Virus record (IMG/VR): IMGVR_UViG_3300022751_000019
Span: 1-56,130 of that record
Length of the DNA stretch: 56,130 nt
Source: a virus
Reading direction: 5' to 3' (one strand)
Below, one piece after another: positions 1-56,130 of this stretch. Position numbers and translations under genes: made by a program. The notes below the pieces were generated by a model. The model ran no database searches, had not been told where the DNA came from, and saw only the letters and a list, made by a program, of their open reading frames with translations. The stretch's first letter is position 1. The number at the start of each line of letters is the position of its first letter.

Positions 1-126
1 TCATAATTTCGCTATTGATTTTCTGATTATAGATAGATTTTCTGAATGTATGTCGTTGTTCTTATTAGAGTAGACATTTGCAAAGGAAAACTCTAATCCA
101 TTGATGCCAATTACAAAAGAATTTTC
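1..126. repeat. direct terminal repeat, left copy
   Basis: These 126 bases recur exactly at 55994-56119. This is what an assembler leaves when a circular or circularly permuted genome is opened at an arbitrary point. The gene overlap across the join (ATGA of the flanking genes) supports a continuous circle rather than a true physical end. Confidence 0.95.
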
Positions 127-201
127 GCTGAAAGAAAAATAATCTATTCGGCTAATATTAAAAACCATTTCACCGACCTCATTAATAAGTGTTTCAAACA
201 T
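1..201 (-). CDS. hypothetical protein, 66 aa
   Basis: Function unknown. The stop codon overlaps the start codon of the membrane-protein gene that precedes the second repeat copy (ATG at 55997), so on the circle the two are translationally coupled. No domain or membrane segment is evident; the protein is of mixed charge and moderately hydrophobic. Confidence 0.75.
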   Translation of the reverse strand: MFETLINEVGEMVFNISRIDYFSFSENSFVIGINGLEFSFANVYSNKNNDIHSENLSIIRKSIAKL

Positions 202-209
202 GACTTTAT

Positions 210-401
210 TTAGTTATAAGTTAATAATCGGATTTCTTTTATCATTTTATCTATTTCCTCAACCTGAGCCTCATTATCATACAAGGCATCTAAGATTGAG
301 CCGTCACACTCACAACTTATCAGGCTTAGGTTCTCTGTCTGAAGGACTAGTTTACGGGTTAAGAGTTTTCTTTCTCTTTTAACCAGCAGGAGAGTTATCA
401 T
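210..401 (-). CDS. hypothetical protein, 63 aa
   Basis: Unknown. The N-terminal third is Lys/Arg-rich (VKRERKLLTRK) and the C-terminal half is acidic and probably helical. Its start overlaps the stop of the upstream gene by four bases (ATGA), which supports both. It belongs to the leftward early operon. Confidence 0.7.
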   Translation of the reverse strand: MITLLLVKRERKLLTRKLVLQTENLSLISCECDGSILDALYDNEAQVEEIDKMIKEIRLLTYN

Positions 402-598
402 GGCTTAATAATGATTCTAATCTCGTGAACTGAACCATCGGATAGTAATTTTTCTATCCTGTCTTTATTCAGATACAAGGGCACACTAAATACTTCTTTG
501 TCGTCTACGTATGATACTTGAAATTTATGTTCATAAAAGGCAAGTGTTTCTAAAGCCTCTTTGACTTCTTCTTGTTCTTCAATTTCTTTCTTTGTCAT
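398..598 (-). CDS. hypothetical protein, 66 aa
   Basis: Unknown. Begins with an acidic, probably helical stretch (KKEIEEQEEVKEALETL), then alternating hydrophobic residues compatible with beta strands. Coupled by ATGA overlap to the downstream gene. Confidence 0.7.
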   Translation of the reverse strand: MTKKEIEEQEEVKEALETLAFYEHKFQVSYVDDKEVFSVPLYLNKDRIEKLLSDGSVHEIRIIIKP

Positions 599-624
599 TG
601 TATTAAGGTTGATTAGTGAGAGGG

Positions 625-723
625 TTATTTTAAACTCTTAATTCTACGTTGCCACTCATAATTGGGCTTCTTCTTTCGAGACTTGTAAAACTCTCTATCA
701 TCTTTGAAATGATGAACTAGCAT
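625..723 (-). CDS. small basic protein, 32 aa
   Basis: Short leftward ORF filling the gap between two early genes. It runs from ATG (MLVHHFKDDREFYKSRKK...) to TAA and is very rich in Lys and Arg. No recognised family. Supported only by position, strand and the absence of another gene here. Confidence 0.45.
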   Translation of the reverse strand: MLVHHFKDDREFYKSRKKKPNYEWQRRIKSLK

Positions 724-796
724 CGGCAAAGGTTATCTATACGGGTCTTGTGCTTGCATTTGAATAGTTTATTTTAAGATTAATTGTTAAGGGTGT

Positions 797-1033
797 TTAA
801 AAAGGGTCTCTTGGGTTTGTTAAATATGTTTTTCTTTCAAGCGGTATTCCAAGAACTTTTACATCCAGAATATTTTTCCTGACCACCAGTATTTTACCAT
901 CAGCAAATTTGATAGCTACCTTGCAAGTGTTAACCGAACGGTTATAGAAACGAGCTTTTATAAACTCATTGTCTCCATTATTTCTATATTCGCAACCTTT
1001 TAACTTTTCGTATTCTTCGACACTTATTTCCAT
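797..1033 (-). CDS. hypothetical protein, 78 aa
   Basis: Unknown early protein. The start sits in the AAAACT-ATG context that recurs before many leftward genes in this genome. A central segment of alternating hydrophobic residues (CKVAIKFADGKILVV) suggests a small beta-rich fold. Confidence 0.75.
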   Translation of the reverse strand: MEISVEEYEKLKGCEYRNNGDNEFIKARFYNRSVNTCKVAIKFADGKILVVRKNILDVKVLGIPLERKTYLTNPRDPF

Positions 1034-1037
1034 AGTT

Positions 1038-1247
1038 TTAATATTTAGTTTTGCCAGTAAAATAACTTGATTGTTCTCTACTCATCCCCTCTAAGGTTTT
1101 AGTAGAGTCGAAACTTGTAACAGCCGTAAGAGATTGTTTAATATCTTTCCAGGCAGACTTTAAAGCTTCTGATAAACTCCAGTCGTACTTTCTGATTTTG
1201 AAATGAGCCAGTTTAAATAGTTCGGAGTAATTAATTGGGGTTTTCAT
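1038..1247 (-). CDS. hypothetical protein, 69 aa
   Basis: Unknown. Contains YDWSLSEALKSAWKDIKQ, a helix reminiscent of small Bacteroidota phage proteins with a 'WSLSEALK..W' motif. Follows the neighbour by four bases in the leftward operon driven by the promoter at 1592-1622. Confidence 0.75.
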   Translation of the reverse strand: MKTPINYSELFKLAHFKIRKYDWSLSEALKSAWKDIKQSLTAVTSFDSTKTLEGMSREQSSYFTGKTKY

Positions 1248-1286
1248 AGGACTTATTTGGCACTTACGTAGCTCCCACGATGATTT

Positions 1287-1556
1287 TTAGTCGATATTTT
1301 GAGAAACTAAAGGGCTTTTTGTAAAGTTAAACATGATTCTAATTGCACCATATCCAGTAGATGAAATATGAGACCATCCAGATAAAGCCTTTTTTACTTG
1401 ATTAGCCAATTTTTTAGTTTTAGCATCATCACACATACCGAAACCGTTTCTTTCAAAATATCCTACACAAACCTCAACTTCATCTTTTTCAATTGTAAGG
1501 TTATTTGTTTCAACTCCTGCTTTTGCTAATTTCTTGGTGATTTGATTTGCTGTCAT
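1287..1556 (-). CDS. hypothetical protein, 89 aa
   Basis: Unknown. First gene downstream of the promoter at 1592-1622, with a leader of roughly 30 bases. It resembles small Bacteroidota phage proteins with an N-terminal Lys-rich helix (ITKKLAKAGV) and a C-terminal 'GYGAIRIMFNF' strand. Function not known to me. Confidence 0.8.
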   Translation of the reverse strand: MTANQITKKLAKAGVETNNLTIEKDEVEVCVGYFERNGFGMCDDAKTKKLANQVKKALSGWSHISSTGYGAIRIMFNFTKSPLVSQNID

Positions 1557-1591
1557 TTTCTTAGTTGTTTTTGTTTCTCTTAATGATGAAT

Positions 1592-1622
1592 CAAAGGTAA
1601 TAGATTTATATTACTTACGCAA
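1592..1622 (-). promoter_or_regulatory. early promoter, TTG-N20-TACCTTTG
   Basis: Read leftward, TTG (1622-1620) and TACCTTTG (1599-1592) are separated by 20 bases, an exact fit to the Bacteroidota consensus TTG/TTTG-N19-21-TAnnTTTG. The spacer contains GCGTAAGTAAT, which nearly repeats one half-site of the operator at 2311-2327. It lies about 35 bases before the 1287-1556 gene. Confidence 0.8.
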
Positions 1623-1634
1623 GAAAAAGTTAAT

Positions 1635-1835
1635 TTATTTTTCAACTAAATAAGAATTAACTACTCCGAACACCCTGGCAAGTTCTTCAAGTGTTTCTAC
1701 ACTAGGCAAAGAAACCCCTTTCTCTATTTTATAGATATTTTGTTTAGCAACAACAGGGTTCATTCTGCTTCCCAGTTCTTGCATAGACCAGTTTCTTTCT
1801 AGTCTCATTTGCTTAATTTTCTCGTTTAGTTTCAT
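1635..1835 (-). CDS. XRE-family helix-turn-helix regulator, 66 aa
   Basis: Short transcriptional regulator of the Cro/C1 (HTH_3) type. The HTH occupies most of the protein: 'IKQMRLERNWSMQELGSRM' gives helices 1-2, 'AKQNIYKIEKG' the recognition helix, and 'LPSVETLEELARVF' helices 4-5. There is no oligomerisation or peptidase domain. It is third in the operon read from the promoter at 2300-2330, whose spacer holds a perfect dyad, so autoregulation is likely. It probably also binds the related site at 1600-1617. The strand and early position suggest a repressor of early leftward transcription; whether it maintains lysogeny cannot be told because no integrase is seen. Confidence 0.9.
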   Translation of the reverse strand: MKLNEKIKQMRLERNWSMQELGSRMNPVVAKQNIYKIEKGVSLPSVETLEELARVFGVVNSYLVEK

Positions 1836-2038
1836 GACTTAAAGTTTCCTAGTTTTCTAAATTCAATTTCTTTTAAGTGTGCCACTCCAACTGTTTGGAG
1901 AATCCAGCCTCGCTTCCCGTGCTTTCTAACTAGCCTTTCTAGTTCTTCGTGAGCCTCTCCAAACTGCTCGTGTCTTTTTGTTGGCATTGATTGTCCGTCA
2001 ATCATTACCATGTAAAATACTTCATTTCCCATTGTCAT
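1832..2038 (-). CDS. hypothetical protein, 68 aa
   Basis: Unknown. It is coupled to the XRE gene by an ATGA overlap, so it is co-translated with the regulator. Contains a basic segment near the middle (RLVRKHGKRGWIL). No domain recognised. Confidence 0.75.
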   Translation of the reverse strand: MTMGNEVFYMVMIDGQSMPTKRHEQFGEAHEELERLVRKHGKRGWILQTVGVAHLKEIEFRKLGNFKS

Positions 2039-2264
2039 TTGATTTAAAAGGTGGTCTTTGTGTTGCTTGATACTCTCTTTCTACAATATAGGCAGATAAT
2101 TCAGGGAACTCAGGATTATTATTTCTCCATCCATGTAATTTGATTAGAGTAGTTAAAGCCAAATCTCTATCGTTTGTCCATCCCGAGTGATTAATTACTT
2201 GGGTATTTATTGATATTCCGTTTGCGGTGTAAGCCTTAAATCTGATTCCGTATTGAGTCGCCAT
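2022..2264 (-). CDS. hypothetical protein, 80 aa
   Basis: Unknown. First gene of the regulator operon, about 35 bases from the promoter, overlapping the next gene by 17 bases. Small proteins with an 'AYTANGISINTQVINHSGW' type N-terminus are a recurrent early family in Bacteroidota phages as far as I recall; no function is known. Confidence 0.75.
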   Translation of the reverse strand: MATQYGIRFKAYTANGISINTQVINHSGWTNDRDLALTTLIKLHGWRNNNPEFPELSAYIVEREYQATQRPPFKSNDNGK

Positions 2265-2299
2265 TGTCTTAGATATTTAATTGTTTCTGTTTGACGATA

Positions 2300-2330
2300 T
2301 AAAGGTAATACATAAGTATTACTTATGCAA
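2300..2330 (-). promoter_or_regulatory. early promoter with operator, TTG-N20-TACCTTTA
   Basis: Read leftward, TTG (2330-2328) and TACCTTTA (2307-2300) are 20 bases apart; only the last base of the -7 box departs from TAnnTTTG. The spacer contains the perfect dyad CATAAGT-ATT-ACTTATG (2311-2327), a likely repressor site. The promoter serves the operon that contains the XRE gene. Confidence 0.75.
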
Positions 2331-2380
2331 GCATTATCTAATTTATTTTTACTTTTATTTTACCTTTATTGTTTTTTCTC

Positions 2381-2388
2381 TATATTTG
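2381..2388 (+). promoter_or_regulatory. possible rightward promoter -7 box TATATTTG
   Basis: Exact TAnnTTTG match 17 bases before the ATG of the first rightward gene, in the divergent region opposite the early promoter. The -33 position reads TTT, not TTG, so this may be a weak or activator-dependent late promoter. The same box with an equally poor -33 occurs before the 40879 gene. Confidence 0.45.
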
Positions 2389-2405
2389 ATGTAAAAAGTA
2401 GTAAA

Positions 2406-2597
2406 ATGGCTATCGTTAAAGACGAAATAGTTAATGTAGAAGTACAAGGCTTTGAGGAATTTGATAAGAAATTCCAAAACGTAGTAGATACAAGAAAGGC
2501 TTATTACAAGGCAGTGAGGGAATTAATGGATTTTGAGTTACTTTTTAATATTGGGAAGGAATATTTTAGGTTGGATAAACAAAAGAAATCAAAATGA
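2406..2597 (+). CDS. hypothetical protein, 63 aa, first gene of the late region
   Basis: Unknown. Start placed at the ATG giving MAIVKDEIVN; a longer reading frame upstream encodes an implausible Phe/Leu-rich stretch across the promoter and is not used. Mostly acidic then helical, ending in KKQ/KSK basic residues. Its stop overlaps the next start (ATGA). Confidence 0.65.
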   Translation: MAIVKDEIVNVEVQGFEEFDKKFQNVVDTRKAYYKAVRELMDFELLFNIGKEYFRLDKQKKSK

Positions 2598-2935
2598 AGT
2601 GTAAAATCTGTATAGCAACCGAGAGTTTAGACAGTGAAGGTGATATTATCAAGATAGATGGTATTAAACTTAATGGAGTCCCACTAGTAAAAGATTTTGA
2701 TTTGTCTAAGTTTATAGGGAAGGTTACCCCTTATATTAAGGATAATAGGCTAATGGCAGATGTTGATATTGAAGGTTTTGAGAATTTATATCCAGCTATT
2801 GGATTTTCAGTCAAACAATGCAACATTAGAAACGATGGAGAGGTAAGAATTATTGAAAAAGCCATGCTTCACAGTGTTTCTTTCTGTCAAAAGCCTAATG
2901 TTGATTCTAGTATTAAGAAAATAGGAGAACAGTAA
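2594..2935 (+). CDS. small protein resembling an inactive prohead-protease fold, 113 aa
   Basis: Sits just upstream of the terminase genes. The pattern 'SLDSEGDIIKIDGI', 'YPAIGFSVKQC' and 'MLHSVSFCQKPNVDSS' resembles landmarks of HK97-type prohead proteases (D-S-D/E-G-D, G-x-S-I-G-F, L-x-E-V-S-L-V). The position usually holding the nucleophilic Ser reads Ala (PAIGF), and no His region is visible. The complete protease lies at 11342-12106. It may be a degenerate paralogue or structural relative; function is unknown and the resemblance is weak. Confidence 0.5.
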   Translation: MKCKICIATESLDSEGDIIKIDGIKLNGVPLVKDFDLSKFIGKVTPYIKDNRLMADVDIEGFENLYPAIGFSVKQCNIRNDGEVRIIEKAMLHSVSFCQKPNVDSSIKKIGEQ

Positions 2936-2996
2936 TAGGATTATTATAATAAAATATCCGTCTTGAGACAAGTGAAATTATACAAAACAAAGAATT

Positions 2997-3449
2997 ATGG
3001 TTTATTCGGATGAAGATAAGGAAAGAATATTGAAGTTTATCTTTGAGGAGATAGCTAAAGGTAGTTCTTTGAGAAGTGTAATAAGGGATAATGAAAATAT
3101 GCCTGATAGGACTACCGTAAAAGAATGGATTGATAAAGAAGAGAAATATACCCTCCAATACGCATACGCACGCGAGGAAAGGGCAGAATCAATTTTTGAA
3201 GATATACTTGAAATAGCAGACGAGGCAGACAATGACTATGTACCAACTCTAATAGGTGAAACAGAAGTAGGCTTTAAGTTTAACTCTGAAAATGTTCAAC
3301 GCTCACGGTTAAAAATAGACTCTCGTAAATGGATGCTTGGGAAAATGAATCCTAAGAAATACGGTGAAAAATTAGACGTTACAACCGACGGAGAAAAGAT
3401 AAATACCGTGACGATTTTTGAACTCCCTAACGATGGTAGAAACGGTTGA
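2997..3449 (+). CDS. terS: terminase small subunit
   Basis: DNA-recognition subunit of the packaging motor. The N-terminal half (residues about 5-50) reads as a helix-turn-helix with 'GSSLRSVIRDNENMPDRTTVKEWI'. The C-terminal half carries 'QRSRLKIDSRKWMLGKMNPKKYGEK', a segment typical of small terminases of this class. At 150 aa it has normal length. It overlaps the large terminase gene by 17 bases, the usual gene order. I infer that it binds the packaging site and hands DNA to the large subunit. Confidence 0.85.
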   Translation: MVYSDEDKERILKFIFEEIAKGSSLRSVIRDNENMPDRTTVKEWIDKEEKYTLQYAYAREERAESIFEDILEIADEADNDYVPTLIGETEVGFKFNSENVQRSRLKIDSRKWMLGKMNPKKYGEKLDVTTDGEKINTVTIFELPNDGRNG

Positions 3450-4920
3450 GCGAATAAGACCACAAGAGGGTTATCAAATGAAAGCCCTTAGCTCAAAAGC
3501 TGATATAGTAATAGGTGGGGCTGCTGCTGGGGTTGGTAAGACGTTTACGCTTCTTTTGGAGCCACTAAAGCATATAATAACTACTGAGGGTTTTGGAGGT
3601 GTCATATTTAGAAGGACAACCACACAGATAAAAAATGAAGGTGGTCTTTGGGATACCTCAACAACACTATTTACAAAGATACCTAATACAAGACCCAGAG
3701 AGTCGTCTTTAGAGTGGATGTTTGATTTGCCTAGTGGAAAATCAAATAAAATAAAGTTCGCTCATTTAGAGTATGAGAAAAATATTTACGATTGGCAAGG
3801 TTCACAAATACCTTTTATTGGCTTTGATGAGCTAACCCATTTTACAGAGAAGATGTTTTTTTATCTTCTTTCTCGTAATCGCTCAGTCTGTGGGGTTAAG
3901 CCTTATGTAAGAGCCACTTGTAACCCTGACCCTGAAAGTTGGGTTTACAATTTAATAAGCTGGTGGATTGATGATGAAGGAGACCCTATACCAGAACGTG
4001 ACGGAGTAGTCAGGTATTTTATAAAAAATGCAGAATCTTATATCTGGGGGGATACTGTCGAAGAAGTTCATGAAAAATCAGCATGGTTTTTAGACAAATT
4101 AATCAAAGAATCAGGATTAGATAAAAAAGATTTTATTAAGTCTATTACTTTTGTTTCTGGGAGTATTTATGATAACAAAAAGCTCCTCTCAAAAGACCCG
4201 TCTTATTTGGGTAATCTTTTGGCTCAGGATGAACAGACTCAAAGGCAACTATTAAAAGGTAACTGGAAATTTATTCCTTCTGACTTAGACATATATAATT
4301 ATCATTCATTTGTAGGGATGTTTGAGAACTTTATTAATGTTACTGGAAAGAAGCGTATTACGGCAGATATTGCCCTAAAGGGTTCAAACAAGTTCATTGT
4401 AGGGGTATGGGATGGGTTTGAGTTGATAGACTTGGCTATACTTGACACCTCCAATGGAAAACAGGTAATTGATACTATCATAGCATTTATGAAAAAGTAC
4501 TCAATACCAAATTCAAGTGTTGTTTATGATAATGATGGAGTAGGTGGTTTTGTAGATGGTTTTATAGTAGGGTCTATCCCGTTTGTTAATAACGCCAAAG
4601 CTTTAAATAAAGAGAACTACGATAATTTAAAAACACAGTGTTATTATAAATCTGGAGACCGTGTAAATAATGGCGGATATAGGGTTAGCGAAAAGGTGGC
4701 TAACATGATGTATGATGACAAGATGACTGTAAGGCAAAGATTTATTTATGAAAGAAAGGCTATAAAAAGAGCTAAAACCGATTTTGATGGTAAGTTAAAG
4801 ATAATAGGAAAAGACGAAATGAAAACCATGCTGAAGAATGAAAGCCCTGATTTGATGGATATGTTTTGTTTTAGAGAAGTATTTGAATTAACACCAGTAG
4901 TAGAATGGAAAATGTATTAA
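3433..4920 (+). CDS. terL: terminase large subunit
   Basis: ATPase-nuclease that packages DNA into the prohead. The ATPase domain shows Walker A 'GGAAAGVGKT' (residues about 28-37) and Walker B 'IPFIGFDE' (about 126-133), with the coupling motif near 'VRATCNPD'. The nuclease domain follows with acidic residues in 'RITADIALKG', 'SVVYDNDGVGG' and 'ESPDLMDMF'. At 495 aa it is full length. ATG at 3433 (MVETVERIRP) is chosen over TTG at 3418 because it is an ATG and gives the usual short lead before 'ADIVIGG'. Headful or cos packaging cannot be decided from the sequence alone. Confidence 0.95.
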   Translation: MVETVERIRPQEGYQMKALSSKADIVIGGAAAGVGKTFTLLLEPLKHIITTEGFGGVIFRRTTTQIKNEGGLWDTSTTLFTKIPNTRPRESSLEWMFDLPSGKSNKIKFAHLEYEKNIYDWQGSQIPFIGFDELTHFTEKMFFYLLSRNRSVCGVKPYVRATCNPDPESWVYNLISWWIDDEGDPIPERDGVVRYFIKNAESYIWGDTVEEVHEKSAWFLDKLIKESGLDKKDFIKSITFVSGSIYDNKKLLSKDPSYLGNLLAQDEQTQRQLLKGNWKFIPSDLDIYNYHSFVGMFENFINVTGKKRITADIALKGSNKFIVGVWDGFELIDLAILDTSNGKQVIDTIIAFMKKYSIPNSSVVYDNDGVGGFVDGFIVGSIPFVNNAKALNKENYDNLKTQCYYKSGDRVNNGGYRVSEKVANMMYDDKMTVRQRFIYERKAIKRAKTDFDGKLKIIGKDEMKTMLKNESPDLMDMFCFREVFELTPVVEWKMY

Positions 4921-4929
4921 TCTAACAAC

Positions 4930-6315
4930 ATGAATATACTCGATTGGTTCTCAGGCGAAAAGAAAGAAAAATCTATCGTTATTGATTCTGCCTCCAAAGT
5001 ACCTGCTGAAATAGTTGTCCAGTTTATTGGCGGGCATCCTGTAGTCTATTATAAGTCCAATACCAATACTTATCTGAGAAAAGGATTTGAAGGCAATCAT
5101 ATGATTTTCACCATTGCCGACTGGTGTGCCAGAAAGATGACCTGTATCCCCCCAATCCTTTATAATGTCAAAGACAAGTCTGCCGCTAAGGATTATAAGT
5201 ACCTAAGAAAAGAGGGTTCTTTCGATTCTTATTTGGCTGCCAGAAAAATAAAAGAACAAGCCTTTAAAGAAGTAAAAGACCATCAGATTCTTGATGTGCT
5301 TGCTAATCCAAATCCTTTAATGAGTTGGGATGAGTTTATTTATGGTTATTTCATCTTTAAGAAGTTTGTAGGCAATTCTATCATTCAAGGAATAGCCACA
5401 GAGAACGGATTAAATGCAGGGAAGGTACAAGAGCTTTGGCTACTCCCTTCTAATTATATTACACCCGTAGGAGGACAGGGACTAGATGCAATAGACCACT
5501 ATACAGACTCCAGACACCCTGACTTGAAAATCCCTACTGACTATCTGATTGTTACCCGTAACTTTTCAGCAGATTACAGAACACCAGGGGCACAGCTTTC
5601 AGGTATGTCGGTTCTTCAGGCTGCCACAGGGCAACTAACAAAATCTAATACTTCGTTAGAAGCAGAGACGGAGGCACTTCAAAACAGGGGAGCAAGGAAT
5701 TTAATATTTCCAAAGATTCCTAAAGAGTTAATGGGTGGTCTTACTTTGCCCTCTGGAGAGACTGTTGATACTATGAATCAGGATTTACGTAAACGTTTAA
5801 AAGAGGCAGGCAATCAAGGCACCATTGTAAATTCAATTGAACTGGGACACATACAAATAGGTATGTCTCCAGTTGACCTTCAAATCTTAGAAACTAATAA
5901 AGCAGATATACAGTTGTGGTGTTCTTTGTTTCATGTCGATTCAAGAGCAGTCTATAATGACCACCAGTCTAGCACTAAGGATAATATGCAGACTGCTCGT
6001 CTGAACTCAATTGTAGACGGGGTATTCCCTGATTTAGAGGCTCTTAAAAACGGACTCAATCAAAAATTTATTAAGACATGGGGTGATGAATTCTATTTAG
6101 ATTTTGACTATACCGTCTTAGCAGAAATACAGGCCCAGTTAAGAGAAACAGCCGAAAAGATGGCGAGTACTGGCGTATTTACTACCAATGAGATAAGAGA
6201 GATTTGGAAGTATGAAAAATACAATGGAATGAACGGAGATAAGATTCTGGTAGCCTCTACAAAGAGAATCTTAGATGACTTAGACAATGTGCTGGATGAT
6301 GCACCGATTGAATGA
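4930..6315 (+). CDS. portal protein
   Basis: Dodecameric channel at the capsid vertex through which DNA enters and leaves. At 461 aa, following the large terminase, it has the HK97/lambda-type portal pattern: 'IADWCARKMTCIPPILYNV' (clip/wing start), 'YFIFKKFVGNSI', 'LWLLPSNYITPV', and the stem-to-crown region 'MSPVDLQILETNKADIQLWCSLFHV'. Ends in ATGA shared with the next gene, indicating coupled translation. Confidence 0.92.
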   Translation: MNILDWFSGEKKEKSIVIDSASKVPAEIVVQFIGGHPVVYYKSNTNTYLRKGFEGNHMIFTIADWCARKMTCIPPILYNVKDKSAAKDYKYLRKEGSFDSYLAARKIKEQAFKEVKDHQILDVLANPNPLMSWDEFIYGYFIFKKFVGNSIIQGIATENGLNAGKVQELWLLPSNYITPVGGQGLDAIDHYTDSRHPDLKIPTDYLIVTRNFSADYRTPGAQLSGMSVLQAATGQLTKSNTSLEAETEALQNRGARNLIFPKIPKELMGGLTLPSGETVDTMNQDLRKRLKEAGNQGTIVNSIELGHIQIGMSPVDLQILETNKADIQLWCSLFHVDSRAVYNDHQSSTKDNMQTARLNSIVDGVFPDLEALKNGLNQKFIKTWGDEFYLDFDYTVLAEIQAQLRETAEKMASTGVFTTNEIREIWKYEKYNGMNGDKILVASTKRILDDLDNVLDDAPIE

Positions 6316-7187
6316 CACAAAAAGACAAGATAGCTTACTCAAAACTTTACTCAAGGTTTAACTCACGTATCGAAAGATATGGACAGAGCTTCTTTTATAA
6401 GGTTTTAAAATCTCAATGGACTAACTTAAAGCCTTTGCTTTCTCAATACGATTTGTCTTATATTTCTCAGAATATAGACTCTTTTATATCAGAAGAAACC
6501 TTTAGAATAGCCTTGTCAGAATTTAATTCAAAAGCAGGGGAGAAGTTTTTAAAGTTCTACAAGATCACAACCATTCAAAAAGATATACAGCCCCTACAAA
6601 ACATTACAATAGCTTTTAGGGATGCTGAGAAGATAGCACAACTGGCTAAAATTGCTCAGAGTATAGAGGTAGGTGAAAAGGTAACACAGATAACTGAGAC
6701 TACAAGAAAGCAAATCAGCGATGCCATCAATGAGGGGCTTGCTCTGAATAAAACCAAAGCCGAAATAGCTAAAGACATTTATAATCTTACTGGAGGCACA
6801 ATAGCCCGTAATAGGTCTGTTACCATTGCAAGAACTGAAACGACCTATATAAGCTCATTAGCTAACGAGATAAGTATCTCAGACAGTCCATTTAAGTACA
6901 ATAAGATTTGGATACCAGTGAGAGACTTTAGGACACGACAAGACCACTTGGCTATGTTTAAGCACAAGCCTATTCCCAAAGAAGAAAGGTTCAACGTCGG
7001 AGGTGTCCTAATGAAATATCCAGGAGACCCAACAGGAGGGGCCGCTAATGTTATAAGATGCAGATGTGCCTTAGTCTATGAGCCTATTAAGCCAGATGTT
7101 GAAGAGATTGCACCCTCTCAAAGCTCAGGTAGTTTACTAAGTGGTATTCTTATCAGTGAGCTACTGGCGGAGCTTTTAAAAGACTAG
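6312..7187 (+). CDS. minor head protein, phage Mu gpF / SPP1 gp7 family
   Basis: Head morphogenesis protein found with portal proteins, thought to be a few copies per prohead. The C-terminal half carries the family signature: 'RSVTIARTETTYISSLANE', 'IPVRDFRTRQDHLAMFKHKPI', and the terminal 'GGAANVIRCRCALVYEPI' with the Arg-Cys-Arg-Cys motif. The 291 aa length is normal. The late gene order is interrupted straight after this gene by an accessory island; the prohead protease does not appear until 11342. Confidence 0.9.
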   Translation: MTQKDKIAYSKLYSRFNSRIERYGQSFFYKVLKSQWTNLKPLLSQYDLSYISQNIDSFISEETFRIALSEFNSKAGEKFLKFYKITTIQKDIQPLQNITIAFRDAEKIAQLAKIAQSIEVGEKVTQITETTRKQISDAINEGLALNKTKAEIAKDIYNLTGGTIARNRSVTIARTETTYISSLANEISISDSPFKYNKIWIPVRDFRTRQDHLAMFKHKPIPKEERFNVGGVLMKYPGDPTGGAANVIRCRCALVYEPIKPDVEEIAPSQSSGSLLSGILISELLAELLKD

Positions 7188-7227
7188 CCCTATTCGTTAA
7201 TTATCCATTCTTCAGTATCCATTTTCT

Positions 7228-7617
7228 TTATTTAATTTTGTCGTCTATAATACAAGCGAATCCCCAAAAGAATATCGCCAAACCCAATACACCTATAAAA
7301 ATATAAATAACGTTATGCCCCCTATCAATCCCCATATCTACATTGGTTAAGTTAAACGAAAGGCGTTTACCCTCTTCTGCTATTTTATAGGTATACAAAT
7401 CTACTAATAATTCAAACCTTACAGTATCTTTTAGGCAAACTAATTTATATCCATTGTGGCTAACCCTCCCTTTGTGATTACTAAATACATCTTCTTTAAA
7501 TAACACTTTAACAGATATATTGTTTTCTTTGCGGTCTGGGTCTGTAAAGCCCTTATAGGTAGCGAAGACAATCAATAAAACACCTGTAATAATGAGTATT
7601 ATGTTTTTATACTTCAT
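7228..7617 (-). CDS. membrane protein with two terminal TM segments, 129 aa
   Basis: Unknown. A hydrophobic segment near residues 5-22 (IILIITGVLLIVFATY) and another near 105-122 (IYIFIGVLGLAIFFWGFACI) bracket an about 80-residue polar domain, probably exposed on one side of the inner membrane. Start set at ATG 7617 because the ATG at 7638 lies in a -7-like box (minus-strand TATGTTTG). It is the only leftward gene between head genes read rightward, so it looks like a moron, possibly altering the host envelope or excluding other phages. That role is inferred. Confidence 0.75.
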   Translation of the reverse strand: MKYKNIILIITGVLLIVFATYKGFTDPDRKENNISVKVLFKEDVFSNHKGRVSHNGYKLVCLKDTVRFELLVDLYTYKIAEEGKRLSFNLTNVDMGIDRGHNVIYIFIGVLGLAIFFWGFACIIDDKIK

Positions 7618-7628
7618 AATCTTTTTTC

Positions 7629-7659
7629 TTGCAAACATACAAAACTTTTCTTAGATTTG
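7629..7659 (+). promoter_or_regulatory. promoter of accessory operon, TTG-N20-TAGATTTG
   Basis: TTG at 7629-7631 and TAGATTTG at 7652-7659 are separated by 20 bases, an exact consensus fit. It lies between the head genes and the 7754 operon and overlaps the upstream end of the leftward membrane-protein gene. Transcription should start near 7664-7666, just before the first hairpin of the leader. Confidence 0.8.
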
Positions 7660-7663
7660 TTTA

Positions 7664-7748
7664 TTAGTTCAATTGAAAAAGGTAGGATGTTTTCAATTGA
7701 GATATTCACCTTTTAAGTCCTACCAAATCCTACTGGTGGGACTTTTTT
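7664..7748 (+). ncRNA. two-hairpin leader / small RNA with complementary loops
   Basis: Hairpin 1: a perfect 11-bp stem (TCAATTGAAAA 7669-7679 with TTTTCAATTGA 7690-7700) around the loop AGGTAGGATG. Hairpin 2: an intrinsic terminator (7715-7725 with 7734-7744, loop AATCCTAC) followed by T6. GTAGGAT in loop 1 is exactly complementary to ATCCTAC in loop 2, a possible 7-bp kissing interaction. GGTAGGA can alternatively pair with TCCTACC in the 5' arm of the terminator and so melt it. The leader ends five bases before the next ATG, so it could be an attenuator or a short stand-alone RNA of about 85 nt. Confidence 0.7.
7715..7748 (+). terminator. intrinsic terminator immediately before the 7754 gene
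   Basis: An 11-bp stem with one G-T wobble, an 8-base loop and a run of six T. It is placed between a promoter and the first codon it should serve, the hallmark of attenuation rather than of an operon end. Confidence 0.8.
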
Positions 7749-7753
7749 AGTTT

Positions 7754-8251
7754 ATGGAAAGTAACGAACTTTATGATTCGGACTTTATCACTGACCACAT
7801 AAAAAGGTTTCAAGAAAAACAAGGGCATCCTGAAAACGCAAAGTCTTGTCGTTATTATATTGTAGACAATGTGTTATTCTTATACAAAGAAAGGGATAGA
7901 GACTATTTTACTGATTTGGTTATTGATGAAGTAGAAAAGACATTTCCTCACGCAAAGGTTGTAGAGATAGGTTTAAATGCTGATGATTACGCTCAAAATA
8001 GAAGAACTTTAATAGTTAGTGACGAATTTAAAGAGATTGGATCTTTAACTATTGATTTAAAGTTTGCTGTTGGTCTTTCTGATACGGTATATCGTTTAGT
8101 TGAAGAAAGAGAGTATTACGAAGGGATTCAAACTGAATACTTTAAACTTTGGCGTTCGTCTATTAGTGTGACGGATTTCTTTGCCAATCAAAGGTCAAAA
8201 GAGTTAAAATATAAATTAGCTTTATTAAAACTTCATCCAACAAAATTATGA
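7754..8251 (+). CDS. hypothetical protein, 165 aa
   Basis: Unknown cytoplasmic protein. Acidic and mixed in charge with an 'RDRDYFTDLVIDEVEKTFPHAKVVEIG' segment; no motif recognised. First gene of the accessory rightward operon, starting five bases after the leader terminator and overlapping the next gene by four bases. Confidence 0.75.
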   Translation: MESNELYDSDFITDHIKRFQEKQGHPENAKSCRYYIVDNVLFLYKERDRDYFTDLVIDEVEKTFPHAKVVEIGLNADDYAQNRRTLIVSDEFKEIGSLTIDLKFAVGLSDTVYRLVEEREYYEGIQTEYFKLWRSSISVTDFFANQRSKELKYKLALLKLHPTKL

Positions 8252-8778
8252 ATATATACCTATTTTTCTTTACTATAATAGTAGTGTTAAGCGTAATACT
8301 ACTATGCTTATGGCTTGTATTTCAACTCAAAACCTTTGCTGTTGATTTACAAACTCTTTACAGATATAGAGCATTAAAGCAAACCCAAAAGCACGAAAGG
8401 GATTTTGAAGATTACAAGATTCAAGTTGAATTAAAATTACGATTAATGAATTATGAAGAATCGAAAGCTATTTGTATTGGCAATCAACAAAATATATTGC
8501 AAATACCTGTTCATATTTATAAGCCTACTCGCTATAACCCTATGATGGAATACGAAAATATGGATATTAATTTGACAGTTCAAACAAGAAACAAACAAAC
8601 TTATAGAAAAACAATCTACAAACCACCATTTAGTATTTTGGAAAAAGAAATACCAGTAAAATACATCGAGTCTCTATTGGCTAAAGAAATGGCTAACTGG
8701 TTAATAGAAAACAAGTTTATTCAAGGTAAATACCAAGAAGATGAAAGGGCGATAGTTTTTTCTTTTAATTACTTTTAA
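8248..8778 (+). CDS. membrane-anchored hypothetical protein, 176 aa
   Basis: One N-terminal transmembrane helix (residues about 4-27, FFFTIIVVLSVILLCLWLVF) followed by a Lys/Arg-rich helical stretch and a mixed soluble domain. It is probably anchored in the inner membrane; which side the domain faces is not clear. Coupled to the upstream gene by ATGA. Confidence 0.75.
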   Translation: MNIYLFFFTIIVVLSVILLCLWLVFQLKTFAVDLQTLYRYRALKQTQKHERDFEDYKIQVELKLRLMNYEESKAICIGNQQNILQIPVHIYKPTRYNPMMEYENMDINLTVQTRNKQTYRKTIYKPPFSILEKEIPVKYIESLLAKEMANWLIENKFIQGKYQEDERAIVFSFNYF

Positions 8779-8789
8779 ATCTTAATCCT

Positions 8790-9134
8790 ATGAAAAACAT
8801 TAAAGAATGGAACGGCAGTATAATCAAAGAGACTAAGACTCATTACAAGGTATATAATAAGAACGGGTTTCAATTACTGTGTCTTAATGATGGAACCGTA
8901 ATTCCTATGCAAACAGAAAGCAAGGTGACCTCGCTTGTCAAAGGTGTTTCTACCTGTCAAATAACGGTATTTGTAAATATGACTGATTCAATACAGTTAA
9001 TTGATGGAGAATTGTTTTTGAGTGGTGAAAAGCTAATCGGGATAGATTCATTCATACATATCATAAGTGATAAAATTATCAACTCGGTAATATTTACCGT
9101 TGAATGTGAACTTATAAACTCTGTAATAAAATGA
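8790..9134 (+). CDS. hypothetical protein, 114 aa
   Basis: Unknown. Sequence alternates short hydrophobic runs and turns (KVYNKNGFQLLCLNDGTVIP, QITVFVNMTDSIQLI), suggesting a small all-beta protein. Overlaps the next gene by four bases within the accessory operon. Confidence 0.7.
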   Translation: MKNIKEWNGSIIKETKTHYKVYNKNGFQLLCLNDGTVIPMQTESKVTSLVKGVSTCQITVFVNMTDSIQLIDGELFLSGEKLIGIDSFIHIISDKIINSVIFTVECELINSVIK

Positions 9135-9454
9135 ACGCACTAGAATTATTAAACCAAGTCACAGAATACGCTAAAACATATCGTAATGATGCCATTGAAT
9201 CTATTCAAAGGAACAGGCATATGAACGAAATAGAAAAGGGTGAAGCTTTTAACCAGAGATATGTTGATGCTGTACTAGTAGACTTTATCAACTTTATAGG
9301 TGGTAGAAGCGGAATAGATTACGCCTTGTATGCAAGTGATTTAAAGCCTCCAGTTGAGAAAGCACCAAAAGAACCACTAACAGAAACGGATAGAGAATGG
9401 TTGTTACGACACATTGAGGAGAATAAAGAACATTATAGAAGAGTATTTAGCTAA
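9131..9454 (+). CDS. hypothetical protein, 107 aa
   Basis: Unknown helical protein. 'AIESIQRNRHMNEIEKGEAFNQRYVDAVLVDFINFIGG' resembles a short family seen in Bacteroidota phages with an 'LVDFINYVG...YALYTKDL' motif, as far as I recall. The C-terminus is acidic and helical. Confidence 0.75.
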   Translation: MNALELLNQVTEYAKTYRNDAIESIQRNRHMNEIEKGEAFNQRYVDAVLVDFINFIGGRSGIDYALYASDLKPPVEKAPKEPLTETDREWLLRHIEENKEHYRRVFS

Positions 9455-9462
9455 TTACCACA

Positions 9463-9861
9463 ATGATTAACATAAGCGAACTCCGTATAGGGAACCTCTA
9501 TCAATGGAGCGAATTAGCTTCTATGGGAAGAGGTACAGGTATTATCATGTCAGGTAAAGACATAGATATGTATTCTGAGTTTAAAAATCCTATCCCAATC
9601 ACGCGGCAATGGTTACTTGATTTAGGATTTGAAGAAATACATTTCCATGATATATCAATGCCAAGCATCCAACACTCATTATTTGGCGATACTAGAATTT
9701 CTTTTTGTGGCGTATCTGGCATGCCAAACAAACTTGCAGTCTTGGAATATTCTGATAAATTTTACAAAGGAAACTGTATTGCTGTTGTTGAATTTGTTCA
9801 TCAATTACAGAATCTTATCTACTTTCTTACAGGCAAAGAACTAGAATACAAGCCTATGTAG
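9463..9861 (+). CDS. Bacteroidota phage family with 'VHQLQNL' C-terminus, 132 aa
   Basis: Recognisable by layout though not by function: N-terminal 'SELRIGNLYQW', central 'PIPITRQWLLDLGFEE', C-terminal 'FVHQLQNLIYFLTGKELEY'. Proteins with this layout are common and variable in copy number in Bacteroidota phages and prophages. The end pattern may bind another phage component; nothing is proven. Confidence 0.8.
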   Translation: MINISELRIGNLYQWSELASMGRGTGIIMSGKDIDMYSEFKNPIPITRQWLLDLGFEEIHFHDISMPSIQHSLFGDTRISFCGVSGMPNKLAVLEYSDKFYKGNCIAVVEFVHQLQNLIYFLTGKELEYKPM

Positions 9862-9863
9862 CC

Positions 9864-9974
9864 ATGAAAACAAGAAGATTAAATAACCCTGACAAGCTTA
9901 TTTTAATTGCCTTATATCTTCTATTTTCATGGCTATTTTCTACTTTCGTAGAGTATCTTGTAAAGCTACTTTAG
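9864..9974 (+). CDS. small membrane protein, 36 aa
   Basis: Starts two bases after the preceding stop. A basic N-terminus (MKTRRLNNPDK) is followed by one hydrophobic helix (LILIALYLLFSWLFSTF). The 3' end overlaps the convergent leftward gene by 35 bases. Size and location suggest an accessory membrane peptide; translation is unproven. Confidence 0.5.
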   Translation: MKTRRLNNPDKLILIALYLLFSWLFSTFVEYLVKLL

Positions 9975-10152
9975 ATTGACCACAAAACGGACAGAATTTT
10001 AACCTGTGAAATCTAGGGCCGTAACCATCCATATTAGTAGTGTAGATAGTCCATTGTCCTGACATCTTATCTATTTCTCTGGTGACAACTAATTCTTTGA
10101 AGTCTTCGCAACAGGGAGGCTCTGGGTAGTCGTAGGTATTAGGTTTGTTCAT
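9940..10152 (-). CDS. small protein with partial zinc-ribbon, 70 aa
   Basis: Contains 'PPCCEDF' near the N-terminus and 'KFCPFCGQS' near the C-terminus, so one or two Cys pairs could bind zinc. Proteins with this 'RLKFCPFCG' ending are frequent in phages and usually of unknown function. Overlaps the neighbouring leftward gene by 14 bases. Confidence 0.75.
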   Translation of the reverse strand: MNKPNTYDYPEPPCCEDFKELVVTREIDKMSGQWTIYTTNMDGYGPRFHRLKFCPFCGQSKVALQDTLRK

Positions 10153-10366
10153 TTCTAGGCACGGTAAATATAAATGGCTTGTTCAAATTTTCAATCATTA
10201 ATTTGTAGCTATTTATCGACATTTCAATTTCAGAAGATTTAACCACTTGTTTAAACAATTCCTCCATAGCTGCCAATCTTTTCTTTTCTGCTTTATTATA
10301 AAAGTAATAGCTAACCGCCATGACTATCAACTCTCCTACTAAAAAACCAAAGATAAAATAAATCAT
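10139..10366 (-). CDS. membrane-anchored protein, 75 aa
   Basis: N-terminal transmembrane segment (IYFIFGFLVGELIVMAVSYYFY) followed by a charged helix likely to form a coiled coil (NKAEKKRLAAMEELFKQ). Overlaps the upstream gene by four bases. Function unknown; the architecture suits a small membrane-bound regulator. Confidence 0.75.
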   Translation of the reverse strand: MIYFIFGFLVGELIVMAVSYYFYNKAEKKRLAAMEELFKQVVKSSEIEMSINSYKLMIENLNKPFIFTVPRNEQT

Positions 10367-10875
10367 AATTTCACATCGTTTATATTTTCTAATTGATAAT
10401 CTTCAAAAGTGTTATATCCTCCACAATGAGGGCATACTTTGTCATAATAATAATCATACCCTAAATCAACTTCTTTTTCCTCTATCTCGTTAAAAGGTGT
10501 TGATTTTCCGCAATCCTCACATTTTAGTTTAGTGTTTTCATATTCGTATAAGTATTTAGAAGCTATTCCTATACTTCTGGCATCTATATTTTCACGACTA
10601 ATTTGTATAGACAGTCCTGCATAGTTTCTTGCATCTATTATAAAATCCTCATTCAAAACATTGCCACTTATTTTTACGTCTCCTTTAGCAGAATCACAAG
10701 CCTCCATACTTATAGCTGAAAATCTTTTATCTGAGCCTTTAAACAACTCAACAGCATTATGAATGTCAGTATAGAAAGAGACATAGATTTGTTTTGCACC
10801 TTGAAGAGAGTGTATTATGTTTCCATATTCTGGGTTCTCTCTAATCGTTCTTCTGTCTATTAGGATTGTTTTCAT
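10363..10875 (-). CDS. hypothetical protein with C-terminal zinc ribbon, 170 aa
   Basis: The C-terminal part shows 'LKCEDCGKS' and 'KVCPHCGGY' separated by about 27 residues, a CxxC...CxxC zinc ribbon. The N-terminal about 110 residues are unassigned, with 'IRENPEYGNIIHSLQGAKQIYV' at the start. It may bind nucleic acid or protein. Its stop overlaps the next leftward start. Confidence 0.75.
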   Translation of the reverse strand: MKTILIDRRTIRENPEYGNIIHSLQGAKQIYVSFYTDIHNAVELFKGSDKRFSAISMEACDSAKGDVKISGNVLNEDFIIDARNYAGLSIQISRENIDARSIGIASKYLYEYENTKLKCEDCGKSTPFNEIEEKEVDLGYDYYYDKVCPHCGGYNTFEDYQLENINDVKL

Positions 10876-11093
10876 CTTTTAATTTGAATTACAAAATAAT
10901 ACCCATTCCATATAAACGGTATCTTAAAACTAATCATTAAGTTTCTTGGATACTTTGGTATAGGTGCTACACAGATAAACTCAATAAGCACTAATTGAAT
11001 ATAAAAGGAAATACCAAAATGCCCCTTGTGGACTTTTATACCAAAGTCTAAATCCTCTTTCCCATGAGTTGATTTTAATAGTGTAATCTTCAT
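10872..11093 (-). CDS. hypothetical protein, 73 aa
   Basis: Unknown. Hydrophobic and aromatic-rich in its C-terminal half (FYIQLVLIEFICVAPIPKY, FIWNGYYFVIQIK) but without a clean transmembrane helix. Coupled to the zinc-ribbon gene by overlap. Confidence 0.65.
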   Translation of the reverse strand: MKITLLKSTHGKEDLDFGIKVHKGHFGISFYIQLVLIEFICVAPIPKYPRNLMISFKIPFIWNGYYFVIQIKR

Positions 11094-11102
11094 ATATTGT
11101 CC

Positions 11103-11276
11103 CTAGGTTATACCATAAGCCCGTTTATACTCTCCGTAAGTAATAACAGAATAGGGTTTCTTATTAAGCTTTTTTCTAATCAAAGTTCTGACGTTGCCAG
11201 CACCGCCAAGCGTAATGTTCTTGATGTCTGCAATATCCTGTGTACTTAGTTCTGTTTGGTCTGTAAATATCTTCAT
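11103..11276 (-). CDS. small HTH-like protein, 57 aa
   Basis: Complete ORF heading the leftward part of the island. 'STQDIADIKNITLGGAGNVRTLIRKKLNKK' could form a short winged-helix or helix-turn-helix, followed by 'YSVITYGEYKRAYGI'. Such short proteins lead small operons in Bacteroidota phages. No confident promoter was found; a TTG lies at 11309-11307 but the -7 box is poor. Confidence 0.65.
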   Translation of the reverse strand: MKIFTDQTELSTQDIADIKNITLGGAGNVRTLIRKKLNKKPYSVITYGEYKRAYGIT

Positions 11277-11341
11277 GATTTATAATAGATGTTCATGATT
11301 GTAGTGCAAGATATAGCATATAATTGAAATATTTTTAAATT

Positions 11342-12106
11342 TTGTCAAAAATAAATAATGAATCATTGAAAGCGGCTACCTTTAAAAGTATACCTACCGA
11401 GATTATAGATATAGACCATTCAAAAAGAACGGTTGTAGCTTATGTATCTAAGTTTGGCAATATCGACCTTGATGGCGATATGATGATGCAGGGCTGTTAC
11501 AAAAAAAGCATTCAGCAAAGGGGTAAATCTGGCACGGATGAACTTTTGCATCTTTCTTCTCATAGAATGCTACCTGAGTATGTATTATCTAAGCCAGACT
11601 TTGAAGAGGATAGTTTCGGCCTTAAAATGATTTCTACACTTAGGAATACCCAGCACGCCAACGATATTTTAGAAGGCTATCAATCAGGTATCTGGAACCA
11701 GCATAGCGTCATGTTTAGCGGTGTTAAAGGTAAGTACGAACTAAAGAAAGATTTGTCAGGACAGGAGTATGTGGCCTACTATGAAACAAAACTTTATGAA
11801 GGCTCTACCGTAGTACTGGGTGCTAATCCAGAAACACCAACCGTAGAGTTGAAAAGTATATTTAAAGAGTTTTATCAGAATGATATTAAAAAGGCTTTTG
11901 AGCAGTTAAACAGGCTGCAAAACGCCTATCAGAAAGGAAACTTTACTGACGATTTTTATTCCCTTATCGAAATTCAAACAAAACTTATAGAATCGTTCGT
12001 AGAAGAAATTATAACAAAAAGCATTGAACCGCAGGTAAGCATTCAACCGCAAGTAGATAACTCTGGATACGACTTGGTAAAATGGTTTTTAAATAAAAAT
12101 ATCTAA
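11342..12106 (+). CDS. HK97-type prohead protease
   Basis: Serine protease (peptidase U35 type) that cleaves the capsid protein's N-terminal arm during head maturation. Visible landmarks: 'KRTVVAYVSKFGNIDLDGD' at the start of the domain, 'LHLSSHRM' with the likely catalytic His, 'GIWNQHSVMF' with the likely nucleophilic Ser, and 'YEGSTVVLGANPETP' closing the domain. The last about 90 residues are helical and scaffold-like. The only in-frame initiator before the domain is TTG at the annotated start; no ATG fits. The major capsid gene follows after five bases. Confidence 0.88.
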   Translation: MSKINNESLKAATFKSIPTEIIDIDHSKRTVVAYVSKFGNIDLDGDMMMQGCYKKSIQQRGKSGTDELLHLSSHRMLPEYVLSKPDFEEDSFGLKMISTLRNTQHANDILEGYQSGIWNQHSVMFSGVKGKYELKKDLSGQEYVAYYETKLYEGSTVVLGANPETPTVELKSIFKEFYQNDIKKAFEQLNRLQNAYQKGNFTDDFYSLIEIQTKLIESFVEEIITKSIEPQVSIQPQVDNSGYDLVKWFLNKNI

Positions 12107-12111
12107 AACAA

Positions 12112-13389
12112 ATGGAACAATTAACAATAGCTGACGCCCAGAGTTTAATAGAAAAAGGAATGTCAATCCATAAAGAAAGGGTTGATACGATTAACAGAGA
12201 CCTTGATACACTACAAAAACAGCTCGAAAAAGCAGAAGAGACCATTAAAAATAACGGCTCAGTTGACCCTACCTTGATTACACAAATCAAGAATTTCATG
12301 GAGCAGTCTCAGGAGAGACACGAAAAACTAGCCAAACAACAAGATGCTACAGAGCTTATGTTGAAAGGTGGTCGTTTTACAGGCTTAAATCAAAAATCTG
12401 CCGAACAAAGATTTATTGAAGAGTTATCAAAAGACACTGATTATATTCAACAATTGAGAATCAAGTCTTTAAACTCAAAGAGTTTTAATTTAGGTTTCGG
12501 ACAAGAGTTTATTCAGTCAAAATCAGTAGCTAATGTAACACTAGGGAATGTGACTGGTGTTTTACCTGCCGAATATAACAATACCATTGTGCATGCTCCA
12601 GAAAGAGAAATGCACATGCGTAATATTATACGCCAATCGCCATTAACTGGTGCAACGTATTCTTATCCTGTTTATACTTTAAAAGAAGGTGCGGCAGGTA
12701 TTCAAACAGAAGGAAGTGCTAAAGCAACTGCTGATTTTAATATCGTATTCAAAAACGAAGTACCTGTTGTTATTGCAGTAACAGAAACCTTGTCAGAACA
12801 AATATTAGATGATATTCCAGGGCTTCTTTCTTTCATTTCTAACAGAATGATTGAGTTGTTGCTTTTGAAAGAAGATGATGAGATTCTAAACGGGGCAGGT
12901 GGTTCAAATCGCTTGAATGGTATTATCACACAAGCAACTGCATTTGTGCCAACTGGTACAGCTAATACAGCCAATGCAGATAGATTTGCTTACTTGTTTA
13001 GTGCTATCTCTCAACTTTTACAGTTGAATCGTAAAATCAATGGTATTGTTTTAAATCCTTACGGATACTTTGAGTTATTGCAAGTTAAAACTACTCAAAA
13101 AGAGTATACCTCACCGTATGCTGCCGTAACATGGATTAATAACACTTTACGTTTAGCTGGTATTCCAATTTACATGACAACTGCTTTAGGAGCTAATAAC
13201 TTCTTGGTGGGTGACTGGAATCAAGCCGAATTGAAAATGAAGAACGATATTAACGTAGCCATTTCTAACGAACACGGTACTAATTTTACTCAAAACTTAG
13301 TAACGATTCGTGTGGAAGAAAGACTTGGTTTAGCTGTATATCAGCCTGCATCATTTGTCTATGGGTCATGGACAGCATTATCGTCATAA
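12112..13389 (+). CDS. major capsid protein, HK97 fold
   Basis: Main shell protein. The first about 100 residues are a charged, coiled-coil delta domain (RDLDTLQKQLEKAEETIKNN), expected to be removed by the protease next door. The HK97-fold core begins near 'GLNQKSAEQRF' and includes 'VLPAEYNNTIVHAPERE', 'VTETLSEQILDDIPGLLSF', 'EDDEILNGAGGSNRLNGII' and 'VGDWNQAELKMKNDI'. At 425 aa the size is typical. A strong hairpin lies ten bases past the stop codon, inside the next gene. Confidence 0.95.
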   Translation: MEQLTIADAQSLIEKGMSIHKERVDTINRDLDTLQKQLEKAEETIKNNGSVDPTLITQIKNFMEQSQERHEKLAKQQDATELMLKGGRFTGLNQKSAEQRFIEELSKDTDYIQQLRIKSLNSKSFNLGFGQEFIQSKSVANVTLGNVTGVLPAEYNNTIVHAPEREMHMRNIIRQSPLTGATYSYPVYTLKEGAAGIQTEGSAKATADFNIVFKNEVPVVIAVTETLSEQILDDIPGLLSFISNRMIELLLLKEDDEILNGAGGSNRLNGIITQATAFVPTGTANTANADRFAYLFSAISQLLQLNRKINGIVLNPYGYFELLQVKTTQKEYTSPYAAVTWINNTLRLAGIPIYMTTALGANNFLVGDWNQAELKMKNDINVAISNEHGTNFTQNLVTIRVEERLGLAVYQPASFVYGSWTALSS

Positions 13390-14009
13390 AAAATAAGGAA
13401 ACGAAGGAGGCTGTTATTCCTCCTTCGTTTATCCAAAAAACAATCGTTCTTAATTTAGATGAGAGATTAGATAGATTAGGCGATGTATCAAGAGAATTGA
13501 GTAATTTAGGAATTGAGTTTGAAAGGTTTTCAGCTATTAAACACGACATAGGATGGACAGGATATAATCAATCAATCCTTAAAATCTTAGAAGAGAATCA
13601 AGAAGTTGAGAATTTATTTTTAGTTGAGGACGATTGCAAATTTATTAGTGATTTATCTCATATTAAAAAGGCGATAAAAGAACTACCAAATGATTTTGAT
13701 GCTTTATGGTTAGGGTCTAACCTTCAAGCGGTTCATACAAGAAAATATAGTTCACATTTGTATGAATTAGAAAACGGATGGAACACCCACGCTATTGTAA
13801 CGACAAAGAAATTCAGGGACTGGTGTTTAGAGTATTGGGACAAAGAAATAGTATTCGATGAGTTTCTAAGGATAACAGCCCAGCCATTAAAGAAATGTTT
13901 CGTAGTATATCCAATGGTAGCGATTCAAAAAGCGTCCTTTTCAAATATAATCAATGGGTTTGCCGACTATGAGGAAGTATTTAGACAGGCACAAAATAAA
14001 TTTGCATGA
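13368..14009 (+). CDS. glycosyltransferase, GT25-like
   Basis: Likely transfers a sugar to a protein or glycan. 'IQKTIVLNLDERLDRLGDVSRELSNLGIEFERFSAI' matches the opening of LPS/collagen-type GT25 enzymes, and 'ENLFLVEDDCKF' supplies the acidic 'EDD' motif expected for nucleotide-sugar and metal binding. 'WNTHAIVTTKKF' lies in the second half. It overlaps the capsid gene by 22 bases; no later ATG would keep the motif, so this start is retained. Position in the late operon suggests modification of virion proteins, but host glycans are equally possible. Confidence 0.75.
   Translation: MDSIIVIKNKETKEAVIPPSFIQKTIVLNLDERLDRLGDVSRELSNLGIEFERFSAIKHDIGWTGYNQSILKILEENQEVENLFLVEDDCKFISDLSHIKKAIKELPNDFDALWLGSNLQAVHTRKYSSHLYELENGWNTHAIVTTKKFRDWCLEYWDKEIVFDEFLRITAQPLKKCFVVYPMVAIQKASFSNIINGFADYEEVFRQAQNKFA
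13399..13430 (+). promoter_or_regulatory. strong hairpin just after the capsid gene (possible attenuator)
   Basis: Perfect 12-bp stem (AAACGAAGGAGG / CCTCCTTCGTTT) with an 8-base loop. It sits immediately behind the capsid stop codon and within the first 21 codons of the glycosyltransferase gene. There is no strong T-run after it. It could protect the capsid mRNA 3' end or partly terminate transcription, lowering expression of the next gene. Confidence 0.6.
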
Positions 14010-14968
14010 ATATTTTATTTCATCTTCACGCCTACCCCAATGAAGTTTTAGCAGGAGCCGAGACAATGGCTCATAGAATAGCAAAGTATTTACAAAGCGT
14101 AGGACACAGTGTTAAGGTCTACTCGCAGACGGCAAAAGAGCCAAGAAAGTTCGTTGATAATATAGAGGTGTTAAGATTTGAATCTGGTACAGATGATTCC
14201 GAGAATTGGAAATGGGCGGATTTAGTATTTACTCATTTAGGAGCAACTTATTATTGCTTAAATAAATCAAGATGGTATTCTAAGAAACTGGTTCACCTGA
14301 TACATAATAGCTTTGGCGACCATCTGGTAAGTGTAAGAGTAAAGAATAATTTCTTAGTATACAATTCCGAATATGTCAAAAGGGTTTTAAAATACGAGCA
14401 TCCAAGTTGTATTTGTATTCCTCCAGTAGACTATAGAGAATACCAGAACGTTAAACCTAAAGGCAATTATATTACCCTTGTAAATTTGAATGAAAATAAA
14501 GGAGGGCAGATATTAATTGAACTAGCTAAAAGATTGCCTCAATACCAGTTTTTAGGTGTTACAGGCGGTTATTATGACCAGATTAAGGAAAAGCTACCTA
14601 ATCTGAAATACATCGAGCCACAAAGCAATATAAAGGTAGCTTATGAACAGTCTAAGATTGTAATAATGCCATCAGAATATGAATCTTACGGGCAGGTGGC
14701 TATTGAAGCGATTAGTTGCGGTATTCCAGTAATCAGTTCTAAAGCACAGGGATTAGTTGAAGCTTTGTCTTATGCAGGCACACCGATTGATAGAACCGAT
14801 TTAAACGCATGGTGTGAGGCAATAATTAAATTAATGAGTGATAATGAGTATTACAAAAGAAAGTCCTTAGAATCGCTTAAAAGAGCCAAAGAACTTGACC
14901 CTTTAAATTATTTGAACGGATTAAATGATTTTCTTACACAAATATATAAAATATCATGGCAAGAGTAA
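14006..14968 (+). CDS. glycosyltransferase family 4 (GT-B fold)
   Basis: Retaining glycosyltransferase of the GT4 type. The N-terminal domain opens with 'NILFHLHAYPNEVLAGAETMAHRIAKYL' (the Gly-rich acceptor side). The C-terminal domain carries 'MPSEYESYGQVAIEAISCGIPVISS', the E-x7-E nucleotide-sugar motif. At 320 aa it is compact but complete. Coupled to the GT25-like gene by ATGA overlap, so the two act together. The sugar donor and acceptor cannot be read from the sequence. Confidence 0.88.
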   Translation: MNILFHLHAYPNEVLAGAETMAHRIAKYLQSVGHSVKVYSQTAKEPRKFVDNIEVLRFESGTDDSENWKWADLVFTHLGATYYCLNKSRWYSKKLVHLIHNSFGDHLVSVRVKNNFLVYNSEYVKRVLKYEHPSCICIPPVDYREYQNVKPKGNYITLVNLNENKGGQILIELAKRLPQYQFLGVTGGYYDQIKEKLPNLKYIEPQSNIKVAYEQSKIVIMPSEYESYGQVAIEAISCGIPVISSKAQGLVEALSYAGTPIDRTDLNAWCEAIIKLMSDNEYYKRKSLESLKRAKELDPLNYLNGLNDFLTQIYKISWQE

Positions 14969-15132
14969 GAGCATTAAAAGACCTTCATGGATCAACAGTA
15001 ACTCCAGCAGGAGAAGAAACAGACATGGACGACGAAAGAGCTGAATTTCACAAGAAATTAGGCAATGTTGAAATAGTAAAGACTAAAGAATTAAAAATAA
15101 AAGTAGACAATGGGAGTAACAACGCTAATTGA
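14956..15132 (+). CDS. small late protein, 58 aa
   Basis: Overlaps the end of the GT4 gene and, by 23 bases, the start of the connector gene. 'MARVRALKDLHGSTVTPAGEE' followed by an acidic segment and 'FHKKLGNVEIV' matches a small protein commonly found between capsid and connector genes. It may be a head decoration or connector accessory; not proven. Confidence 0.7.
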   Translation: MARVRALKDLHGSTVTPAGEETDMDDERAEFHKKLGNVEIVKTKELKIKVDNGSNNAN

Positions 15133-15646
15133 TGTATCTTTTTCAGACGAACAGTCTGAGGTAATTGATTTGGATTACCTTAAAAGATATATGACAATTG
15201 AGACAGATACCCATGATGTACTTTTAAACGATTTGATTAAATCAGCCAGGACTGAAGTAGAAAAACTAGGCGGTATATCTATTGTTGAAAAAACAATCCG
15301 TGCCGAATGGGAACAGGCTTATGAATACGTAAGATTGCCTTACCCTAAGATTAAGTCTATTACCTCGCTGAAAGATGGAGAATCTACTTCTTTGGATATT
15401 ACTAATTATAATGTCAGGGGACAAGACAAAAAAACTATTTACGGGAATTTCTCTACAGGATTGGTAGTTGAATATGTGGCAGGATATGGAGACGACACAC
15501 CAGAAGACTTAAAGTTAGCTATTGCTAAAAAAGTATCTGAAGACTTTGAACAAAGAACAGGGATTGCCTTAGAGTCAAATAGTTTACTCCCTAATAACTG
15601 GAGACCAACAGTAATAAATTATAGACCTACATGGATGATGTTTTAA
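15110..15646 (+). CDS. head-tail connector, HK97 gp6-like
   Basis: Adaptor that docks beneath the portal. The first half is helical with 'IDLDYLKRYMTIETDTHDVLLNDLIKSARTEVEKLGG', the usual pattern for the gp6/SPP1 gp15 family. The second half is beta-rich with 'RLPYPKIKSITSLK' and 'LVVEYVAGYGDDTPEDLKLAIAKKV'. The 178 aa length is normal. Followed, with a short overlap, by the head-closure gene. Confidence 0.88.
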   Translation: MGVTTLIDVSFSDEQSEVIDLDYLKRYMTIETDTHDVLLNDLIKSARTEVEKLGGISIVEKTIRAEWEQAYEYVRLPYPKIKSITSLKDGESTSLDITNYNVRGQDKKTIYGNFSTGLVVEYVAGYGDDTPEDLKLAIAKKVSEDFEQRTGIALESNSLLPNNWRPTVINYRPTWMMF

Positions 15647-15972
15647 GACTCAATGCAGGGGATTTAAGAGATAGAATAGAGTTTTATACTACCTCTGCTG
15701 TTAAAGATGATGGAGGGGGTTTTCCTACAAGTACCAAGACTTTAGCTTTTTCAATGCTTGCTAAGGTTTTACCTAAGGGGAGTTTAAAAACCTATGAGGG
15801 TGAAAATACAGAGTACATTGAGACATGGAGAGTTAGAATCAGGTACGAAAACGGTAGAGTCCCATTTGAACAAATGTTAGTTAAATTCAGAGACGACTGG
15901 TTTTCAATATTAGGCATACAAAATTTAAAAGCCCGAAATTTAGTTTTAGAACTTATTATAGCAAGAAAATGA
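15631..15972 (+). CDS. head-closure / head-tail joining protein
   Basis: Small beta-barrel protein of the SPP1 gp16-like type that closes the connector. 'NAGDLRDRIEFYTTSAVKDDGGGF' and the terminal 'DDWFSILGIQNLKARNLVLELI' are the expected start and finish of the family. Position between gp6-like and gp10-like genes agrees. Confidence 0.85.
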   Translation: MDDVLRLNAGDLRDRIEFYTTSAVKDDGGGFPTSTKTLAFSMLAKVLPKGSLKTYEGENTEYIETWRVRIRYENGRVPFEQMLVKFRDDWFSILGIQNLKARNLVLELIIARK

Positions 15973-16412
15973 AAGGCGAATTAAAGGGACTAAGTACTAT
16001 TTTGAGGAATTATAAAATCTATTCTCAAAAACTAAAGCAAGACCTTTTATATGAAGTTCAAAGAGCAGCGTTAAGTGTTGAAAGAAAAGCTAAATCAAGA
16101 GTGGTGGTAGACACAGGGAAGCTAAAACAGTCTATTTACAGTAAAATGGATTTTAGAAAAGGTACAGCCCTGATAGGTGCAACAGAATCATACGCTGCCT
16201 ATGTAGAATTTGGAACAGGTGGTTTAGTAAGTGTACCAAATGGTTATGATACTTTTGCTAATCAATTTAAAGGAAAGGGCTTAAAAAAGATTAACAGACG
16301 ACCTAAACCCTTTTTAATTCCGTCTTTTTTAGAAGAACAACAGGTATTTAAGGGCAATGTAAGGGTGATATTAAATAAGTATAGTGGTTTGAAGTCAATC
16401 AAAAGGTTATGA
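15969..16412 (+). CDS. tail-completion protein, HK97 gp10-like
   Basis: The region 'VVVDTGKLKQSIYSKMDFRKGTALIG' with 'YAAYVEFGTGG' is the family signature. It is thought to act at the tail terminus or in neck assembly. Coupled to both neighbours by four-base overlaps. Confidence 0.88.
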   Translation: MKGELKGLSTILRNYKIYSQKLKQDLLYEVQRAALSVERKAKSRVVVDTGKLKQSIYSKMDFRKGTALIGATESYAAYVEFGTGGLVSVPNGYDTFANQFKGKGLKKINRRPKPFLIPSFLEEQQVFKGNVRVILNKYSGLKSIKRL

Positions 16413-16831
16413 AAGATACCAGTTTCCCTTTAAGGCGAGCATACAACACTTTAATTACAGGATTAGGTTACACCTCTTTTGATTTAAAGGCTCCAGATAA
16501 TACGCCTAAACCTTATGTAATACTAGGTAGCCAAACCTCACAAAGTGAAGACGACAAAGACAGGTTTAATAACAGGTGTACCATTAATTTAGATATTATC
16601 ACCTCATTTGATGACCAGTACACAGGCAGAAAGGGTTTAGATTTAATGGTAGACGCAATTTTAAGTGCAGCATTGCCAGCCCCTGGACAAACACCAATTA
16701 GTTTAAGTGGATTTAATATTTATAGCAGTAAAAAAATTATAGATTTTGATTTTCCACCAGTTCAGAACGATACGCAGACTATTTTAAGAAGAATTATTAC
16801 AATTGAACATTTATTAGAGCAATTAAATTAA
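16409..16831 (+). CDS. tail terminator-like protein (DUF3168 type)
   Basis: About 140 aa, with 'FPLRRAYNTLITGLGYTSFDLKAPDNTPKPYVILG' and 'CTINLDIITSFDDQYTGRKGLDLMVDAILSA', matching the fold and placement of tail-terminator proteins that cap the tube. Lies between the gp10-like gene and the tube protein. Confidence 0.8.
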   Translation: MKDTSFPLRRAYNTLITGLGYTSFDLKAPDNTPKPYVILGSQTSQSEDDKDRFNNRCTINLDIITSFDDQYTGRKGLDLMVDAILSAALPAPGQTPISLSGFNIYSSKKIIDFDFPPVQNDTQTILRRIITIEHLLEQLN

Positions 16832-16840
16832 ATATAGAAA

Positions 16841-17263
16841 ATGGCAAAATCAAATGCAAGTTCGCACAAATTGTATTTAGTTGAATCAACAGTAGCGAAA
16901 CTGGTTGCGGAACTAACATCAATACAGCTTACTTTTAACGGTGACATTATAGACTTAACCTCTAAGGATAATAACGGATTCCGTGACATCTTAGTAGGGC
17001 TAATGTCTTTCTCGTTAAATGTAGAGGGTTTTGTTGATTTTCAGCCTGGTACAGATAACCGAAACTTTGATGAAATCATGACCGCAGCAAGAGCAAGAAC
17101 GCTTAGTACGCTTCTTTTGAAAAATGCTACTTCTGGAGATTCAACACATCAGGGAACGGCTTATGTAACTAATCTTGAATTAACCTCAGGTATGGAAACG
17201 GGGCTTACATTCTCTGCTACTTTTGAGTTTAAAGGAGATTTAACTGTAGGTGTAGTATCATAA
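16841..17263 (+). CDS. major tail tube protein
   Basis: Forms the tail tube. 140 aa, with 'KLYLVESTVAKLVAELTSIQLTFNGDIIDLTSKDNNGFRDIL', where the substrate-like 'DIIDLTSKD' turn is typical of TP901-1-type tube proteins, and a C-terminal 'GLTFSATFEFKGDLTVG' strand pair. Upstream of the chaperone genes, as in other siphoviruses. Confidence 0.88.
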   Translation: MAKSNASSHKLYLVESTVAKLVAELTSIQLTFNGDIIDLTSKDNNGFRDILVGLMSFSLNVEGFVDFQPGTDNRNFDEIMTAARARTLSTLLLKNATSGDSTHQGTAYVTNLELTSGMETGLTFSATFEFKGDLTVGVVS

Positions 17264-17264
17264 T

Positions 17265-17681
17265 ATGAGAGGATATTTCGACACACCAGGATTAGGAAAA
17301 TGTTTAGTAGGTACTTATACTATAAGAAAACTTACTAAGCATTTTAACTGTACAGCTAATGAACTAGGGCTACTCCCATCTAAGCCAGGCGTTGGGGTAG
17401 AGGTAATTTCTTATCTGGTTAAATTCTCTTATGAGAACGCACAGATACAGGAAAAGGGTATTGGAGGAATGATTGAAAAGCCCTTAGAGGAAATAGAAAA
17501 CGTTATCGACTCAATAGAGGATGATAGCGAGTTTTATCCAAGTATGTTTGAAGCCCTAAGCCTTTCTCTTTGGGGGAAAACTTTAGAAGAAGTAAAAGGC
17601 GAACAACTACCAGAACAGACCGAAGAGGCAAAAAAAAAGAATACGACCACCACGAGTTCTGGAAAGAAATCGACAAAATAG
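17265..17681 (+). CDS. tail-assembly chaperone (lambda gpG-like)
   Basis: Binds the tape measure during tail assembly. 138 aa, ending in a Lys/Thr-rich low-complexity tail (KKKNTTTTSSGKKSTK) that starts exactly where the slippery A-run lies, so the tail is what is read when no frameshift happens. The core 'IRKLTKHFNCTANELGLL' and 'MFEALSLSLWGKTLEEV' is helical. Confidence 0.8.
   Translation: MRGYFDTPGLGKCLVGTYTIRKLTKHFNCTANELGLLPSKPGVGVEVISYLVKFSYENAQIQEKGIGGMIEKPLEEIENVIDSIEDDSEFYPSMFEALSLSLWGKTLEEVKGEQLPEQTEEAKKKNTTTTSSGKKSTK
17633..17639 (+). promoter_or_regulatory. programmed -1 ribosomal frameshift site (A AAA AAG)
   Basis: A run of nine A followed by G gives slippery heptamers in the reading frame of the chaperone gene (A AAA AAG ends at 17639). 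A -1 slip continues into the overlapping frame, which has no other good start and extends to 17962. This is the G/GT arrangement widely conserved in long-tailed phages. Confidence 0.8.
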
Positions 17682-17962
17682 CAATCAAGCGTTTTATAAA
17701 ACCCCGAGAACTGGATTGTTTAACACTTTACGAAATTGGGCTTACCGTAGAAGTAATTAACGAAGAAGCGGAGTTTGAATTATTTAAACTAAGAAGGATT
17801 TGCTACTTTATTGTTAATGCCAATTCTACTAAGCATATTGAAGAAAAAACATTATGGGGTTTACCATCGGAGGGAAACCAGATAAACTACGTTAAGAAAT
17901 ACGAAACAGAATACGCAGAACGGCAATTGCAATTAATGCGTAATAAAAGAAAATCTTCATAA
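17636..17962 (+). CDS. frameshift extension of the tail-assembly chaperone (GT-like)
   Basis: This frame is expected to be made only as a fusion to the first about 125 residues of the preceding gene, giving about 232 aa. The added part begins 'EYDHHEFWKEIDKIAIKRFIKPREL' and is helical to the end. An independent start at 17570 would add an odd Arg/Lys-rich leader overlapping the chaperone tail and is not favoured. It stops one base before the tape measure gene. Confidence 0.75.
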   Translation, partial: KEYDHHEFWKEIDKIAIKRFIKPRELDCLTLYEIGLTVEVINEEAEFELFKLRRICYFIVNANSTKHIEEKTLWGLPSEGNQINYVKKYETEYAERQLQLMRNKRKSS

Positions 17963-17963
17963 A

Positions 17964-20117
17964 ATGGCTGGATTAGGTACTTTTTTGTTAGAGTTTGGCG
18001 TCGATAATGACGGACTACAAAAAGACCTCAACAAGGGCCTTTCTCAAATAGAAAGATTTGGCAGAAGCATAGAAAATGTAGCTACCAAACTTTCTATTGG
18101 TATTTCTGCCCCTTTAGGATTACTTGCCAAAAAAGCAATAGAAGCATACGGAGAATTAGAAGCCTTAAAATTAAGTTTAGGAACGATTGAGCGTACAGCA
18201 GATAGCCTTACCTCACGACTTGCTGAACTTAACGAAGTAGCGAAACTCCCTGGCATTGGCTTTAAAGAAGCTATTCAGGCGGATGTAAGACTTCGTGCTG
18301 TAGGTATCTCTGCCGACATTGCCAAACGCTCTATGTTAGCCTTTGGGAATGCTATTGCTACAGCAGGAGGTGGAAAAGCTCAGTTCGACTCAGTTATCTA
18401 TCAGTTGACACAGATGTCGGCTAAGGCAAAGGTTCTCTCACAAGACTTTAGACCTATTATTGAAGCAGTTCCTGCCGTAGCACAAGCCGTTAAGAAACTC
18501 TACGGTACGGTAGATACCGAAGTTATTCAGGATAAAATGAAGAAACTCGGCATGGGGTCTCAACAATTCATCGAACAGATTATTGGCGAATTAGAGAAAC
18601 TGCCTAAAGTAACGGGAGGTGTTAAAAATGCTATTGAAAACTTATCAGATACTTTCTTTAAATCTTTCGCCAAAATAGGTGAAACCATAGACAAAAACGT
18701 AGGCATTCAAAAATGGGTTGACCAGATAGGTAAGTTTGCTGAACAAGCAGCAGAATCATTTGCTAATTTAAGCCCTGAAGCTCAAAAGGCCGTTATTGCC
18801 ATTGGTGGACTAGCTATTGTCGTGCCTCCGCTTTTAGCTTTAGCAGGAACCGTTATACCTGCCATTGGCACAGCGTTAGTTGCTTTAACTGGCCCTGCTG
18901 GCATTGCTGCTGCTGCCCTAATCGCTGCTGCCGGATATGCGGTTACACATTGGGAGAAGGTCTCTAAAACTATTGACGAGGTAGGCGACTCTTTAGAAAG
19001 AAACGCTTTAACTTTAAGGTTTTATGCCGCTCAGTTCAGACAAGGGTTAGACCCAGCAGGAGCAGCCAAAGAGTTAGGCGGTATTATGGCAGATAGACAA
19101 GCCTATCTAAATAAGAAAAATGGCGTCGGGCAATCGGTTGTTGATTCAGATAGTTACGGAAAAGGTTTTGGAATAAACGATATAAAAACCATTTCAAAAG
19201 GTGGAGGCGGATTTGACCCCGAAGAAGCAGCTAAACAAGCCAAGAAGATTGAGAAAATAAGACAAGACTTATTAGAATCGGCTCAAAGGGCAGAAGTTGC
19301 AGCGATACAGGACTCAAGCGAAAGAGCAAGAGCCGAAGCGTTAAGAAGTTATGCACAGGATTTAAAAGATAAAAAAGCTTCTGTTGAGGGTAAAAAGTCT
19401 TTAGAGGATGAATTAAACGCTTATTATTATTCTCGTCACCTCCAGTTATTAAAGGAGTTAAGGGATGCAGATAATTTTAAAACGCCTAGCTCGATTAAAA
19501 GCTTGGGCGGTTCCGAAAAGGAGGTTGAAGCCAGAGTATATCAAGCTTTCGGTATTAGTCCTGACGGAATCGAAAGATACGGGCAGGCACTAAAAGAAAA
19601 AGCCAAGTCATTCATGGCAGGTTTAGAAAATTCAGCTAACTTGTCAAGCGGTAACAATATTATTGAGGGGATTTTAGGGCTTAATGCAGGAACAGTAAAC
19701 GGTACTAACTTTGAAATGTATGAAAAACAGGCTCTGTTAGTTGTTAATGCCAATAATCAGATAAGTGAGAGTTTTACTAACCTTAAAGCTAATGCGATTG
19801 CCAGTATTGGTGAAATGGTAGGGCAAATGATAGCAGGCACGGCAACTGTAGCAGATTTAGGACGCTCAATCTTAGGAACAATTGCCCAGTCTTTAGCAGA
19901 GATTGCCAAAATTAAAATCTTTGCAGGGATTGCTACGGGAAATGTAGGACAAGTAGCCTTAGGGCTTTTTGCAGGGATTGGGGCAGGTATTTTCGGGGGA
20001 CTCTCAAAAAATAAAAATAATCCTCCGCCAACTTCACAACAGCCTGCTTATAGTGTAGTTAGAGGTGGTGATATATTTACAGCAAACAATCGTTATCAGG
20101 TAATTAAAGGATATTAA
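17964..20117 (+). CDS. tape measure protein
   Basis: Sets tail length and is ejected at infection. 717 aa, with an N-terminal coiled-coil region ('LNKGLSQIERFGRSIENVATKL'), the conserved tape-measure block 'KAQFDSVIYQLTQMSAKAKVLSQDFR', and a long hydrophobic Ala/Gly segment near residues 275-330 (GGLAIVVPPLLALAG...). A second Gly/Ala-rich hydrophobic stretch precedes the C-terminus. By the usual 0.15 nm per residue, the tail would be roughly 105-110 nm. Confidence 0.93.
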   Translation: MAGLGTFLLEFGVDNDGLQKDLNKGLSQIERFGRSIENVATKLSIGISAPLGLLAKKAIEAYGELEALKLSLGTIERTADSLTSRLAELNEVAKLPGIGFKEAIQADVRLRAVGISADIAKRSMLAFGNAIATAGGGKAQFDSVIYQLTQMSAKAKVLSQDFRPIIEAVPAVAQAVKKLYGTVDTEVIQDKMKKLGMGSQQFIEQIIGELEKLPKVTGGVKNAIENLSDTFFKSFAKIGETIDKNVGIQKWVDQIGKFAEQAAESFANLSPEAQKAVIAIGGLAIVVPPLLALAGTVIPAIGTALVALTGPAGIAAAALIAAAGYAVTHWEKVSKTIDEVGDSLERNALTLRFYAAQFRQGLDPAGAAKELGGIMADRQAYLNKKNGVGQSVVDSDSYGKGFGINDIKTISKGGGGFDPEEAAKQAKKIEKIRQDLLESAQRAEVAAIQDSSERARAEALRSYAQDLKDKKASVEGKKSLEDELNAYYYSRHLQLLKELRDADNFKTPSSIKSLGGSEKEVEARVYQAFGISPDGIERYGQALKEKAKSFMAGLENSANLSSGNNIIEGILGLNAGTVNGTNFEMYEKQALLVVNANNQISESFTNLKANAIASIGEMVGQMIAGTATVADLGRSILGTIAQSLAEIAKIKIFAGIATGNVGQVALGLFAGIGAGIFGGLSKNKNNPPPTSQQPAYSVVRGGDIFTANNRYQVIKGY

Positions 20118-23100
20118 ATGGCTTACGGACTCAAATATTATGCAAGTGCTTACGGTATCTCTTCTGTTGAATGGAAGGTAGAACTACTGGAAAAAGACTA
20201 TGTAGGCTCTACTTCGGAGTTGGGATTAGTCGGTACTGGTATTCAGATAGGTTACGACAGAGAGGATGCAAAGTTTAATAATATTTACAGCCGTTACGCC
20301 AATATCAATTTAAAAGCTACTGCCGATTTTGGGCTGGATGATTTACAGTTTGATGATGAGCGAAAATTTCAGGTTAAAGTATACAAAAATAGTGTTGTAG
20401 AGTTTATCGGTTGGCTTATTCCTTTTTCTTCTTCAGAGCAGTTCGAGGACGTTTCTTTAGTAGTAGTAACAGTAACAGCTAAAGACGGTATTAACCAGTT
20501 AAAGAATACTGACTTTATTAATGAGCATCCCGAAATAGCCAGCAATAAACAGTCATTTAAGGATATTATCAGTCAGGCTCTCAGGGCAATAGGGTACAAT
20601 CTGCCTTTAGAAATCTACTATAATAAGTATGATGTATCAATGCTCAAAACAGCCTCTGACTGTCCTTTAGCTCAACTCTATTTTAATGTAACAGCCTTTT
20701 ATAATGAGGACAACACTTATATTAATTATTATGAGGCATTAGGAAGGCTTTTAGAGACTCATAACTTACGCATTAGTCAGGTAAGGGGTAAATGGGTAAT
20801 TGTCTCAGCGATTGAATTAGAAGATGGTAGCGTGGCAGGACGTGCTTATAATTACTTAGGGGTATCTACGGGCAATGTTACATTAAATTCCGATTTTGTC
20901 ATTCATACTTCTGGGCCTAAAGTTAAAACAAACGCACAGATTAGAAAAGATATTCCCTATCAACAATTTAGTTCTTTCTATCAGGTTGGGCAATTTACTA
21001 ATCTTTTGGCTAATGGGAATCTAACTAATTATGTCGGACTAGTACCTGTAAACTGGACAAGAGTAGGGTCTTGGAATATTAACGAGGTCTCAACCGTTTC
21101 TGGTGGAGGCATTCAGCTTGACAACACCTATACTAATGATGAGGGATTAGGGAATAAGTATTTCGAGTCCGACTTAGTAGATATTTCCAATCTGGCTAAT
21201 TTTGAATTTAGTGCTGAAGGTTACGCAGATGATACTTTAGATAGTATAAAGATTGCTATCATCCTTTCTAACTCTGAAAATCCAGATGTTAAGTATTATG
21301 TAGACAAATACGGAACCGTTCGGGCTAATCCTATTACATACATTATCGACAAGGGTGTTTTTAATGAGACTGTGGCGTTTGGTTGTAAATTTGTAACCAA
21401 TAGTGCCAATCAATATTTAGATGGCGTAAACAGGCTACAAATAAGGATTTATCCAGGGGTTAAACTCGCTGGTGGTGTACCTCTTCGTAAAAAAGTCAGG
21501 TATAAAAACTTAGTCTTAACAGGACAGCCAAATGTTTACGATAAAGAGTTTGACGGAAAGGTTTATCAGTACAACAATCCTGCTTTGCCTTCGTCTAAAA
21601 AAGATGAACAACAGGATGTTTATTTTCAAGATAACCTATTCTTAGCAGGCTCTCGTTACCGCAACTCTATGTTTGTTGGGAATACCTCAACACTTACCCA
21701 AAGATGGAAAAGAACAGGAGAGGATAACGACTATACGATTGTTGAGTCAGTTTTAATTGACAAACTCTCAATGACAAGCAGGTTCGGGGATATTTTCGAG
21801 GGAGCAATTAAGGGATATATAGACATATTAAGTACACCTAGAATTTACGACGATAGATATTTAGTACTTTACTGCGAGTATGACTTGCAGGATGATACGA
21901 CAGAACTCTTAATGACCGAGTTGTTCGCTCCAGACATTACGGTAGAATATAAAATTTTCGATAAGACTAAAGATGGGAAATTAATAGACGTATCAGACGG
22001 TAGCACTTCAATTAAGATTGAGACCAAAGAAGAGTTCGACCCGCCACCATTCAGAAAAACAATTGTTCCACACCCAAGCATCCCAGGCAAATACCTAGAT
22101 GGATATTTTTACGATTCAGATTTTTTAGTTACAGGTGGGTATGTAAAAATGTCTCAGCTTTTTGTTAATGATACATTCAGAATCTTTGATGAGCAAACAG
22201 ATGGCGACTATACTACTAAAATGATAACAGAAAACCCGTTAAACATTGAGGGTAAAGGTGTAACGGTAAGGTCTAAAGGAGTTATAGATTTTGTTACAGG
22301 TATTGCCAGTGAAATCAAAAGTGCCAGAATTACCGATGGTAGATTATTAGTAGGAGGAAAAGAAGAAGTAGAAGCTCCATATGGAGTAATTCACGGTCAC
22401 AGTGATTCAGTAGAAGCCGAACCGCTCTTGTTTTTAACCAACAAAGAGTCAGGCTTTGCTATCTCGGTAGATGATGCGAATCAAAAAGGAAGATTTGCCT
22501 CTACCGTTCCTATATTTGCCGATACTTTTAAGTGGACTTTTGGCGATGCTGACATATCAGGACTGTTTAATTTTGAGATTGCTCCTATTTCAGAAGTAGA
22601 CGCAGTAGAACCTAATGAACTGGTTAGATTCTCTCAGTTAGCTTCTGTGATTAATACTGTTGATTGGGGACAAATACAAGACCATGAAGCGTATAAGGAT
22701 ATAGACGACTTTACAGGATGGGGAGCGGCTTTTATTAATGGAAACGGTTTAGGGATTGGATTAGAAACAGACTTGCCAGGTAACACCAAGCAGGGCTATA
22801 TAGTAAAGTTTGGCATAGGTAATGAATACACCGACCAGTACACTTTAATGAGTTTTGGCCGTCCCTTTGGTGATTATTTCGACGGAAAACTTTATCTTCG
22901 TGGAATCTATGGCGACCAGGACAGCGGATGGCTCCCAATTGGTGGTGGCGATGTAACAGACTATCAAGAAACAGAAGGCGAGGCACTACGTCAGAAAAGA
23001 GGCATTAAGTACGAAGTTGAAACGGGTGATGATTTTGGATTTATCGGTATCGACAAAATAGATACAGGTATTATTTTTCAAATAAAAAGAGCTAACTTTG

Positions 23101-23852
23101 AAAACGATGATATTGACATCTTAGAAACAAGGATGCGTGCCAGTGATGGAAGGTTAGTTTTTATTGACCAATCAGGTAATGAAAAGCTATATGCATTTGT
23201 AGGTGAAGGGAGTGGGGGTAGTGGAATTCCTTATACTGCAATTCCTCCGATAAGATTTGATTTAAGTGGTGGAACAACACAGATAAGTATTCCAAGAGCT
23301 TCGGAGACAACTACAGGGCATTTAGATAAATCGGATTTTAGCTTGTTTATATCGAAAGTAGGAAGTGTAATTGCCGATGATAGCACCCCGATAACTGTTG
23401 AAGATGTAGACGGTGTTCCTTATCAAAGAAGAATAACTATGTCAGAGGCTAGTACTTCAAATGATGGGTATTTAACGAGCGAAGATTGGAATGAGTTTGA
23501 CAGTAAATTAAGTGATGGTGATATAGTAGAAAACTCTTTAGATTTTAGGTCTGGCGTTTCAAGGTCAAAATTATTATTTAGTAGTTCACAATCTGGAGCC
23601 GAAAACTATGATGCAGAAATGTTTATGCGATATGGTGAGTTTCCATTAGGATTTAATATAATAGGCAAGACAGGCACAAATATACAAATTGAATCAGAGG
23701 GAGGTAATGTAAGACTAATAGGAAACAAGATAATTTTAGACGACTCAATTATTGATACTAGCAACATAGCTTCACTTGTTGGAGGAAATGCTAAATTTGC
23801 TGTAACAGATGAAACAGGCGGAATTTATAGATTAACACTAATAGCAGATTAA
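20118..23852 (+). CDS. large tail tip / baseplate protein, 1244 aa
   Basis: Follows the tape measure, where distal tail and tail-associated proteins lie. The N-terminal part (YYASAYGISSVEWKVELLEK, 'GTGIQIGYDREDAKF', 'FIGWLIPFSS') is typical of the large tail protein of Bacteroidota siphophages. Mid regions are beta-rich, with a probable carbohydrate-binding-like segment near residues 300-480. The last 300 residues resemble fibre sequence ('ETTTGHLDKSDFSLF', 'EASTSNDGYLTSEDWNEF'), a motif pair often seen in Bacteroidota tail fibres. It has no signal peptide, unlike the next five large proteins. Confidence 0.82.
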   Translation: MAYGLKYYASAYGISSVEWKVELLEKDYVGSTSELGLVGTGIQIGYDREDAKFNNIYSRYANINLKATADFGLDDLQFDDERKFQVKVYKNSVVEFIGWLIPFSSSEQFEDVSLVVVTVTAKDGINQLKNTDFINEHPEIASNKQSFKDIISQALRAIGYNLPLEIYYNKYDVSMLKTASDCPLAQLYFNVTAFYNEDNTYINYYEALGRLLETHNLRISQVRGKWVIVSAIELEDGSVAGRAYNYLGVSTGNVTLNSDFVIHTSGPKVKTNAQIRKDIPYQQFSSFYQVGQFTNLLANGNLTNYVGLVPVNWTRVGSWNINEVSTVSGGGIQLDNTYTNDEGLGNKYFESDLVDISNLANFEFSAEGYADDTLDSIKIAIILSNSENPDVKYYVDKYGTVRANPITYIIDKGVFNETVAFGCKFVTNSANQYLDGVNRLQIRIYPGVKLAGGVPLRKKVRYKNLVLTGQPNVYDKEFDGKVYQYNNPALPSSKKDEQQDVYFQDNLFLAGSRYRNSMFVGNTSTLTQRWKRTGEDNDYTIVESVLIDKLSMTSRFGDIFEGAIKGYIDILSTPRIYDDRYLVLYCEYDLQDDTTELLMTELFAPDITVEYKIFDKTKDGKLIDVSDGSTSIKIETKEEFDPPPFRKTIVPHPSIPGKYLDGYFYDSDFLVTGGYVKMSQLFVNDTFRIFDEQTDGDYTTKMITENPLNIEGKGVTVRSKGVIDFVTGIASEIKSARITDGRLLVGGKEEVEAPYGVIHGHSDSVEAEPLLFLTNKESGFAISVDDANQKGRFASTVPIFADTFKWTFGDADISGLFNFEIAPISEVDAVEPNELVRFSQLASVINTVDWGQIQDHEAYKDIDDFTGWGAAFINGNGLGIGLETDLPGNTKQGYIVKFGIGNEYTDQYTLMSFGRPFGDYFDGKLYLRGIYGDQDSGWLPIGGGDVTDYQETEGEALRQKRGIKYEVETGDDFGFIGIDKIDTGIIFQIKRANFENDDIDILETRMRASDGRLVFIDQSGNEKLYAFVGEGSGGSGIPYTAIPPIRFDLSGGTTQISIPRASETTTGHLDKSDFSLFISKVGSVIADDSTPITVEDVDGVPYQRRITMSEASTSNDGYLTSEDWNEFDSKLSDGDIVENSLDFRSGVSRSKLLFSSSQSGAENYDAEMFMRYGEFPLGFNIIGKTGTNIQIESEGGNVRLIGNKIILDDSIIDTSNIASLVGGNAKFAVTDETGGIYRLTLIAD

Positions 23853-23854
23853 AT

Positions 23855-24127
23855 ATGAAATACAATTTCAACATACCATTTGTAGACCTAGACGGAAACC
23901 CGACAGAAGGTAGTCAAGGTAAAACATTAGCTAATGTAATGGCTAATGGCTCTAGTAATACTGACCCTTTAAAGTTCTGGGAATTTGCCGTACTCCTTAA
24001 CAGAGGCGAAGCAATAGAACTGGATACTCAGGATAAAGAAAAGGTAGAAAGTTTTATTAAAAACGCTACTAAGTTAACCAATGGGGGTAAAGCACAATTA
24101 TTACTGGTTTTAAGTCAAACAAAATGA
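23855..24127 (+). CDS. small tail-region protein, 90 aa
   Basis: Starts 'MKYNFNIPFVDLDGNP' and continues with a helical acidic second half (DTQDKEKVESFIKNATKL). Small proteins with an N-terminal 'F.VPF.DLDG' are regular members of tail modules in Bacteroidota phages, as far as I recall. No signal peptide. Coupled by ATGA to the first secreted protein gene. Confidence 0.75.
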   Translation: MKYNFNIPFVDLDGNPTEGSQGKTLANVMANGSSNTDPLKFWEFAVLLNRGEAIELDTQDKEKVESFIKNATKLTNGGKAQLLLVLSQTK

Positions 24128-26121
24128 AAAAGTACGCTTCTGTTTTTCTTGGTTTACTACTTGCTTTTAACATAAGTTACGGGCAAACCTCTGCATTAGT
24201 TGATGCAGGAGGCACGGCAATTGTCAAAAAGAACACCTCTGACAACTGGGCAAAGGTCTACAAGAAAAAGGTTAACGCTAATACGCAGTTTCTTTGGTAT
24301 ACAACCGACTCGGAAGGTGTTAAGTTACCCAGAGGCGGACAGATAGCAGGCACAGTTACCTATAGCTCACTTGCCGTTGCAGAATCTAACATACCTCCTA
24401 ATTATTCGCTAGTCACGGAAGACAACCCTAATATTACCTTTGAGAATACCACCCTGCAAAGATTGGTAGATGCTAATATATTAGGAAGTGTAGACTACGA
24501 TATAAGTATTAACAATACACTAGGATTAAGTGTTTTTCCTTCTACTCCAGTTGTACCTAGTGGCGATTATAAAGCCCAGTTAGACTGGGGGGACGCTGGC
24601 TTATTTAGGGGCAATGCTGAACAAATACTCTCTTTAGGTTTAGCTACAGCATTCGACCACAACCGAATGTTTACCCCTTCGGTGATGCCAGTGGCACACC
24701 GTTACACATGGAACCTAGCACCCGATAGTTACACTAGTGGCTCAGATGCGGAGATTGAAGCTAACGGAGCTGCGGAATACGGTTATATGTTCGGGGTGGG
24801 TGGCACAAGAAGAGACCGAAACAATGCCGTAACTCATACTAAAGAAGTTCACTGGGATATTGAAACGCCAGCGTGGACATTCACCAAAGCAGCAGCTTTT
24901 CTAAAAGGTTTTCACAACGCAGCCATTGCGTACGATGCTGATGCGGTTACGATTATGTATGGCAAGCCTGTAAGAGAATTTAATTTCTTCTGGCGAATGT
25001 CGTCTTATTTTTACGATGGTGACGCAGTAAGTAATAGAAGGAAATTGTATCCTTTTATGAAGAATGCCAAGAATTATCAGAATCCTAGTGGACTGGTAAC
25101 TTCTTATTTCTCAGGCAAAAACGTTTATTTCAATACCCTCCCGTCTTATGCCAATGCTTGCTTACCTTTAAGTACTTCAATGTATAAAAAGGTTGATGGC
25201 GTAATACAGGTCGATGCAGATGGAGAAAGAGACTTTGTAGATAACGGATTTGATGAGACAGTCAGGGGCATAAATTATCATTGGGAGCCTAAACACCCAT
25301 TCGACCCCGTAGACCCCAATCAAGGGCCGTATAAAAACTTTATTCACGAGGCTTTTTGTGCGGTCTATTTCCCTTATGCCTCTTATGCCAATGTAGTTTA
25401 CGAACTAAGGGCTTTACAGGGCGGAAATGATATTCGTACGACACTTAACGGGAATTACAAGACCTGCTGGATGGTACGGACAACGTGCGAGGCTAACCCC
25501 TGGCAGAATGTTTATCGCCCGTTAGACAGATATACAACTAAGCTTCAAGCACTGCTTGGGCATTGTATGAGTAATAAGCTTTTACTTTGGTCTGGATGGA
25601 CAGGTACAGCAGGGTTTAGTGACGATGGTACTAGTGTATTTCCTACCAATAACGAAGGTTCGGGATATGCTCAGGCAACAATTGAGGGCAAAGATTCGCC
25701 ACCATACAATGTAAACTTAGGAGGTGAAAGACAAAATCTCGCAATCTCTTATAAGCTTAAAATGCTTAACCGTGATTATGGTTTATTTAGTTCAACTGAT
25801 AAGCTTTTAACCTTTACTGACCCTTTGCAAATTCAGCCACGAGCCGAGATATTAGGCTTTGGAAGACTTAAAAACAACTATGCTTATATTGTTCTGGCAG
25901 AATCCAGACATGATATAGGAGAAACTATGCAAATCACTATTGGAAATACAAAAAATTCAACTATTTTTACCAGAACATTATCGGCTAAACAGATTATAGA
26001 TGAAGTATTTACGTTTCCTTCGGGAGATACCTATGATTCTGACGACATCTGGATTCAATACCAGACTATCAAAGCGGTTGATGTTAAGGTATCTGGAGAC
26101 TTACAGTCGCACGATATATAG
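24124..26121 (+). CDS. secreted tail-region protein with Q-rule signal peptide, 665 aa
   Basis: N-terminal Sec signal peptide: basic MKKYA, hydrophobic SVFLGLLLAFNI, and predicted cleavage SYG|Q. The mature protein is large and rich in Trp, Tyr and Asn, with 'FDHNRMFTPSVMPVAHRYTW', 'TKEVHWDIETPAWTF' and 'HPFDPVDPNQGPYKNF'. A short beta domain ends it. It may be an adhesin or glycan-active protein; the fold is not recognised. First of five such proteins. No gap separates it from the 23855 gene, so it is part of the tail operon. Confidence 0.75.
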   Translation: MKKYASVFLGLLLAFNISYGQTSALVDAGGTAIVKKNTSDNWAKVYKKKVNANTQFLWYTTDSEGVKLPRGGQIAGTVTYSSLAVAESNIPPNYSLVTEDNPNITFENTTLQRLVDANILGSVDYDISINNTLGLSVFPSTPVVPSGDYKAQLDWGDAGLFRGNAEQILSLGLATAFDHNRMFTPSVMPVAHRYTWNLAPDSYTSGSDAEIEANGAAEYGYMFGVGGTRRDRNNAVTHTKEVHWDIETPAWTFTKAAAFLKGFHNAAIAYDADAVTIMYGKPVREFNFFWRMSSYFYDGDAVSNRRKLYPFMKNAKNYQNPSGLVTSYFSGKNVYFNTLPSYANACLPLSTSMYKKVDGVIQVDADGERDFVDNGFDETVRGINYHWEPKHPFDPVDPNQGPYKNFIHEAFCAVYFPYASYANVVYELRALQGGNDIRTTLNGNYKTCWMVRTTCEANPWQNVYRPLDRYTTKLQALLGHCMSNKLLLWSGWTGTAGFSDDGTSVFPTNNEGSGYAQATIEGKDSPPYNVNLGGERQNLAISYKLKMLNRDYGLFSSTDKLLTFTDPLQIQPRAEILGFGRLKNNYAYIVLAESRHDIGETMQITIGNTKNSTIFTRTLSAKQIIDEVFTFPSGDTYDSDDIWIQYQTIKAVDVKVSGDLQSHDI

Positions 26122-26230
26122 CTATCCAGAATAATTTTTGCTGTTATTTTAAGAATTTAGCTTGTGATTAATAAAAGTGATTCATTTGGTTAGCCAAAGG
26201 AAATCATTTTTAACATTTTATTAAAACACA

Positions 26231-28354
26231 ATGAAACAATTACATTTTTTTCTATTTGCCTTTTTATTTAATGTCTCTATGGCTCACGGTCAGGCTTTAG
26301 GGTTTATTGGTACCGACACAACTACGCTTACCAACTCGCCAACACTTTCTCGACTGGCTTTTAAAGACGACAATTTGTACCGTATCCGTAACACAAGGCC
26401 AGCCGTCTTAATCGCAGCTTCTGAGTATAATTTAACTAATCTTGTTGGGGTAACTGGTAAAATTAAAGTAACAAACGGCACAGGAGCAGTACAAGGTACA
26501 GTGCCAGTAGTTTTAACTTTTTCAGATACTTTAGTAGCAGAGGCACGACTAGAAACCCCTTTATTAGTGGGTGGTACAGGAGCCTCAAGAGTACTTACTG
26601 TTCAATCTACCCTGTCAGCAGGAACAAGTGACGCTATCAGCTTTAAGACAGGCTCACAGGTTGAGAGAATGAGAATAGGGACTAGTGGAGCAATCAGGTT
26701 TAATAGTTATACAGCAGGAATTGCCAAGTTTGACGGGAGTGGTAATATCACCTCTGGCACTATTTCAAGTGGTGACATACCCAGTCTGTCAGCTACTTAT
26801 CTTTCTTTAGCAATCGGTGGAACGGTAAACGCTGGAGTAGTAGCAACTTCTTTTAAGTCTCCTACTGCAATTATTGAGAATCGAAAAAATGGTTCGGAAA
26901 TGGATAGGTATACATGGAGACTAGTTAATAATGGGGCTAATCAAGGGCAATCATTAGTGTTAGATTATTATCAGGAAAACACACCTGTTAACTTCAACTC
27001 TCCTAATATGCTTTACATGAAAAATGGATTAATTGGTATCTTTAATACAAATCCTACTTATACATTAGACTTGTCTGGAAGCTTTCGGGCCTCTAATGCA
27101 CGAATCGCAAATTTAACTGGCGGAGGCAGTGGCGGACTAGTTAGGTCTGACTCGGTAGGAAATTTGACTAATATTATTGCTGGGAACGATGTTTTCGTTA
27201 GAGGTGATGGTTCACTAGACCCTACTGTTTATCTTTCTACTTCAGCAGCAGGAGTATTATATGCACCACTTAATAACCCAACCTTTACAGGAACGGTAAC
27301 AATTCCTACTTTAGCAGTTAGCGGCGTAGCGACATTAAAAGGGAATAAGGTTTTAGGGAACGGCACAGGTGATATTTCTAGTAATAATATTTTCGGTATC
27401 AACGCTTTTCAAAATAACACTACAGGCAATCAAAACGTAGGTATAGGTACTAATTCGTTATTAGCTAATACCACAGGGTCAAGCAATATTGCTATCGGTC
27501 ACAACTCACAAAACGCTAATACCACAGGCATAGGAAACACTTCATTAGGCTCAAGTGCTTTAGTAAGTGGCAGTACGGCTTCTTATAACACTGCAATAGG
27601 TAATAATGCCATGAATAGCGGTAATAGCGGATATAGTACAGCATTGGGAAGGAATGCATTAGGTGCTAATAGTGGAGGATATAGCATAGGCATAGGTTAT
27701 GATGCGGGGTCTCAGGCATCAGGAACGGGCAATGTATTTATCGGGTCTTGGGATGGAACAGGCGTTTCAACAAATAATGGTATGTATTTTTCTACTGGAG
27801 ACAACACAAGGAGGATGACGATTTTAAATTCTGGCAATTTAGGAGTTGGAACGACAAGTCCTACCGAAAAACTTCATGTAAGTGGCAACATCAAAGTGGA
27901 TACCGCAAAACTAGTCAGTGGCTCGATAAGTGGCACTCTTGGTGTAGCTGGAGTAACAACTCTTAAAGACACTTATATTAATAACTCTACCATATTCCCT
28001 AATTTTAATTACGGTATAGATTGGGGTACTAATACAGAGGGAGGAAATACAAATATTACTACATCATCAACAGGAGACCTGCGTTTCTTTGTAAACTCTG
28101 GCATAGATGGATTTATGTCTTTAAAGGCTTCTAATGGGTTTGTGGGTATTGGCACTACTACGCCAGCAGGTAAATTAGACGTGGCTTCAACTACTTCAGC
28201 TTTTTATCCTCCACGAATGTCAGCCTCAGAAAAAGCAGCATTAACGGGACTTACAGCAGGTGCGGTAATTTATTGTACAGACTGTGTAGCAAACGACACT
28301 AGCGGTGGAGTATTACAAATATATAATGGGTCGGTTTGGAAAAGTGCTTATTAA
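26231..28354 (+). CDS. secreted fibre/adhesin with YadA-head-like repeats, 707 aa
   Basis: Signal peptide MKQLHFFLFAFLFNVSMAHG with predicted cleavage before Gln. The middle (residues about 390-515) is a run of about 14-residue repeats, 'NVGIGTNSLLANTTGSSN', 'IAIGHNSQNANTTGIGN', 'AIGNNAMNSG', typical of the beta-roll head of trimeric autotransporter adhesins. 'NSGNLGVGTTSPTEKLHVSG' and 'GFVGIGTTTPAGKLDV' follow, then a terminal 'VIYCTDCVANDTSGGVLQIY' block common in Bacteroidota surface proteins. Likely trimeric. The 109 bases before it hold no clear promoter or terminator. Confidence 0.8.
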   Translation: MKQLHFFLFAFLFNVSMAHGQALGFIGTDTTTLTNSPTLSRLAFKDDNLYRIRNTRPAVLIAASEYNLTNLVGVTGKIKVTNGTGAVQGTVPVVLTFSDTLVAEARLETPLLVGGTGASRVLTVQSTLSAGTSDAISFKTGSQVERMRIGTSGAIRFNSYTAGIAKFDGSGNITSGTISSGDIPSLSATYLSLAIGGTVNAGVVATSFKSPTAIIENRKNGSEMDRYTWRLVNNGANQGQSLVLDYYQENTPVNFNSPNMLYMKNGLIGIFNTNPTYTLDLSGSFRASNARIANLTGGGSGGLVRSDSVGNLTNIIAGNDVFVRGDGSLDPTVYLSTSAAGVLYAPLNNPTFTGTVTIPTLAVSGVATLKGNKVLGNGTGDISSNNIFGINAFQNNTTGNQNVGIGTNSLLANTTGSSNIAIGHNSQNANTTGIGNTSLGSSALVSGSTASYNTAIGNNAMNSGNSGYSTALGRNALGANSGGYSIGIGYDAGSQASGTGNVFIGSWDGTGVSTNNGMYFSTGDNTRRMTILNSGNLGVGTTSPTEKLHVSGNIKVDTAKLVSGSISGTLGVAGVTTLKDTYINNSTIFPNFNYGIDWGTNTEGGNTNITTSSTGDLRFFVNSGIDGFMSLKASNGFVGIGTTTPAGKLDVASTTSAFYPPRMSASEKAALTGLTAGAVIYCTDCVANDTSGGVLQIYNGSVWKSAY

Positions 28355-28386
28355 GCAAGCAAAAATTTACTAGTAAGATAAATACA

Positions 28387-28986
28387 ATGAAAAAACTCTT
28401 AACACTAGCACTTCTGTTAATCGGAAGTGCTACAATGGCACAAAACATTAAGATTTATGTCTCTAATGGTTGTTTAACTTTTTATCCCTCCTCTGCTACG
28501 ACAGGTACTTGTCTGCAACTAGACAAGGTAATATCTATTACAGCTAATCCTGCTAATACCTATGTAACTATCAAGACCTTAGACAATGAGCAGTCTTATC
28601 TAGCTTCAAGTGTAGTTAAAGCAGCAGGTACGGCTTATAGTAGCTCTGCTGATATAGCAAGAGATAGTTTGAACGCTCAGATTAGGGTAGGACGAGCTTC
28701 TTCCTCTAGTAGTGGCTCTTCAAGTGTTACTGTGAGCTATCCGAACAAAGCCTTTTCTCCAACTCCAAGTGTAGGGACTACTCCAGTAGTAATAACAGGT
28801 GGAACGGCTTACACAATAGACATATCGCCACAAGCAGGAGCCACTTATACGATAACTACCACAGCAGGAGGGACAACCGCAGCGACAGGAGATTATAAGT
28901 TCTTCGATGCCAAAGGAGGAAAGATTTCTAATACCATGACCTTTACACCCGTTACAGGGGTATTTCTGTATACTGTTTCACAATGA
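28387..28986 (+). CDS. secreted protein with duplicated C-terminal tip domain, 199 aa
   Basis: Start set at the ATG giving MKKLLTLALLLIGSATMA, a good signal peptide with cleavage before Gln (A|QNIK). A longer upstream start would destroy the signal peptide. The last about 75 residues (from 'GTTPVVITGGTAYTIDISPQ') match the C-terminus of the 31759-32658 product closely. A Ser-rich linker (SSSSGSSS) precedes that domain. Overlaps the next gene by ATGA. Confidence 0.8.
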   Translation: MKKLLTLALLLIGSATMAQNIKIYVSNGCLTFYPSSATTGTCLQLDKVISITANPANTYVTIKTLDNEQSYLASSVVKAAGTAYSSSADIARDSLNAQIRVGRASSSSSGSSSVTVSYPNKAFSPTPSVGTTPVVITGGTAYTIDISPQAGATYTITTTAGGTTAATGDYKFFDAKGGKISNTMTFTPVTGVFLYTVSQ

Positions 28987-30950
28987 AAAAGATATTATTT
29001 TTATTACTTATTAGTTTAAGTGGGTTTGCTCAGAGTTATCCTGCTCCTGTTCCAAATACATATGGATATAATGAAAAGATTTATGAAAAAAGTTACTTTT
29101 CAGACCTGACGGATTTTACATCAACAGGATTCACCCCTACAATTGTTAATAATTACATTAATTTAAGAGCTGGGGCAGGAAACTTTAACCAGTATGTGGT
29201 TATAAATGGTAGCACCAATGCTGACGAAACAATAGAGTATCAAGTCACATTCAGAGCAGATACACTAGGAAATGGAATAGCAATAGGTCAAAGAAGTATC
29301 AATACCTTTTATAGTGGAAGTGTTTCGGTATTCTATTCTACAAATTCTAACGTGATTAGACTTTATGATGCAGAAGCTAATACTATATTGATAGAAAAGA
29401 CCTCACCAATTTCAGTCGCTGGTGATATATTTACCTTAAAATATATCAGGGTAGGAAGTAGGGTGACGGGAGTGGTTGTCAATGAAACGCAAAAAACAAC
29501 AACAACGGTAACGGTAAACAACAACCTTTCCACTAGTGTGAATTTTAAAATTCCAAATACAAATCAATTACGTATCTGGAATATTGGTGGTTCAATGGCA
29601 ATTCTTTCTATTAGAGCTATTTCTCACTTAAACTACAATGCACCAGTATTATTTGTAGGGGATTCTAAAACGATTGGATATTCTGCAAAGACGACAGAAT
29701 TAAGATTCCCCTCGTTATTAGGGTATGGGGTATACGGGGGGGCAGGAGACAGGACAACAGAGTTGTTGTTAGTAGTTAATCAAATAATTGCCCTGAAACC
29801 AAAGAGGGTGGTTTTGTGCATAGGTCGAAATGACATAGGGTCTGGCACATCAAGTGGTACATGGCAATCCAACTACACAAGTATAGTTAATTCTTTAACA
29901 GCTGCAGGTATTGACGTTTACCATTTGTACGGTATAGGGGAAACTGCTGTAAGTCAAGCCGCATTAAACACATTTATTGTTGCTAATTATGCAGCATCTC
30001 AAAGAATTGATGTAAGTAGCGGTTGGGTTAATGCTACTATGCTCTCTTCAGACAATGTTCATCCAAACGATAATGGACATAGGTATATTGCAAATGCAAT
30101 TACCGCTACAGGAAAACTACCTGTTTCAATATTTAGAGAAAAGGTTAATTCAAGCGAAAAAGTTCTAACTGGCACTTTGCCAGACATAACTACAACCGGA
30201 AGGGTGCCATTTTCTACCGCAGGGAATTATACAAATTCAACTATCTATCAGGACACTAATAATAATTTAATCGTATCTGATGCTACCACCACCCCTTCTA
30301 CATACGGAACAAACTTTCGCATCCTAGAGGTTCTGGGTAGCGGAATTAATGCCTATACTATTCTTTCGCTAGGGTTGACCGGCAATACAAAAAGAGGATA
30401 TATTACATCTGATGTCAATGGAGGACTTTCGATTGGAACGACTACAAATGGTATAAGTGGAGCTACGTCTTTATTTAATTTGGTTCAAAGCAGCCTTAAT
30501 ATAGGAATAGGTACAGCAGCTCCAAATGCCAGTGCTATACTGGATTTGTCTAGCACTGGAAAGGGTGTGTTAATTCCAAGATTGACAACTGCTCAAAGAA
30601 CCGGAATTTCCACGCCAGCGACTGGGTTATTGGTTTACGACACAGACTTTAGAAAGATTTGGCAATACAACGGTACAGCATGGGAAATGGTGGCAAGCAA
30701 CAAAACGATTACCACCGATGTTTACGACGCACCTAGTATTTTAGGAGGTTCAGCATCCACTCCAAGAACAGTTACGGTAACTGGTGCAGCTTTAGGTGAT
30801 TTAATCAGGGTTACTGTTAATGTAGACCAGCAACAAATAAATATAATTGGCTATGTGTCAGCTACAAATACAGTAACTTATTATCTTAGAAACGACACAG
30901 CAGCGCCAATCGATTTAGGCTCGGCTACTTACACCATTTATCGTCAATAA
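28983..30950 (+). CDS. secreted tail-region protein with SGNH hydrolase domain, 655 aa
   Basis: Signal peptide MKKILFLLLISLSGFA|Q. Residues about 220-380 form an SGNH/GDSL hydrolase: block I 'VLFVGDSKTIGYS' (Ser), block III 'VLCIGRNDIGSG' (Asn), block V 'SSDNVHPNDNGHRYI' (Asp and His). A jelly-roll-like domain lies before it (residues about 30-200). The C-terminal 250 residues are fibre-like, with 'GKGVLIPRLTTAQRTGIS' and 'GLLVYDTDFRKIWQYNGTAW' as in Bacteroidota surface proteins. It probably deacylates or de-esterifies a surface glycan. Confidence 0.85.
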   Translation: MKKILFLLLISLSGFAQSYPAPVPNTYGYNEKIYEKSYFSDLTDFTSTGFTPTIVNNYINLRAGAGNFNQYVVINGSTNADETIEYQVTFRADTLGNGIAIGQRSINTFYSGSVSVFYSTNSNVIRLYDAEANTILIEKTSPISVAGDIFTLKYIRVGSRVTGVVVNETQKTTTTVTVNNNLSTSVNFKIPNTNQLRIWNIGGSMAILSIRAISHLNYNAPVLFVGDSKTIGYSAKTTELRFPSLLGYGVYGGAGDRTTELLLVVNQIIALKPKRVVLCIGRNDIGSGTSSGTWQSNYTSIVNSLTAAGIDVYHLYGIGETAVSQAALNTFIVANYAASQRIDVSSGWVNATMLSSDNVHPNDNGHRYIANAITATGKLPVSIFREKVNSSEKVLTGTLPDITTTGRVPFSTAGNYTNSTIYQDTNNNLIVSDATTTPSTYGTNFRILEVLGSGINAYTILSLGLTGNTKRGYITSDVNGGLSIGTTTNGISGATSLFNLVQSSLNIGIGTAAPNASAILDLSSTGKGVLIPRLTTAQRTGISTPATGLLVYDTDFRKIWQYNGTAWEMVASNKTITTDVYDAPSILGGSASTPRTVTVTGAALGDLIRVTVNVDQQQINIIGYVSATNTVTYYLRNDTAAPIDLGSATYTIYRQ

Positions 30951-31756
30951 TGAAAAAGATATTTTTGCTAGTCTTATTTTCTTATAATGTATTTGCTCAG
31001 TCCAGCAATGTAGGAAGTTTAACGCAAACTCAGATGGTAACGATGGCTATGGCGACTCCTTCTATTATTCCTATGGGGTATTTAACTTATTGTAGTGATG
31101 GAGTAAAGGGTTATTATAGATGGTCAGGGACTGAATGGATAAAAATCACTGACAACCCAGAACTATTAGCAGTAATGTCTACTATTCCTATTAATAATAA
31201 TCAGATAGCTAATGGCAGTAATTATTACAATGCCGCTAATCCTCCTGCATGGTCAGTAATTACATCTAAACCAACCACCTTAGCAGGTTACGGTATAACG
31301 GACGGATTTACGACAGCAAATGCAAGAAGTGTTATAAGTCTAACTACCACAGGCACAGGAAGCCCTACCTATAATAATACTACTGGTGTTGTTAATATAC
31401 CTAATAATAGCAATGTTCAGCCTCAGTTTTATACCTCGTCTGGCATGGTTTCTCAGCAGATAAAAGTATGGAACGGAATAGTAACACCCTCAACAGGGAG
31501 CGGACAAACTGTTGATATAAGTTCAGCAGGATTTAGTACTATCTTAAACGTACAGGCACAAGTCGAAAGTAATACTGCATCAGCTACTAGTGTTCCTTTG
31601 GTTTCAATCAAGAGTTATACAACCACTTCGGTGGTAACAAATATAATTGTCTCAAACAATAGTACTATTGGGTCTTTACTTTCTCCAATTGTCGGACTTT
31701 TATTTGCAACCAATTTAACGGGCTATAAATTACACGTTCAGGTAACAGGGTATTAA
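30950..31756 (+). CDS. secreted fibre-like protein, 268 aa
   Basis: Signal peptide MKKIFLLVLFSYNVFA|Q, starting on the last base of the previous stop codon. The mature part opens with 'IPMGYLTYCSDGVKGYYRWSGTEW', related to the terminal block of Bacteroidota surface proteins, then 'GYGITDGFTTANARSVISL', a pattern common in tail fibres. The C-terminus is all-beta. It is probably a short fibre or its tip. Confidence 0.75.
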   Translation: MKKIFLLVLFSYNVFAQSSNVGSLTQTQMVTMAMATPSIIPMGYLTYCSDGVKGYYRWSGTEWIKITDNPELLAVMSTIPINNNQIANGSNYYNAANPPAWSVITSKPTTLAGYGITDGFTTANARSVISLTTTGTGSPTYNNTTGVVNIPNNSNVQPQFYTSSGMVSQQIKVWNGIVTPSTGSGQTVDISSAGFSTILNVQAQVESNTASATSVPLVSIKSYTTTSVVTNIIVSNNSTIGSLLSPIVGLLFATNLTGYKLHVQVTGY

Positions 31757-31758
31757 AT

Positions 31759-32658
31759 ATGGCAACTAAAACAATAAATAGAGGGGATTCCTTAACCATT
31801 GATGTAATTATTGACGAAGATTTACTGTCAAAGGTAGAGGATATTTGGCTATCAGTCAAAGGCGATGTAGTGGCTCAAAAGACCAGTACAGAAATGCCCT
31901 TTATTGAGATTGATAATATTTTTCGTTGTCAGTTAACTTCTTCTTATACTCAAAAACTTAATAATACCTATCCGATTATCGTTTCAGTTCAATGGGATGA
32001 CTTGGGAGTAAGAAAGTCGTTTGAAGCAGAGTCTACAATTTTAAATGTTAAGCAAAACCATAATCCCTCTAACAGTGATGCTGTTTCTTCTGAACCTGAC
32101 ATTGAAATAGAGGTTACTCAAGGAGATAACGGTTTAATTGCCAGTGTGACGCTAGCCACTATTTACAGGGGATACGGCATTATTCCAGGAGGAACAGACG
32201 AAGATAGCCTGGTCAAAGATGGAGCAAATGACTATCTGGTTAAGTGGGCTAAACGTGTACCTTACGAATCGGTTGAAAACTTTGCTGACATATCCGCTTC
32301 TAACCAAATGCGTTTAATAGCTGTTGCGGATGATGAAACAACTGGAGGTAACAGCTCTCTCTACTGGTTTGACGGATTAGTTAAGAATCTTTTAGAATAT
32401 TCATCTATGAAAACAAATATTTCAGCACCAGTAAAGACTAGTAGTGGAACAACGCCTATTACGGTTAGTGCCAATTCTGCCTTCTATATTAATATAGCTC
32501 CACAAGCAGGGGCTACCTATACTATTACAACTCTTGGCGATCCTCCTACTCCAGCAACAGGGGATTATAGTTTTATTGATGGTAAAGGAGGCAAATTAGC
32601 TTTGCAATATACCATTACACCAGTAACGGGGACTTTAATCTATACGGTTGCGGTATGA
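31759..32658 (+). CDS. fibre/baseplate protein with N-terminal BppU-like domain, 299 aa
   Basis: No signal peptide. The first about 100 residues (KTINRGDSLTIDVIIDEDL, 'VEDIWLSVKGDVV') look like the N-terminal domain of upper baseplate proteins that attaches fibres to the tail. The C-terminal about 75 residues are a close relative of the C-terminus of the secreted 28387-28986 product, so the same tip domain occurs on one exported and one non-exported protein. The endolysin gene begins in its last codons. Confidence 0.8.
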   Translation: MATKTINRGDSLTIDVIIDEDLLSKVEDIWLSVKGDVVAQKTSTEMPFIEIDNIFRCQLTSSYTQKLNNTYPIIVSVQWDDLGVRKSFEAESTILNVKQNHNPSNSDAVSSEPDIEIEVTQGDNGLIASVTLATIYRGYGIIPGGTDEDSLVKDGANDYLVKWAKRVPYESVENFADISASNQMRLIAVADDETTGGNSSLYWFDGLVKNLLEYSSMKTNISAPVKTSSGTTPITVSANSAFYINIAPQAGATYTITTLGDPPTPATGDYSFIDGKGGKLALQYTITPVTGTLIYTVAV

Positions 32659-33245
32659 TAAACAAAACCAACTTCTTTGCCATCATCCGCCCACTATTCG
32701 GCAAGTTCTCTGCATCACAAGTACAGGGCTTAGAATTTATATTGGACTACTGGGAGAGTCAATTAGGAACACCAAATTATATAAACTTAACGGTAGCACA
32801 ATTTGCTTATATACTTGCTACTATTCATCATGAAACCGATAAGAAGTTTCAACCTATTGAAGAATATGGAAAGGGCAAAGGATTACCTTACGGCAAACCT
32901 GACCCTGTTACGCATCAGATTTATTACGGACGAGGATTTGTACAAATCACCTGGAAGGCGAATTACGAGAAGTTTGCTAATCTTTTTAATATCAACCTAG
33001 TAAATAATCCAGACCTAGCATTAGAGCCTCTCAAAGCGGTTAAAATAGCGTTTGTAGGCATGACTACTGGAATGTTTACAGGTAAAAAAATAAGTGACTT
33101 TATTAACCAAAATAAAACCGATTTTATAATGGCAAGGTCAGTAATTAACGGAAGAAGAAAAGTAAATGGAGTGTTAGAACCTTTACCTGACAAGGCAGAG
33201 TTAATTGCTTCGTATGCAAGTGTATACTATCTGGCATTAGCCTAA
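32655..33245 (+). CDS. endolysin, GH19-type glycosidase
   Basis: Peptidoglycan-degrading enzyme for host lysis. 'FAYILATIHHETDKKFQPIEEYGKGKGLPYG' carries the catalytic Glu of the chitinase-19/lysozyme fold, and 'YYGRGFVQITWKANYEKF' is the second conserved block. At 196 aa it is a single catalytic domain with no binding domain or signal peptide, so it needs a holin to reach the wall. Candidate holins are in the 40879-42509 cassette rather than next to it. Confidence 0.88.
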   Translation: MINKTNFFAIIRPLFGKFSASQVQGLEFILDYWESQLGTPNYINLTVAQFAYILATIHHETDKKFQPIEEYGKGKGLPYGKPDPVTHQIYYGRGFVQITWKANYEKFANLFNINLVNNPDLALEPLKAVKIAFVGMTTGMFTGKKISDFINQNKTDFIMARSVINGRRKVNGVLEPLPDKAELIASYASVYYLALA

Positions 33246-33253
33246 ACAAAAAA

Positions 33254-33274
33254 TCCTCCGATTAAAGAGGACTT
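33254..33274 (+). terminator. weak hairpin after the endolysin gene
   Basis: TCCTC-CGATTAAA-GAGGA, then CTTCTT. The stem would be longer but for one missing base relative to the terminator at 42542-42574, which shares the TCCTC/GAGGACTT core. It may be a decayed or partial terminator of the late operon. No other clear signal is seen in 33246-33366. Confidence 0.35.
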
Positions 33275-33366
33275 CTTGCCGTGCTTGCTAACAAATAGTT
33301 TTAATGTCATCCTAAATCAACCCCGAGTTAGAAATAAATTAAATTGAGCTCAAATATAATAAAATT

Positions 33367-33825
33367 ATGTTGATACTGAAAAATATTCTTTCTTTTCTTC
33401 TAAACTTTAAAACCTTAGGAATTGTACTAGTCTTAGCGATAGGATTCTACTTAGGTAAATCCTGTGAACACAAGTCTAATATTAAGACTATTAAAAAGTA
33501 TGATAAGATAGTTTTAGGCTATAAAGAAAATAAAACTATCGATTCTACTCAAAACGCAAGACTAGCTTTTGAGGTTGACTCTCTACAAAAAGAACTCGTT
33601 TTAAGACAAGATATTATTAATAAGAAGGATATATTAATCCAATCACAAACCAAGTCAATCAAGGGCTTAGAAATGCGTTTAACACAGTCTAATAAAGACT
33701 TTCAAGAAGCTATTGAGCTAGGGCATATTACTTGTGATACTATATTTGTTAAGCCTATCAATATTTTTGAGAAAGGAGTTTATCAGATTTTACCTAAAGC
33801 AAAGATTAAGCGTTTGGTTCAATAG
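33367..33825 (+). CDS. inner-membrane spanin-like protein, 152 aa
   Basis: One N-terminal transmembrane helix (LGIVLVLAIGFYLG) followed by a long charged coiled-coil (IDSTQNARLAFEVDSLQKEL, 'RQDIINKKDILIQSQ') and a short C-terminal tail, the architecture of Rz-like i-spanins. It lies downstream of the endolysin. No partner o-spanin lipoprotein was identified nested in it. The 3' end overlaps the convergent LytTR gene by 20 bases. Confidence 0.65.
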   Translation: MLILKNILSFLLNFKTLGIVLVLAIGFYLGKSCEHKSNIKTIKKYDKIVLGYKENKTIDSTQNARLAFEVDSLQKELVLRQDIINKKDILIQSQTKSIKGLEMRLTQSNKDFQEAIELGHITCDTIFVKPINIFEKGVYQILPKAKIKRLVQ

Positions 33826-34450
33826 TTGGTATGCCTTTAAAAATTCTCTTTGAAGGAACTACACATCTTCTGGATACTGGTATTCGCTTATTGCCTTTTA
33901 TTAACACAAAAGAAGGCTCTTTTACATTCAAATAGACGCCTATTACATATCGCTTGTTAACTATACAGGCTCTACTAATCCTAACAAAATTAGGGTCAAC
34001 TATTCTTTTGGAGTATTCTTTTATACTTATACCTGCCACAATATTAGCCTTTCCATAAAAGGTAAAGTCGGTATAATTTATCTTAGCTGTAAGATATTTT
34101 ATTTCTCTTGTGTCTATTAATTCGTGCTTTCCATTTTTTACAATATCAATAAAATACTTTTCTTCTTTGTCGCAAAGCTTTGGCGAAATGGCGGAGTTGT
34201 AGTCAGCAAACTTTTTACCCAGATATTTAGAAATATCAATACTTGCACCTTGAAATAAAACAATGCTATTTATTGGAGTTATCAATTCTTTATAATCAAC
34301 ATCTTTAGATTTTACTATAAAAAACTTGTCATGATTATCCTTTACTAGATAATACCCGTTATGAACATAAATGATTATATGTTTGGAATAAAAGTCAATA
34401 ATAGATTTTCTAGCTTTAGGTTTATATCCGTCAACAGATGGCTTGTTCAT
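33806..34450 (-). CDS. LytTR-type DNA-binding regulator, 214 aa
   Basis: The C-terminal about 90 residues follow a LytTR domain: 'LIDTREIKYLTAKINYTDF', then 'GISIKEYSKRIVDPNFVRISRACIVNKRYVIGV', then 'GNKRIPVSRRCV'. The N-terminal about 110 residues are unassigned and lack a response-regulator receiver signature. In bacteria LytTR proteins bind short direct repeats and regulate surface or competence genes. Phage-encoded examples are uncommon. It ends the leftward accessory cluster and converges on the late operon. Confidence 0.75.
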   Translation of the reverse strand: MNKPSVDGYKPKARKSIIDFYSKHIIIYVHNGYYLVKDNHDKFFIVKSKDVDYKELITPINSIVLFQGASIDISKYLGKKFADYNSAISPKLCDKEEKYFIDIVKNGKHELIDTREIKYLTAKINYTDFTFYGKANIVAGISIKEYSKRIVDPNFVRISRACIVNKRYVIGVYLNVKEPSFVLIKGNKRIPVSRRCVVPSKRIFKGIPTIEPNA

Positions 34451-34461
34451 TTCTATATTGA

Positions 34462-34659
34462 TTAACTTTTCTTCATATAAAAATCTTCTCCTAATCCAGA
34501 TATTCTCTTTATAAAATATCCTTCTTTTACCGCCATTTCACAAAGTAGTTTTGCAAACCATTTAGGTATACAGAAGAACTTTTTAATATCTTCTACGTAA
34601 ATGTGCTTAGTGTCCATGTAATACATTATTTTAATTCTATCAAGGATGAATTTTCTCAT
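34462..34659 (-). CDS. hypothetical small protein, 65 aa
   Basis: Unknown. 'EDIKKFFCIPKWFAKLLCEMAVKEGYFIKRISG' could be a short winged-helix: a helix, a recognition-like helix and a beta wing. Just upstream of the LytTR gene in the same operon. DNA binding is only a guess. Confidence 0.65.
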   Translation of the reverse strand: MRKFILDRIKIMYYMDTKHIYVEDIKKFFCIPKWFAKLLCEMAVKEGYFIKRISGLGEDFYMKKS

Positions 34660-34684
34660 TGTTAAATAGGATTACAGTGTTTAA

Positions 34685-34846
34685 TTAATCTTTTCTAGTT
34701 GTTGTAATTGTTGGGGCTATTTGTGACATTAAAACAGCTAATAAATACCACCATCCACTAGCACCTTTCCAAAAGACTAAATAACTACAACCTACTAGTA
34801 GGAAGATTACATACAGATAGTAAATGACAAATATTATTGTTTTCAT
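34685..34846 (-). CDS. small two-helix membrane protein, 53 aa
   Basis: Reads from ATG to TAA. The N-terminal helix (IIFVIYYLYVIFLLVGCSYLVF) is followed by a loop with Trp and a second helix (WWYLLAVLMSQIA). Overlaps the upstream gene by four bases, which supports translation. Function unknown. Confidence 0.65.
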   Translation of the reverse strand: MKTIIFVIYYLYVIFLLVGCSYLVFWKGASGWWYLLAVLMSQIAPTITTTRKD

Positions 34847-35211
34847 AAGTTTAGTTTATTTACCCTTTCACATAAAACTAGCCCACACTTAGTACACTTC
34901 TCAGTATCTCCGTCACGTTGAACAAAAGCGTAGGGGTGTTCGCATTCGTCTGTGACAATATCCCATTGTCTATCTATAATATCTTGGGTTATTAGTCCTA
35001 TGTGATTCCTATTTGTTTTAAATAAGTAGTCTCCTATAATTAACGGGAAGTAATTTCCAAAAACCTTTATTCGTAATTCGCCAGTTTCTATGTCTTCATT
35101 ATGAATCATTTCAGGTGTATGTAAAAAATCGACAATTTCATCATAATTGCCTCCTGTCCATTTTAACGCTTCCCAAATGTCTTGTTTTTTAGCTATTTTT
35201 ATTTTGTTCAT
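34843..35211 (-). CDS. phage protein with C-terminal zinc-binding Cys pair, 122 aa
   Basis: 'WEALKWTGGNYDEIVDFLH' at the start and 'TDECEHPYAFVQRDGDTEKCTKCGLVLCE' at the end match a widespread small phage family in which a 'GDW...' domain is followed by a zinc-ribbon. Function unknown. Overlaps the DUF6965-like gene by 23 bases. Confidence 0.75.
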   Translation of the reverse strand: MNKIKIAKKQDIWEALKWTGGNYDEIVDFLHTPEMIHNEDIETGELRIKVFGNYFPLIIGDYLFKTNRNHIGLITQDIIDRQWDIVTDECEHPYAFVQRDGDTEKCTKCGLVLCERVNKLNL

Positions 35212-35404
35212 TTTCTAATAAATTTACGAGGTGAATCAATCTTTCTTTATAATTATTACTCAAAGTTTTCAGCTTCATATCAGCATAGCCTAAATGAGCC
35301 TCAACAAACTTCTTTACATCAACTATTTTTAACCAGGGGTACAGTTGCACTGTCTGAGGCAGTTCTTTTGAGGCAAAGTAGGCTTTTAGTTGTTCGGTGG
35401 TCAT
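35189..35404 (-). CDS. DUF6965-like protein, 71 aa
   Basis: 'TTEQLKAYFASKELPQTVQLYPWLKIVDVKKFVEAHLGY' is the pattern of the DUF6965 domain found in Bacteroidota phages, with the Leu-Pro-x-Thr-Val-x-Leu core. The function is unknown. The start lies in the AACT-ATG context. It overlaps the next upstream gene by four bases. Confidence 0.8.
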   Translation of the reverse strand: MTTEQLKAYFASKELPQTVQLYPWLKIVDVKKFVEAHLGYADMKLKTLSNNYKERLIHLVNLLENEQNKNS

Positions 35405-36024
35405 AGTTCTACTAAGTCTAAAAGACTAAACAGTGTATCTTTGTCCATTTTCTGATACAGTCCGCTAAAATCATCTTGATTAATATCGTGGTTTGTCCAA
35501 AGATAAGGCTTATAGCTTTCATCCTTTTTGCCTTCATAAACCATCCATGCATTTGACATATTTGGATAGCACGACACTGTGTGAATTTGGTTAGCAAGCA
35601 TGCTTATACTTTCTCCCTTAGCAATCCAATCCATTTGAGTTGTTTCAAGTCGAGAAGTACCTAATGGTTGGAATTTCAGTTCTCCGTTGCTTATCTTACT
35701 TTGGTAAAGGTATTTGTTAAATTCCTGACCCTTAGGGGATTCGACAACTTGCCAGTTGTATAACTGACCTTTGATGACGTGTAAGGTTAAATTGCAGTGG
35801 TGCGAATGTAATCCTACTGACATAGGTTTGCCCATACTCATATTTTCGTCAGGATAATTTCTATATAACTCGTGACCCTTTGTAGCAATATAAAGTCTAA
35901 TAGTTTTCTCAGGGCAATCAAGAAGCATAATTGAATGTACATTTCTACAATGGCAATGCATAATAGACTTTCCCAATATTTCGTTTATGTTATTCCGCAA
36001 TAAATGCCTTACTAATTCTTTCAT
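35401..36024 (-). CDS. cupin-like protein, 207 aa
   Basis: Two short motifs suggest a cupin-type beta-barrel with a metal site: 'SVGLHSHHCNLTLHVIKGQLYNW' (His-x-His) and 'SISMLANQIHTVSCY' (His), separated by about 70 residues. 'AWMVYEGKKDESY' follows. The sequence resembles metal-binding dioxygenase-like proteins, but no substrate can be inferred. Neighbours are a LytTR-type protein and small unknowns. Confidence 0.6.
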   Translation of the reverse strand: MKELVRHLLRNNINEILGKSIMHCHCRNVHSIMLLDCPEKTIRLYIATKGHELYRNYPDENMSMGKPMSVGLHSHHCNLTLHVIKGQLYNWQVVESPKGQEFNKYLYQSKISNGELKFQPLGTSRLETTQMDWIAKGESISMLANQIHTVSCYPNMSNAWMVYEGKKDESYKPYLWTNHDINQDDFSGLYQKMDKDTLFSLLDLVEL

Positions 36025-36323
36025 AATAATATCTGTTCAATGGTTTTTAAATATCTTCTTGTAACCCTTAGTTTAACCCCGTTCTTTAACTTAACTACTC
36101 CACTACTATATGATTCTATATAACTCTTATTAACTACGCTAAAACGCCCTAATTTGATGAAATTATCGGGTAGTTTAGATAAGATAAACTTCATCGTATA
36201 AGAGGATAAATAATAGGTGTTATCATAGTATATTCTTGTGTAGTTGACCTCAGGTTTTAGGTAAATTATTTGATTAATTTCAATAGTAAATTTGTTTAGT
36301 TTTAAGGTGTTGTGTGGATGCAT
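36021..36323 (-). CDS. LytTR domain-only DNA-binding protein, 100 aa
   Basis: Almost the whole protein is a LytTR domain: 'IEINQIIYLKPEVNYTRIYYDNTYYLSSYTMKFILSKLPDNFIKLGRFSVVNKSYI' with the closing 'VKLKNGVKLRVTRRYLKTIEQIL'. It has no receiver domain, so activity may depend only on its level. It is the second such regulator in this cluster, after the longer one near 34000. Confidence 0.8.
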   Translation of the reverse strand: MHPHNTLKLNKFTIEINQIIYLKPEVNYTRIYYDNTYYLSSYTMKFILSKLPDNFIKLGRFSVVNKSYIESYSSGVVKLKNGVKLRVTRRYLKTIEQILL

Positions 36324-36351
36324 AGGCTATAAAATGTGTTTTATTAATAAA

Positions 36352-36666
36352 TTAAGCGTATTCTTCAATATCTCCATTTAAATGATAAAGGATTTTATCT
36401 AAATCATTTAAAACATTTTTGCATATCCTAGTCATAGATGCTATTTCTGCCCTAGTTTCAGATGTTCTATTATAGTCTACTTGCTCTAAATTGTAGATTT
36501 TAGTTTTGTAGTCGCTTTCCATTTTCTTTAATTCGTCTTTCACCCTGTAGGGCTTCATGTCCGTTTCTAATATCCTTTCAATTTCTTGCATATCCGTTTG
36601 TAAAACAGTTATACCATGTTCCTTTGAAAGATAATTAAATAACTCTTGTTGCTGTTTACTAGTCAT
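36352..36666 (-). CDS. hypothetical helical protein, 104 aa
   Basis: Unknown. Predicted mostly helical and coiled-coil (DMQEIERILETDMKPYRVKDELKKMESDYKTKIYNLEQ). A stretch near the end (MTRICKNVLNDLDKILYHL) continues the helix. No membrane segment. Confidence 0.65.
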   Translation of the reverse strand: MTSKQQQELFNYLSKEHGITVLQTDMQEIERILETDMKPYRVKDELKKMESDYKTKIYNLEQVDYNRTSETRAEIASMTRICKNVLNDLDKILYHLNGDIEEYA

Positions 36667-36677
36667 AATTTTATCGT

Positions 36678-37043
36678 TTAAAGACTATCCAATGGTTCTA
36701 ATATTTTATTTACAAATTGTTTTCTTATTTCATCCATATTATACACAGTCAAAAAGCAAAGAAAATACTTGCTTAGTTCTGAGCCGTCATTGAGTTGAGT
36801 ATAAGCCCAGTTCAGTTTCTTATAATCCCAATAAGAGATTTTAATATAAGTAAGGTTATATCCCTTTCGAGTTTTACTTATACCTAATATTGATTGCCAA
36901 AAATTAGCAGTTGTTATTTCGGTCTCCTTGTATTGAAAATCTTCTATTCTGAATACTACGTCCGTACCAGTCTTTAGAAACTTATTTTTCACTAGTCCTA
37001 AAGCGTGTATTTGCTGGAAAGATTGCTCTATGGGTAGTTTCAT
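36678..37043 (-). CDS. hypothetical protein, 121 aa
   Basis: Unknown. Aromatic-rich middle (FWQSILGISKTRKGYNLTYIKISYWDYKKLNWAY). Start in the AAACT-ATG context and overlapping the upstream gene by four bases. Confidence 0.7.
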   Translation of the reverse strand: MKLPIEQSFQQIHALGLVKNKFLKTGTDVVFRIEDFQYKETEITTANFWQSILGISKTRKGYNLTYIKISYWDYKKLNWAYTQLNDGSELSKYFLCFLTVYNMDEIRKQFVNKILEPLDSL

Positions 37044-37345
37044 AGTTTACTATTCAGATAATTCTTATTATCAACAAATACGTGAAATACAAACGGTGAA
37101 GAATTTTTCATGATTTGATAAGTGCCTAAATAAGTCCAATTGATTAAGTAAAAGTCGTCTGGTATTGGATTACCAGTCCCGAATATCTTAATTATTCTAT
37201 TTTCTTTTTGAGCTTCAGTATCTACCAATCCCCACAAGCAGGGAGTTTCGTATTGCATTTGAATATCCAAAAAGTTAATATTTACAGGCATTTGTATTTC
37301 CTGTGTATCGGTTGTATCTAATGGAAATTTCCAGATTGCTTTCAT
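37040..37345 (-). CDS. hypothetical protein, 101 aa
   Basis: Unknown. 'IWKFPLDTTDTQEIQMPVNINFLDIQMQYETPCLWGLVDTEAQKENRIIKIFGTGNPI' resembles a short phage family (DUF7352-like, 'GTG.P...'), probably all-beta. Function unknown. Confidence 0.75.
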   Translation of the reverse strand: MKAIWKFPLDTTDTQEIQMPVNINFLDIQMQYETPCLWGLVDTEAQKENRIIKIFGTGNPIPDDFYLINWTYLGTYQIMKNSSPFVFHVFVDNKNYLNSKL

Positions 37346-37356
37346 AGATAGTTATT

Positions 37357-37599
37357 TTAAAGGTTTTCAAATTCTGTTTCTAATTTTCTAATATCATCTT
37401 TCATTCGAGCTATTACGCTTTCAACGAATGGTTGTGCTTCTGGAATTTCCCTGATACTAAAAGTTACAGGACGGCTTTCTTTAAAGCGAAAGTCTACGGA
37501 AGCCAAAGGGATACTTAAAGGAAGATTCTTTAAATGCCATTTAAGCTCTTCTATTTCTTTTTGTATTTCTATTCCACGCTTTAGGGATTTTGGTGTCAT
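37357..37599 (-). CDS. hypothetical protein, 80 aa
   Basis: Unknown. N- and C-terminal helices (IEIQKEIEELKWHLKNL and VIARMKDDIRKLETEF) flank a short beta-like middle. It could be a small coiled-coil dimer. Confidence 0.65.
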   Translation of the reverse strand: MTPKSLKRGIEIQKEIEELKWHLKNLPLSIPLASVDFRFKESRPVTFSIREIPEAQPFVESVIARMKDDIRKLETEFENL

Positions 37600-37601
37600 G
37601 G

Positions 37602-37790
37602 TTATAAAATATTAGGCTCTATTTCAACACTTGAATTGCGTTTGTTTACCAGTTTATTTAATCCGCCTCTTTGGAGTTGCATAATAAACAGTTCTTTGGC
37701 TTGCCTCTTTGATGTAGCTTTAATAACCTTTGCTTTAGTGTAAAACTCTAATATCACATAGTATTGCTTTTTAACTTTCTTCTTTTTCAT
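37602..37790 (-). CDS. hypothetical basic protein, 62 aa
   Basis: Unknown. Very Lys-rich start (MKKKKVKKQYYVILEFYTKAKVIKA) followed by 'TSKRQAKELFIMQL'. The pattern beta-beta-helix suggests a small nucleic-acid-binding domain; no family is recognised. Confidence 0.65.
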   Translation of the reverse strand: MKKKKVKKQYYVILEFYTKAKVIKATSKRQAKELFIMQLQRGGLNKLVNKRNSSVEIEPNIL

Positions 37791-37801
37791 AGTTAGTTTA
37801 T

Positions 37802-38065
37802 TTAAAGGATTGATTTATTCAGATTTGTATAATAATCAGTTTTTATTAATTCGAGTAAATCTTCATGATACTTAATGCACTCTTGTTGGGTATCAAAGAA
37901 TTTATAAATAAAATAGAAAAGTTGTTCCCATGAGTCATTCCCTTTAACTAAATAAACAAATCCTAAATATTTGTCTTGTGGAAAACTTTGTTTAACTGGT
38001 TCAATTAATATTTTGTCAGGATAATTAATAGCTATCTTTTCGAGTAATTCTTTTGAAAGCTGCAT
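37802..38065 (-). CDS. hypothetical protein, 87 aa
   Basis: Unknown. Helical C-terminal half with acidic patches (TQQECIKYHEDLLELIKTDYY). No motif recognised. It lies in the same leftward cluster, separated from its neighbours by short gaps. Confidence 0.65.
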   Translation of the reverse strand: MQLSKELLEKIAINYPDKILIEPVKQSFPQDKYLGFVYLVKGNDSWEQLFYFIYKFFDTQQECIKYHEDLLELIKTDYYTNLNKSIL

Positions 38066-38092
38066 GGCTATAATTTATAAATGTATGTTGTA

Positions 38093-38419
38093 TCAATCTT
38101 GTTCCCCAGTAATCATTATCCATCCGTCGTCTCTCTTCTTCCAGATAGTTGAATCTTCACACAAAGCGTAGATATTACCTCTTTTATCGTGAGAGATTGA
38201 CTTTATGTTAGTTAAGTTCTTTTTGAATGGCACCATTTGTGTATTCTTCTCTACCCAATCACGAGCTACAATAGAAAAGCCTATCATAAAACAAAGAAAA
38301 CACTCCGTTCCCTTCCCAGCATAGAAAAATAAAATTCCTGCAATCATTGCACACAATCCTATAATATTTATAATTCTTTCTGTAAAAGACAATGGCTCGG
38401 TTTTATCTTCTTCTTTCAT
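38093..38419 (-). CDS. membrane protein, 108 aa
   Basis: Two hydrophobic segments near residues 15-50 (IIGLCAMIAGILFFYAG and FLCFMIGFSIVA), followed by a soluble C-terminal domain (DKRGNIYALCEDSTIWKKRDDG), which resembles a short beta repeat. Probably an accessory inner-membrane protein; function unknown. Confidence 0.7.
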   Translation of the reverse strand: MKEEDKTEPLSFTERIINIIGLCAMIAGILFFYAGKGTECFLCFMIGFSIVARDWVEKNTQMVPFKKNLTNIKSISHDKRGNIYALCEDSTIWKKRDDGWIMITGEQD

Positions 38420-38436
38420 AGTATTAATACATTTGA

Positions 38437-38715
38437 CTAGATATTTATAAATTCAAGAGGTATTCTTTTTAGATAAATTCTCCAGATATGCCCTTCTGTT
38501 TCGGTGAAAAACTCTGACAATGCCTCGCCAATTATTCCCCTTTGTTTATCCTTTGCGTCTTGAAAGTCTTTTTCCCATCCCATCGGATTAATATCTTTCA
38601 TCGAAGGAAAGGCTACCATAATATGAATCTCCCATACCTGCTTGCCCTTTAATAAGTTTACCTTTGCGTGAGAAGGCAATGTCTCTCTAATTTTTTGAAT
38701 GTCTATTTGATGCAT
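38437..38715 (-). CDS. hypothetical protein, 92 aa
   Basis: Unknown. 'GKQVWEIHIMVAFPSMKDINPMGWEKDFQDAKDKQRGIIGEALSEFF' is a mixed alpha/beta sequence; 'WRIYLKRIPLEF' closes it. No functional motif. Confidence 0.65.
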   Translation of the reverse strand: MHQIDIQKIRETLPSHAKVNLLKGKQVWEIHIMVAFPSMKDINPMGWEKDFQDAKDKQRGIIGEALSEFFTETEGHIWRIYLKRIPLEFINI

Positions 38716-38768
38716 GATTTTGGTTATTTAAGAAATTAATACATTTGATTGTCAAAAACTTGTTTTAT

Positions 38769-39065
38769 TTAAGTTAAGAGTGCAATACATTCACCCGTGA
38801 AATACATATTCAAATCTTGCCAGATAGAAAAGTTGTTCATCTTTTCACCTCTCCTGACTTTCTCGGCATTTTCAATGCTTCTATTCATAGAATTATCTTT
38901 TTCCTCTTCCGTAACGTGGCTTGCATATTCATTACTACTTCTTATATCTTTAGCATTTTGTATCATATCATCAGCAACTTTGTTTAAGCCGTCTTGCAGT
39001 CGCTTACCTGTTATTATTTCTCCCGTATGGGTTCGTAATGATATTTGTTCGGTTGATAATGGCAT
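38769..39065 (-). CDS. hypothetical protein, 98 aa
   Basis: Unknown. Start placed at MPLSTEQIS, just after the antirepressor gene's stop; a longer form would overlap that gene by 62 bases. 'RLQDGLNKVADDMIQNAKDIR' is helical. Probably co-transcribed with the antirepressor. Confidence 0.65.
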   Translation of the reverse strand: MPLSTEQISLRTHTGEIITGKRLQDGLNKVADDMIQNAKDIRSSNEYASHVTEEEKDNSMNRSIENAEKVRRGEKMNNFSIWQDLNMYFTGECIALLT

Positions 39066-39069
39066 TGGA

Positions 39070-39831
39070 TTATGATTTAAGCTGTTTAATTGTATTTTCT
39101 TCTTCTCGTTGCTGAAACATATTGTTTTCATTAGACTTGTAAATAGGCGTAGATTCGAGTTTTGCCATATTCATAGCCAATTCTGCTAACTTCATACTTT
39201 GATTGCTTCCTGATGCCTCCAAGTAGTCCCAAATGCCATTTCTAAGAACCTCATACTTATTAATAAAGGCAAGTTTTTCTATTTGGGTAGTAGCCTTAGT
39301 AGATTTCTGATTTTCAATACAATATCTTTTAAGCCTCTCATTAATTTCCTCTTTGCCTAACCCTAATATCGCATTCCTAAATGTGTAAAACTCGGCAAAT
39401 GGATTTTTACTGTGACTTTTAGCAACATAAGTATCAAGATGCTTCTTTTGTATCTCTTGGCAATTAGATATGTACTTAAAAACCTCTTTCAGCTTCACCA
39501 AGTATAAAACTTGTTCATGGGTGAGTAAATCTTTGTTTTCTACCTTACGAACCATTTTCACTAATTCGTCTCTCAATTCTTCTCCTTTCTTTGACCTGCT
39601 AACCATACACAACTTCATGGCAAAATCAATGTGTATAAAATACTCTTGTCTAAATCTCCCGTGCTTGCTTTCAGTTGGCATTAATGCAAAGTAAGATTTC
39701 TCGTCGCAATAAGGATTATCAATTAATTCTCTTTTTATAAATCTTGAATAATCCCCTTTAGTTAGTTCTAGCTTATCGTATAGTTCGGTAGCCTTGACCG
39801 CTTGCCCTATCTTTGTGTCGTAGTTTTCCAT
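39070..39831 (-). CDS. AntA/AntB-type antirepressor
   Basis: Protein-binding inhibitor of a repressor. The N-terminal about 100 residues match the AntA/AntB domain: 'VKATELYDKLELTKGDYSRFIKRELIDNPYC', 'YFALMPTE', 'EYFIHIDFAMKLCMVSRSKKGEELR'. The remainder (about 150 residues) is a helical C-terminal domain of unknown role. A near-perfect promoter ends four bases before the start codon, so the transcript may be leaderless. An antirepressor plus the XRE protein near 1635 indicates a repressor circuit. Confidence 0.85.
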   Translation of the reverse strand: MENYDTKIGQAVKATELYDKLELTKGDYSRFIKRELIDNPYCDEKSYFALMPTESKHGRFRQEYFIHIDFAMKLCMVSRSKKGEELRDELVKMVRKVENKDLLTHEQVLYLVKLKEVFKYISNCQEIQKKHLDTYVAKSHSKNPFAEFYTFRNAILGLGKEEINERLKRYCIENQKSTKATTQIEKLAFINKYEVLRNGIWDYLEASGSNQSMKLAELAMNMAKLESTPIYKSNENNMFQQREEENTIKQLKS

Positions 39832-39835
39832 ACAA

Positions 39836-39866
39836 CAAAGTTATGTTATTTGTTTTAAATATGCAA
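39836..39866 (-). promoter_or_regulatory. promoter of the antirepressor operon, TTG-N20-TAACTTTG
   Basis: Read leftward: TTG (39866-39864), 20-base spacer, TAACTTTG (39843-39836), an exact consensus. The -7 box ends only four bases before the antirepressor ATG, so the start codon is close to +1. Confidence 0.85.
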
Positions 39867-39875
39867 GTAAATGAG

Positions 39876-40007
39876 CAAAAAAATAGTAGCCCCGAATATC
39901 AGAACTACTATCCAAAATAACTTTTGCTGTGTTAATGTCTTTTGCCTGCTACTTGAAATCCCCTATGGCGTACGGGCCTCAGGTCTTTCTTTCACAGGGC
40001 TTACTAT
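39876..40007 (-). ncRNA. candidate structured small RNA
   Basis: A leftward promoter and an intrinsic terminator bracket about 130 bases with no open gene. The RNA would carry a rod-like hairpin between about 40000 and 39944: GCCCTG/CAGGC at the base (one bulge), TGAAA/TTTCA in the middle, and CCTGAGGC/GCCATAGG at the tip with loop CCGTAC, separated by internal loops. It ends in a 7-bp stem (GAUAGUAG-like arm ATAGTAG / CTACTAT) and U7. This segment is richer in G+C than its surroundings. No known RNA family is assigned; the rod with internal loops is only superficially 6S-like. Confidence 0.6.
39877..39911 (-). terminator. intrinsic terminator of the candidate small RNA
   Basis: In the leftward RNA: ATAGTAG (39911-39905), 15-base loop, CTACTAT (39889-39883), then T7. 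It also separates the 40066-40717 genes from the antirepressor operon. Confidence 0.7.
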
Positions 40008-40012
40008 ATACA

Positions 40013-40043
40013 CAAAGTAAACAATGAAAGAGATTAAAAGCAA
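40013..40043 (-). promoter_or_regulatory. promoter of the candidate small RNA, TTG-N20-TTACTTTG
   Basis: Read leftward: TTG (40043-40041), 20-base spacer, TTACTTTG (40020-40013). One mismatch (second position) to TAnnTTTG. It starts a transcript about 120-130 bases before a terminator. Confidence 0.6.
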
Positions 40044-40065
40044 ATTAAAAATTTATTAAGATTGC

Positions 40066-40242
40066 TTAAAGCATCAAACAAGGAATATCATTAGATAGTG
40101 CCTTGTATTTATTTGCGATATATTCAGAAAGTTCATGGCTTTCAGCATTAGAATCAATCATAGATTTAATATGTTCTCTTACTTTTTGAGCATCTTTTTT
40201 ACTTACTTTATAGAGAGTGCCTTCTATTATGATGTAGTTCAT
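40066..40242 (-). CDS. hypothetical small protein, 58 aa
   Basis: Reads from ATG to TAA, two bases after the ASCH gene. Starts 'MNYIIIEGTLYKVSKKDAQKV' (strand then helix) and continues as a helix. Small proteins with a 'YIIIEG..YKVSKKDA' opening are seen in this type of phage, but no function is known to me. Confidence 0.65.
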   Translation of the reverse strand: MNYIIIEGTLYKVSKKDAQKVREHIKSMIDSNAESHELSEYIANKYKALSNDIPCLML

Positions 40243-40243
40243 A

Positions 40244-40717
40244 TTAGATATAATTTACAGGTTTCCAACAAATAATTTGACCTTCAAATCCTTTAAACTT
40301 GTTGCTATTTGGAATAAACCAATTTATTAAATCCTCCCAATTTAACCCGTCATTTTCGGCCACACGGGTCACTCTTATCATACTCGCTTCAGTTTCCATG
40401 TCGTTTACAAAAATCTCACAAAATTCACTAATTTTAATATTCCACAACTGAACTACTTCTACTTCTGCAAATTCAACTTGTGGAGAATTGTAAGGCTTAT
40501 CACTCCAATATCTTAAAGAAGCCTTGTCGCCTACTTTCCATCTATTACCCTTTCTGATAGTGTGATTTTTAGGCCAAACTTTATCAGCAAATAATCTATC
40601 CATTTCTGGAGTGAGCTGCCCTAATGATTTTAGTATCTTTTCAACAAATAATGTTGATTGCCCTTTTCTGGGGTGATAGGCTGGGAAGAACCTTGAAACT
40701 GTTAATACTTTTGCCAT
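40244..40717 (-). CDS. ASCH-domain-like protein, 157 aa
   Basis: 'VLTVSRFFPAYHPRKGQSTLFVEKILKSLG' and 'HTIRKGNRWKVGDKASLRYWSDKPYNSPQVEF' match a family common in Bacteroidota phages, with an ASCH/PUA-type beta barrel thought to bind RNA or modified nucleotides. 'FEGQIICW' closes the barrel. Preceded by a promoter about 95 bases away and by a hairpin-terminator directly before the start codon. Confidence 0.8.
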   Translation of the reverse strand: MAKVLTVSRFFPAYHPRKGQSTLFVEKILKSLGQLTPEMDRLFADKVWPKNHTIRKGNRWKVGDKASLRYWSDKPYNSPQVEFAEVEVVQLWNIKISEFCEIFVNDMETEASMIRVTRVAENDGLNWEDLINWFIPNSNKFKGFEGQIICWKPVNYI

Positions 40718-40806
40718 AAAAAAATAACCGCCCCTACAAGTGCTAGCTTATAAAGACGGTATTTTGTTGTCGGTTAAGACAATATCGTTTTTGTTCCCTA
40801 GCATGA
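40718..40806 (-). promoter_or_regulatory. leader with hairpins before the ASCH gene
   Basis: Transcript from the promoter at 40813-40844 would begin with a small hairpin (TTGTC-TTAACC-GACAA) and end with AATACCG ... CGGTTATT (one bulge) and U7, a terminator-like structure touching the ATG. TAACC in the first loop can pair with GGTTA in the terminator's 3' arm. The layout repeats that of the 7664-7748 leader, though pairing is weaker. Confidence 0.5.
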
Positions 40807-40812
40807 ACAAGA

Positions 40813-40844
40813 CAAAGTTATGAAAAAGTAATTTACATTTACAA
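40813..40844 (-). promoter_or_regulatory. promoter of the ASCH operon, TTG-N21-TAACTTTG
   Basis: Read leftward: TTG (40844-40842), 21-base spacer, TAACTTTG (40820-40813). Same -7 box as the antirepressor promoter. It lies in the divergent region opposite the 40879 cassette. Confidence 0.75.
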
Positions 40845-40853
40845 GAAATATTT

Positions 40854-40861
40854 TATATTTG
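40854..40861 (+). promoter_or_regulatory. possible rightward promoter -7 box TATATTTG
   Basis: Exact TAnnTTTG with a poor -33 region, 17 bases before the first gene of the membrane cassette. The box and its distance to the ATG match the site at 2381, so the two rightward units may share a class of activator-dependent promoter. Confidence 0.45.
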
Positions 40862-40878
40862 TCATAAATACAAAAGGC

Positions 40879-41196
40879 ATGGCAAAAAAGAATAAAAAAA
40901 TGGTTGAGATTTTCGAGGGAGTAGAAGTCCCTGCATTGGCATGGTTGGCTATTGCTATGATAGACGACGCCTTAGACACTATTTTTAAGCTGACCATGGG
41001 TGGAGAGATTGCCACTGGCAGAGTTCCTGTTATAGGCGGTACTGGTACACTTATTTTATTCGTACTAAGAAACTGGGGACATAAAATTAAAGAATGGAAA
41101 GCCAAGAACGACACCCCTAACAACTCAATCAACACTGTAATAACCGAAACCACCCCTAAGAAAGTAACGGAAACTAATATTACAGAGTCAATATGA
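40879..41196 (+). CDS. holin-like small membrane protein, 105 aa
   Basis: First gene of the rightward cassette. 'VPALAWLAIAMIDDALDTIFKLTM' and 'VPVIGGTGTLILFVLRNWGHKI' are two moderately hydrophobic segments, followed by a Lys/Thr-rich tail. The shape suits a small class II-type holin, but no family is recognised. Confidence 0.6.
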   Translation: MAKKNKKMVEIFEGVEVPALAWLAIAMIDDALDTIFKLTMGGEIATGRVPVIGGTGTLILFVLRNWGHKIKEWKAKNDTPNNSINTVITETTPKKVTETNITESI

Positions 41197-41648
41197 AAGT
41201 AGCTATAACCAAATTTTCGCACTGGGTTTTTAATAATTTCGATTCACTGGACGATTTACAAGACTTTTGTGCAATGCTTTTTTTTGTAATATTTGGGCAA
41301 ATTCCCATATTTACTTTTCTTCATAAGTATGGACTAAACACCGACTACGGTTTCTTTGCAGTTGGTGGACAGTGTTGTATTTACATAGCTAAGAAATTAT
41401 ATCCTAACTGGTTTCCCAAACAACCAGAATATAGTATCGGGTCTTGGCTGTCTAGATTCTTCGGTAATTGTGTATTAGCTTGGACTTTTGGGGTTTTTGC
41501 TACTGAGTATTTTTCTAAATATGTAGGAGAGTATAACCTTCAGATAGCTACGATTGCTCTAGGTGTGGGAGCTTTTTACGAAATGATATTAAAGCCCTTA
41601 GTTAAATATGCTTATAAGTTCAGTAAGCCAGATAGAGAATCAAATTAA
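41193..41648 (+). CDS. multi-spanning membrane protein, 151 aa
   Basis: Several hydrophobic segments (FCAMLFFVIFGQIPIFTF, 'GFFAVGGQCCIYIA', 'NCVLAWTFGVFATEYF', 'IATIALGVGAFYEMIL'), so probably four membrane passages. Overlaps the upstream gene by four bases. May be the main holin or an envelope-modifying protein. Confidence 0.65.
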   Translation: MKVAITKFSHWVFNNFDSLDDLQDFCAMLFFVIFGQIPIFTFLHKYGLNTDYGFFAVGGQCCIYIAKKLYPNWFPKQPEYSIGSWLSRFFGNCVLAWTFGVFATEYFSKYVGEYNLQIATIALGVGAFYEMILKPLVKYAYKFSKPDRESN

Positions 41649-41673
41649 TTATTAACTATAAATCAATACAACA

Positions 41674-41790
41674 ATGGCAGTTAAACCGAATCCGAAACCA
41701 AAGCCGAGACCAGTTCCTAAACCTCCTGTAACTACTGAAGGAGACGACGACGAAGGAGCTCCGCATCCACCTAAGCCGAAAGTTCCATGA
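41674..41790 (+). CDS. proline-rich microprotein, 38 aa
   Basis: Reads MAVKPNPKPKPRPVPKPPV, then an acidic EGDDDEGA stretch, then PPKPKVP. About a third of the residues are Pro and a fifth Lys. Coupled to the next gene by ATGA. Probably an extended polybasic/acidic peptide; it lacks a lipobox Cys, so it is not an o-spanin by sequence. Confidence 0.6.
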   Translation: MAVKPNPKPKPRPVPKPPVTTEGDDDEGAPHPPKPKVP

Positions 41791-42158
41791 GAATCGCTTT
41801 AGGCTTATTTATTCTTTCATTTTTCATCTACATGGCAAACGTCTTATTTCTGGCGTTTGCCTACTATGATGACCCGAAGGGCTTGATGGCTACCATATCG
41901 TGGTGCTTAGACCATTTGTGGCAGTTTCTGTGGCAACCTTATGTATTCTTAAAGTACCGCAATCTACTTGTAAGAAATATTTTAGCTATCTGGTTTATTA
42001 CTGCTATTCTTCGATGCTTCTATACCTATACAGTAGCCTTTGGATACATCCCTTTAATCTCTGAATTTTACTCCTACGTCTTTATAAGTGTACTTTTCGG
42101 GTGTATTGGGGCTTACTGGTTAATAAATAGTATTTTAATTAGGAATAAAAATAAATAA
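41787..42158 (+). CDS. multi-spanning membrane protein, 123 aa
   Basis: Three or four hydrophobic segments (LGLFILSFFIYMANVLFLAF, 'NILAIWFITAILRCF', 'SYVFISVLFGCIGAYWLI'). Follows the proline-rich gene in a coupled arrangement. Function unknown; lysis or superinfection role possible. Confidence 0.65.
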   Translation: MRIALGLFILSFFIYMANVLFLAFAYYDDPKGLMATISWCLDHLWQFLWQPYVFLKYRNLLVRNILAIWFITAILRCFYTYTVAFGYIPLISEFYSYVFISVLFGCIGAYWLINSILIRNKNK

Positions 42159-42188
42159 ATAATATTTTCGCCAAAACAACTTAAAAAC

Positions 42189-42509
42189 GTGGCGAGAATC
42201 GCTCTGAACTACCTTTTGCTGAGCATTTGGAAGTATATAGACTGCTTGGTGATTTTATGGATAAGTAAATTTATTCAGTTATTACAGGCACAATTAGCTA
42301 TCAATATTTCTGAGAGAAAAGAACTATTGATATTTATTATTATCTTAGCAGCAGCGATATTAAAACTCAATTCTAACTGGATAGCAAGAGATAAAGCTAA
42401 ACTGGATTTAGAGAGTCAAAAGACCAAGAATGATATTGAAAAAGAAGAATTAAGGGAGAAGAGAATTAAGAATGATATTTTAGAGCAAAGTAAGTTATCG
42501 GATAATTAG
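42189..42509 (+). CDS. membrane-anchored coiled-coil protein, 106 aa
   Basis: Starts at GTG (MARIALNYLLLSIWKYI). Hydrophobic segments near residues 5-30 and 45-62 (LLIFIIILAAAIL) are followed by a highly charged coiled coil (KLDLESQKTKNDIEKEELREKRIKNDI). A membrane-tethered coiled coil of this type could be a holin regulator or spanin-like protein; not assigned. Confidence 0.6.
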   Translation: MARIALNYLLLSIWKYIDCLVILWISKFIQLLQAQLAINISERKELLIFIIILAAAILKLNSNWIARDKAKLDLESQKTKNDIEKEELREKRIKNDILEQSKLSDN

Positions 42510-42541
42510 GTTTTTTCATAGTATTTTAAGGGTTGGATTAG

Positions 42542-42574
42542 AAAGTCCTCTTTGTTATGAGAGGACTTTTTTTT
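42542..42574 (+). terminator. strong intrinsic terminator of the membrane cassette
   Basis: Perfect 10-bp stem (AAAGTCCTCT / AGAGGACTTT), 8-base loop, followed by a run of T ending at 42574. It lies between the end of the rightward cassette and the end of the leftward replication region and stops read-through between the two convergent units. Confidence 0.92.
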
Positions 42575-42576
42575 GT

Positions 42577-42924
42577 TTACTTATCCTCTATTAGTTCAAT
42601 ATCAGTAGCTGGATAGTAACTAACAGTAGACAATTCGTGATTAATTTTATTAATAATATCCGTAAAGTCTATTTTGCAAATAGCTAAATGAATTTCGTCG
42701 TGTTGCTCTGACTCCCAACCTCCTGATATGTATTCATATAGCCACTCTTTAAACTCTGACTTAGTGGGTGACGAAGGCGATTGTGGCTCTTTACTGCACA
42801 GTACCGGGTCGTTATCAAAATTTATATCTCCATCTGATAAATCATTAAGTGCCTGAAAGCCTAGTCCATCGTAAATATAATATTCGTAACCCTGTTCAAT
42901 TGCTTCTTTAACTGTTAATTCCAT
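42577..42924 (-). CDS. hypothetical protein, 115 aa
   Basis: 'TVKEAIEQGYEYYIYDGLGFQALNDLSDGDINF' is the opening of a recurrent Bacteroidota phage family (a small alpha/beta domain). The C-terminal part is acidic. Start in the AAAACT-ATG context. Function unknown. It is the last gene of the leftward region. Confidence 0.75.
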   Translation of the reverse strand: MELTVKEAIEQGYEYYIYDGLGFQALNDLSDGDINFDNDPVLCSKEPQSPSSPTKSEFKEWLYEYISGGWESEQHDEIHLAICKIDFTDIINKINHELSTVSYYPATDIELIEDK

Positions 42925-42959
42925 AGTTTTAAGGATTGTTTTAAATTGTGAAATAATTG

Positions 42960-43214
42960 TTATTTATCTATTAATTTAAGTATTTCTAAAAACTCTTGCT
43001 CATTCTTAGGTATAGGGATAATAAACCAGGGTAACCCATTGTTACCTAAAAATATTCTTTTAGTAAAAAATACAGTACCTGTACGAGACTCAGTTATAAT
43101 ATAACTATCAAAGTCTCCGTACCATCCCTCACCATTTACGGCAATATCATAATTCTGACCTTTCAGGTAGTCAGATACGAATTTCTTTGCTTGTTCTAAG
43201 TTTGCGGTTTTCAT
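42960..43214 (-). CDS. hypothetical protein, 84 aa
   Basis: Unknown. Mixed alpha/beta with 'GEGWYGDFDSYIITESRTGTVFF' in the middle. Its start overlaps the stop of the HTH-like gene upstream by four bases. Confidence 0.65.
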   Translation of the reverse strand: MKTANLEQAKKFVSDYLKGQNYDIAVNGEGWYGDFDSYIITESRTGTVFFTKRIFLGNNGLPWFIIPIPKNEQEFLEILKLIDK

Positions 43215-43354
43215 TTAGTTGTTAGGTTAAATAATCCTGATATTATACTTTGAGGCCTATTAAGACAATCAGCGATTTTTAATTGACTGAATCCTTTTCT
43301 TTTTAGCTGTTTAGCTAATCTCTTTTCGTCAGGTGTGAGTGGGTAGGGCTTCAT
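43211..43354 (-). CDS. small HTH protein, 47 aa
   Basis: Short gene between two unknowns. 'PDEKRLAKQLKRKGFSQLKIADCLNRPQSIISGLF' fits a trihelical HTH like those of transposase or Trp-repressor type, with 'SQLKIADCLNRPQSIISG' as turn and recognition helix. Coupled by ATGA to the next gene and overlapping the preceding one by 26 bases. Possibly a local regulator. Confidence 0.65.
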   Translation of the reverse strand: MKPYPLTPDEKRLAKQLKRKGFSQLKIADCLNRPQSIISGLFNLTTK

Positions 43355-43622
43355 TTTCTAGTATTTGGATTGCTTGTTTGAGTACATTAATCCTAGATTT
43401 TAAGTCATGGTATTTAAACCACCAAGAACTTGTAGTATACTTTCTACGACTTTCATATATACACCAAAGAGTATCAAGCTTCCAAAAGTTAGTGCCATTT
43501 TCGGCAAAGTATCTACAAAACCCATCACCTGTATGAAAAGGATAGCAAAAAGGTATAAATCTGCTAATTCTAAAATGCCTTAAAGCACGTTTATAGAATG
43601 CTAATTCCTGTTGCTTTGTCAT
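43329..43622 (-). CDS. hypothetical protein, 97 aa
   Basis: Unknown; resembles a Bacteroidota phage family rich in aromatic residues ('FCRYFAENGTNFWKLDTLW', 'WWFKYHDLKSRINVLKQAI'). Cys and His residues could bind a metal. Coupled to the upstream gene by overlap. Confidence 0.7.
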   Translation of the reverse strand: MTKQQELAFYKRALRHFRISRFIPFCYPFHTGDGFCRYFAENGTNFWKLDTLWCIYESRRKYTTSSWWFKYHDLKSRINVLKQAIQILENEALPTHT

Positions 43623-43804
43623 CTTAGTAGACTTTTAAGGTCTGATATAAATCCGTCGATAGCTTTTAATTTTGCTTTTTCATTAATACACGGTTCTTCC
43701 ATACCTCTAATCTCATAGCTCTTTATTTTCAGCTGATGAAAGGTAATTTTCTTTTTATACTTTTCAATCAACCCATTTATTTTCTCTTCCATCATCTTAA
43801 TCAT
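43619..43804 (-). CDS. hypothetical protein, 61 aa
   Basis: Unknown. Start set at MIKMMEEKINGL to limit overlap with the upstream gene. Lys-rich helices (GLIEKYKKKITFHQLKIK) then a second helix. No motif. Confidence 0.6.
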   Translation of the reverse strand: MIKMMEEKINGLIEKYKKKITFHQLKIKSYEIRGMEEPCINEKAKLKAIDGFISDLKSLLR

Positions 43805-44018
43805 TAAAAAGGTTATCAAATATTTTTACATCATCAAAGCTTATTTCTTCTTTCAGTGTTACCGCATCATATCTTGTCTCAGATAGACGGTATACACTTA
43901 AATCAAAGGCATTTACTTCTTCATAATAGACTAGTGTAGCTACGAAATTATCGTATACTTTCTTAAAAGCCTTTCCTTTCTCTTTTGTAAAACCTAGTTC
44001 AGTTATTTTGTTTTCCAT
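43797..44018 (-). CDS. hypothetical protein, 73 aa
   Basis: Unknown. Alternating strands (FVATLVYYEEVNAFDLSVYRL), probably a small beta-sheet protein. Start in the AAACT-ATG context typical of this cluster. Confidence 0.65.
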   Translation of the reverse strand: MENKITELGFTKEKGKAFKKVYDNFVATLVYYEEVNAFDLSVYRLSETRYDAVTLKEEISFDDVKIFDNLFND

Positions 44019-44021
44019 AGT

Positions 44022-44351
44022 TTATTGATTGAATGAGGTTAATAGTTCGATTAATTGGTCAAGTTGAGGTTTGGATAGGGACTTGGGCTTTAATTTGTCT
44101 ATTAAACTTGTAGCCTTGCTTCTTAAATTAAAAATAATTATCTCTTCTTTTATTTCCTCTGTTTCAAGATAATAGGAGGTATTGCCTCCATACTCACTAA
44201 AATGACTACCCCACCTGAGTTTGTTTACAATCTGTGTACCATCATCTAAAACAGCTCTAGTGTTTGTAAGCCTGACCACTTCACCATTTTTTACATAACC
44301 CCAATATCTATTGTGAGTATAAACCACATCCCCTACTTTTAATTTTTCCAT
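44022..44351 (-). CDS. hypothetical protein with SH3/KOW-like start, 109 aa
   Basis: N-terminal 'MEKLKVGDVVYTHNRYWGYVKNGEVVRLTNTRAVL' is suggestive of an SH3-like barrel. The rest is a helix with acidic and basic patches. Function unknown. AAAACT-ATG start context. Confidence 0.65.
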   Translation of the reverse strand: MEKLKVGDVVYTHNRYWGYVKNGEVVRLTNTRAVLDDGTQIVNKLRWGSHFSEYGGNTSYYLETEEIKEEIIIFNLRSKATSLIDKLKPKSLSKPQLDQLIELLTSFNQ

Positions 44352-44362
44352 AGTTTTAATTA

Positions 44363-44716
44363 TTAAATATCTTGTAAAATATAATCAATATACCTGTTTT
44401 GCTCTCTTAAATCAGAGCCTCCGTTTTTAGACACAAAGTCAGTTACTAGTTCATTGTAATTGTGTAAGTGTTCTTTGTTTCTATACAAATCCTGAGCCGT
44501 TTCTTTAATTCCTGCGAGCCCCTTATCGTTTGTTTCTCTGGCTCTTTGCAGGTAATCTACACTAGGATTCATTTCTACGAGTTCTAAACATTTGCAGACA
44601 AAGAGATAAAAGTTCTTGGTTTTACTTCTCTTGCTCTTTTCGTGGTCGTGTCTACAATCATTAGCCTCTTTCAAAGCATCATGGACGATTTTTTTTAATT
44701 CATTTACTGTTTTCAT
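44363..44716 (-). CDS. hypothetical protein, 117 aa
   Basis: Unknown. Basic 'KEANDCRHDHEKSKRSKTKNFY' then helices (RARETNDKGLAGIKETAQDLYRNKEHLH). Overlaps the next upstream gene by 17 bases. Confidence 0.65.
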   Translation of the reverse strand: MKTVNELKKIVHDALKEANDCRHDHEKSKRSKTKNFYLFVCKCLELVEMNPSVDYLQRARETNDKGLAGIKETAQDLYRNKEHLHNYNELVTDFVSKNGGSDLREQNRYIDYILQDI

Positions 44717-45083
44717 AAGGATTAATTGTTAGTGTATTGACATTGATTGCAAGACCATTGTTGACCAAATTAAATACGTCGTAATGATTTTTACAGAGCG
44801 TTTGAAATACCACTGTTGAACATTGTCCTGTGGACACATCTAAAACTAAATGTCCTATATCTTTGTATCCGTGTTCATTTGGTATTAATTCGTACAATGA
44901 ACGAAGAATAGGTTTGACATCTTCAATTGCTGCCGTTTCGCTATAATAATGATGCCCCCTACTCCTTGATAGATACATCATTCCAAGACGAGTAAGATTA
45001 CATATTTCCCAACTTGATTTATTATACTTTACTTGTAGCTTATAGGGCAAATACGCTGCGAGGTGTTGGATTTCTAGTTTCAT
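44700..45083 (-). CDS. Bacteroidota phage hypothetical protein, 127 aa
   Basis: 'MKLEIQHLAAYLPYKLQVKYNKSSWEICNLTRL' followed by 'EDVKPILRSLYEL' is a family frequent in Bacteroidota phages near replication genes. It probably has an alpha/beta fold. No function assigned. Confidence 0.75.
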   Translation of the reverse strand: MKLEIQHLAAYLPYKLQVKYNKSSWEICNLTRLGMMYLSRSRGHHYYSETAAIEDVKPILRSLYELIPNEHGYKDIGHLVLDVSTGQCSTVVFQTLCKNHYDVFNLVNNGLAINVNTLTINPYENSK

Positions 45084-45100
45084 GATTGTTGGGGGAGGGG

Positions 45101-45316
45101 TTAAAATGGCATACTTTTTTTCAGTATCTCTTCTAAAAAGTTCATTGCATCAAAAAATGTATCAAACTCTTCACATTCTAAATTAATGTCAACAACTATC
45201 CAGACACCATCTGCTGTATAAATATCCTCTACAAAATCATAGCGTTCTTTAGCATCTATCAAAAGCACTGCAAAGTTTTCAGCGTTCGAGTCTTGAATTT
45301 GTTTTTTAGTTGGCAT
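45101..45316 (-). CDS. hypothetical protein, 71 aa
   Basis: Unknown. Acidic and aromatic (YDFVEDIYTADGVWIVVDINLECEEFDTFFDAMNFLEEI). Conserved-looking 'GVWIVVDINL' strand. Confidence 0.65.
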   Translation of the reverse strand: MPTKKQIQDSNAENFAVLLIDAKERYDFVEDIYTADGVWIVVDINLECEEFDTFFDAMNFLEEILKKSMPF

Positions 45317-45366
45317 AATATTGGTTGTTTAAATTGTTAAATTAATGTTAGTTGTGTGGGGGAGGG

Positions 45367-45897
45367 TTAATTAGTCTCCTTTGGTAAACGTGAACATATT
45401 TCTTCAAATGCATCGAAGATAACTAGTAGCCAATATTGGGTTTTCATTGCACAAGGAACGCTTTCAGCATCTAAATCTCTTGGAATATCACCATAAGCTT
45501 TAGATTTGTACCAAAACTCCCCTTCGTCTACAACTGAAAGTAATTCTTCGTAATATTCTTTATGTTCTTCGCTAATATCCTCTTCTAAAAGAAGTTCATT
45601 GATTTGTTTTGTGGTCAACTCAGGATTGAACTCGTCAGGTTCTTGTGAAGAACTTATTCTAAGTTTCTCTTTCCAATAACCACCGCTAACTGTTTCACCA
45701 GAATTAACAGGAATGAATTGTCTGCAAAATACCCAGTTTCCATAATCACCTGTTACGGTCATTATGCCTTGACAATTGATAAACTTAATATTATCAATAT
45801 TTGTATTTGGCTTTTTAAGGTGGTGAATTTTTACTAAATCATTTTCAATAATAAATAACTCGTGTTTGCTAAAGTCTAAACTGGTTCTCTTTTTCAT
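45367..45897 (-). CDS. hypothetical protein, 176 aa
   Basis: Unknown; Bacteroidota phage family with 'VTGDYGNWVFCRQFIPVNSGETVSGGYWKEKL' and a long acidic C-terminal half. Located between the HNH-like and small unknown genes. No catalytic motif seen. Confidence 0.75.
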   Translation of the reverse strand: MKKRTSLDFSKHELFIIENDLVKIHHLKKPNTNIDNIKFINCQGIMTVTGDYGNWVFCRQFIPVNSGETVSGGYWKEKLRISSSQEPDEFNPELTTKQINELLLEEDISEEHKEYYEELLSVVDEGEFWYKSKAYGDIPRDLDAESVPCAMKTQYWLLVIFDAFEEICSRLPKETN

Positions 45898-45917
45898 TTT
45901 CTTAATCCGTTTATTTA

Positions 45918-46448
45918 TTATAAAATATTTAAAGATGGTAATAAAGTGTCAATATACTTACCGTGTAACTCTCTTGTATCCAACAAATTACCTTCCAAGT
46001 CTCTGTACATAAGTTTCTCTCTATCGTAAACCAAAAATCTGTGAATGTAATAATGGTCAGTCTTAGGAAGTTCAAAGCAATCTAAAATGTGTTCATCGTT
46101 ATAACTCCAGTGGTGAAAATGAGAATCAGAGAAAGTTCTTTTTAGTTTTTGTGTCGCCTTAGCTGCCCTGGCTTTCTCAGGGAACTTCTCGTAGAACTTA
46201 GACATATAGGCTTTCTTTCTATCTGAGCTAATTCTATTTTCACTGTACCCTAAACGGTAATACTTCTCTCTTCCCCTTACTCTTTCTTTTTCAATCCATT
46301 GAGGGTCTTTTCTTTTTTCAATAGTAAGAACCCTGACAGTTTCTTTTGTACATTCTTTGCATTTATTCAAATACCCATCAGCCATCATTCTATGAGGATA
46401 GAACTCTGATAGTTCTTTGATTTTCTGGCACTTAAAACATATTTTCAT
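45918..46448 (-). CDS. HNH-like zinc protein, 176 aa
   Basis: N-terminal Cys pairs '[15 protein letters not shown]' and 'NKCKECTKE' form a zinc ribbon. The C-terminal '[18 protein letters not shown]' with '[17 protein letters not shown]' has His-His and His residues placed as in HNH-type nucleases. It could nick DNA, or be a degenerate relative. Common in phages next to replication genes. Confidence 0.65.
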
Positions 46449-46458
46449 AGTAGTATAG

Positions 46459-48312
46459 TTAAAATTTAATGTCTTCTAAAGGGATTGGGTTCATTGCCAG
46501 TTCTTCAAATGTCTTAATGCTTTCTTGTGGAGAAAAAGCCATGGGTTTGACAGGTTGCTCTTGGTCGTCAATCAGATAGTTTTTATTATTCCAAGTGGTT
46601 TGACCGATTGAGTTTGTTCCTAATTGGAAGCCTTCTACCAAATCATTGAACCTTCCGCTATTAATATTCCAACCTAAATAAACTTCTGCGTTATTCTCTC
46701 CAAGGTTATCAAATTTTACTTTTAACACTTTTACCAAAGTAACATTTTCGTCATAATCTCTGTGAACTAAAAGGCCATGGGGTGACATATCATAAAATTC
46801 TCCACCTCCTTTGATGTCATAAAAAGTAGGTTGCGGGATTGTTAAAGAGCCTTTTACTTTAGTCATTTTTACAGGGTGTGCCACTAGTATAATTAATAAA
46901 TCCCATTTCTTGCAAAACATATCAATCTCATTCAAATAGTCGTTTGTGTAATCATTGACATTTTTATGCATAGACCTTTTTAAACGAATCTTATTGTAAG
47001 GGTCAATCACTAACAATTTAATACCTCTTCTTTTTACCAGTTCTTCTGCTTTTTTCAATACCTTTTCCAAATCAAAACCATCTTCATAATCAATAAAGTT
47101 GAAGTTTCTTTCCAGATGCTCTTCTGCTGCTACCCATCCTTTACGCTCCAAATCAAAAGTGTTGCCATGGCGTGGCGTAAAACCAGATAGCTTTCTAAGT
47201 AATTTATTGGCGTGTAAAAATGTAGGCTTATTTTCTCCAGAAGCAAAAGCAGTTACCCATCCGTAATTTATATTATAACCTATTGCCATCTGGTCTACAA
47301 AGTCACTTTTGCCCGAACTTGGTATGCCAGTCACCACTATAAACTGCTTGGTATAAGTAGAAAAAACTTTATCAAAGCTTTCTAATCCTATGGTAAAACC
47401 TCTTTTTTGTCCGTTAAGATAATAATTTCGCAAATCCTCTTTAACATCTTTGTAAGTAAGAACATTCTCTAAAGGCACAGGCTTAGCTTCGTCCAAGGTC
47501 TTAACAAGTTCCTCTTTTCCATACTTTAACAGATATTCGTTCGCATCCTTACAATCTTTAAAGTCTACAACCAGGCACTTTTCAGAACCTATCCGACGAA
47601 TTAATTCCTGCCCTCCCTTCTTTCCTGCCTCATCGTTATCCGTGGCAATGTACACCTTAGTAATATTATCAAAGATTCCGTAATAATCATCTAAGTAACT
47701 TAGTACAGGTTCGCCTTTAATACTAAATCCATTCGGCACACTAACCACATTCCAAAGTCCTGCTTCAACATACGAACAGGCATCTATTTCTCCCTCAACT
47801 ATAATACACTCTTTTTGACCTATGATATTATCTAAATTATAGAAAATCAGTTCAGCATCTTTAATGAATTTAAAGTCCTTTTGAGCGGCTCTAAACTTGG
47901 TATTGGTAAGTTTACCTTGGAAGTAGTAATTAAACTCAATACAAAGAGCGTTTGCCCCGTTTTTAGGCATCCATTCATAACCTTCTGATATTTTCAAAAC
48001 ATTTAAAGTACTTTCGCTGATACCACGGTCATTTTTAAAGTAATCCAATATCTTTTGAGAGAAATTAGATTTAGGCTTGGGTACGGGTTTAAAGTACTGT
48101 TTGATTTCTTCGTTTTTCTTATAGGTGTGAAGCTGTACTCTTGCCCCACAATGATTGCACTGTCCTAATCCTGTATCCCAAAAAACACTCATACACTTCT
48201 CGTGCTTCTTTTTTCTATGCTCACTACATTCGGGACAAGTAGAAGTAGTGGCTTTTGCTGGGATACCATGGACATTGTACTGGTCTATTGTGAATCCATT
48301 TATTTCGGCCAT
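46459..48312 (-). CDS. bifunctional DNA primase-helicase (T7 gp4-like)
   Basis: Primes and unwinds DNA at the replication fork. The N-terminal zinc-binding domain has '[20 protein letters not shown]' and '[11 protein letters not shown]'. A Toprim core follows ('[18 protein letters not shown]', '[16 protein letters not shown]'). The C-terminal DnaB/RecA-like helicase has Walker A '[12 protein letters not shown]', '[10 protein letters not shown]' and '[10 protein letters not shown]'. At 617 aa it is full length. It overlaps the initiator gene by 13 bases; no separate polymerase gene was seen, so the host polymerase is probably recruited. Confidence 0.93.
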
Positions 48313-49232
48313 CTTTCTAGGTAGTTTGCAGGTCTTGGAACTTGTTTAAAAATATAACCACCGCCTTTGCCATTTTCAACGAGCAACGGCCAGTTTTCTT
48401 TGGTTGTTCTTGCAGGTATAGGACTTGCCTGTGAAGTGTAGTAAACATACTTGTCTTCCTGTTCTGCCATGGCATTAGATTCTCTGAAATCAGAAGCCTT
48501 GGCTTTTAACCAGTTAAAGAAATGCTTCTTGCTTTCGTAAATATCCCTTGGCAAATCATCGGACTCATCACAGAAACAAACAAAGTCGGCAAGGATTGCA
48601 TAATTTTTTTGTTCGTCTTTAAATCCGTTTCTTGAAAAGTGTTCCTTGATTTTATTATCTAAAGCCATGGCTATGAATGTTTCTTTCTTTCCTAGTTTGT
48701 CTTTACTGGTATAAAGTTTTGCCTCTAATCTATTAAGGTCAATAAACGAAGGTAAAGCATCATCATTTTTGTTGTTACTATTCTCTTCTATTTTCTTTTC
48801 TTCTATTATCTTTTCTATATTGCTTTTTTTGGGTTCGTCTTGGGTTAGCGAAACAAAACCGTTCGGTTTTTCTTGGGTTTCTTCTGGGTTTTCTTTGGGT
48901 TTTTTATTCTTCAAAGGTCTGCCTCCTTTGCTACCGTTTTTCTTGTTCTTTTCGCTCAATTCTCTGTACTGCTCGAATTGTTCATCAAGGAAATTAATAG
49001 TAATATTATCACCGTTTAACTTGATGATTTTAAATTCAACAAGAGAATTAAAACTAGGCTCTTTGCAAGTTCTGAATCTACGCTTTGCCAAGGTCATAGT
49101 AAGCTCACAGCCTCTACTCCAGTACAAGGCACAGATATTTATAAATAAGCCTTGGGTTTCCATATCCTCCATGGCTATATCCCCTGTGACCCATTCACCA
49201 ATGTAGAATTTAAAGTAAGGTAATTCTGTCAT
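48300..49232 (-). CDS. replication initiator-like protein (DUF1376/DnaD-like), 310 aa
   Basis: Probably loads the helicase at the phage origin. 'LPYFKFYIGEWVTGDIAMEDMETQGLFINICALYWSRGCELT' is the N-terminal winged-helix of a family seen in Bacteroidota phage replication modules. A Lys/Glu/Pro-rich linker (GGRPLKNKKPKENPEETQEK) separates it from a helical C-terminal domain, where a DnaD-like module usually sits. Directly upstream of the primase-helicase. Confidence 0.78.
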   Translation of the reverse strand: MTELPYFKFYIGEWVTGDIAMEDMETQGLFINICALYWSRGCELTMTLAKRRFRTCKEPSFNSLVEFKIIKLNGDNITINFLDEQFEQYRELSEKNKKNGSKGGRPLKNKKPKENPEETQEKPNGFVSLTQDEPKKSNIEKIIEEKKIEENSNNKNDDALPSFIDLNRLEAKLYTSKDKLGKKETFIAMALDNKIKEHFSRNGFKDEQKNYAILADFVCFCDESDDLPRDIYESKKHFFNWLKAKASDFRESNAMAEQEDKYVYYTSQASPIPARTTKENWPLLVENGKGGGYIFKQVPRPANYLERWPK

Positions 49233-49546
49233 TTTACTGTCTTATCTATAATGAGTTTCACAAGATTAAAATAAACTGTCGGGTGATTTGAGATAGGAAC
49301 TTTAGCTATTTCCTTATAAAGTTCGTTCTTTACTTTCTCAAATAATGGGTGACATTCGCAACACAAAGTGTGAAGGGTTTTGTTGTCGTATTCCCAAGCC
49401 ATCAGCCCCTTTTCATAATAGCCATGGTGTACCTGTAAATTCAAGTTGTCACGACCACAGTTCAAACAAGCGAATTTATCTCGCTTAAATATAGATAGCC
49501 TTTTCTTTTGCCATCTAGGGTCTTTTAATTGTTCCGCGTATGTCAT
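49229..49546 (-). CDS. HNH endonuclease, 105 aa
   Basis: Start set at MTYAEQLKDPRWQ. 'FACLNCGRDNLNLQVHHGYYEKGLMAWEYDNKTLHTLCCECHP' is a complete HNH core: CxxC, the HH catalytic/metal His pair, and a terminal CxxC. A single small HNH domain next to the replication initiator may serve packaging, recombination or homing; no intron or flanking duplication is visible. Confidence 0.88.
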   Translation of the reverse strand: MTYAEQLKDPRWQKKRLSIFKRDKFACLNCGRDNLNLQVHHGYYEKGLMAWEYDNKTLHTLCCECHPLFEKVKNELYKEIAKVPISNHPTVYFNLVKLIIDKTVK

Positions 49547-49549
49547 ATT

Positions 49550-49566
49550 AGTTAAATGTTTTAACT
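49550..49566. promoter_or_regulatory. candidate HTH operator, AGTTAAA-TGT-TTTAACT
   Basis: Perfect 7-3-7 dyad four bases upstream of the HNH ATG. It repeats the dyad at 49750-49766 except for its first centre base. Leftward, TTTG with 19-base spacing to a degenerate TAACTAAT (-7-like) suggests that the site overlies a second promoter. Confidence 0.65.
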
Positions 49567-49583
49567 GGTAGTACAAAAAAATA

Positions 49584-49739
49584 TCAAGGTAGAACTACTA
49601 AAACGCTACCTTTAATCACTAAGGATTTAACTCTCTGGTTATCAATCATTTTTGAAACTGCCGCAGGGCTTACCCCTTTTAATCTGGCATATTCTGATTG
49701 AGTAATCAATTTGTCGCTATCAATCATTTTCTTATCCAT
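49584..49739 (-). CDS. small HTH DNA-binding protein, 51 aa
   Basis: Complete leftward ORF. 'LITQSEYARLKGVSPAAVSKMIDNQRVKSLVIKGSVLVVL' is an HTH of the MerR/excisionase-like short type, with the recognition helix at 'SPAAVSKMID' and a beta wing after it. The promoter ends three bases before the ATG, so the message may be leaderless. The 7-3-7 dyad between its promoter boxes makes autoregulation likely. Confidence 0.8.
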   Translation of the reverse strand: MDKKMIDSDKLITQSEYARLKGVSPAAVSKMIDNQRVKSLVIKGSVLVVLP

Positions 49740-49742
49740 GAA

Positions 49743-49772
49743 CAAATGTAGTTAAAGGTTTTAACTTTACAA
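49743..49772 (-). promoter_or_regulatory. promoter of the small HTH gene, TTG-N19-TACATTTG
   Basis: Read leftward: TTG (49772-49770), 19-base spacer, TACATTTG (49750-49743), an exact -7 match. The spacer is nearly filled by AGTTAAA-GGT-TTTAACT. The -7 box ends three bases before the ATG. Confidence 0.85.
49750..49766. promoter_or_regulatory. candidate HTH operator, AGTTAAA-GGT-TTTAACT
   Basis: Perfect dyad (7-3-7) in the spacer of the HTH gene's promoter, exactly 200 bases from the second copy. The pair flanks the HTH gene at both ends, which fits autoregulation plus control of the next gene. Confidence 0.75.
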
Positions 49773-49808
49773 AATTATTTCCAAACTATTTTTCAATTAT
49801 TTACAATC

Positions 49809-50072
49809 TTAGTTAAATCTTTCTTGGTCAAACTTTTTACCGACTTCTATTATTTGATTAAGTGCAAACTCTTCTGTTGAGTAATCCCATTGAACAATCT
49901 TTTTATTTTTGATAAGTCTTTCAAATAATCCGATTAATGTTTCTCTATATTCCTGTGTTGGCATCTCGTCCGCCACTTCATAGAGATTGTTTAACTCAAA
50001 ATAAGCTAAATCTATTTGTACTATTGCATCGAATTGTTCTTCCGATTCCATTATTTCTGATATACCTTTCAT
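49809..50072 (-). CDS. hypothetical protein, 87 aa
   Basis: Unknown acidic helical protein (SEEQFDAIVQIDLAYFELNNLYEVADEM, then 'GLFERLIKNKKIV'). No motif. Confidence 0.65.
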   Translation of the reverse strand: MKGISEIMESEEQFDAIVQIDLAYFELNNLYEVADEMPTQEYRETLIGLFERLIKNKKIVQWDYSTEEFALNQIIEVGKKFDQERFN

Positions 50073-50100
50073 ATTTTTAATACATTTTAAATGTAAATAC

Positions 50101-50391
50101 CTAATTGATTAAATTATCCCATGCTAAAGACCACTCAATAGTTTCTACCTTTTTTAAAGATAAAATACAATACCCCTCTTCAAGTCCATATTGTCCACCA
50201 TCTAAAATATATCCTATTTTAGCCTTTACTTCTCTTCGCCCGTAAGTATTGGTTTCTGGGTAATATTCCTTTAGTCTGAGTATATCTCCCTTTTGGAAAT
50301 CTCTATCGTTTTTTCGTAACTCAAAAGTTTTCTCTCTTATCCACAGAGACTCAAAAAATGGATTGATTGTTTTTAATTCATGTGTTTTCAT
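50101..50391 (-). CDS. DUF3850/ASCH-like protein, 96 aa
   Basis: 'HELKTINPFFESLWIREKTFELRKNDRDFQKGDILRLKEYYPE' matches the DUF3850 family, an ASCH-type fold thought to recognise RNA. The strand pattern and the conserved 'ELRKNDRDF' are clear. Overlaps the NinG gene by four bases. A second, different ASCH-like protein lies at 40244-40717. Confidence 0.85.
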   Translation of the reverse strand: MKTHELKTINPFFESLWIREKTFELRKNDRDFQKGDILRLKEYYPETNTYGRREVKAKIGYILDGGQYGLEEGYCILSLKKVETIEWSLAWDNLIN

Positions 50392-51059
50392 AAGTATATT
50401 CCTAATTGATTATTATACAATTCTCTTAATTCTAATCTTTCTAAAGTAGAGTAGGTTAAATCAGCTTTTTTAAGCTCTCTAACTATTTCTCTGGCTATTA
50501 CTATCTTCTCTTTGAGGGTTTCTTTGTCAAACTTAATATGTTGATACTTTAATCTTAATCCCTCTACAAATTCTAAATGACTAAGTCCAAAGATAGTATA
50601 AAGACCAATTCTATAATTATGAATATCTCCACTCTTGTACTGGTTAGAATGGACACCCTGAGCGTAGATATTAAATAGATTAAATCTTAAAAACCCTGCC
50701 GCACTGCAACTTATGAAATGTCCTGCATCGAATTTGTTACAAGTCTTTTGAGAACTGATACATACGTGTCCCTTGTCTATTAATCTAACAATAGTATTAA
50801 TCTCTTTTTGAAGCTCTTTTGTATAGTCAGATAGGCTTTTAACTGATTCTTTCATGCGAATAGCACGGGCTTTAACTTCTACCTTGTGTTGTTTTTCAAG
50901 AACCTTAGAGGTTATAGTCATTTTTCTTTTTCCCTCTGGGGAGTTAAGCCAAGCTATCTTACATTCCGTTCCACAGAAATGATAAATCCCGTTACTTTGG
51001 GGTATTATATTCTTTCTGCATCCTTTACAACGTACCAGTTTAATTTCCATTTCTCTCAA
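50388..51059 (-). CDS. ninG: NinG recombination protein
   Basis: Recombination-linked nuclease of the lambda NinG/Rap family. N-terminal zinc ribbon ('CKGCRKNI', 'YHFCGTECKIAWL'), a Lys-rich helix, and the catalytic-region block 'CNKFDAGHFISCSAAGFLRFNLFNIYAQGVHSNQYKSG'. 223 aa is normal. Overlaps the RecT gene by 20 bases, so the two are coupled in recombination. Confidence 0.88.
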   Translation of the reverse strand: MREMEIKLVRCKGCRKNIIPQSNGIYHFCGTECKIAWLNSPEGKRKMTITSKVLEKQHKVEVKARAIRMKESVKSLSDYTKELQKEINTIVRLIDKGHVCISSQKTCNKFDAGHFISCSAAGFLRFNLFNIYAQGVHSNQYKSGDIHNYRIGLYTIFGLSHLEFVEGLRLKYQHIKFDKETLKEKIVIAREIVRELKKADLTYSTLERLELRELYNNQLGIYL

Positions 51060-51978
51060 ATTGCTCCATTTGTTGGACGTTCTCTAATTTCTTTAAAATA
51101 TCACCCTGACCATAACCACGCCCTGAGGCTATTTGTTCTGACTGTCTATCTTTAAGCATTTTAATAGTCTGCATGGCATGATTAGAACTCATAGACGGTA
51201 GTTCTCTAAATATTGCTTGACTTTGTTCTGGAGAGATATTTGCACTTACTAGTAAGGTTTCAATAGTTGCTTCCTGACTTGCAGTAATTGCGTAGTCTTG
51301 CTCATCCAGTTCAATAGCAGAAGCCAGTTTATCCCATTTTGCAGACTTAGGAAGGTATTTAACAGCTCTACGAATAACCGTTTTGCGGCACATTTCAGCA
51401 AAATCACTATCCCAGATACACGAGTTTATTTTTCCAGCTACCTTAGCTTTATAGGATTCTGAACGCCCTCTAATTTCTTCCAGCTCAGCGATGTTCATTG
51501 TTTCAAACTGTAATGAACCATCTGCTAATTTAGATTGAGCATAAACCCCTACAATATCGTCGTTACTTCTTTTCTCAAAGGGGTTCATTTCGTGTTCTAT
51601 CCCAAAATTGGTAGCTTTGAATTTATCCCCTTTATAGACCAGATAACACGCAACCGATGAAACACTACCCGTGTCTGTTAAAAGTTTAACCAAGCCTTGA
51701 TACGAGGGCTCTAAATAGGCTTCCATCATCTTTGATGAACTATTCCAGCGAGGAACTAAGTAGGCGAGTTTTAAAACAGGATTTAAAGAAAGTCCTACGT
51801 TAGCGACATTCATAATTGCAGCTAAAATAGAGTTCGTGTCACACCCTGCAATAGATTTGTTTTTAGCGACAATTTGCCTGGCGAATGAGATTTCTTTTTG
51901 ATAGAATTCTTCACTGGTAAGTTTGATAAACTTCTTTTCACTCTCTTCTGAGAGTTGAGGTAATTGAATATTTGACAT
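51040..51978 (-). CDS. recT: RecT-family single-strand annealing recombinase
   Basis: 'ILAAIMNVANVGLSLNPVLKLAYLVPRWNS', 'LEPSYQGLVKLLTDTGSVSSV' and 'WDSDFAEMCRKTVIRRAVKYLPKS' are characteristic RecT blocks. At 312 aa it has normal length. Its start is in the AACT-ATG context. No RecE/YqaJ-type exonuclease was recognised next to it, and NinG is its only recombination neighbour. Confidence 0.92.
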   Translation of the reverse strand: MSNIQLPQLSEESEKKFIKLTSEEFYQKEISFARQIVAKNKSIAGCDTNSILAAIMNVANVGLSLNPVLKLAYLVPRWNSSSKMMEAYLEPSYQGLVKLLTDTGSVSSVACYLVYKGDKFKATNFGIEHEMNPFEKRSNDDIVGVYAQSKLADGSLQFETMNIAELEEIRGRSESYKAKVAGKINSCIWDSDFAEMCRKTVIRRAVKYLPKSAKWDKLASAIELDEQDYAITASQEATIETLLVSANISPEQSQAIFRELPSMSSNHAMQTIKMLKDRQSEQIASGRGYGQGDILKKLENVQQMEQFERNGN

Positions 51979-52032
51979 AGTTATGATTGAGTTTTAAGTT
52001 TAAATGTCCCGTCTCTACTTCCTCAGAAACGG

Positions 52033-52542
52033 TTAAAGGGGTTGTAAAGTAGTATAAATATTATTTCTATTAAACTGAATAACCGAATTATTGGGGTTAA
52101 AATAGTTTTCTAAATAAAAACACCCGTCTATAAAGTTACGTATTAGCAGAGAAAACAGCCTATTAGATTCTTCAATTTCTTCTAAGGATGGACATAAAGA
52201 AAAACAATAAGCCTCTTCTAATTCCGATACAATCATGCCTGTATATAAGGGGCAGTTTAATTTGTATTTGTCTACAAACACATCTGCCATGCACCACACA
52301 CAAATGCATTCTTTTTCTCTAAGTAGATATACTAGAGTAGAGTTTACTACAAACCTTTTAAAGCCTATTAATCCGTCTCCAGAGCCATGTCCTAACATGA
52401 TTACTCTATCAGATTCTTTTATTTGCTTCTTTAAGTAACTATGCGAGACGTTAGAATTGATAACAGTAAAATTCTTATCTCTGTACACCTCCTTTAACAT
52501 ATCAGTTGTAGAGTCTTTTGGGTGTATAACTAAGGTTTTCAT
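52033..52542 (-). CDS. possible caspase/CHAT-like protein, 169 aa
   Basis: A Rossmann-like start (MKTLVIHPKDSTTDML) is followed by 'SDRVIMLGHGSGDGLIGF' with a His-Gly pair, and then 'LLREKECICVWCMADVFVDKY' with a Cys at the end of a hydrophobic strand. The order strand-His-Gly then strand-Cys is that of caspase-like (clan CD) folds. It lacks other family landmarks, so the assignment is tentative. It lies next to RecT in the early region. Confidence 0.5.
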   Translation of the reverse strand: MKTLVIHPKDSTTDMLKEVYRDKNFTVINSNVSHSYLKKQIKESDRVIMLGHGSGDGLIGFKRFVVNSTLVYLLREKECICVWCMADVFVDKYKLNCPLYTGMIVSELEEAYCFSLCPSLEEIEESNRLFSLLIRNFIDGCFYLENYFNPNNSVIQFNRNNIYTTLQPL

Positions 52543-52579
52543 AGTTTATATTTTATTTAATCCCTATTAGGGGAGAGGG

Positions 52580-53095
52580 TTAATTTATTCTCGGTAAAAT
52601 ATCTTTTAATTTTCCATTTAAAGACAAAACACATAGTTTCGCATCATCCTGTTCCTTATAGCAGTTTAAATAAGCCTCATCGGAATCTTTGTAAATTATA
52701 ACAAAGCATCTTAGATTATTTTTATTAAACTTAATTAGAATGCTTTTGTCGGGTGTCATTTCAAAAATAACCTTTGACGCTCCTACTAAGTTTTGTAGTG
52801 CTTCATAGATAACATAATCTTCTGGCTTTTTAACGGTAGACTCTTCAATTTCCTTATCATCTTTTGTTAGTTCGATGAACTCGGAGAGCGTAAGGATTTT
52901 ATCAAACTTTACAGAATACTCTGTTATTTCAAGTACTCCTTTCTTTCCTATCCCATAGTACCTTTCAAATATACCTCTTACATGAAGGGGTTCTTCTGCT
53001 CCATCGTTAAGATACTTAACAACCGTATCTTTAAACAATCGTGAGCCATCATTTTTAACTCCCCAACTTGGATACTTATCTTCTATTCTTCTCAT
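52580..53095 (-). CDS. hypothetical protein, 171 aa
   Basis: Unknown. Basic N-terminus (MRRIEDKYPSWGVKNDG) and a mixed alpha/beta body ('VIFEMTPDKSILIKFNKNNLRCFVIIYKD'). Start in the AACT-ATG context, overlapping the small gene upstream by four bases. Confidence 0.7.
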   Translation of the reverse strand: MRRIEDKYPSWGVKNDGSRLFKDTVVKYLNDGAEEPLHVRGIFERYYGIGKKGVLEITEYSVKFDKILTLSEFIELTKDDKEIEESTVKKPEDYVIYEALQNLVGASKVIFEMTPDKSILIKFNKNNLRCFVIIYKDSDEAYLNCYKEQDDAKLCVLSLNGKLKDILPRIN

Positions 53096-53247
53096 AGTTC
53101 TGCTTTATTAAAATCATTATTAAATAATCTTTTTGCCATCTTTTTTAACCTTCTCCTGATTCTTTTTCTAGTAGGATTGTTTTTACCATGCCTAAAATCT
53201 TCGCTATTATAATTAGCCTTCATGTACTTAATTAGGATGTTGTCCAT
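53092..53247 (-). CDS. small basic protein, 51 aa
   Basis: Reads from ATG to TGA with an ATGA overlap into the next gene. Extremely basic (NNPTRKRIRRRLKKMAKRLF), so it may bind nucleic acid. Not otherwise recognised. Confidence 0.6.
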   Translation of the reverse strand: MDNILIKYMKANYNSEDFRHGKNNPTRKRIRRRLKKMAKRLFNNDFNKAEL

Positions 53248-53251
53248 AACC

Positions 53252-53452
53252 TTATCTCTGTAAAAATATTTTAATAGTCTTCTTTAAATCCGTTCCCCAT
53301 TTAATTGATAATCTCTCAATCTCTTTTAGCTTAATAGCTGCTAAAGACTCATCTTTCTGTGCTACTCTTGTTCTGCCGTTACGCTTGCTAAGGCTCTTGC
53401 AGAAAAGTAAGTATTCAGTACCTACTTCTTGTATTTTGTCTTGGGTTGTCAT
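53252..53452 (-). CDS. hypothetical protein, 66 aa
   Basis: Unknown. Basic helical sequence ('CKSLSKRNGRTRVAQKDESLAAIKLKEIERLSIKWG'). Overlaps the upstream membrane-anchored gene by four bases. Confidence 0.65.
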   Translation of the reverse strand: MTTQDKIQEVGTEYLLFCKSLSKRNGRTRVAQKDESLAAIKLKEIERLSIKWGTDLKKTIKIFLQR

Positions 53453-53871
53453 TTCTTATCTTCGGTAACTGGTACAGGTTCTTTTTCGTCTTCAATTAAT
53501 TGCTTTTCTTCAATCAGGTAATCTTTCAAAGCTTGTTTAGCCTCACAATAAGTATCAAACTTATCAGCATTTTTAAATCTACGCAAGGGAAATGCTTCTC
53601 CAGAGAAGTTGCCATGCCATAAGTATGTATCAGATTCCATCCTATCCATAAACCTTTCTTTATAATAAAGATGTACATAGTATTTGTCATACTTCTTTTC
53701 AATCCGATGTTCAGCAGGAACACTAAAACTACAATCATTCTCATTAGGTTTAACTATTTGCTGAAAGTCAATTTTGTTTATCGGAACTAAAAAGCATTGC
53801 CCAAACATAAATCCTAAGCCAAAAACTACAAACAGTATTGCTACTACACCTAAAACAGATAGTCCTTTCAT
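53449..53871 (-). CDS. membrane-anchored protein, 140 aa
   Basis: N-terminal hydrophobic helix (VLGVVAILFVVFGLGFMFG), no Q-rule cleavage site, so probably an anchor rather than a signal peptide. The soluble part includes 'RIEKKYDKYYVHLYYKERF', and the C-terminus is acidic. Function unknown. Confidence 0.7.
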   Translation of the reverse strand: MKGLSVLGVVAILFVVFGLGFMFGQCFLVPINKIDFQQIVKPNENDCSFSVPAEHRIEKKYDKYYVHLYYKERFMDRMESDTYLWHGNFSGEAFPLRRFKNADKFDTYCEAKQALKDYLIEEKQLIEDEKEPVPVTEDKK

Positions 53872-54599
53872 ACTTTCTCACATTTAAAACTCAACTCGTA
53901 GCCAGCCTCTTTAGCTAATTTAACAATCTCGTCTATTTGAGGTTGAAAGGGTAGAGGTGCTTCGTAGGGTTTAACATCTCTTACATGGCGAAAAACATTA
54001 CATTCGCCTTCGTTATAATAAACTACAAATCCATCCTTGTGTGTGTCGAAATAGTTCATAGGAGTATTTTCAAAATGCTCAAATAAAAAGCCTTTAATTA
54101 AAACTTTTTGCCCACGTTCTGGCACCCATTCGGTACCATCATTTGAACTGATAGAACTAAATCCCTTTGGGGTAAGATTATAAAACACAATAAAACATGA
54201 ATTTAATAATTTATTTAAATCTAACAATGTTGAATCGTCAGCTTGGATGGCTAATCCATAGGTTGAGCTACGTCTTATTTGGTATGGCTTATCTTTAGTA
54301 ATTAAAGTTCCAATGTCTTGTGTAGAAGCTATCCAATTGCCAATATCCAACTTTAATTCTTCTTTGATGTCTATTAGTTCAAAGAACTCATCAAGAAGAA
54401 GAGGTTCGCACACGTCTGTTTTTCTACCCCAAACAAAAAGTCTTCCATTTACTCCGTATTTGTCTAAAACATACGTTCTTGATTGTCCACATGCCTCTGT
54501 GTATATCTCTTTAAATTCTTGTAATCTGGGGTGATTGCATTCTGCCTTGATATTTACATACCACATTTTCGGCAATTTTGTTAAATCGTATTTTTTCAT
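53868..54599 (-). CDS. hypothetical protein, 243 aa
   Basis: Unknown. N-terminal domain with 'LPKMWYVNIKAECNHPRLQEFKEIYTEACG'; the middle has 'SIQTSSTYGLAI'-like strands. The C-terminal 'VPERGQKVLIKGFLFEHF' suggests a second small domain. Coupled to the next gene by ATGA. Confidence 0.7.
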   Translation of the reverse strand: MKKYDLTKLPKMWYVNIKAECNHPRLQEFKEIYTEACGQSRTYVLDKYGVNGRLFVWGRKTDVCEPLLLDEFFELIDIKEELKLDIGNWIASTQDIGTLITKDKPYQIRRSSTYGLAIQADDSTLLDLNKLLNSCFIVFYNLTPKGFSSISSNDGTEWVPERGQKVLIKGFLFEHFENTPMNYFDTHKDGFVVYYNEGECNVFRHVRDVKPYEAPLPFQPQIDEIVKLAKEAGYELSFKCEKV

Positions 54600-54609
54600 T
54601 GTTATTAAA

Positions 54610-54846
54610 TTAAAAGGTTAATAAAGGGTAGTGTAACAAATCAATTCTTTCAAGTAGCACCTTAGAGGTTTCTTCAAAAATTGCAACATTCGTTTGTGTC
54701 TCGATAAGTTCATCGTCGTCTTTATCTTCGTCAACCATTTGGTTTAAGTGAATCTGTTTTTTCGCTGCCACTTCTAAGACTAACTCATTTGCTCTTTTAA
54801 GACAGGAAATTACTGTATCAAGTTTTATTCTATTGAAGTTATCCAT
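54610..54846 (-). CDS. hypothetical protein, 78 aa
   Basis: Unknown. Start set at MDNFNRIKLDTVISCL; longer starts (ATG 54873, GTG 54885) are possible but would overlap the membrane ORF upstream more. Helical, with an acidic patch (DEDKDDDELIETQTNV). Confidence 0.6.
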   Translation of the reverse strand: MDNFNRIKLDTVISCLKRANELVLEVAAKKQIHLNQMVDEDKDDDELIETQTNVAIFEETSKVLLERIDLLHYPLLTF

Positions 54847-54956
54847 CTTGCAAGTCCGTTTAGTATCTGCCATAACACTACACACCCGAAAGTTATAAAA
54901 GTTGTTATGACAAATAGGTTAAAAATGTGTTTTGAGTACTTAATAAGCTTTATCAT
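54825..54956 (-). CDS. small membrane protein, 43 aa
   Basis: Reads from ATG (MIKLIKYSKHIFNLFVITTF) to TAA with one hydrophobic segment. It overlaps the stop of the upstream HTH-like gene by four bases, which supports translation, and overlaps the next gene by 22 bases. Confidence 0.5.
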   Translation of the reverse strand: MIKLIKYSKHIFNLFVITTFITFGCVVLWQILNGLARWITSIE

Positions 54957-55171
54957 AAGTTATTTTCTTTTTCAAACACATGAATCATGCCCATTAAAGG
55001 AAATACTTTTGCACTCCTAAGAGACCGTATAAGCGATTCTCTGCTCTTGTAGCCGCATATCTCGGCGACCTGCTTATCAATCCACCCGTAGTGGGTTTTC
55101 ATGCGTTTGTAGCGTTGTTTCCAAGTCATATGATTAGTTATTAAATTTATAGCCATCCCATCCTTTTTCAT
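54953..55171 (-). CDS. HTH-like protein, 72 aa
   Basis: 'TWKQRYKRMKTHYGWIDKQVAEICGYKSRESLIRSL' resembles a lambda-type HTH seen in small Bacteroidota phage proteins, with 'DKQVAEICGYKSRESLIRS' as the turn and recognition helix. An AGGA-like motif before ATG 55171 favours that start; MTWKQRY at 55129 is an alternative. Likely a regulator in the early operon. Confidence 0.7.
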   Translation of the reverse strand: MKKDGMAINLITNHMTWKQRYKRMKTHYGWIDKQVAEICGYKSRESLIRSLRSAKVFPLMGMIHVFEKENNL

Positions 55172-55351
55172 TCATTTTTTCCTGAATGAATTTGTAAAGT
55201 GAAGATTTACACTTGGCAATTCGTTATGAAAATCATATACTATCTCTCTAACAGCATGAGTAAACTCAACAAGACCGCTATTAGAAGATGTGTTTGCAAA
55301 TCTTCTTGAATCATTATATGCCGAGCGAATGTTTGATATTGAGGCTTTCAT
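55172..55351 (-). CDS. hypothetical protein, 59 aa
   Basis: First gene downstream of the promoter at 55396-55427. Start set at MKASISNIRSAYNDSRRF. It is helical, with no motif. It abuts the HTH-like gene and may be a co-regulator. Confidence 0.65.
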   Translation of the reverse strand: MKASISNIRSAYNDSRRFANTSSNSGLVEFTHAVREIVYDFHNELPSVNLHFTNSFRKK

Positions 55352-55364
55352 TGTTTTAAGGTTT

Positions 55365-55394
55365 AATGTTATCAGCAACGAAGCAGATAACATT
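55365..55394. promoter_or_regulatory. dyad at the start of an early transcript
   Basis: AATGTTATC and GATAACATT form a perfect 9-bp inverted repeat around 12 bases. It lies directly after the -7 box of the promoter at 55396, so it covers the start point: a DNA operator is more likely than an RNA hairpin. Confidence 0.6.
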
Positions 55395-55395
55395 A

Positions 55396-55427
55396 CAAAT
55401 GTACGAATAGAAACATATATGTTCCAA
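55396..55427 (-). promoter_or_regulatory. early promoter, TTG-N21-TACATTTG, with palindrome in spacer
   Basis: Read leftward: TTG (55427-55425), 21-base spacer, TACATTTG (55403-55396). The spacer contains the 12-base palindrome AACATATATGTT (55412-55423). Drives the gene at 55172-55351 and those beyond. Confidence 0.75.
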
Positions 55428-55493
55428 ATAATATTACAAGTATTTTTAAAAGTTCTTTATAAAGTGCAATAAGAGATTAGAAAAGTTAAAATC

Positions 55494-55640
55494 TTACCAT
55501 ATCTTAAAATAGTTTAAGTGCCAGTACACAGCCAAAAGCAACAGGGACACGAAAATAAGACACCGTAGGGCGATAATTAAAGGCTTATGGACTTCTTGAT
55601 AAGCCAGTCTTTTAATGTGGTTGAGAATAAAGGTTTTCAT
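55494..55640 (-). CDS. small membrane protein, 48 aa
   Basis: Reads from ATG to TAA with a single hydrophobic segment (CLIFVSLLLLAVYWHL) after a basic N-terminus. Coupled by ATGA to the membrane gene upstream. Confidence 0.6.
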   Translation of the reverse strand: MKTFILNHIKRLAYQEVHKPLIIALRCLIFVSLLLLAVYWHLNYFKIW

Positions 55641-55792
55641 AGATTTAAAAGGATTAAAGATAATATAAAACTAATTAATTGAACAGATGCTAAAGCGTAC
55701 CACTCTAAGAACTTACCAGTCTTTTTATAGTACCACAGAGAGGCGAAAAAGGATAATAGAAAAGCGATTAGACTAGATAGAAAGAGGGTCAT
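55637..55792 (-). CDS. small two-helix membrane protein, 51 aa
   Basis: Reads from ATG to TGA. Two hydrophobic segments (LFLSSLIAFLLSFFASLWYY and SVQLISFILSLILLNL) separated by a short basic loop. The stop overlaps the next start. Confidence 0.65.
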   Translation of the reverse strand: MTLFLSSLIAFLLSFFASLWYYKKTGKFLEWYALASVQLISFILSLILLNL

Positions 55793-55796
55793 AACC

Positions 55797-55997
55797 TTAA
55801 TCTTTTAATGATACATAAATATATCTAGCATAGAGCAAACAAAACAGTGATACAAACCCTGTGCCTATCTGCATAACGAGCTTAGTTTCTTTCTCAAAAC
55901 CCTTAGCTAAACAACTACACCCAAATAGATATACGCATAACAACCCCGTGAGAATTAAAGTCCACATGATGAACGATAGTGTTGATTGATGTTTCAT
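55797..55997 (-). CDS. membrane protein, 66 aa
   Basis: Two hydrophobic helices (LSFIMWTLILTGLLCVYLFG and IGTGFVSLFCLLYARYIYV). Its start codon overlaps the stop of the gene at the left end of the contig on the circular molecule. Third in a run of small membrane proteins. Confidence 0.7.
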   Translation of the reverse strand: MKHQSTLSFIMWTLILTGLLCVYLFGCSCLAKGFEKETKLVMQIGTGFVSLFCLLYARYIYVSLKD

Positions 55998-56119
55998 AAT
56001 TTCGCTATTGATTTTCTGATTATAGATAGATTTTCTGAATGTATGTCGTTGTTCTTATTAGAGTAGACATTTGCAAAGGAAAACTCTAATCCATTGATGC
56101 CAATTACAAAAGAATTTTC
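55994..56119. repeat. direct terminal repeat, right copy
   Basis: Exact copy of the first 126 bases. It carries the 3' part of the gene annotated at the left end, so that gene should be counted once. The match stops at 56119, where the last bases instead turn back on themselves. Confidence 0.95.
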
Positions 56120-56130
56120 CTTTGCAAATG
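56068..56130. repeat. inverted repeat at the contig end (probable fold-back artefact)
   Basis: The last 16 bases are the exact reverse complement of 56068-56083, with a 31-base spacer. The other copy of this region (75-126 onward) continues normally into coding sequence, so the inverted tail is present only at the end of the contig. A chimeric fold-back read or assembler overrun is the simplest explanation. Confidence 0.7.

Follow-up and report, generated by a model that had tools for sequence, protein, structure and literature searches.

A putative kissing-loop terminator leader upstream of accessory genes in phages of Bacteroidetes-type bacteria

Kissing-hairpin regulators and the phage locus

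The closest described relative of the element reported here, in terms of design, is the guanidine-IV riboswitch (GGAM-1 or mepA motif), in which two hairpins are joined by a loop-loop pseudoknot and the 3' hairpin is a Rho-independent terminator (PMC9788692). This arrangement is a proven transcriptional ON-switch (PMC7736828, PMC9788692, PMC11611296), and its kissing loop has been proposed to stretch or compete with the terminator and to promote read-through (PMC7736828, PMC11611296). Transcription control by an upstream hairpin that kisses the loop of the terminator itself is rare and was recognised only recently; it is reported for guanidine-IV riboswitches. Other RNAs share part of this logic. 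In the cobalamin riboswitch, an upstream hairpin loop docks on the loop of an expression-platform hairpin through the L5-L13 kissing interaction (PMC10907184); in pT181-type antisense attenuators, kissing hairpins control an intrinsic terminator located in a leader (PMC4878617); and ROOL and GOLLD are phage-encoded non-coding RNAs built on kissing loops, often found near tRNA genes (PMC12286853).

We analyzed a viral contig of 56,130 bases (IMGVR_UViG_3300022751_000019; the whole stretch is referred to below as the window), which encodes a terminase, a portal protein, a Mu-F-like head protein and an S78 prohead protease. The host of this virus is a Bacteroidetes-type bacterium. A first-pass annotation of the sequence had described a consensus promoter, a hairpin and a terminator with complementary loops ahead of an accessory operon. 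The promoter (7629..7659, plus strand) is of the Bacteroidetes sigma-ABfr type: it combines TTG at 7629-7631, a 20-nt spacer and TAGATTTG at 7652-7659, in agreement with the -33/-7 consensus TTTG/TAnnTTTG and its spacing of about 19-20 nt (PMC6847099). The -7 box deviates from the usual pattern by a G at its third position, which is almost absent from F. johnsoniae promoters and disfavoured in the refined consensus (PMC6847099). Placing the start according to the same consensus (G-5) predicts that transcription initiates around position 7664.

Hairpin 1 (7668..7701, plus strand) has 12 pairs, 11 of them Watson-Crick as annotated and the last a terminal G-U, closing a 10-nt loop, AGGTAGGATG, at 7680-7689. 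Its kissing core, GTAGGAT (7682-7688), occupies loop positions 3-9. A 13-nt linker (7702..7714) leads to hairpin 2 (7715..7748, plus strand), an intrinsic terminator with an 11-pair stem (7715-7744) and a U-tract extending to 7748. The last seven bases of its loop, AATCCTAC (7726-7733), form the second core, ATCCTAC (7727-7733), which pairs with the first at all seven positions, again as annotated. The ATG at 7754 lies nine bases past the end of the terminator stem and, as first noted, five past the end of the U-tract. By a geometry estimate, the linker barely suffices to bridge the two stems and the 7-bp kiss when these are stacked coaxially.

Such a coincidence of features is rare. Random 10-nt and 8-nt loops of the same composition share at least seven complementary bases with P = 0.00075. 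The full arrangement of two stems, terminator tail and complementary loops occurs once in the window, and only once in 22.5 Mb of dinucleotide-shuffled window (400 shuffles, both strands) when both stems must have at least nine pairs, the kiss at least seven and the terminator a tail.

Energy-based folding, when pseudoknots are disallowed, prefers other structures: an alternative hairpin 1 in the window and in one relative, L004, and a long loop-to-loop helix in another, L127. In the window, the alternative hairpin (7677-7714), which would hide the loop, is favored at -12.2 against about -9 kcal/mol; these energies omit the kiss, whose isolated 7-bp duplex amounts to -7.8. This hairpin can form in the window and L004 only and is absent from L010 and L127, and we discarded it as a shared structure. 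The alternative folds are thus not common to all members of the family, whereas the kiss is.

The phage element has the guanidine-IV layout of two kissing hairpins, the 3' one being a terminator, and it resembles guanidine-IV and Gd4v RNAs in its size class (about 90-100 nt), its position upstream of ORFs and a kiss that would compete with terminator completion (PMC7736828, PMC9788692, PMC11611296). The kissing-hairpin/terminator design is therefore already known from these two systems. The differences are nonetheless substantial: guanidine-IV loops are near-invariant, while those of the phage elements covary at three of seven kissing positions; the phage genes downstream are not sugE/EmrE/MATE-type exporters or transaminases; and the element is phage-borne, with one member, L004, lacking any gene behind it. 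No sugE/EmrE/MATE-type domain is encoded in the window operon, nor behind L010 (an HTH_36 protein), L127 (no confident Pfam domain) or L004 (nothing). Because this gene context is missing, we do not claim guanidine-IV membership. Rfam returned no match at gathering score for the elements of the window, L004 and L010, nor any match naming guanidine-IV at E<=10, although Rfam 15 may lack this class; a known Rfam family was rejected on these grounds. Unlike the cobalamin riboswitch, the phage element has no obvious ligand-binding core and its platform is a terminator, not a ribosome-binding-site hairpin. Where pT181 relies on a separate antisense RNA and strand exchange, both loops are carried here by one transcript. 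ROOL and GOLLD, for their part, are hundreds of nucleotides long with elaborate folds, and show no sequence match to the phage element.

Conservation and covariation in four phage elements

We know of four members: that of the window and three relatives, L004, L010 and L127. L004, reached through portal relatives, is 87% identical to the window element over 87 nt, above the 52-65% DNA identity of the flanking genes. Its hairpin 1 bears a compensatory A-T/T-A swap and its terminator stem is rewritten with compensation, while both loops are unchanged. L010 was found by a loop-pattern scan of viral contigs, in a phage sharing almost no proteins with the window; its stems are completely changed and unrelated to those of the window, yet its loops are identical. 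L127 was retrieved by an unbiased scan for any complementary loop pair in portal relatives (327 kb). It again combines 12 pairs with a 10-nt loop, AGGTCGTAGC, and its terminator loop contains CTACGAC: both loops have changed together and still match (GTCGTAG/CTACGAC). The L127 element occupies the same genome position as that of the window, just after the Mu-F-like head gene. The loop 1 consensus across members, AGGUnGnAnn, suggests that L127 is homologous and not independent in origin; this homology is plausible from the architecture and six shared loop bases.

The -7 box is retained in all three relatives (TATATTTG in L004, TAATTTTG in L010 and TACCTTTG in L127). The L010 promoter, TTTG-N19-TAATTTTG, fits the sigma-ABfr pattern as that of the window does, and L127 has TTTG-N17-TACCTTTG; a clear -33 element was not found in L004. 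In L127, a tRNA-Met-like gene with a CAT anticodon (L127:7485-7565) stands between the promoter and the kissing element. It is 80-85% identical to annotated phage tRNA-Met genes and was missed by ARAGORN, its acceptor stem apparently having a one-base bulge.

As MAFFT misaligned L010 and L127, pairs were counted in a fixed register over the four members. Hairpin 1 is paired in 46 of 48 cells, with two-sided changes at 9 of its 12 pairs. For the terminator, with one bulged T of L004 left out, 42 of 44 cells are paired and 8 of 11 pairs show two-sided changes, which brings the covarying stem pairs to 17 in total. The kiss is paired in all 28 cells; its seven pairs are all kept and three show two-sided compensatory change. 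The annotation had staked its claim on related phages keeping the loop complementarity: it is kept in four of four members and covaries in L127. That these pairs form in all four members and covary argues that loop-loop kissing is very likely real and under selection. A second pairing suggested by the annotation, between GGTAGGA and the 5' arm of the terminator (TCCTACC), is present in the window and is not kept in relatives. It is missing in L004 and L010, and we therefore rejected strand exchange between loop 1 and this arm.

These comparisons also bear on two simpler explanations. Located immediately past a promoter and forming a long perfect palindrome, hairpin 1 could be a DNA operator followed by an ordinary terminator, the loop match being accidental. 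Here the palindrome sequence is not conserved (it is unrelated in L010) while the loop is kept, the loop-loop pairing covaries, and chance would produce the arrangement about once per 22 Mb; we rejected the operator, which we regard as very improbable, on account of the unconserved stem. Ribosome-mediated attenuation could be exerted by a mini-ORF starting at the ATG of loop 1 (7687-7716, MFSIEIFTF); in the window, its stop codon shares sequence with the first pair of the terminator. The corresponding L004 and L010 peptides differ in length and are not related, loop 1 of L127 has no ATG, and Bacteroidetes ribosomes are independent of Shine-Dalgarno pairing (PMC6847099). A leader peptide was dismissed on the basis of the L127 loop and appears scarcely credible.

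Downstream genes and possible modes of action

In the window, the element precedes an accessory operon of five plus-strand ORFs (7754..9861: 7754-8251, 8248-8778, 8790-9134, 9131-9454 and 9463-9861). Their products are mostly without relatives; only the last (9463-9861) clearly matches a PHROG, phrog_10066, of unknown function. A distant relative of this protein (27% identity, E 2e-6) is encoded at L117:13521-13910, in the otherwise unrelated phage that carries L010. A same-strand gene directly follows the element in the window, L010 and L127, its ATG lying 9, 12 and 16 nt past the terminator stem, respectively. In these three cases no TAnnTTTG box was seen between stem and ATG, so that the downstream genes are apparently readable only through the terminator. 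The proteins concerned are unrelated: those of the window are orphans, that of L010 belongs to HTH_36, and that of L127 has no confident Pfam domain. As each phage has different genes in this position, no common regulated function emerges. In L004 the terminator is not followed by any plus-strand gene: one precedes the element, and the next genes are on the minus strand. Gene order is the same in the window and L127, with the head gene, the element, plus-strand accessory genes, minus-strand accessory genes and the protease.

A small zinc-ribbon-like gene lies on the minus strand of the window at 9940-10152; in L004 its homolog (10394-10591) has plus-strand orientation and immediately precedes the element. 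This difference in strand and place indicates that rearrangements of the accessory cassette have taken place around the element.

We favor, with about even confidence, a cis-acting phage leader whose kiss sets terminator read-through into the accessory operon. The signals it would use, namely promoter and terminator signatures, both stems and the loop-loop pairing, are all legible in the DNA. Transcription would begin a few bases 5' of hairpin 1, whose loop would then form seven base pairs with that of the terminator hairpin behind it, a step that covariation supports. As RNA polymerase completes the terminator, the kiss may compete with closure of the outer terminator pairs, since the 13-14-nt linker of the window and L004 barely spans the rigid stack (a reach of about 84-90 A for a coaxial stack of about 84 A, by geometry estimate); kiss and complete terminator should thus strain each other in these two members. 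Pairing targets the terminator loop, not its stem, and therefore could coexist with a partly formed terminator. We infer that the kiss lowers termination and would in this way determine what share of polymerases continues past the terminator to feed the operon. Regulation may come from a ligand, a protein, a ribosome or a trans RNA tipping this balance, or from nothing, the ratio then being fixed. This reading is preferred because the same mechanism has been proposed for guanidine-IV riboswitches. Against it, the linkers of L010 (30 nt) and L127 (23 nt) are relaxed, and kiss and full terminator can coexist there. The dissimilar downstream genes, the other hairpins preferred when pseudoknots are disallowed and the small size of the family, with only four members, also count against it.

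The absence of a gene behind L004 makes a free-standing small RNA the main rival, somewhat less probable in our view. Such an RNA would measure about 85 nt, or about 100 in L010, have a promoter and a terminator to itself, and work in trans or by binding a protein; the intramolecular kiss would provide a compact, nuclease-resistant fold, and the downstream gene would be read only by leakage. The L004 unit is complete, yet nothing lies on its strand behind it, and the genes following the element share nothing among phages. Moreover, the AGGTAGGATG/AATCCTAC loops are identical in unrelated phages with different stems, an identity exceeding the need for mutual complementarity, as if a third partner read the loops. 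On the other hand, the loops are changed in L127, no complementary loop target stood out elsewhere in the three phage genomes searched, and in three of four members an ATG stands a few bases past the U-tract (9-16 nt from the stem) with no promoter between, which suits a switch.

Kissing loops also join phi29 pRNA, and the phage-associated ROOL and GOLLD RNAs, into dimers or rings, and two RNAs could likewise be linked here through loop 1 of one and the terminator loop of the other. The loops are complementary to each other, a dimer would relieve the steric tightness of the intramolecular kiss in the window and L004, and the elements of the window and L127 are located among head genes. GOLLD env-38 lies downstream of a Met-tRNA (PMC12286853), as the L127 element does. 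We consider such an intermolecular device improbable: the L010 and L127 linkers easily permit an intramolecular kiss, ROOL and GOLLD are much larger RNAs, and in G004, which shares almost no proteins with the window, the element adjoins a replication-type gene, not head genes.

More speculatively, and with rather low confidence, the elements may form an undescribed phage riboswitch-like class, a bare kissing hairpin pair that senses an infection signal and admits transcription into accessory cassettes. If so, the bare pair would reduce the guanidine-IV design to its minimum, and different phages would use loop pairs that are orthogonal to one another. A phage family with guanidine-IV geometry, orthogonal loop pairs, linkers of 13-30 nt and no obvious ligand core would make it possible to ask directly whether kissing is enough to control termination. 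Furthermore, kissing elements are potential small exchangeable parts for Bacteroidetes, in which RNA regulation is little explored.

Wider searches and additional observations

Megablast and tblastn searches of phages with the region and the first ORF gave no result, nor did a viral-contig search with the first ORF or distant blastn of the elements against phages and plasmids. The exact loop pattern matched 27 times in 84,980 bacterial and archaeal genomes, never with the structure, and a looser pattern matched once, by chance, in 395 genomes from the same class as an Altibacter genome. Among matches to transition-degenerate loops in viral contigs, only L004 and L010 were real on inspection. 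Phage 11b and Cellulophaga phi10:1, scanned for kissing loops, gave weak matches only. A scan of 0.91 Mb of viral and bacterial DNA retrieved the members of the kissing family, one 6-base match, and L051 and L052, two pattern-selected loci of another kind; nothing else was found.

In these last two loci, from another phage pair (L051:5396-5459 and L052:1876-1941), a terminator loop, TATCCTACCTAA, is complementary to an upstream TTAGGTAAGGTAGGATA, and the terminators stand just ahead of a Shine-Dalgarno-like site and an ATG. They are possibly a separate terminator-loop control element. Elsewhere in the window, two candidate glycosyltransferase genes, judged by sequence, lie between the capsid and head-tail genes (13368-14968), with relatives at 61-68% identity. 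A strong 12-pair terminator-like hairpin is found on the minus strand at 13399-13430, in the opening part of the plus-strand gene that follows the capsid gene.

Follow-up and report, generated by a model that had tools for sequence, protein, structure and literature searches.

A run of Q-rule signal peptides in a phage tail operon and a possible completion of virions outside the cytoplasm

Background

By textbook account, the assembly of tailed phages takes place wholly in the cytoplasm. Virion proteins with cleaved signal peptides are familiar from the filamentous phages, i.e. the coat proteins pIII and pVIII; these, however, are inserted into the membrane and assembled during extrusion, whereas the locus described here concerns dsDNA tailed phages with cytoplasmic capsids. 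Its nearest counterparts are tail-fibre/pectate-lyase modules from phages of Cellulophaga (phi10:1 and phi19:1 of the Assiduviridae; phi18:3, phi46:3, phi19:3 and phi13:2 of the Pachyviridae; Nekkels and Ingeline), in which consecutive genes of the fibre region also encode proteins with signal peptides obeying the Q-rule. Yet the bodies and docking domains of these proteins differ from those found here, and their hosts are marine Cellulophaga, whereas the only bacterial genome found to contain a relative of the tail-tip gene of our locus is that of Emticicia.

For the lyases of Nekkels and Ingeline, 'signaling peptides' were noted in 2021, and export as a route of assembly is not stated in the part of that paper considered here (PMC8776804). 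In prophages of P. gingivalis (proposed Nixviridae), Q-rule proteins of unknown function were reported in 2023, with a proposed use of host secretion; they resemble the proteins studied here as phage products obeying the Q-rule, but, in the portion of the paper considered, they are said perhaps to modify host outer membranes and are given no link to tail or virion (PMC10367356). The MAT fibres of Bdellovibrio bacteriovorus are tail-fibre-like trimers with a signal peptide, then a beta-rich domain that is conserved, and tips that vary; solved MAT fragments match one of our fibres, so that this type of fold is exportable, but MAT fibres are cellular proteins on the surface of the predator and belong to no virion (PMC10769870). 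The preliminary description of our locus knew of no such system in a phage tail operon. Signal peptides of this kind had in fact been printed before (PMC8776804, PMC10367356), but the conclusion about assembly is drawn in none of the published texts found, as far as the portions considered go.

A run of five Q-rule genes between tail tip and lysis

The window, i.e. the whole stretch of 56,130 nucleotides that was analysed, contains a complete phage gene order; an AntA-type antirepressor is also encoded, and a scan of bacterial genomes found no relatives of the tape-measure protein. All features described below are located on the plus strand. The tail-tip or anchor protein (20118..23852; 1244 aa; phrog_23570, phrog_33803) has no signal peptide and is related to gp088 of Cellulophaga phage phi10:1, an MS/MS-confirmed structural protein (tblastn E 4e-12), and to gp59 of phi18:1 (tblastn E 3e-14). 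Between this gene and the first fibre slot lies a conserved 90-aa gene (23855..24127), also without a signal peptide, for which ORF comparison revealed counterparts of 90-121 aa in the corresponding position of L014, L063, L065, L012 and L007.

The products of the next five genes each begin with a predicted Q-rule signal peptide. The slot-1 protein (24124..26121; 665 aa) consists of the signal peptide MKKYASVFLGLLLAFNISYG (24124..24183), followed by Q at +1, a docking (adaptor) domain of about 77 aa and a body of unknown fold. No relatives of this protein were found in a scan of viral contigs; a weak PDB sequence match to a HAUS augmin subunit (E 0.014) is not believed, and a single-sequence AlphaFold model (pLDDT 29) was useless. 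The second protein, a predicted exported fibre (26231..28354; 707 aa), carries MKQLHFFLFAFLFNVSMAHG (26231..26290) and then Q, followed by YadA-head-type repeats (NTTGNQNVGIGTNSLLANTTGSSN...), and ends in a C-terminus that is common among fibres. Its PHROGs matches are tail spike and virion structural proteins, and its residues 493-655 resemble Bdellovibrio MAT fibre structures (8ond, E 4e-8; 8ojn, E 1e-5), a match limited to the shaft region; homology to the conserved N-terminal MAT domain of about 130 aa was not found in this sequence search. The third protein (28387..28986; 199 aa; signal peptide MKKLLTLALLLIGSATMA at 28387..28440, then Q) shares its C-terminal 71 aa or so with the non-exported protein encoded at 31759 (56% identity over 71 aa, E 3e-23); like the slot-1 protein, it has no family match of its own. 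The fourth (28983..30950; 655 aa; MKKILFLLLISLSGFA at 28983..29030, then Q) is a predicted exported SGNH/GDSL hydrolase (Lipase_GDSL_2, E 1.5e-11) with visible GDSK, GRND and DNVHPND blocks and a fibre-type C-terminus similar to fibres of L007, L063 and L070 (E 4e-16 to 4e-17); one weak locus with a relative was found in the scan of viral contigs. The fifth (30950..31756; 268 aa; MKKIFLLVLFSYNVFA at 30950..30997, then Q) is fibre-like by PHROGs matches to tail fibre and head decoration proteins (E 8e-4 to 1e-3). Since the following 299-aa tail-region protein (31759..32658), with its C-terminal domain in common with the third protein by sequence comparison, has no signal peptide, the run ends here. 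Then follow a GH19-type endolysin for lysis (32655..33245; Glyco_hydro_19, E 2.3e-6) and a small membrane-anchored protein, probably spanin-like judging from its position and single N-terminal hydrophobic segment (33367..33825). The same order, with the fibre genes between tail-tip and lysis genes, is found in L007, L014 and L063.

Signal peptides were identified with a rule-based stand-in for SignalP, which scores charge, hydrophobic core, small residues at -3/-1 and Q at +1. All five products have a basic n-region and a hydrophobic core, with Gln at +1 behind small residues at -3 and -1, and no ORF of the window outside the run scored as having a Q-rule signal peptide. In a control, none of 786 internal Met positions in ORFs passed the same test, and the chance of five consecutive Q-rule genes among about 60-84 genes is about 1e-5 to 3e-6. 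The start codons are supported by the operon spacing, because the ATGs of 24124 and 28983 overlap the stop of the preceding gene and the start of 30950 overlaps its predecessor by 1 base. The coordinates and cleavage motifs originally given for the five genes were all correct (for the 26231 product the scorer slightly favoured cleavage between SMA and HGQ over that between AHG and Q, which is still a legal site), the YadA-like repeats and the SGNH hydrolase were found again, and the claim that the five tail proteins are destined for export, as predicted from their N-termini, is well supported.

Proposed assembly route

It is well supported that fibres of this kind are made for export and belong to virions; where they are mounted is what we infer. 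At a probability of roughly two in three, the five window proteins are Sec-exported, Gln-processed fibres or enzymatic spikes that stay periplasmic until lysis and then join virions. Receptor-binding fibres or enzymatic tail spikes would be synthesized as Sec precursors, host signal peptidase I would remove the leader, and the newly exposed N-terminal Gln would presumably be cyclized, as expected for the Q-rule. The mature fibres would then fold and accumulate in the periplasm, where they should stay because signals for T9SS and for lipoproteins are lacking: the +1 residue is Gln and not Cys in all five products, i.e. a lipobox is absent, no T9SS model appeared among the NCBIfam matches at E <= 1 for the five window and five phi10:1 proteins, and Pfam matches of the exported proteins searched did not include a T9SS C-terminal sorting domain either. 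Tails would be assembled in the cytoplasm, and the short conserved domain directly behind the signal peptide would dock the fibre onto the tail when the cell is opened by holin, endolysin and spanin. What can be read from sequences or records is the signal peptides and their conservation, the place of the genes in the operon, the detection of such proteins in virions of relatives, and the homologous docking domains with or without a leader; that the fibres actually leave the cytoplasm, are cleaved, wait in the periplasm and dock at or after lysis is deduced from these.

Exported fibres in isolated phages and their virions

The fibre regions of these Cellulophaga phages contain three to five Q-rule genes in a row. 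In phi10:1, five such genes (gp091-095) lie behind the homologue of the anchor gene of the window, and similar modules, pectate lyases among them, are present in phi46:3, phi19:3, phi13:2, Nekkels_1 and Ingeline_1; an integrase is also encoded by Ingeline. Ten Q-rule proteins (phi10:1 gp091-094, phi19:1 gp101-103, phi18:3 gp085-087) carry the submitters' note 'experimental MS/MS proteomics' in GenBank, which is what virion detection means here; all belong to three phages other than that of the window. The mature N-termini predicted for some of them, each starting with pyroglutamate, are QTTDVVK (gp091), QTVIKIK (gp093/gp102) and QVLVPENTGYGYDNLTTVQLNALTK (phi18:3 gp085). The note is absent for Q-rule genes outside the fibre run (phi10:1 gp106, phi19:1 gp061), so that virion detection is not general to exported phage proteins. 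Less favourably, it is absent also for phi10:1 gp095, which lies in the run and has the signal peptide. With one exported fibre as query, the matching ORF had a Q-rule signal peptide in 13 of 27 IMG/VR loci. Fibres without signal peptides were found in phi12:1, phi18:1, 11b, RAP44, 6H, B40-8, P2559S, P12002L and the fibre region of an Emticicia prophage; export is therefore not needed for fibre function in Bacteroidota.

These annotations bear on the two roles that the preliminary description had offered, i.e. joining virions outside the cytoplasm or coating the infected cell as surface decoys or exclusion factors. Could the proteins be depolymerases, esterases and adhesins that serve at the cell surface as decoys, in exclusion or in matrix clearing, and merely co-purify with virions? 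Their signal peptides are real, an SGNH hydrolase and pectate lyases make sense as secreted depolymerases, and all seven Emticicia host proteins that share the fibre C-terminus carry Q-rule signal peptides. We nevertheless consider this unlikely, since the ten annotated proteins are spread over three phages from two families and the note is lacking for other Q-rule proteins of phages, the genes occupy the receptor-binding slots of a late tail operon, the docking domain is homologous to that of non-exported tail proteins, and neither a T9SS domain nor a lipobox would take the proteins past the periplasm. Surface decoys in particular are without positive support and are not needed to account for the data, and virion joining is the favoured role.

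Conserved leaders, exchangeable bodies

In shared fibre families, the signal peptide and the next 80 residues or so are conserved, while the bodies are swapped. In one leader family from seven phages, amino acid identity is 0.99 and 0.91 over the first 100 columns, against about 0.4 in the body; over the 21 codons of the leader plus Q, 8 columns vary synonymously and none nonsynonymously, and over the first 40 codons the numbers are 17 and 0. In a second, freshwater-type fibre family, 5 of 19 columns vary synonymously and 1 nonsynonymously. In the window, signal peptide and adaptor of the slot-1 protein are 50-56% identical to those of L063:5800, with unrelated bodies, and the adaptor is homologous to signal-less slot-1 proteins of L005, L007, L014, L065 and L012 (hhalign E 5e-9), a profile comparison that supersedes a weak BLASTP match to L007:14363 (E 0.002). 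The closely related L063 and L065, with 99% identity in the 90-aa gene and 96% in the spanin, differ in this slot, which is occupied by an exported protein in one and by a non-exported protein in the other.

That the leader plays no part in export in the infected cell, because fibres fold and trimerize too fast for Sec, and is kept in the virion as a hydrophobic N-terminus, e.g. as tail plug or anchor, would agree with the normal cytoplasmic assembly of tail fibres and with non-exported homologues filling the same role. It appears quite improbable, as a Gln directly behind a signal-peptidase-I site (28 of 28 fibre proteins, a set picked for that feature) would be pointless without cleavage, leader variation in the seven-phage family is synonymous only, and leaders as different in sequence as those of Ingeline_32 and phi10:1 gp093 retain the cleavage logic.

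Still less probable is lysogenic conversion, i.e. prophage-encoded surface adhesins expressed by the lysogen. The Ingeline integrase, the AntA-type antirepressor of the window and the occurrence of the C-terminal modules in secreted host proteins would fit, but the genes form part of a tail-lysis operon, in which most of them are translationally coupled, own promoters can be dismissed with promoter-like sites no commoner than in shuffles (24 versus 30.5), and isolated phages have the genes, annotated there as virion proteins. Hydrophobic N-termini that arose by chance, or host DNA wrongly binned as viral, conceivable for a metagenomic contig, have next to no probability given the control, a clustering probability of about 1e-5 or less and the complete phage gene order, and are already refuted by the recurrence of the feature in isolates.

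Beyond the window, we incline, with somewhat less confidence than for the five proteins themselves, to the view that a whole class of Bacteroidota tailed phages builds capsid and tail inside the cell but finishes its virions outside the cytoplasm, where Sec-exported, interchangeable, host-processed fibres would be added, be it in the periplasm or following lysis, with signal peptide plus docking domain as a cassette portable between siphoviruses and podoviruses. If so, virion assembly in many such phages includes a step of host export (Sec, signal peptidase, glutaminyl cyclase). The mounting of fibres may then coincide with lysis or come after it, perhaps with an exchange of fibres between phages in one cell, and exported depolymerases that are free may already be active before the cell lyses. 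The cassette would also provide a handle for finding receptor-binding proteins of Bacteroidota phages.

Other ideas on the exported fibres were considered and rejected. Periplasmic O-glycosylation seemed to be reflected in a depletion of the motif D[ST][AILVMT] in a first set of exported fibres (34 observed versus 64.5 expected). When redundant sequences were removed and control motifs included, the depletion was reduced to 0.82 (p 0.06), and it was not motif-specific, D[ST] followed by other residues being more depleted. A need for disulfides as the cause of export is not indicated by cysteine content, with 2.8 per 1000 residues in exported and 4.7 in non-exported proteins.

Signal peptides of the tail-region proteins

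The window is laid out in the ordinary manner of a tailed phage, running from terminase, portal, protease and major capsid protein through the tail genes, tape measure, tail-tip protein and fibres to a GH19 endolysin and a spanin-like gene, after which the early genes lie on the opposite strand. The preliminary description had assigned Q-rule signal peptides, i.e. leaders with a small residue at the signal peptidase I site followed by Gln at +1, to five tail-region proteins, and a rule-based scorer confirmed all of them: classical signal peptides with Gln at +1 begin the plus-strand products starting at 24124, 26231, 28387, 28983 and 30950. No further Q-rule signal peptide was called by this scorer in the 56,130 bases, nor at any of 786 internal methionines scored as a control. 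With 60 to 84 genes assumed, an uninterrupted run of five would arise by chance with a probability of about 1e-5 to 3e-6.

A Lipase_GDSL_2 match (E 1.5e-11) identifies 28983 as an SGNH/GDSL hydrolase. 26231 is a fibre with tail-spike and virion matches in PHROGs, and its residues 493-655 match structures solved for parts of the mosaic adhesive trimer fibres of Bdellovibrio (8ond, E 4e-8). For 30950 the tail-fibre matches in PHROGs are weak, and the last 71 residues of 28387 recur (56% identity, E 3e-23) in 31759, a tail-region product of the same operon that has no signal peptide. 24124 has no family match; its signal peptide and first ~77 mature residues are, however, 50-56% identical to L063:5800, the protein at the corresponding position of another viral contig, the bodies of the two being unrelated. 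The leader DNAs of 28983 (28982-29033) and 30950 (30949-31000) are 71% identical over 52 bases, an identity that stops at the Gln codon, outside of which the genes are unrelated; possibly, this leader was duplicated as a module.

Virion components or surface decoys

The same description had proposed that these proteins are made for export, as surface decoys or as proteins joining virions. This interpretation is partly supported: export stands as a well-supported prediction, and the five are very likely virion parts rather than decoys, by analogy with isolated relatives, which provide the most informative evidence and all virion notes. In the Cellulophaga phage phi10:1, gp088 is homologous to the tail-tip protein of the window, and shortly downstream of it gp091-gp095 form five consecutive Q-rule signal-peptide genes; gp091, gp092, gp093 and gp094 carry the GenBank note 'experimental MS/MS proteomics'. 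So do the Q-rule proteins gp101-gp103 of phi19:1 and gp085-gp087 of phi18:3, i.e. ten Q-rule fibre proteins from three phages and two families are annotated in these records as detected in virions, as is phi19:1 gp104, whose N-terminus resembles a signal peptide but lacks the Gln. The Q-rule genes off the fibre run, phi10:1 gp106 and phi19:1 gp061, bear no such note in their records. PMC8776804 describes relatives from these families as siphovirus-like (Nekkels, Assiduviridae) and podovirus-like (Gundel, Pachyviridae). Five Q-rule genes in a row also occur in phi46:3, and three to four in each fibre region of phi19:3, phi13:2, Nekkels_1 and Ingeline_1.

The first fibre position, which follows the tail-tip gene (20118..23852) and a 90-aa gene (23855..24127) and is occupied by 24124 in the window, bears on the decoy alternative as well. 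In four related loci (L005, L007, L014, L065) and the Emticicia sp. BO119 prophage (L012), it holds proteins without signal peptide, whose N-terminal domain is homologous to the one that follows the leader in 24124 and L063:5800 (41% identity over 59 columns, hhalign E 5e-9). The contigs L063 and L065, closely related by their 90-aa gene (99% identical), spanin (96%) and lysozyme (91%), differ at this position: the former has the exported and the latter the non-exported type. Similarly, phi17:2 has a pectate-lyase body related to exported ones but no signal peptide. Fibres of both kinds thus seem to serve one docking position, which does not easily fit a role confined to the cell surface. Some relatives have a very long fibre without signal peptide fused to the tail-tip protein (L006:10001-21982, about 4000 aa; L003:10001-15232), and in L005 the related tail-tip gene is interrupted by a stop.

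In the phi10:1 gp093 type of fibre (seven phages), synonymous changes alone account for the variable columns, eight in the 21 leader codons and 17 in the first 40 codons; amino acid identity falls from 0.99 in the first block of 50 columns and 0.91 in the second to about 0.4 in the body. In a second family (ten copies), leader variation always preserves the motif while body identity falls to 0.05-0.25, and in a freshwater-type family near the window's relatives (L014, L063, L064, L065) the leader has five synonymous columns and one nonsynonymous. These substitution patterns indicate selection on the signal peptide, which moves together with the docking domain, i.e. leader and adaptor are conserved and the body is swapped.

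Published observations touch on parts of this picture. The lyases of Ingeline and Nekkels bear 'signaling peptides' according to PMC8776804, which also states, in another place, that such enzymes are usually located on tails. For P. gingivalis phages, PMC10367356 lists five Q-rule proteins to which no function is assigned and suggests that they modify the outer membrane of the host, and the phage-fibre-like MAT proteins of Bdellovibrio have signal peptides (PMC10769870). Sec-exported tail fibres as virion parts of tailed phages were not found described in the open-licence papers searched, though an earlier statement elsewhere is possible.

A putative export and assembly route

Given their signal peptides, the fibres are predicted to enter Sec export, and under the Q-rule signal peptidase I would cut the leader before Gln, the +1 residue in more than 60% of its substrates in P. 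gingivalis (PMC5837995). A T9SS sorting domain was found in none of the five window and five phi10:1 proteins searched, and none of the window's five has a lipobox. Exported proteins without these remain in the periplasm, and so would the mature fibres, which would have to meet tails there or after lysis, as the adjoining lysis genes would permit. In other phages, tail spikes or fibres attach to particles outside cells, as in vitro complementation shows. Possible benefits of export are access to periplasmic chaperones, avoidance of premature cytoplasmic binding or catalysis, or extra free enzyme. A need for disulfides and O-glycosylation were also tested as reasons for export, and neither was supported.

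Distribution and neighbouring genes

A search started from the L014 fibre retrieved 27 viral loci, and the matching ORF carries a Q-rule signal peptide in 13; among the Bacteroidota phages checked, fibre signal peptides are absent in phi12:1, phi18:1, 11b, RAP44, 6H, B40-8, P2559S and P12002L. Signal peptides on fibres are a recurrent, not a universal, trait of Bacteroidota phages. In an Emticicia genome (G001), seven loci (L019-L024 and L026) code for Q-rule signal-peptide proteins with the C-terminal module of the phage fibres, so that an exchange of modules, in either direction, between phage fibres and surface proteins of the host is likely.

Small Q-rule genes also occur elsewhere. A conserved 144-aa one follows the spanin-like gene in four contigs (L014:14543-14974, L063:10525-10956, L064:2685-3116, L065:10074-10505) and a 122-aa one lies in the lysis region of Pachyviridae (e.g. 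L043:13541-13906), both possibly lysis components; the Emticicia prophage has a 135-aa one (L012:4100-4504, AMA|Q) upstream of the tape-measure gene, outside the fibre region. In the window, GT25-type and GT4-type glycosyltransferase genes (13368-14968), which could modify virion proteins, are placed downstream of the major capsid protein gene and ahead of the tail genes; a matching pair is present at L007:3106-4706, and phi12:1 and phi18:1 have a glycosyltransferase gene among the head genes. Directly behind and opposing the tail-lysis operon, the minus strand encodes a LytTR-type DNA-binding protein (33806-34450), an uncommon regulator for a phage.
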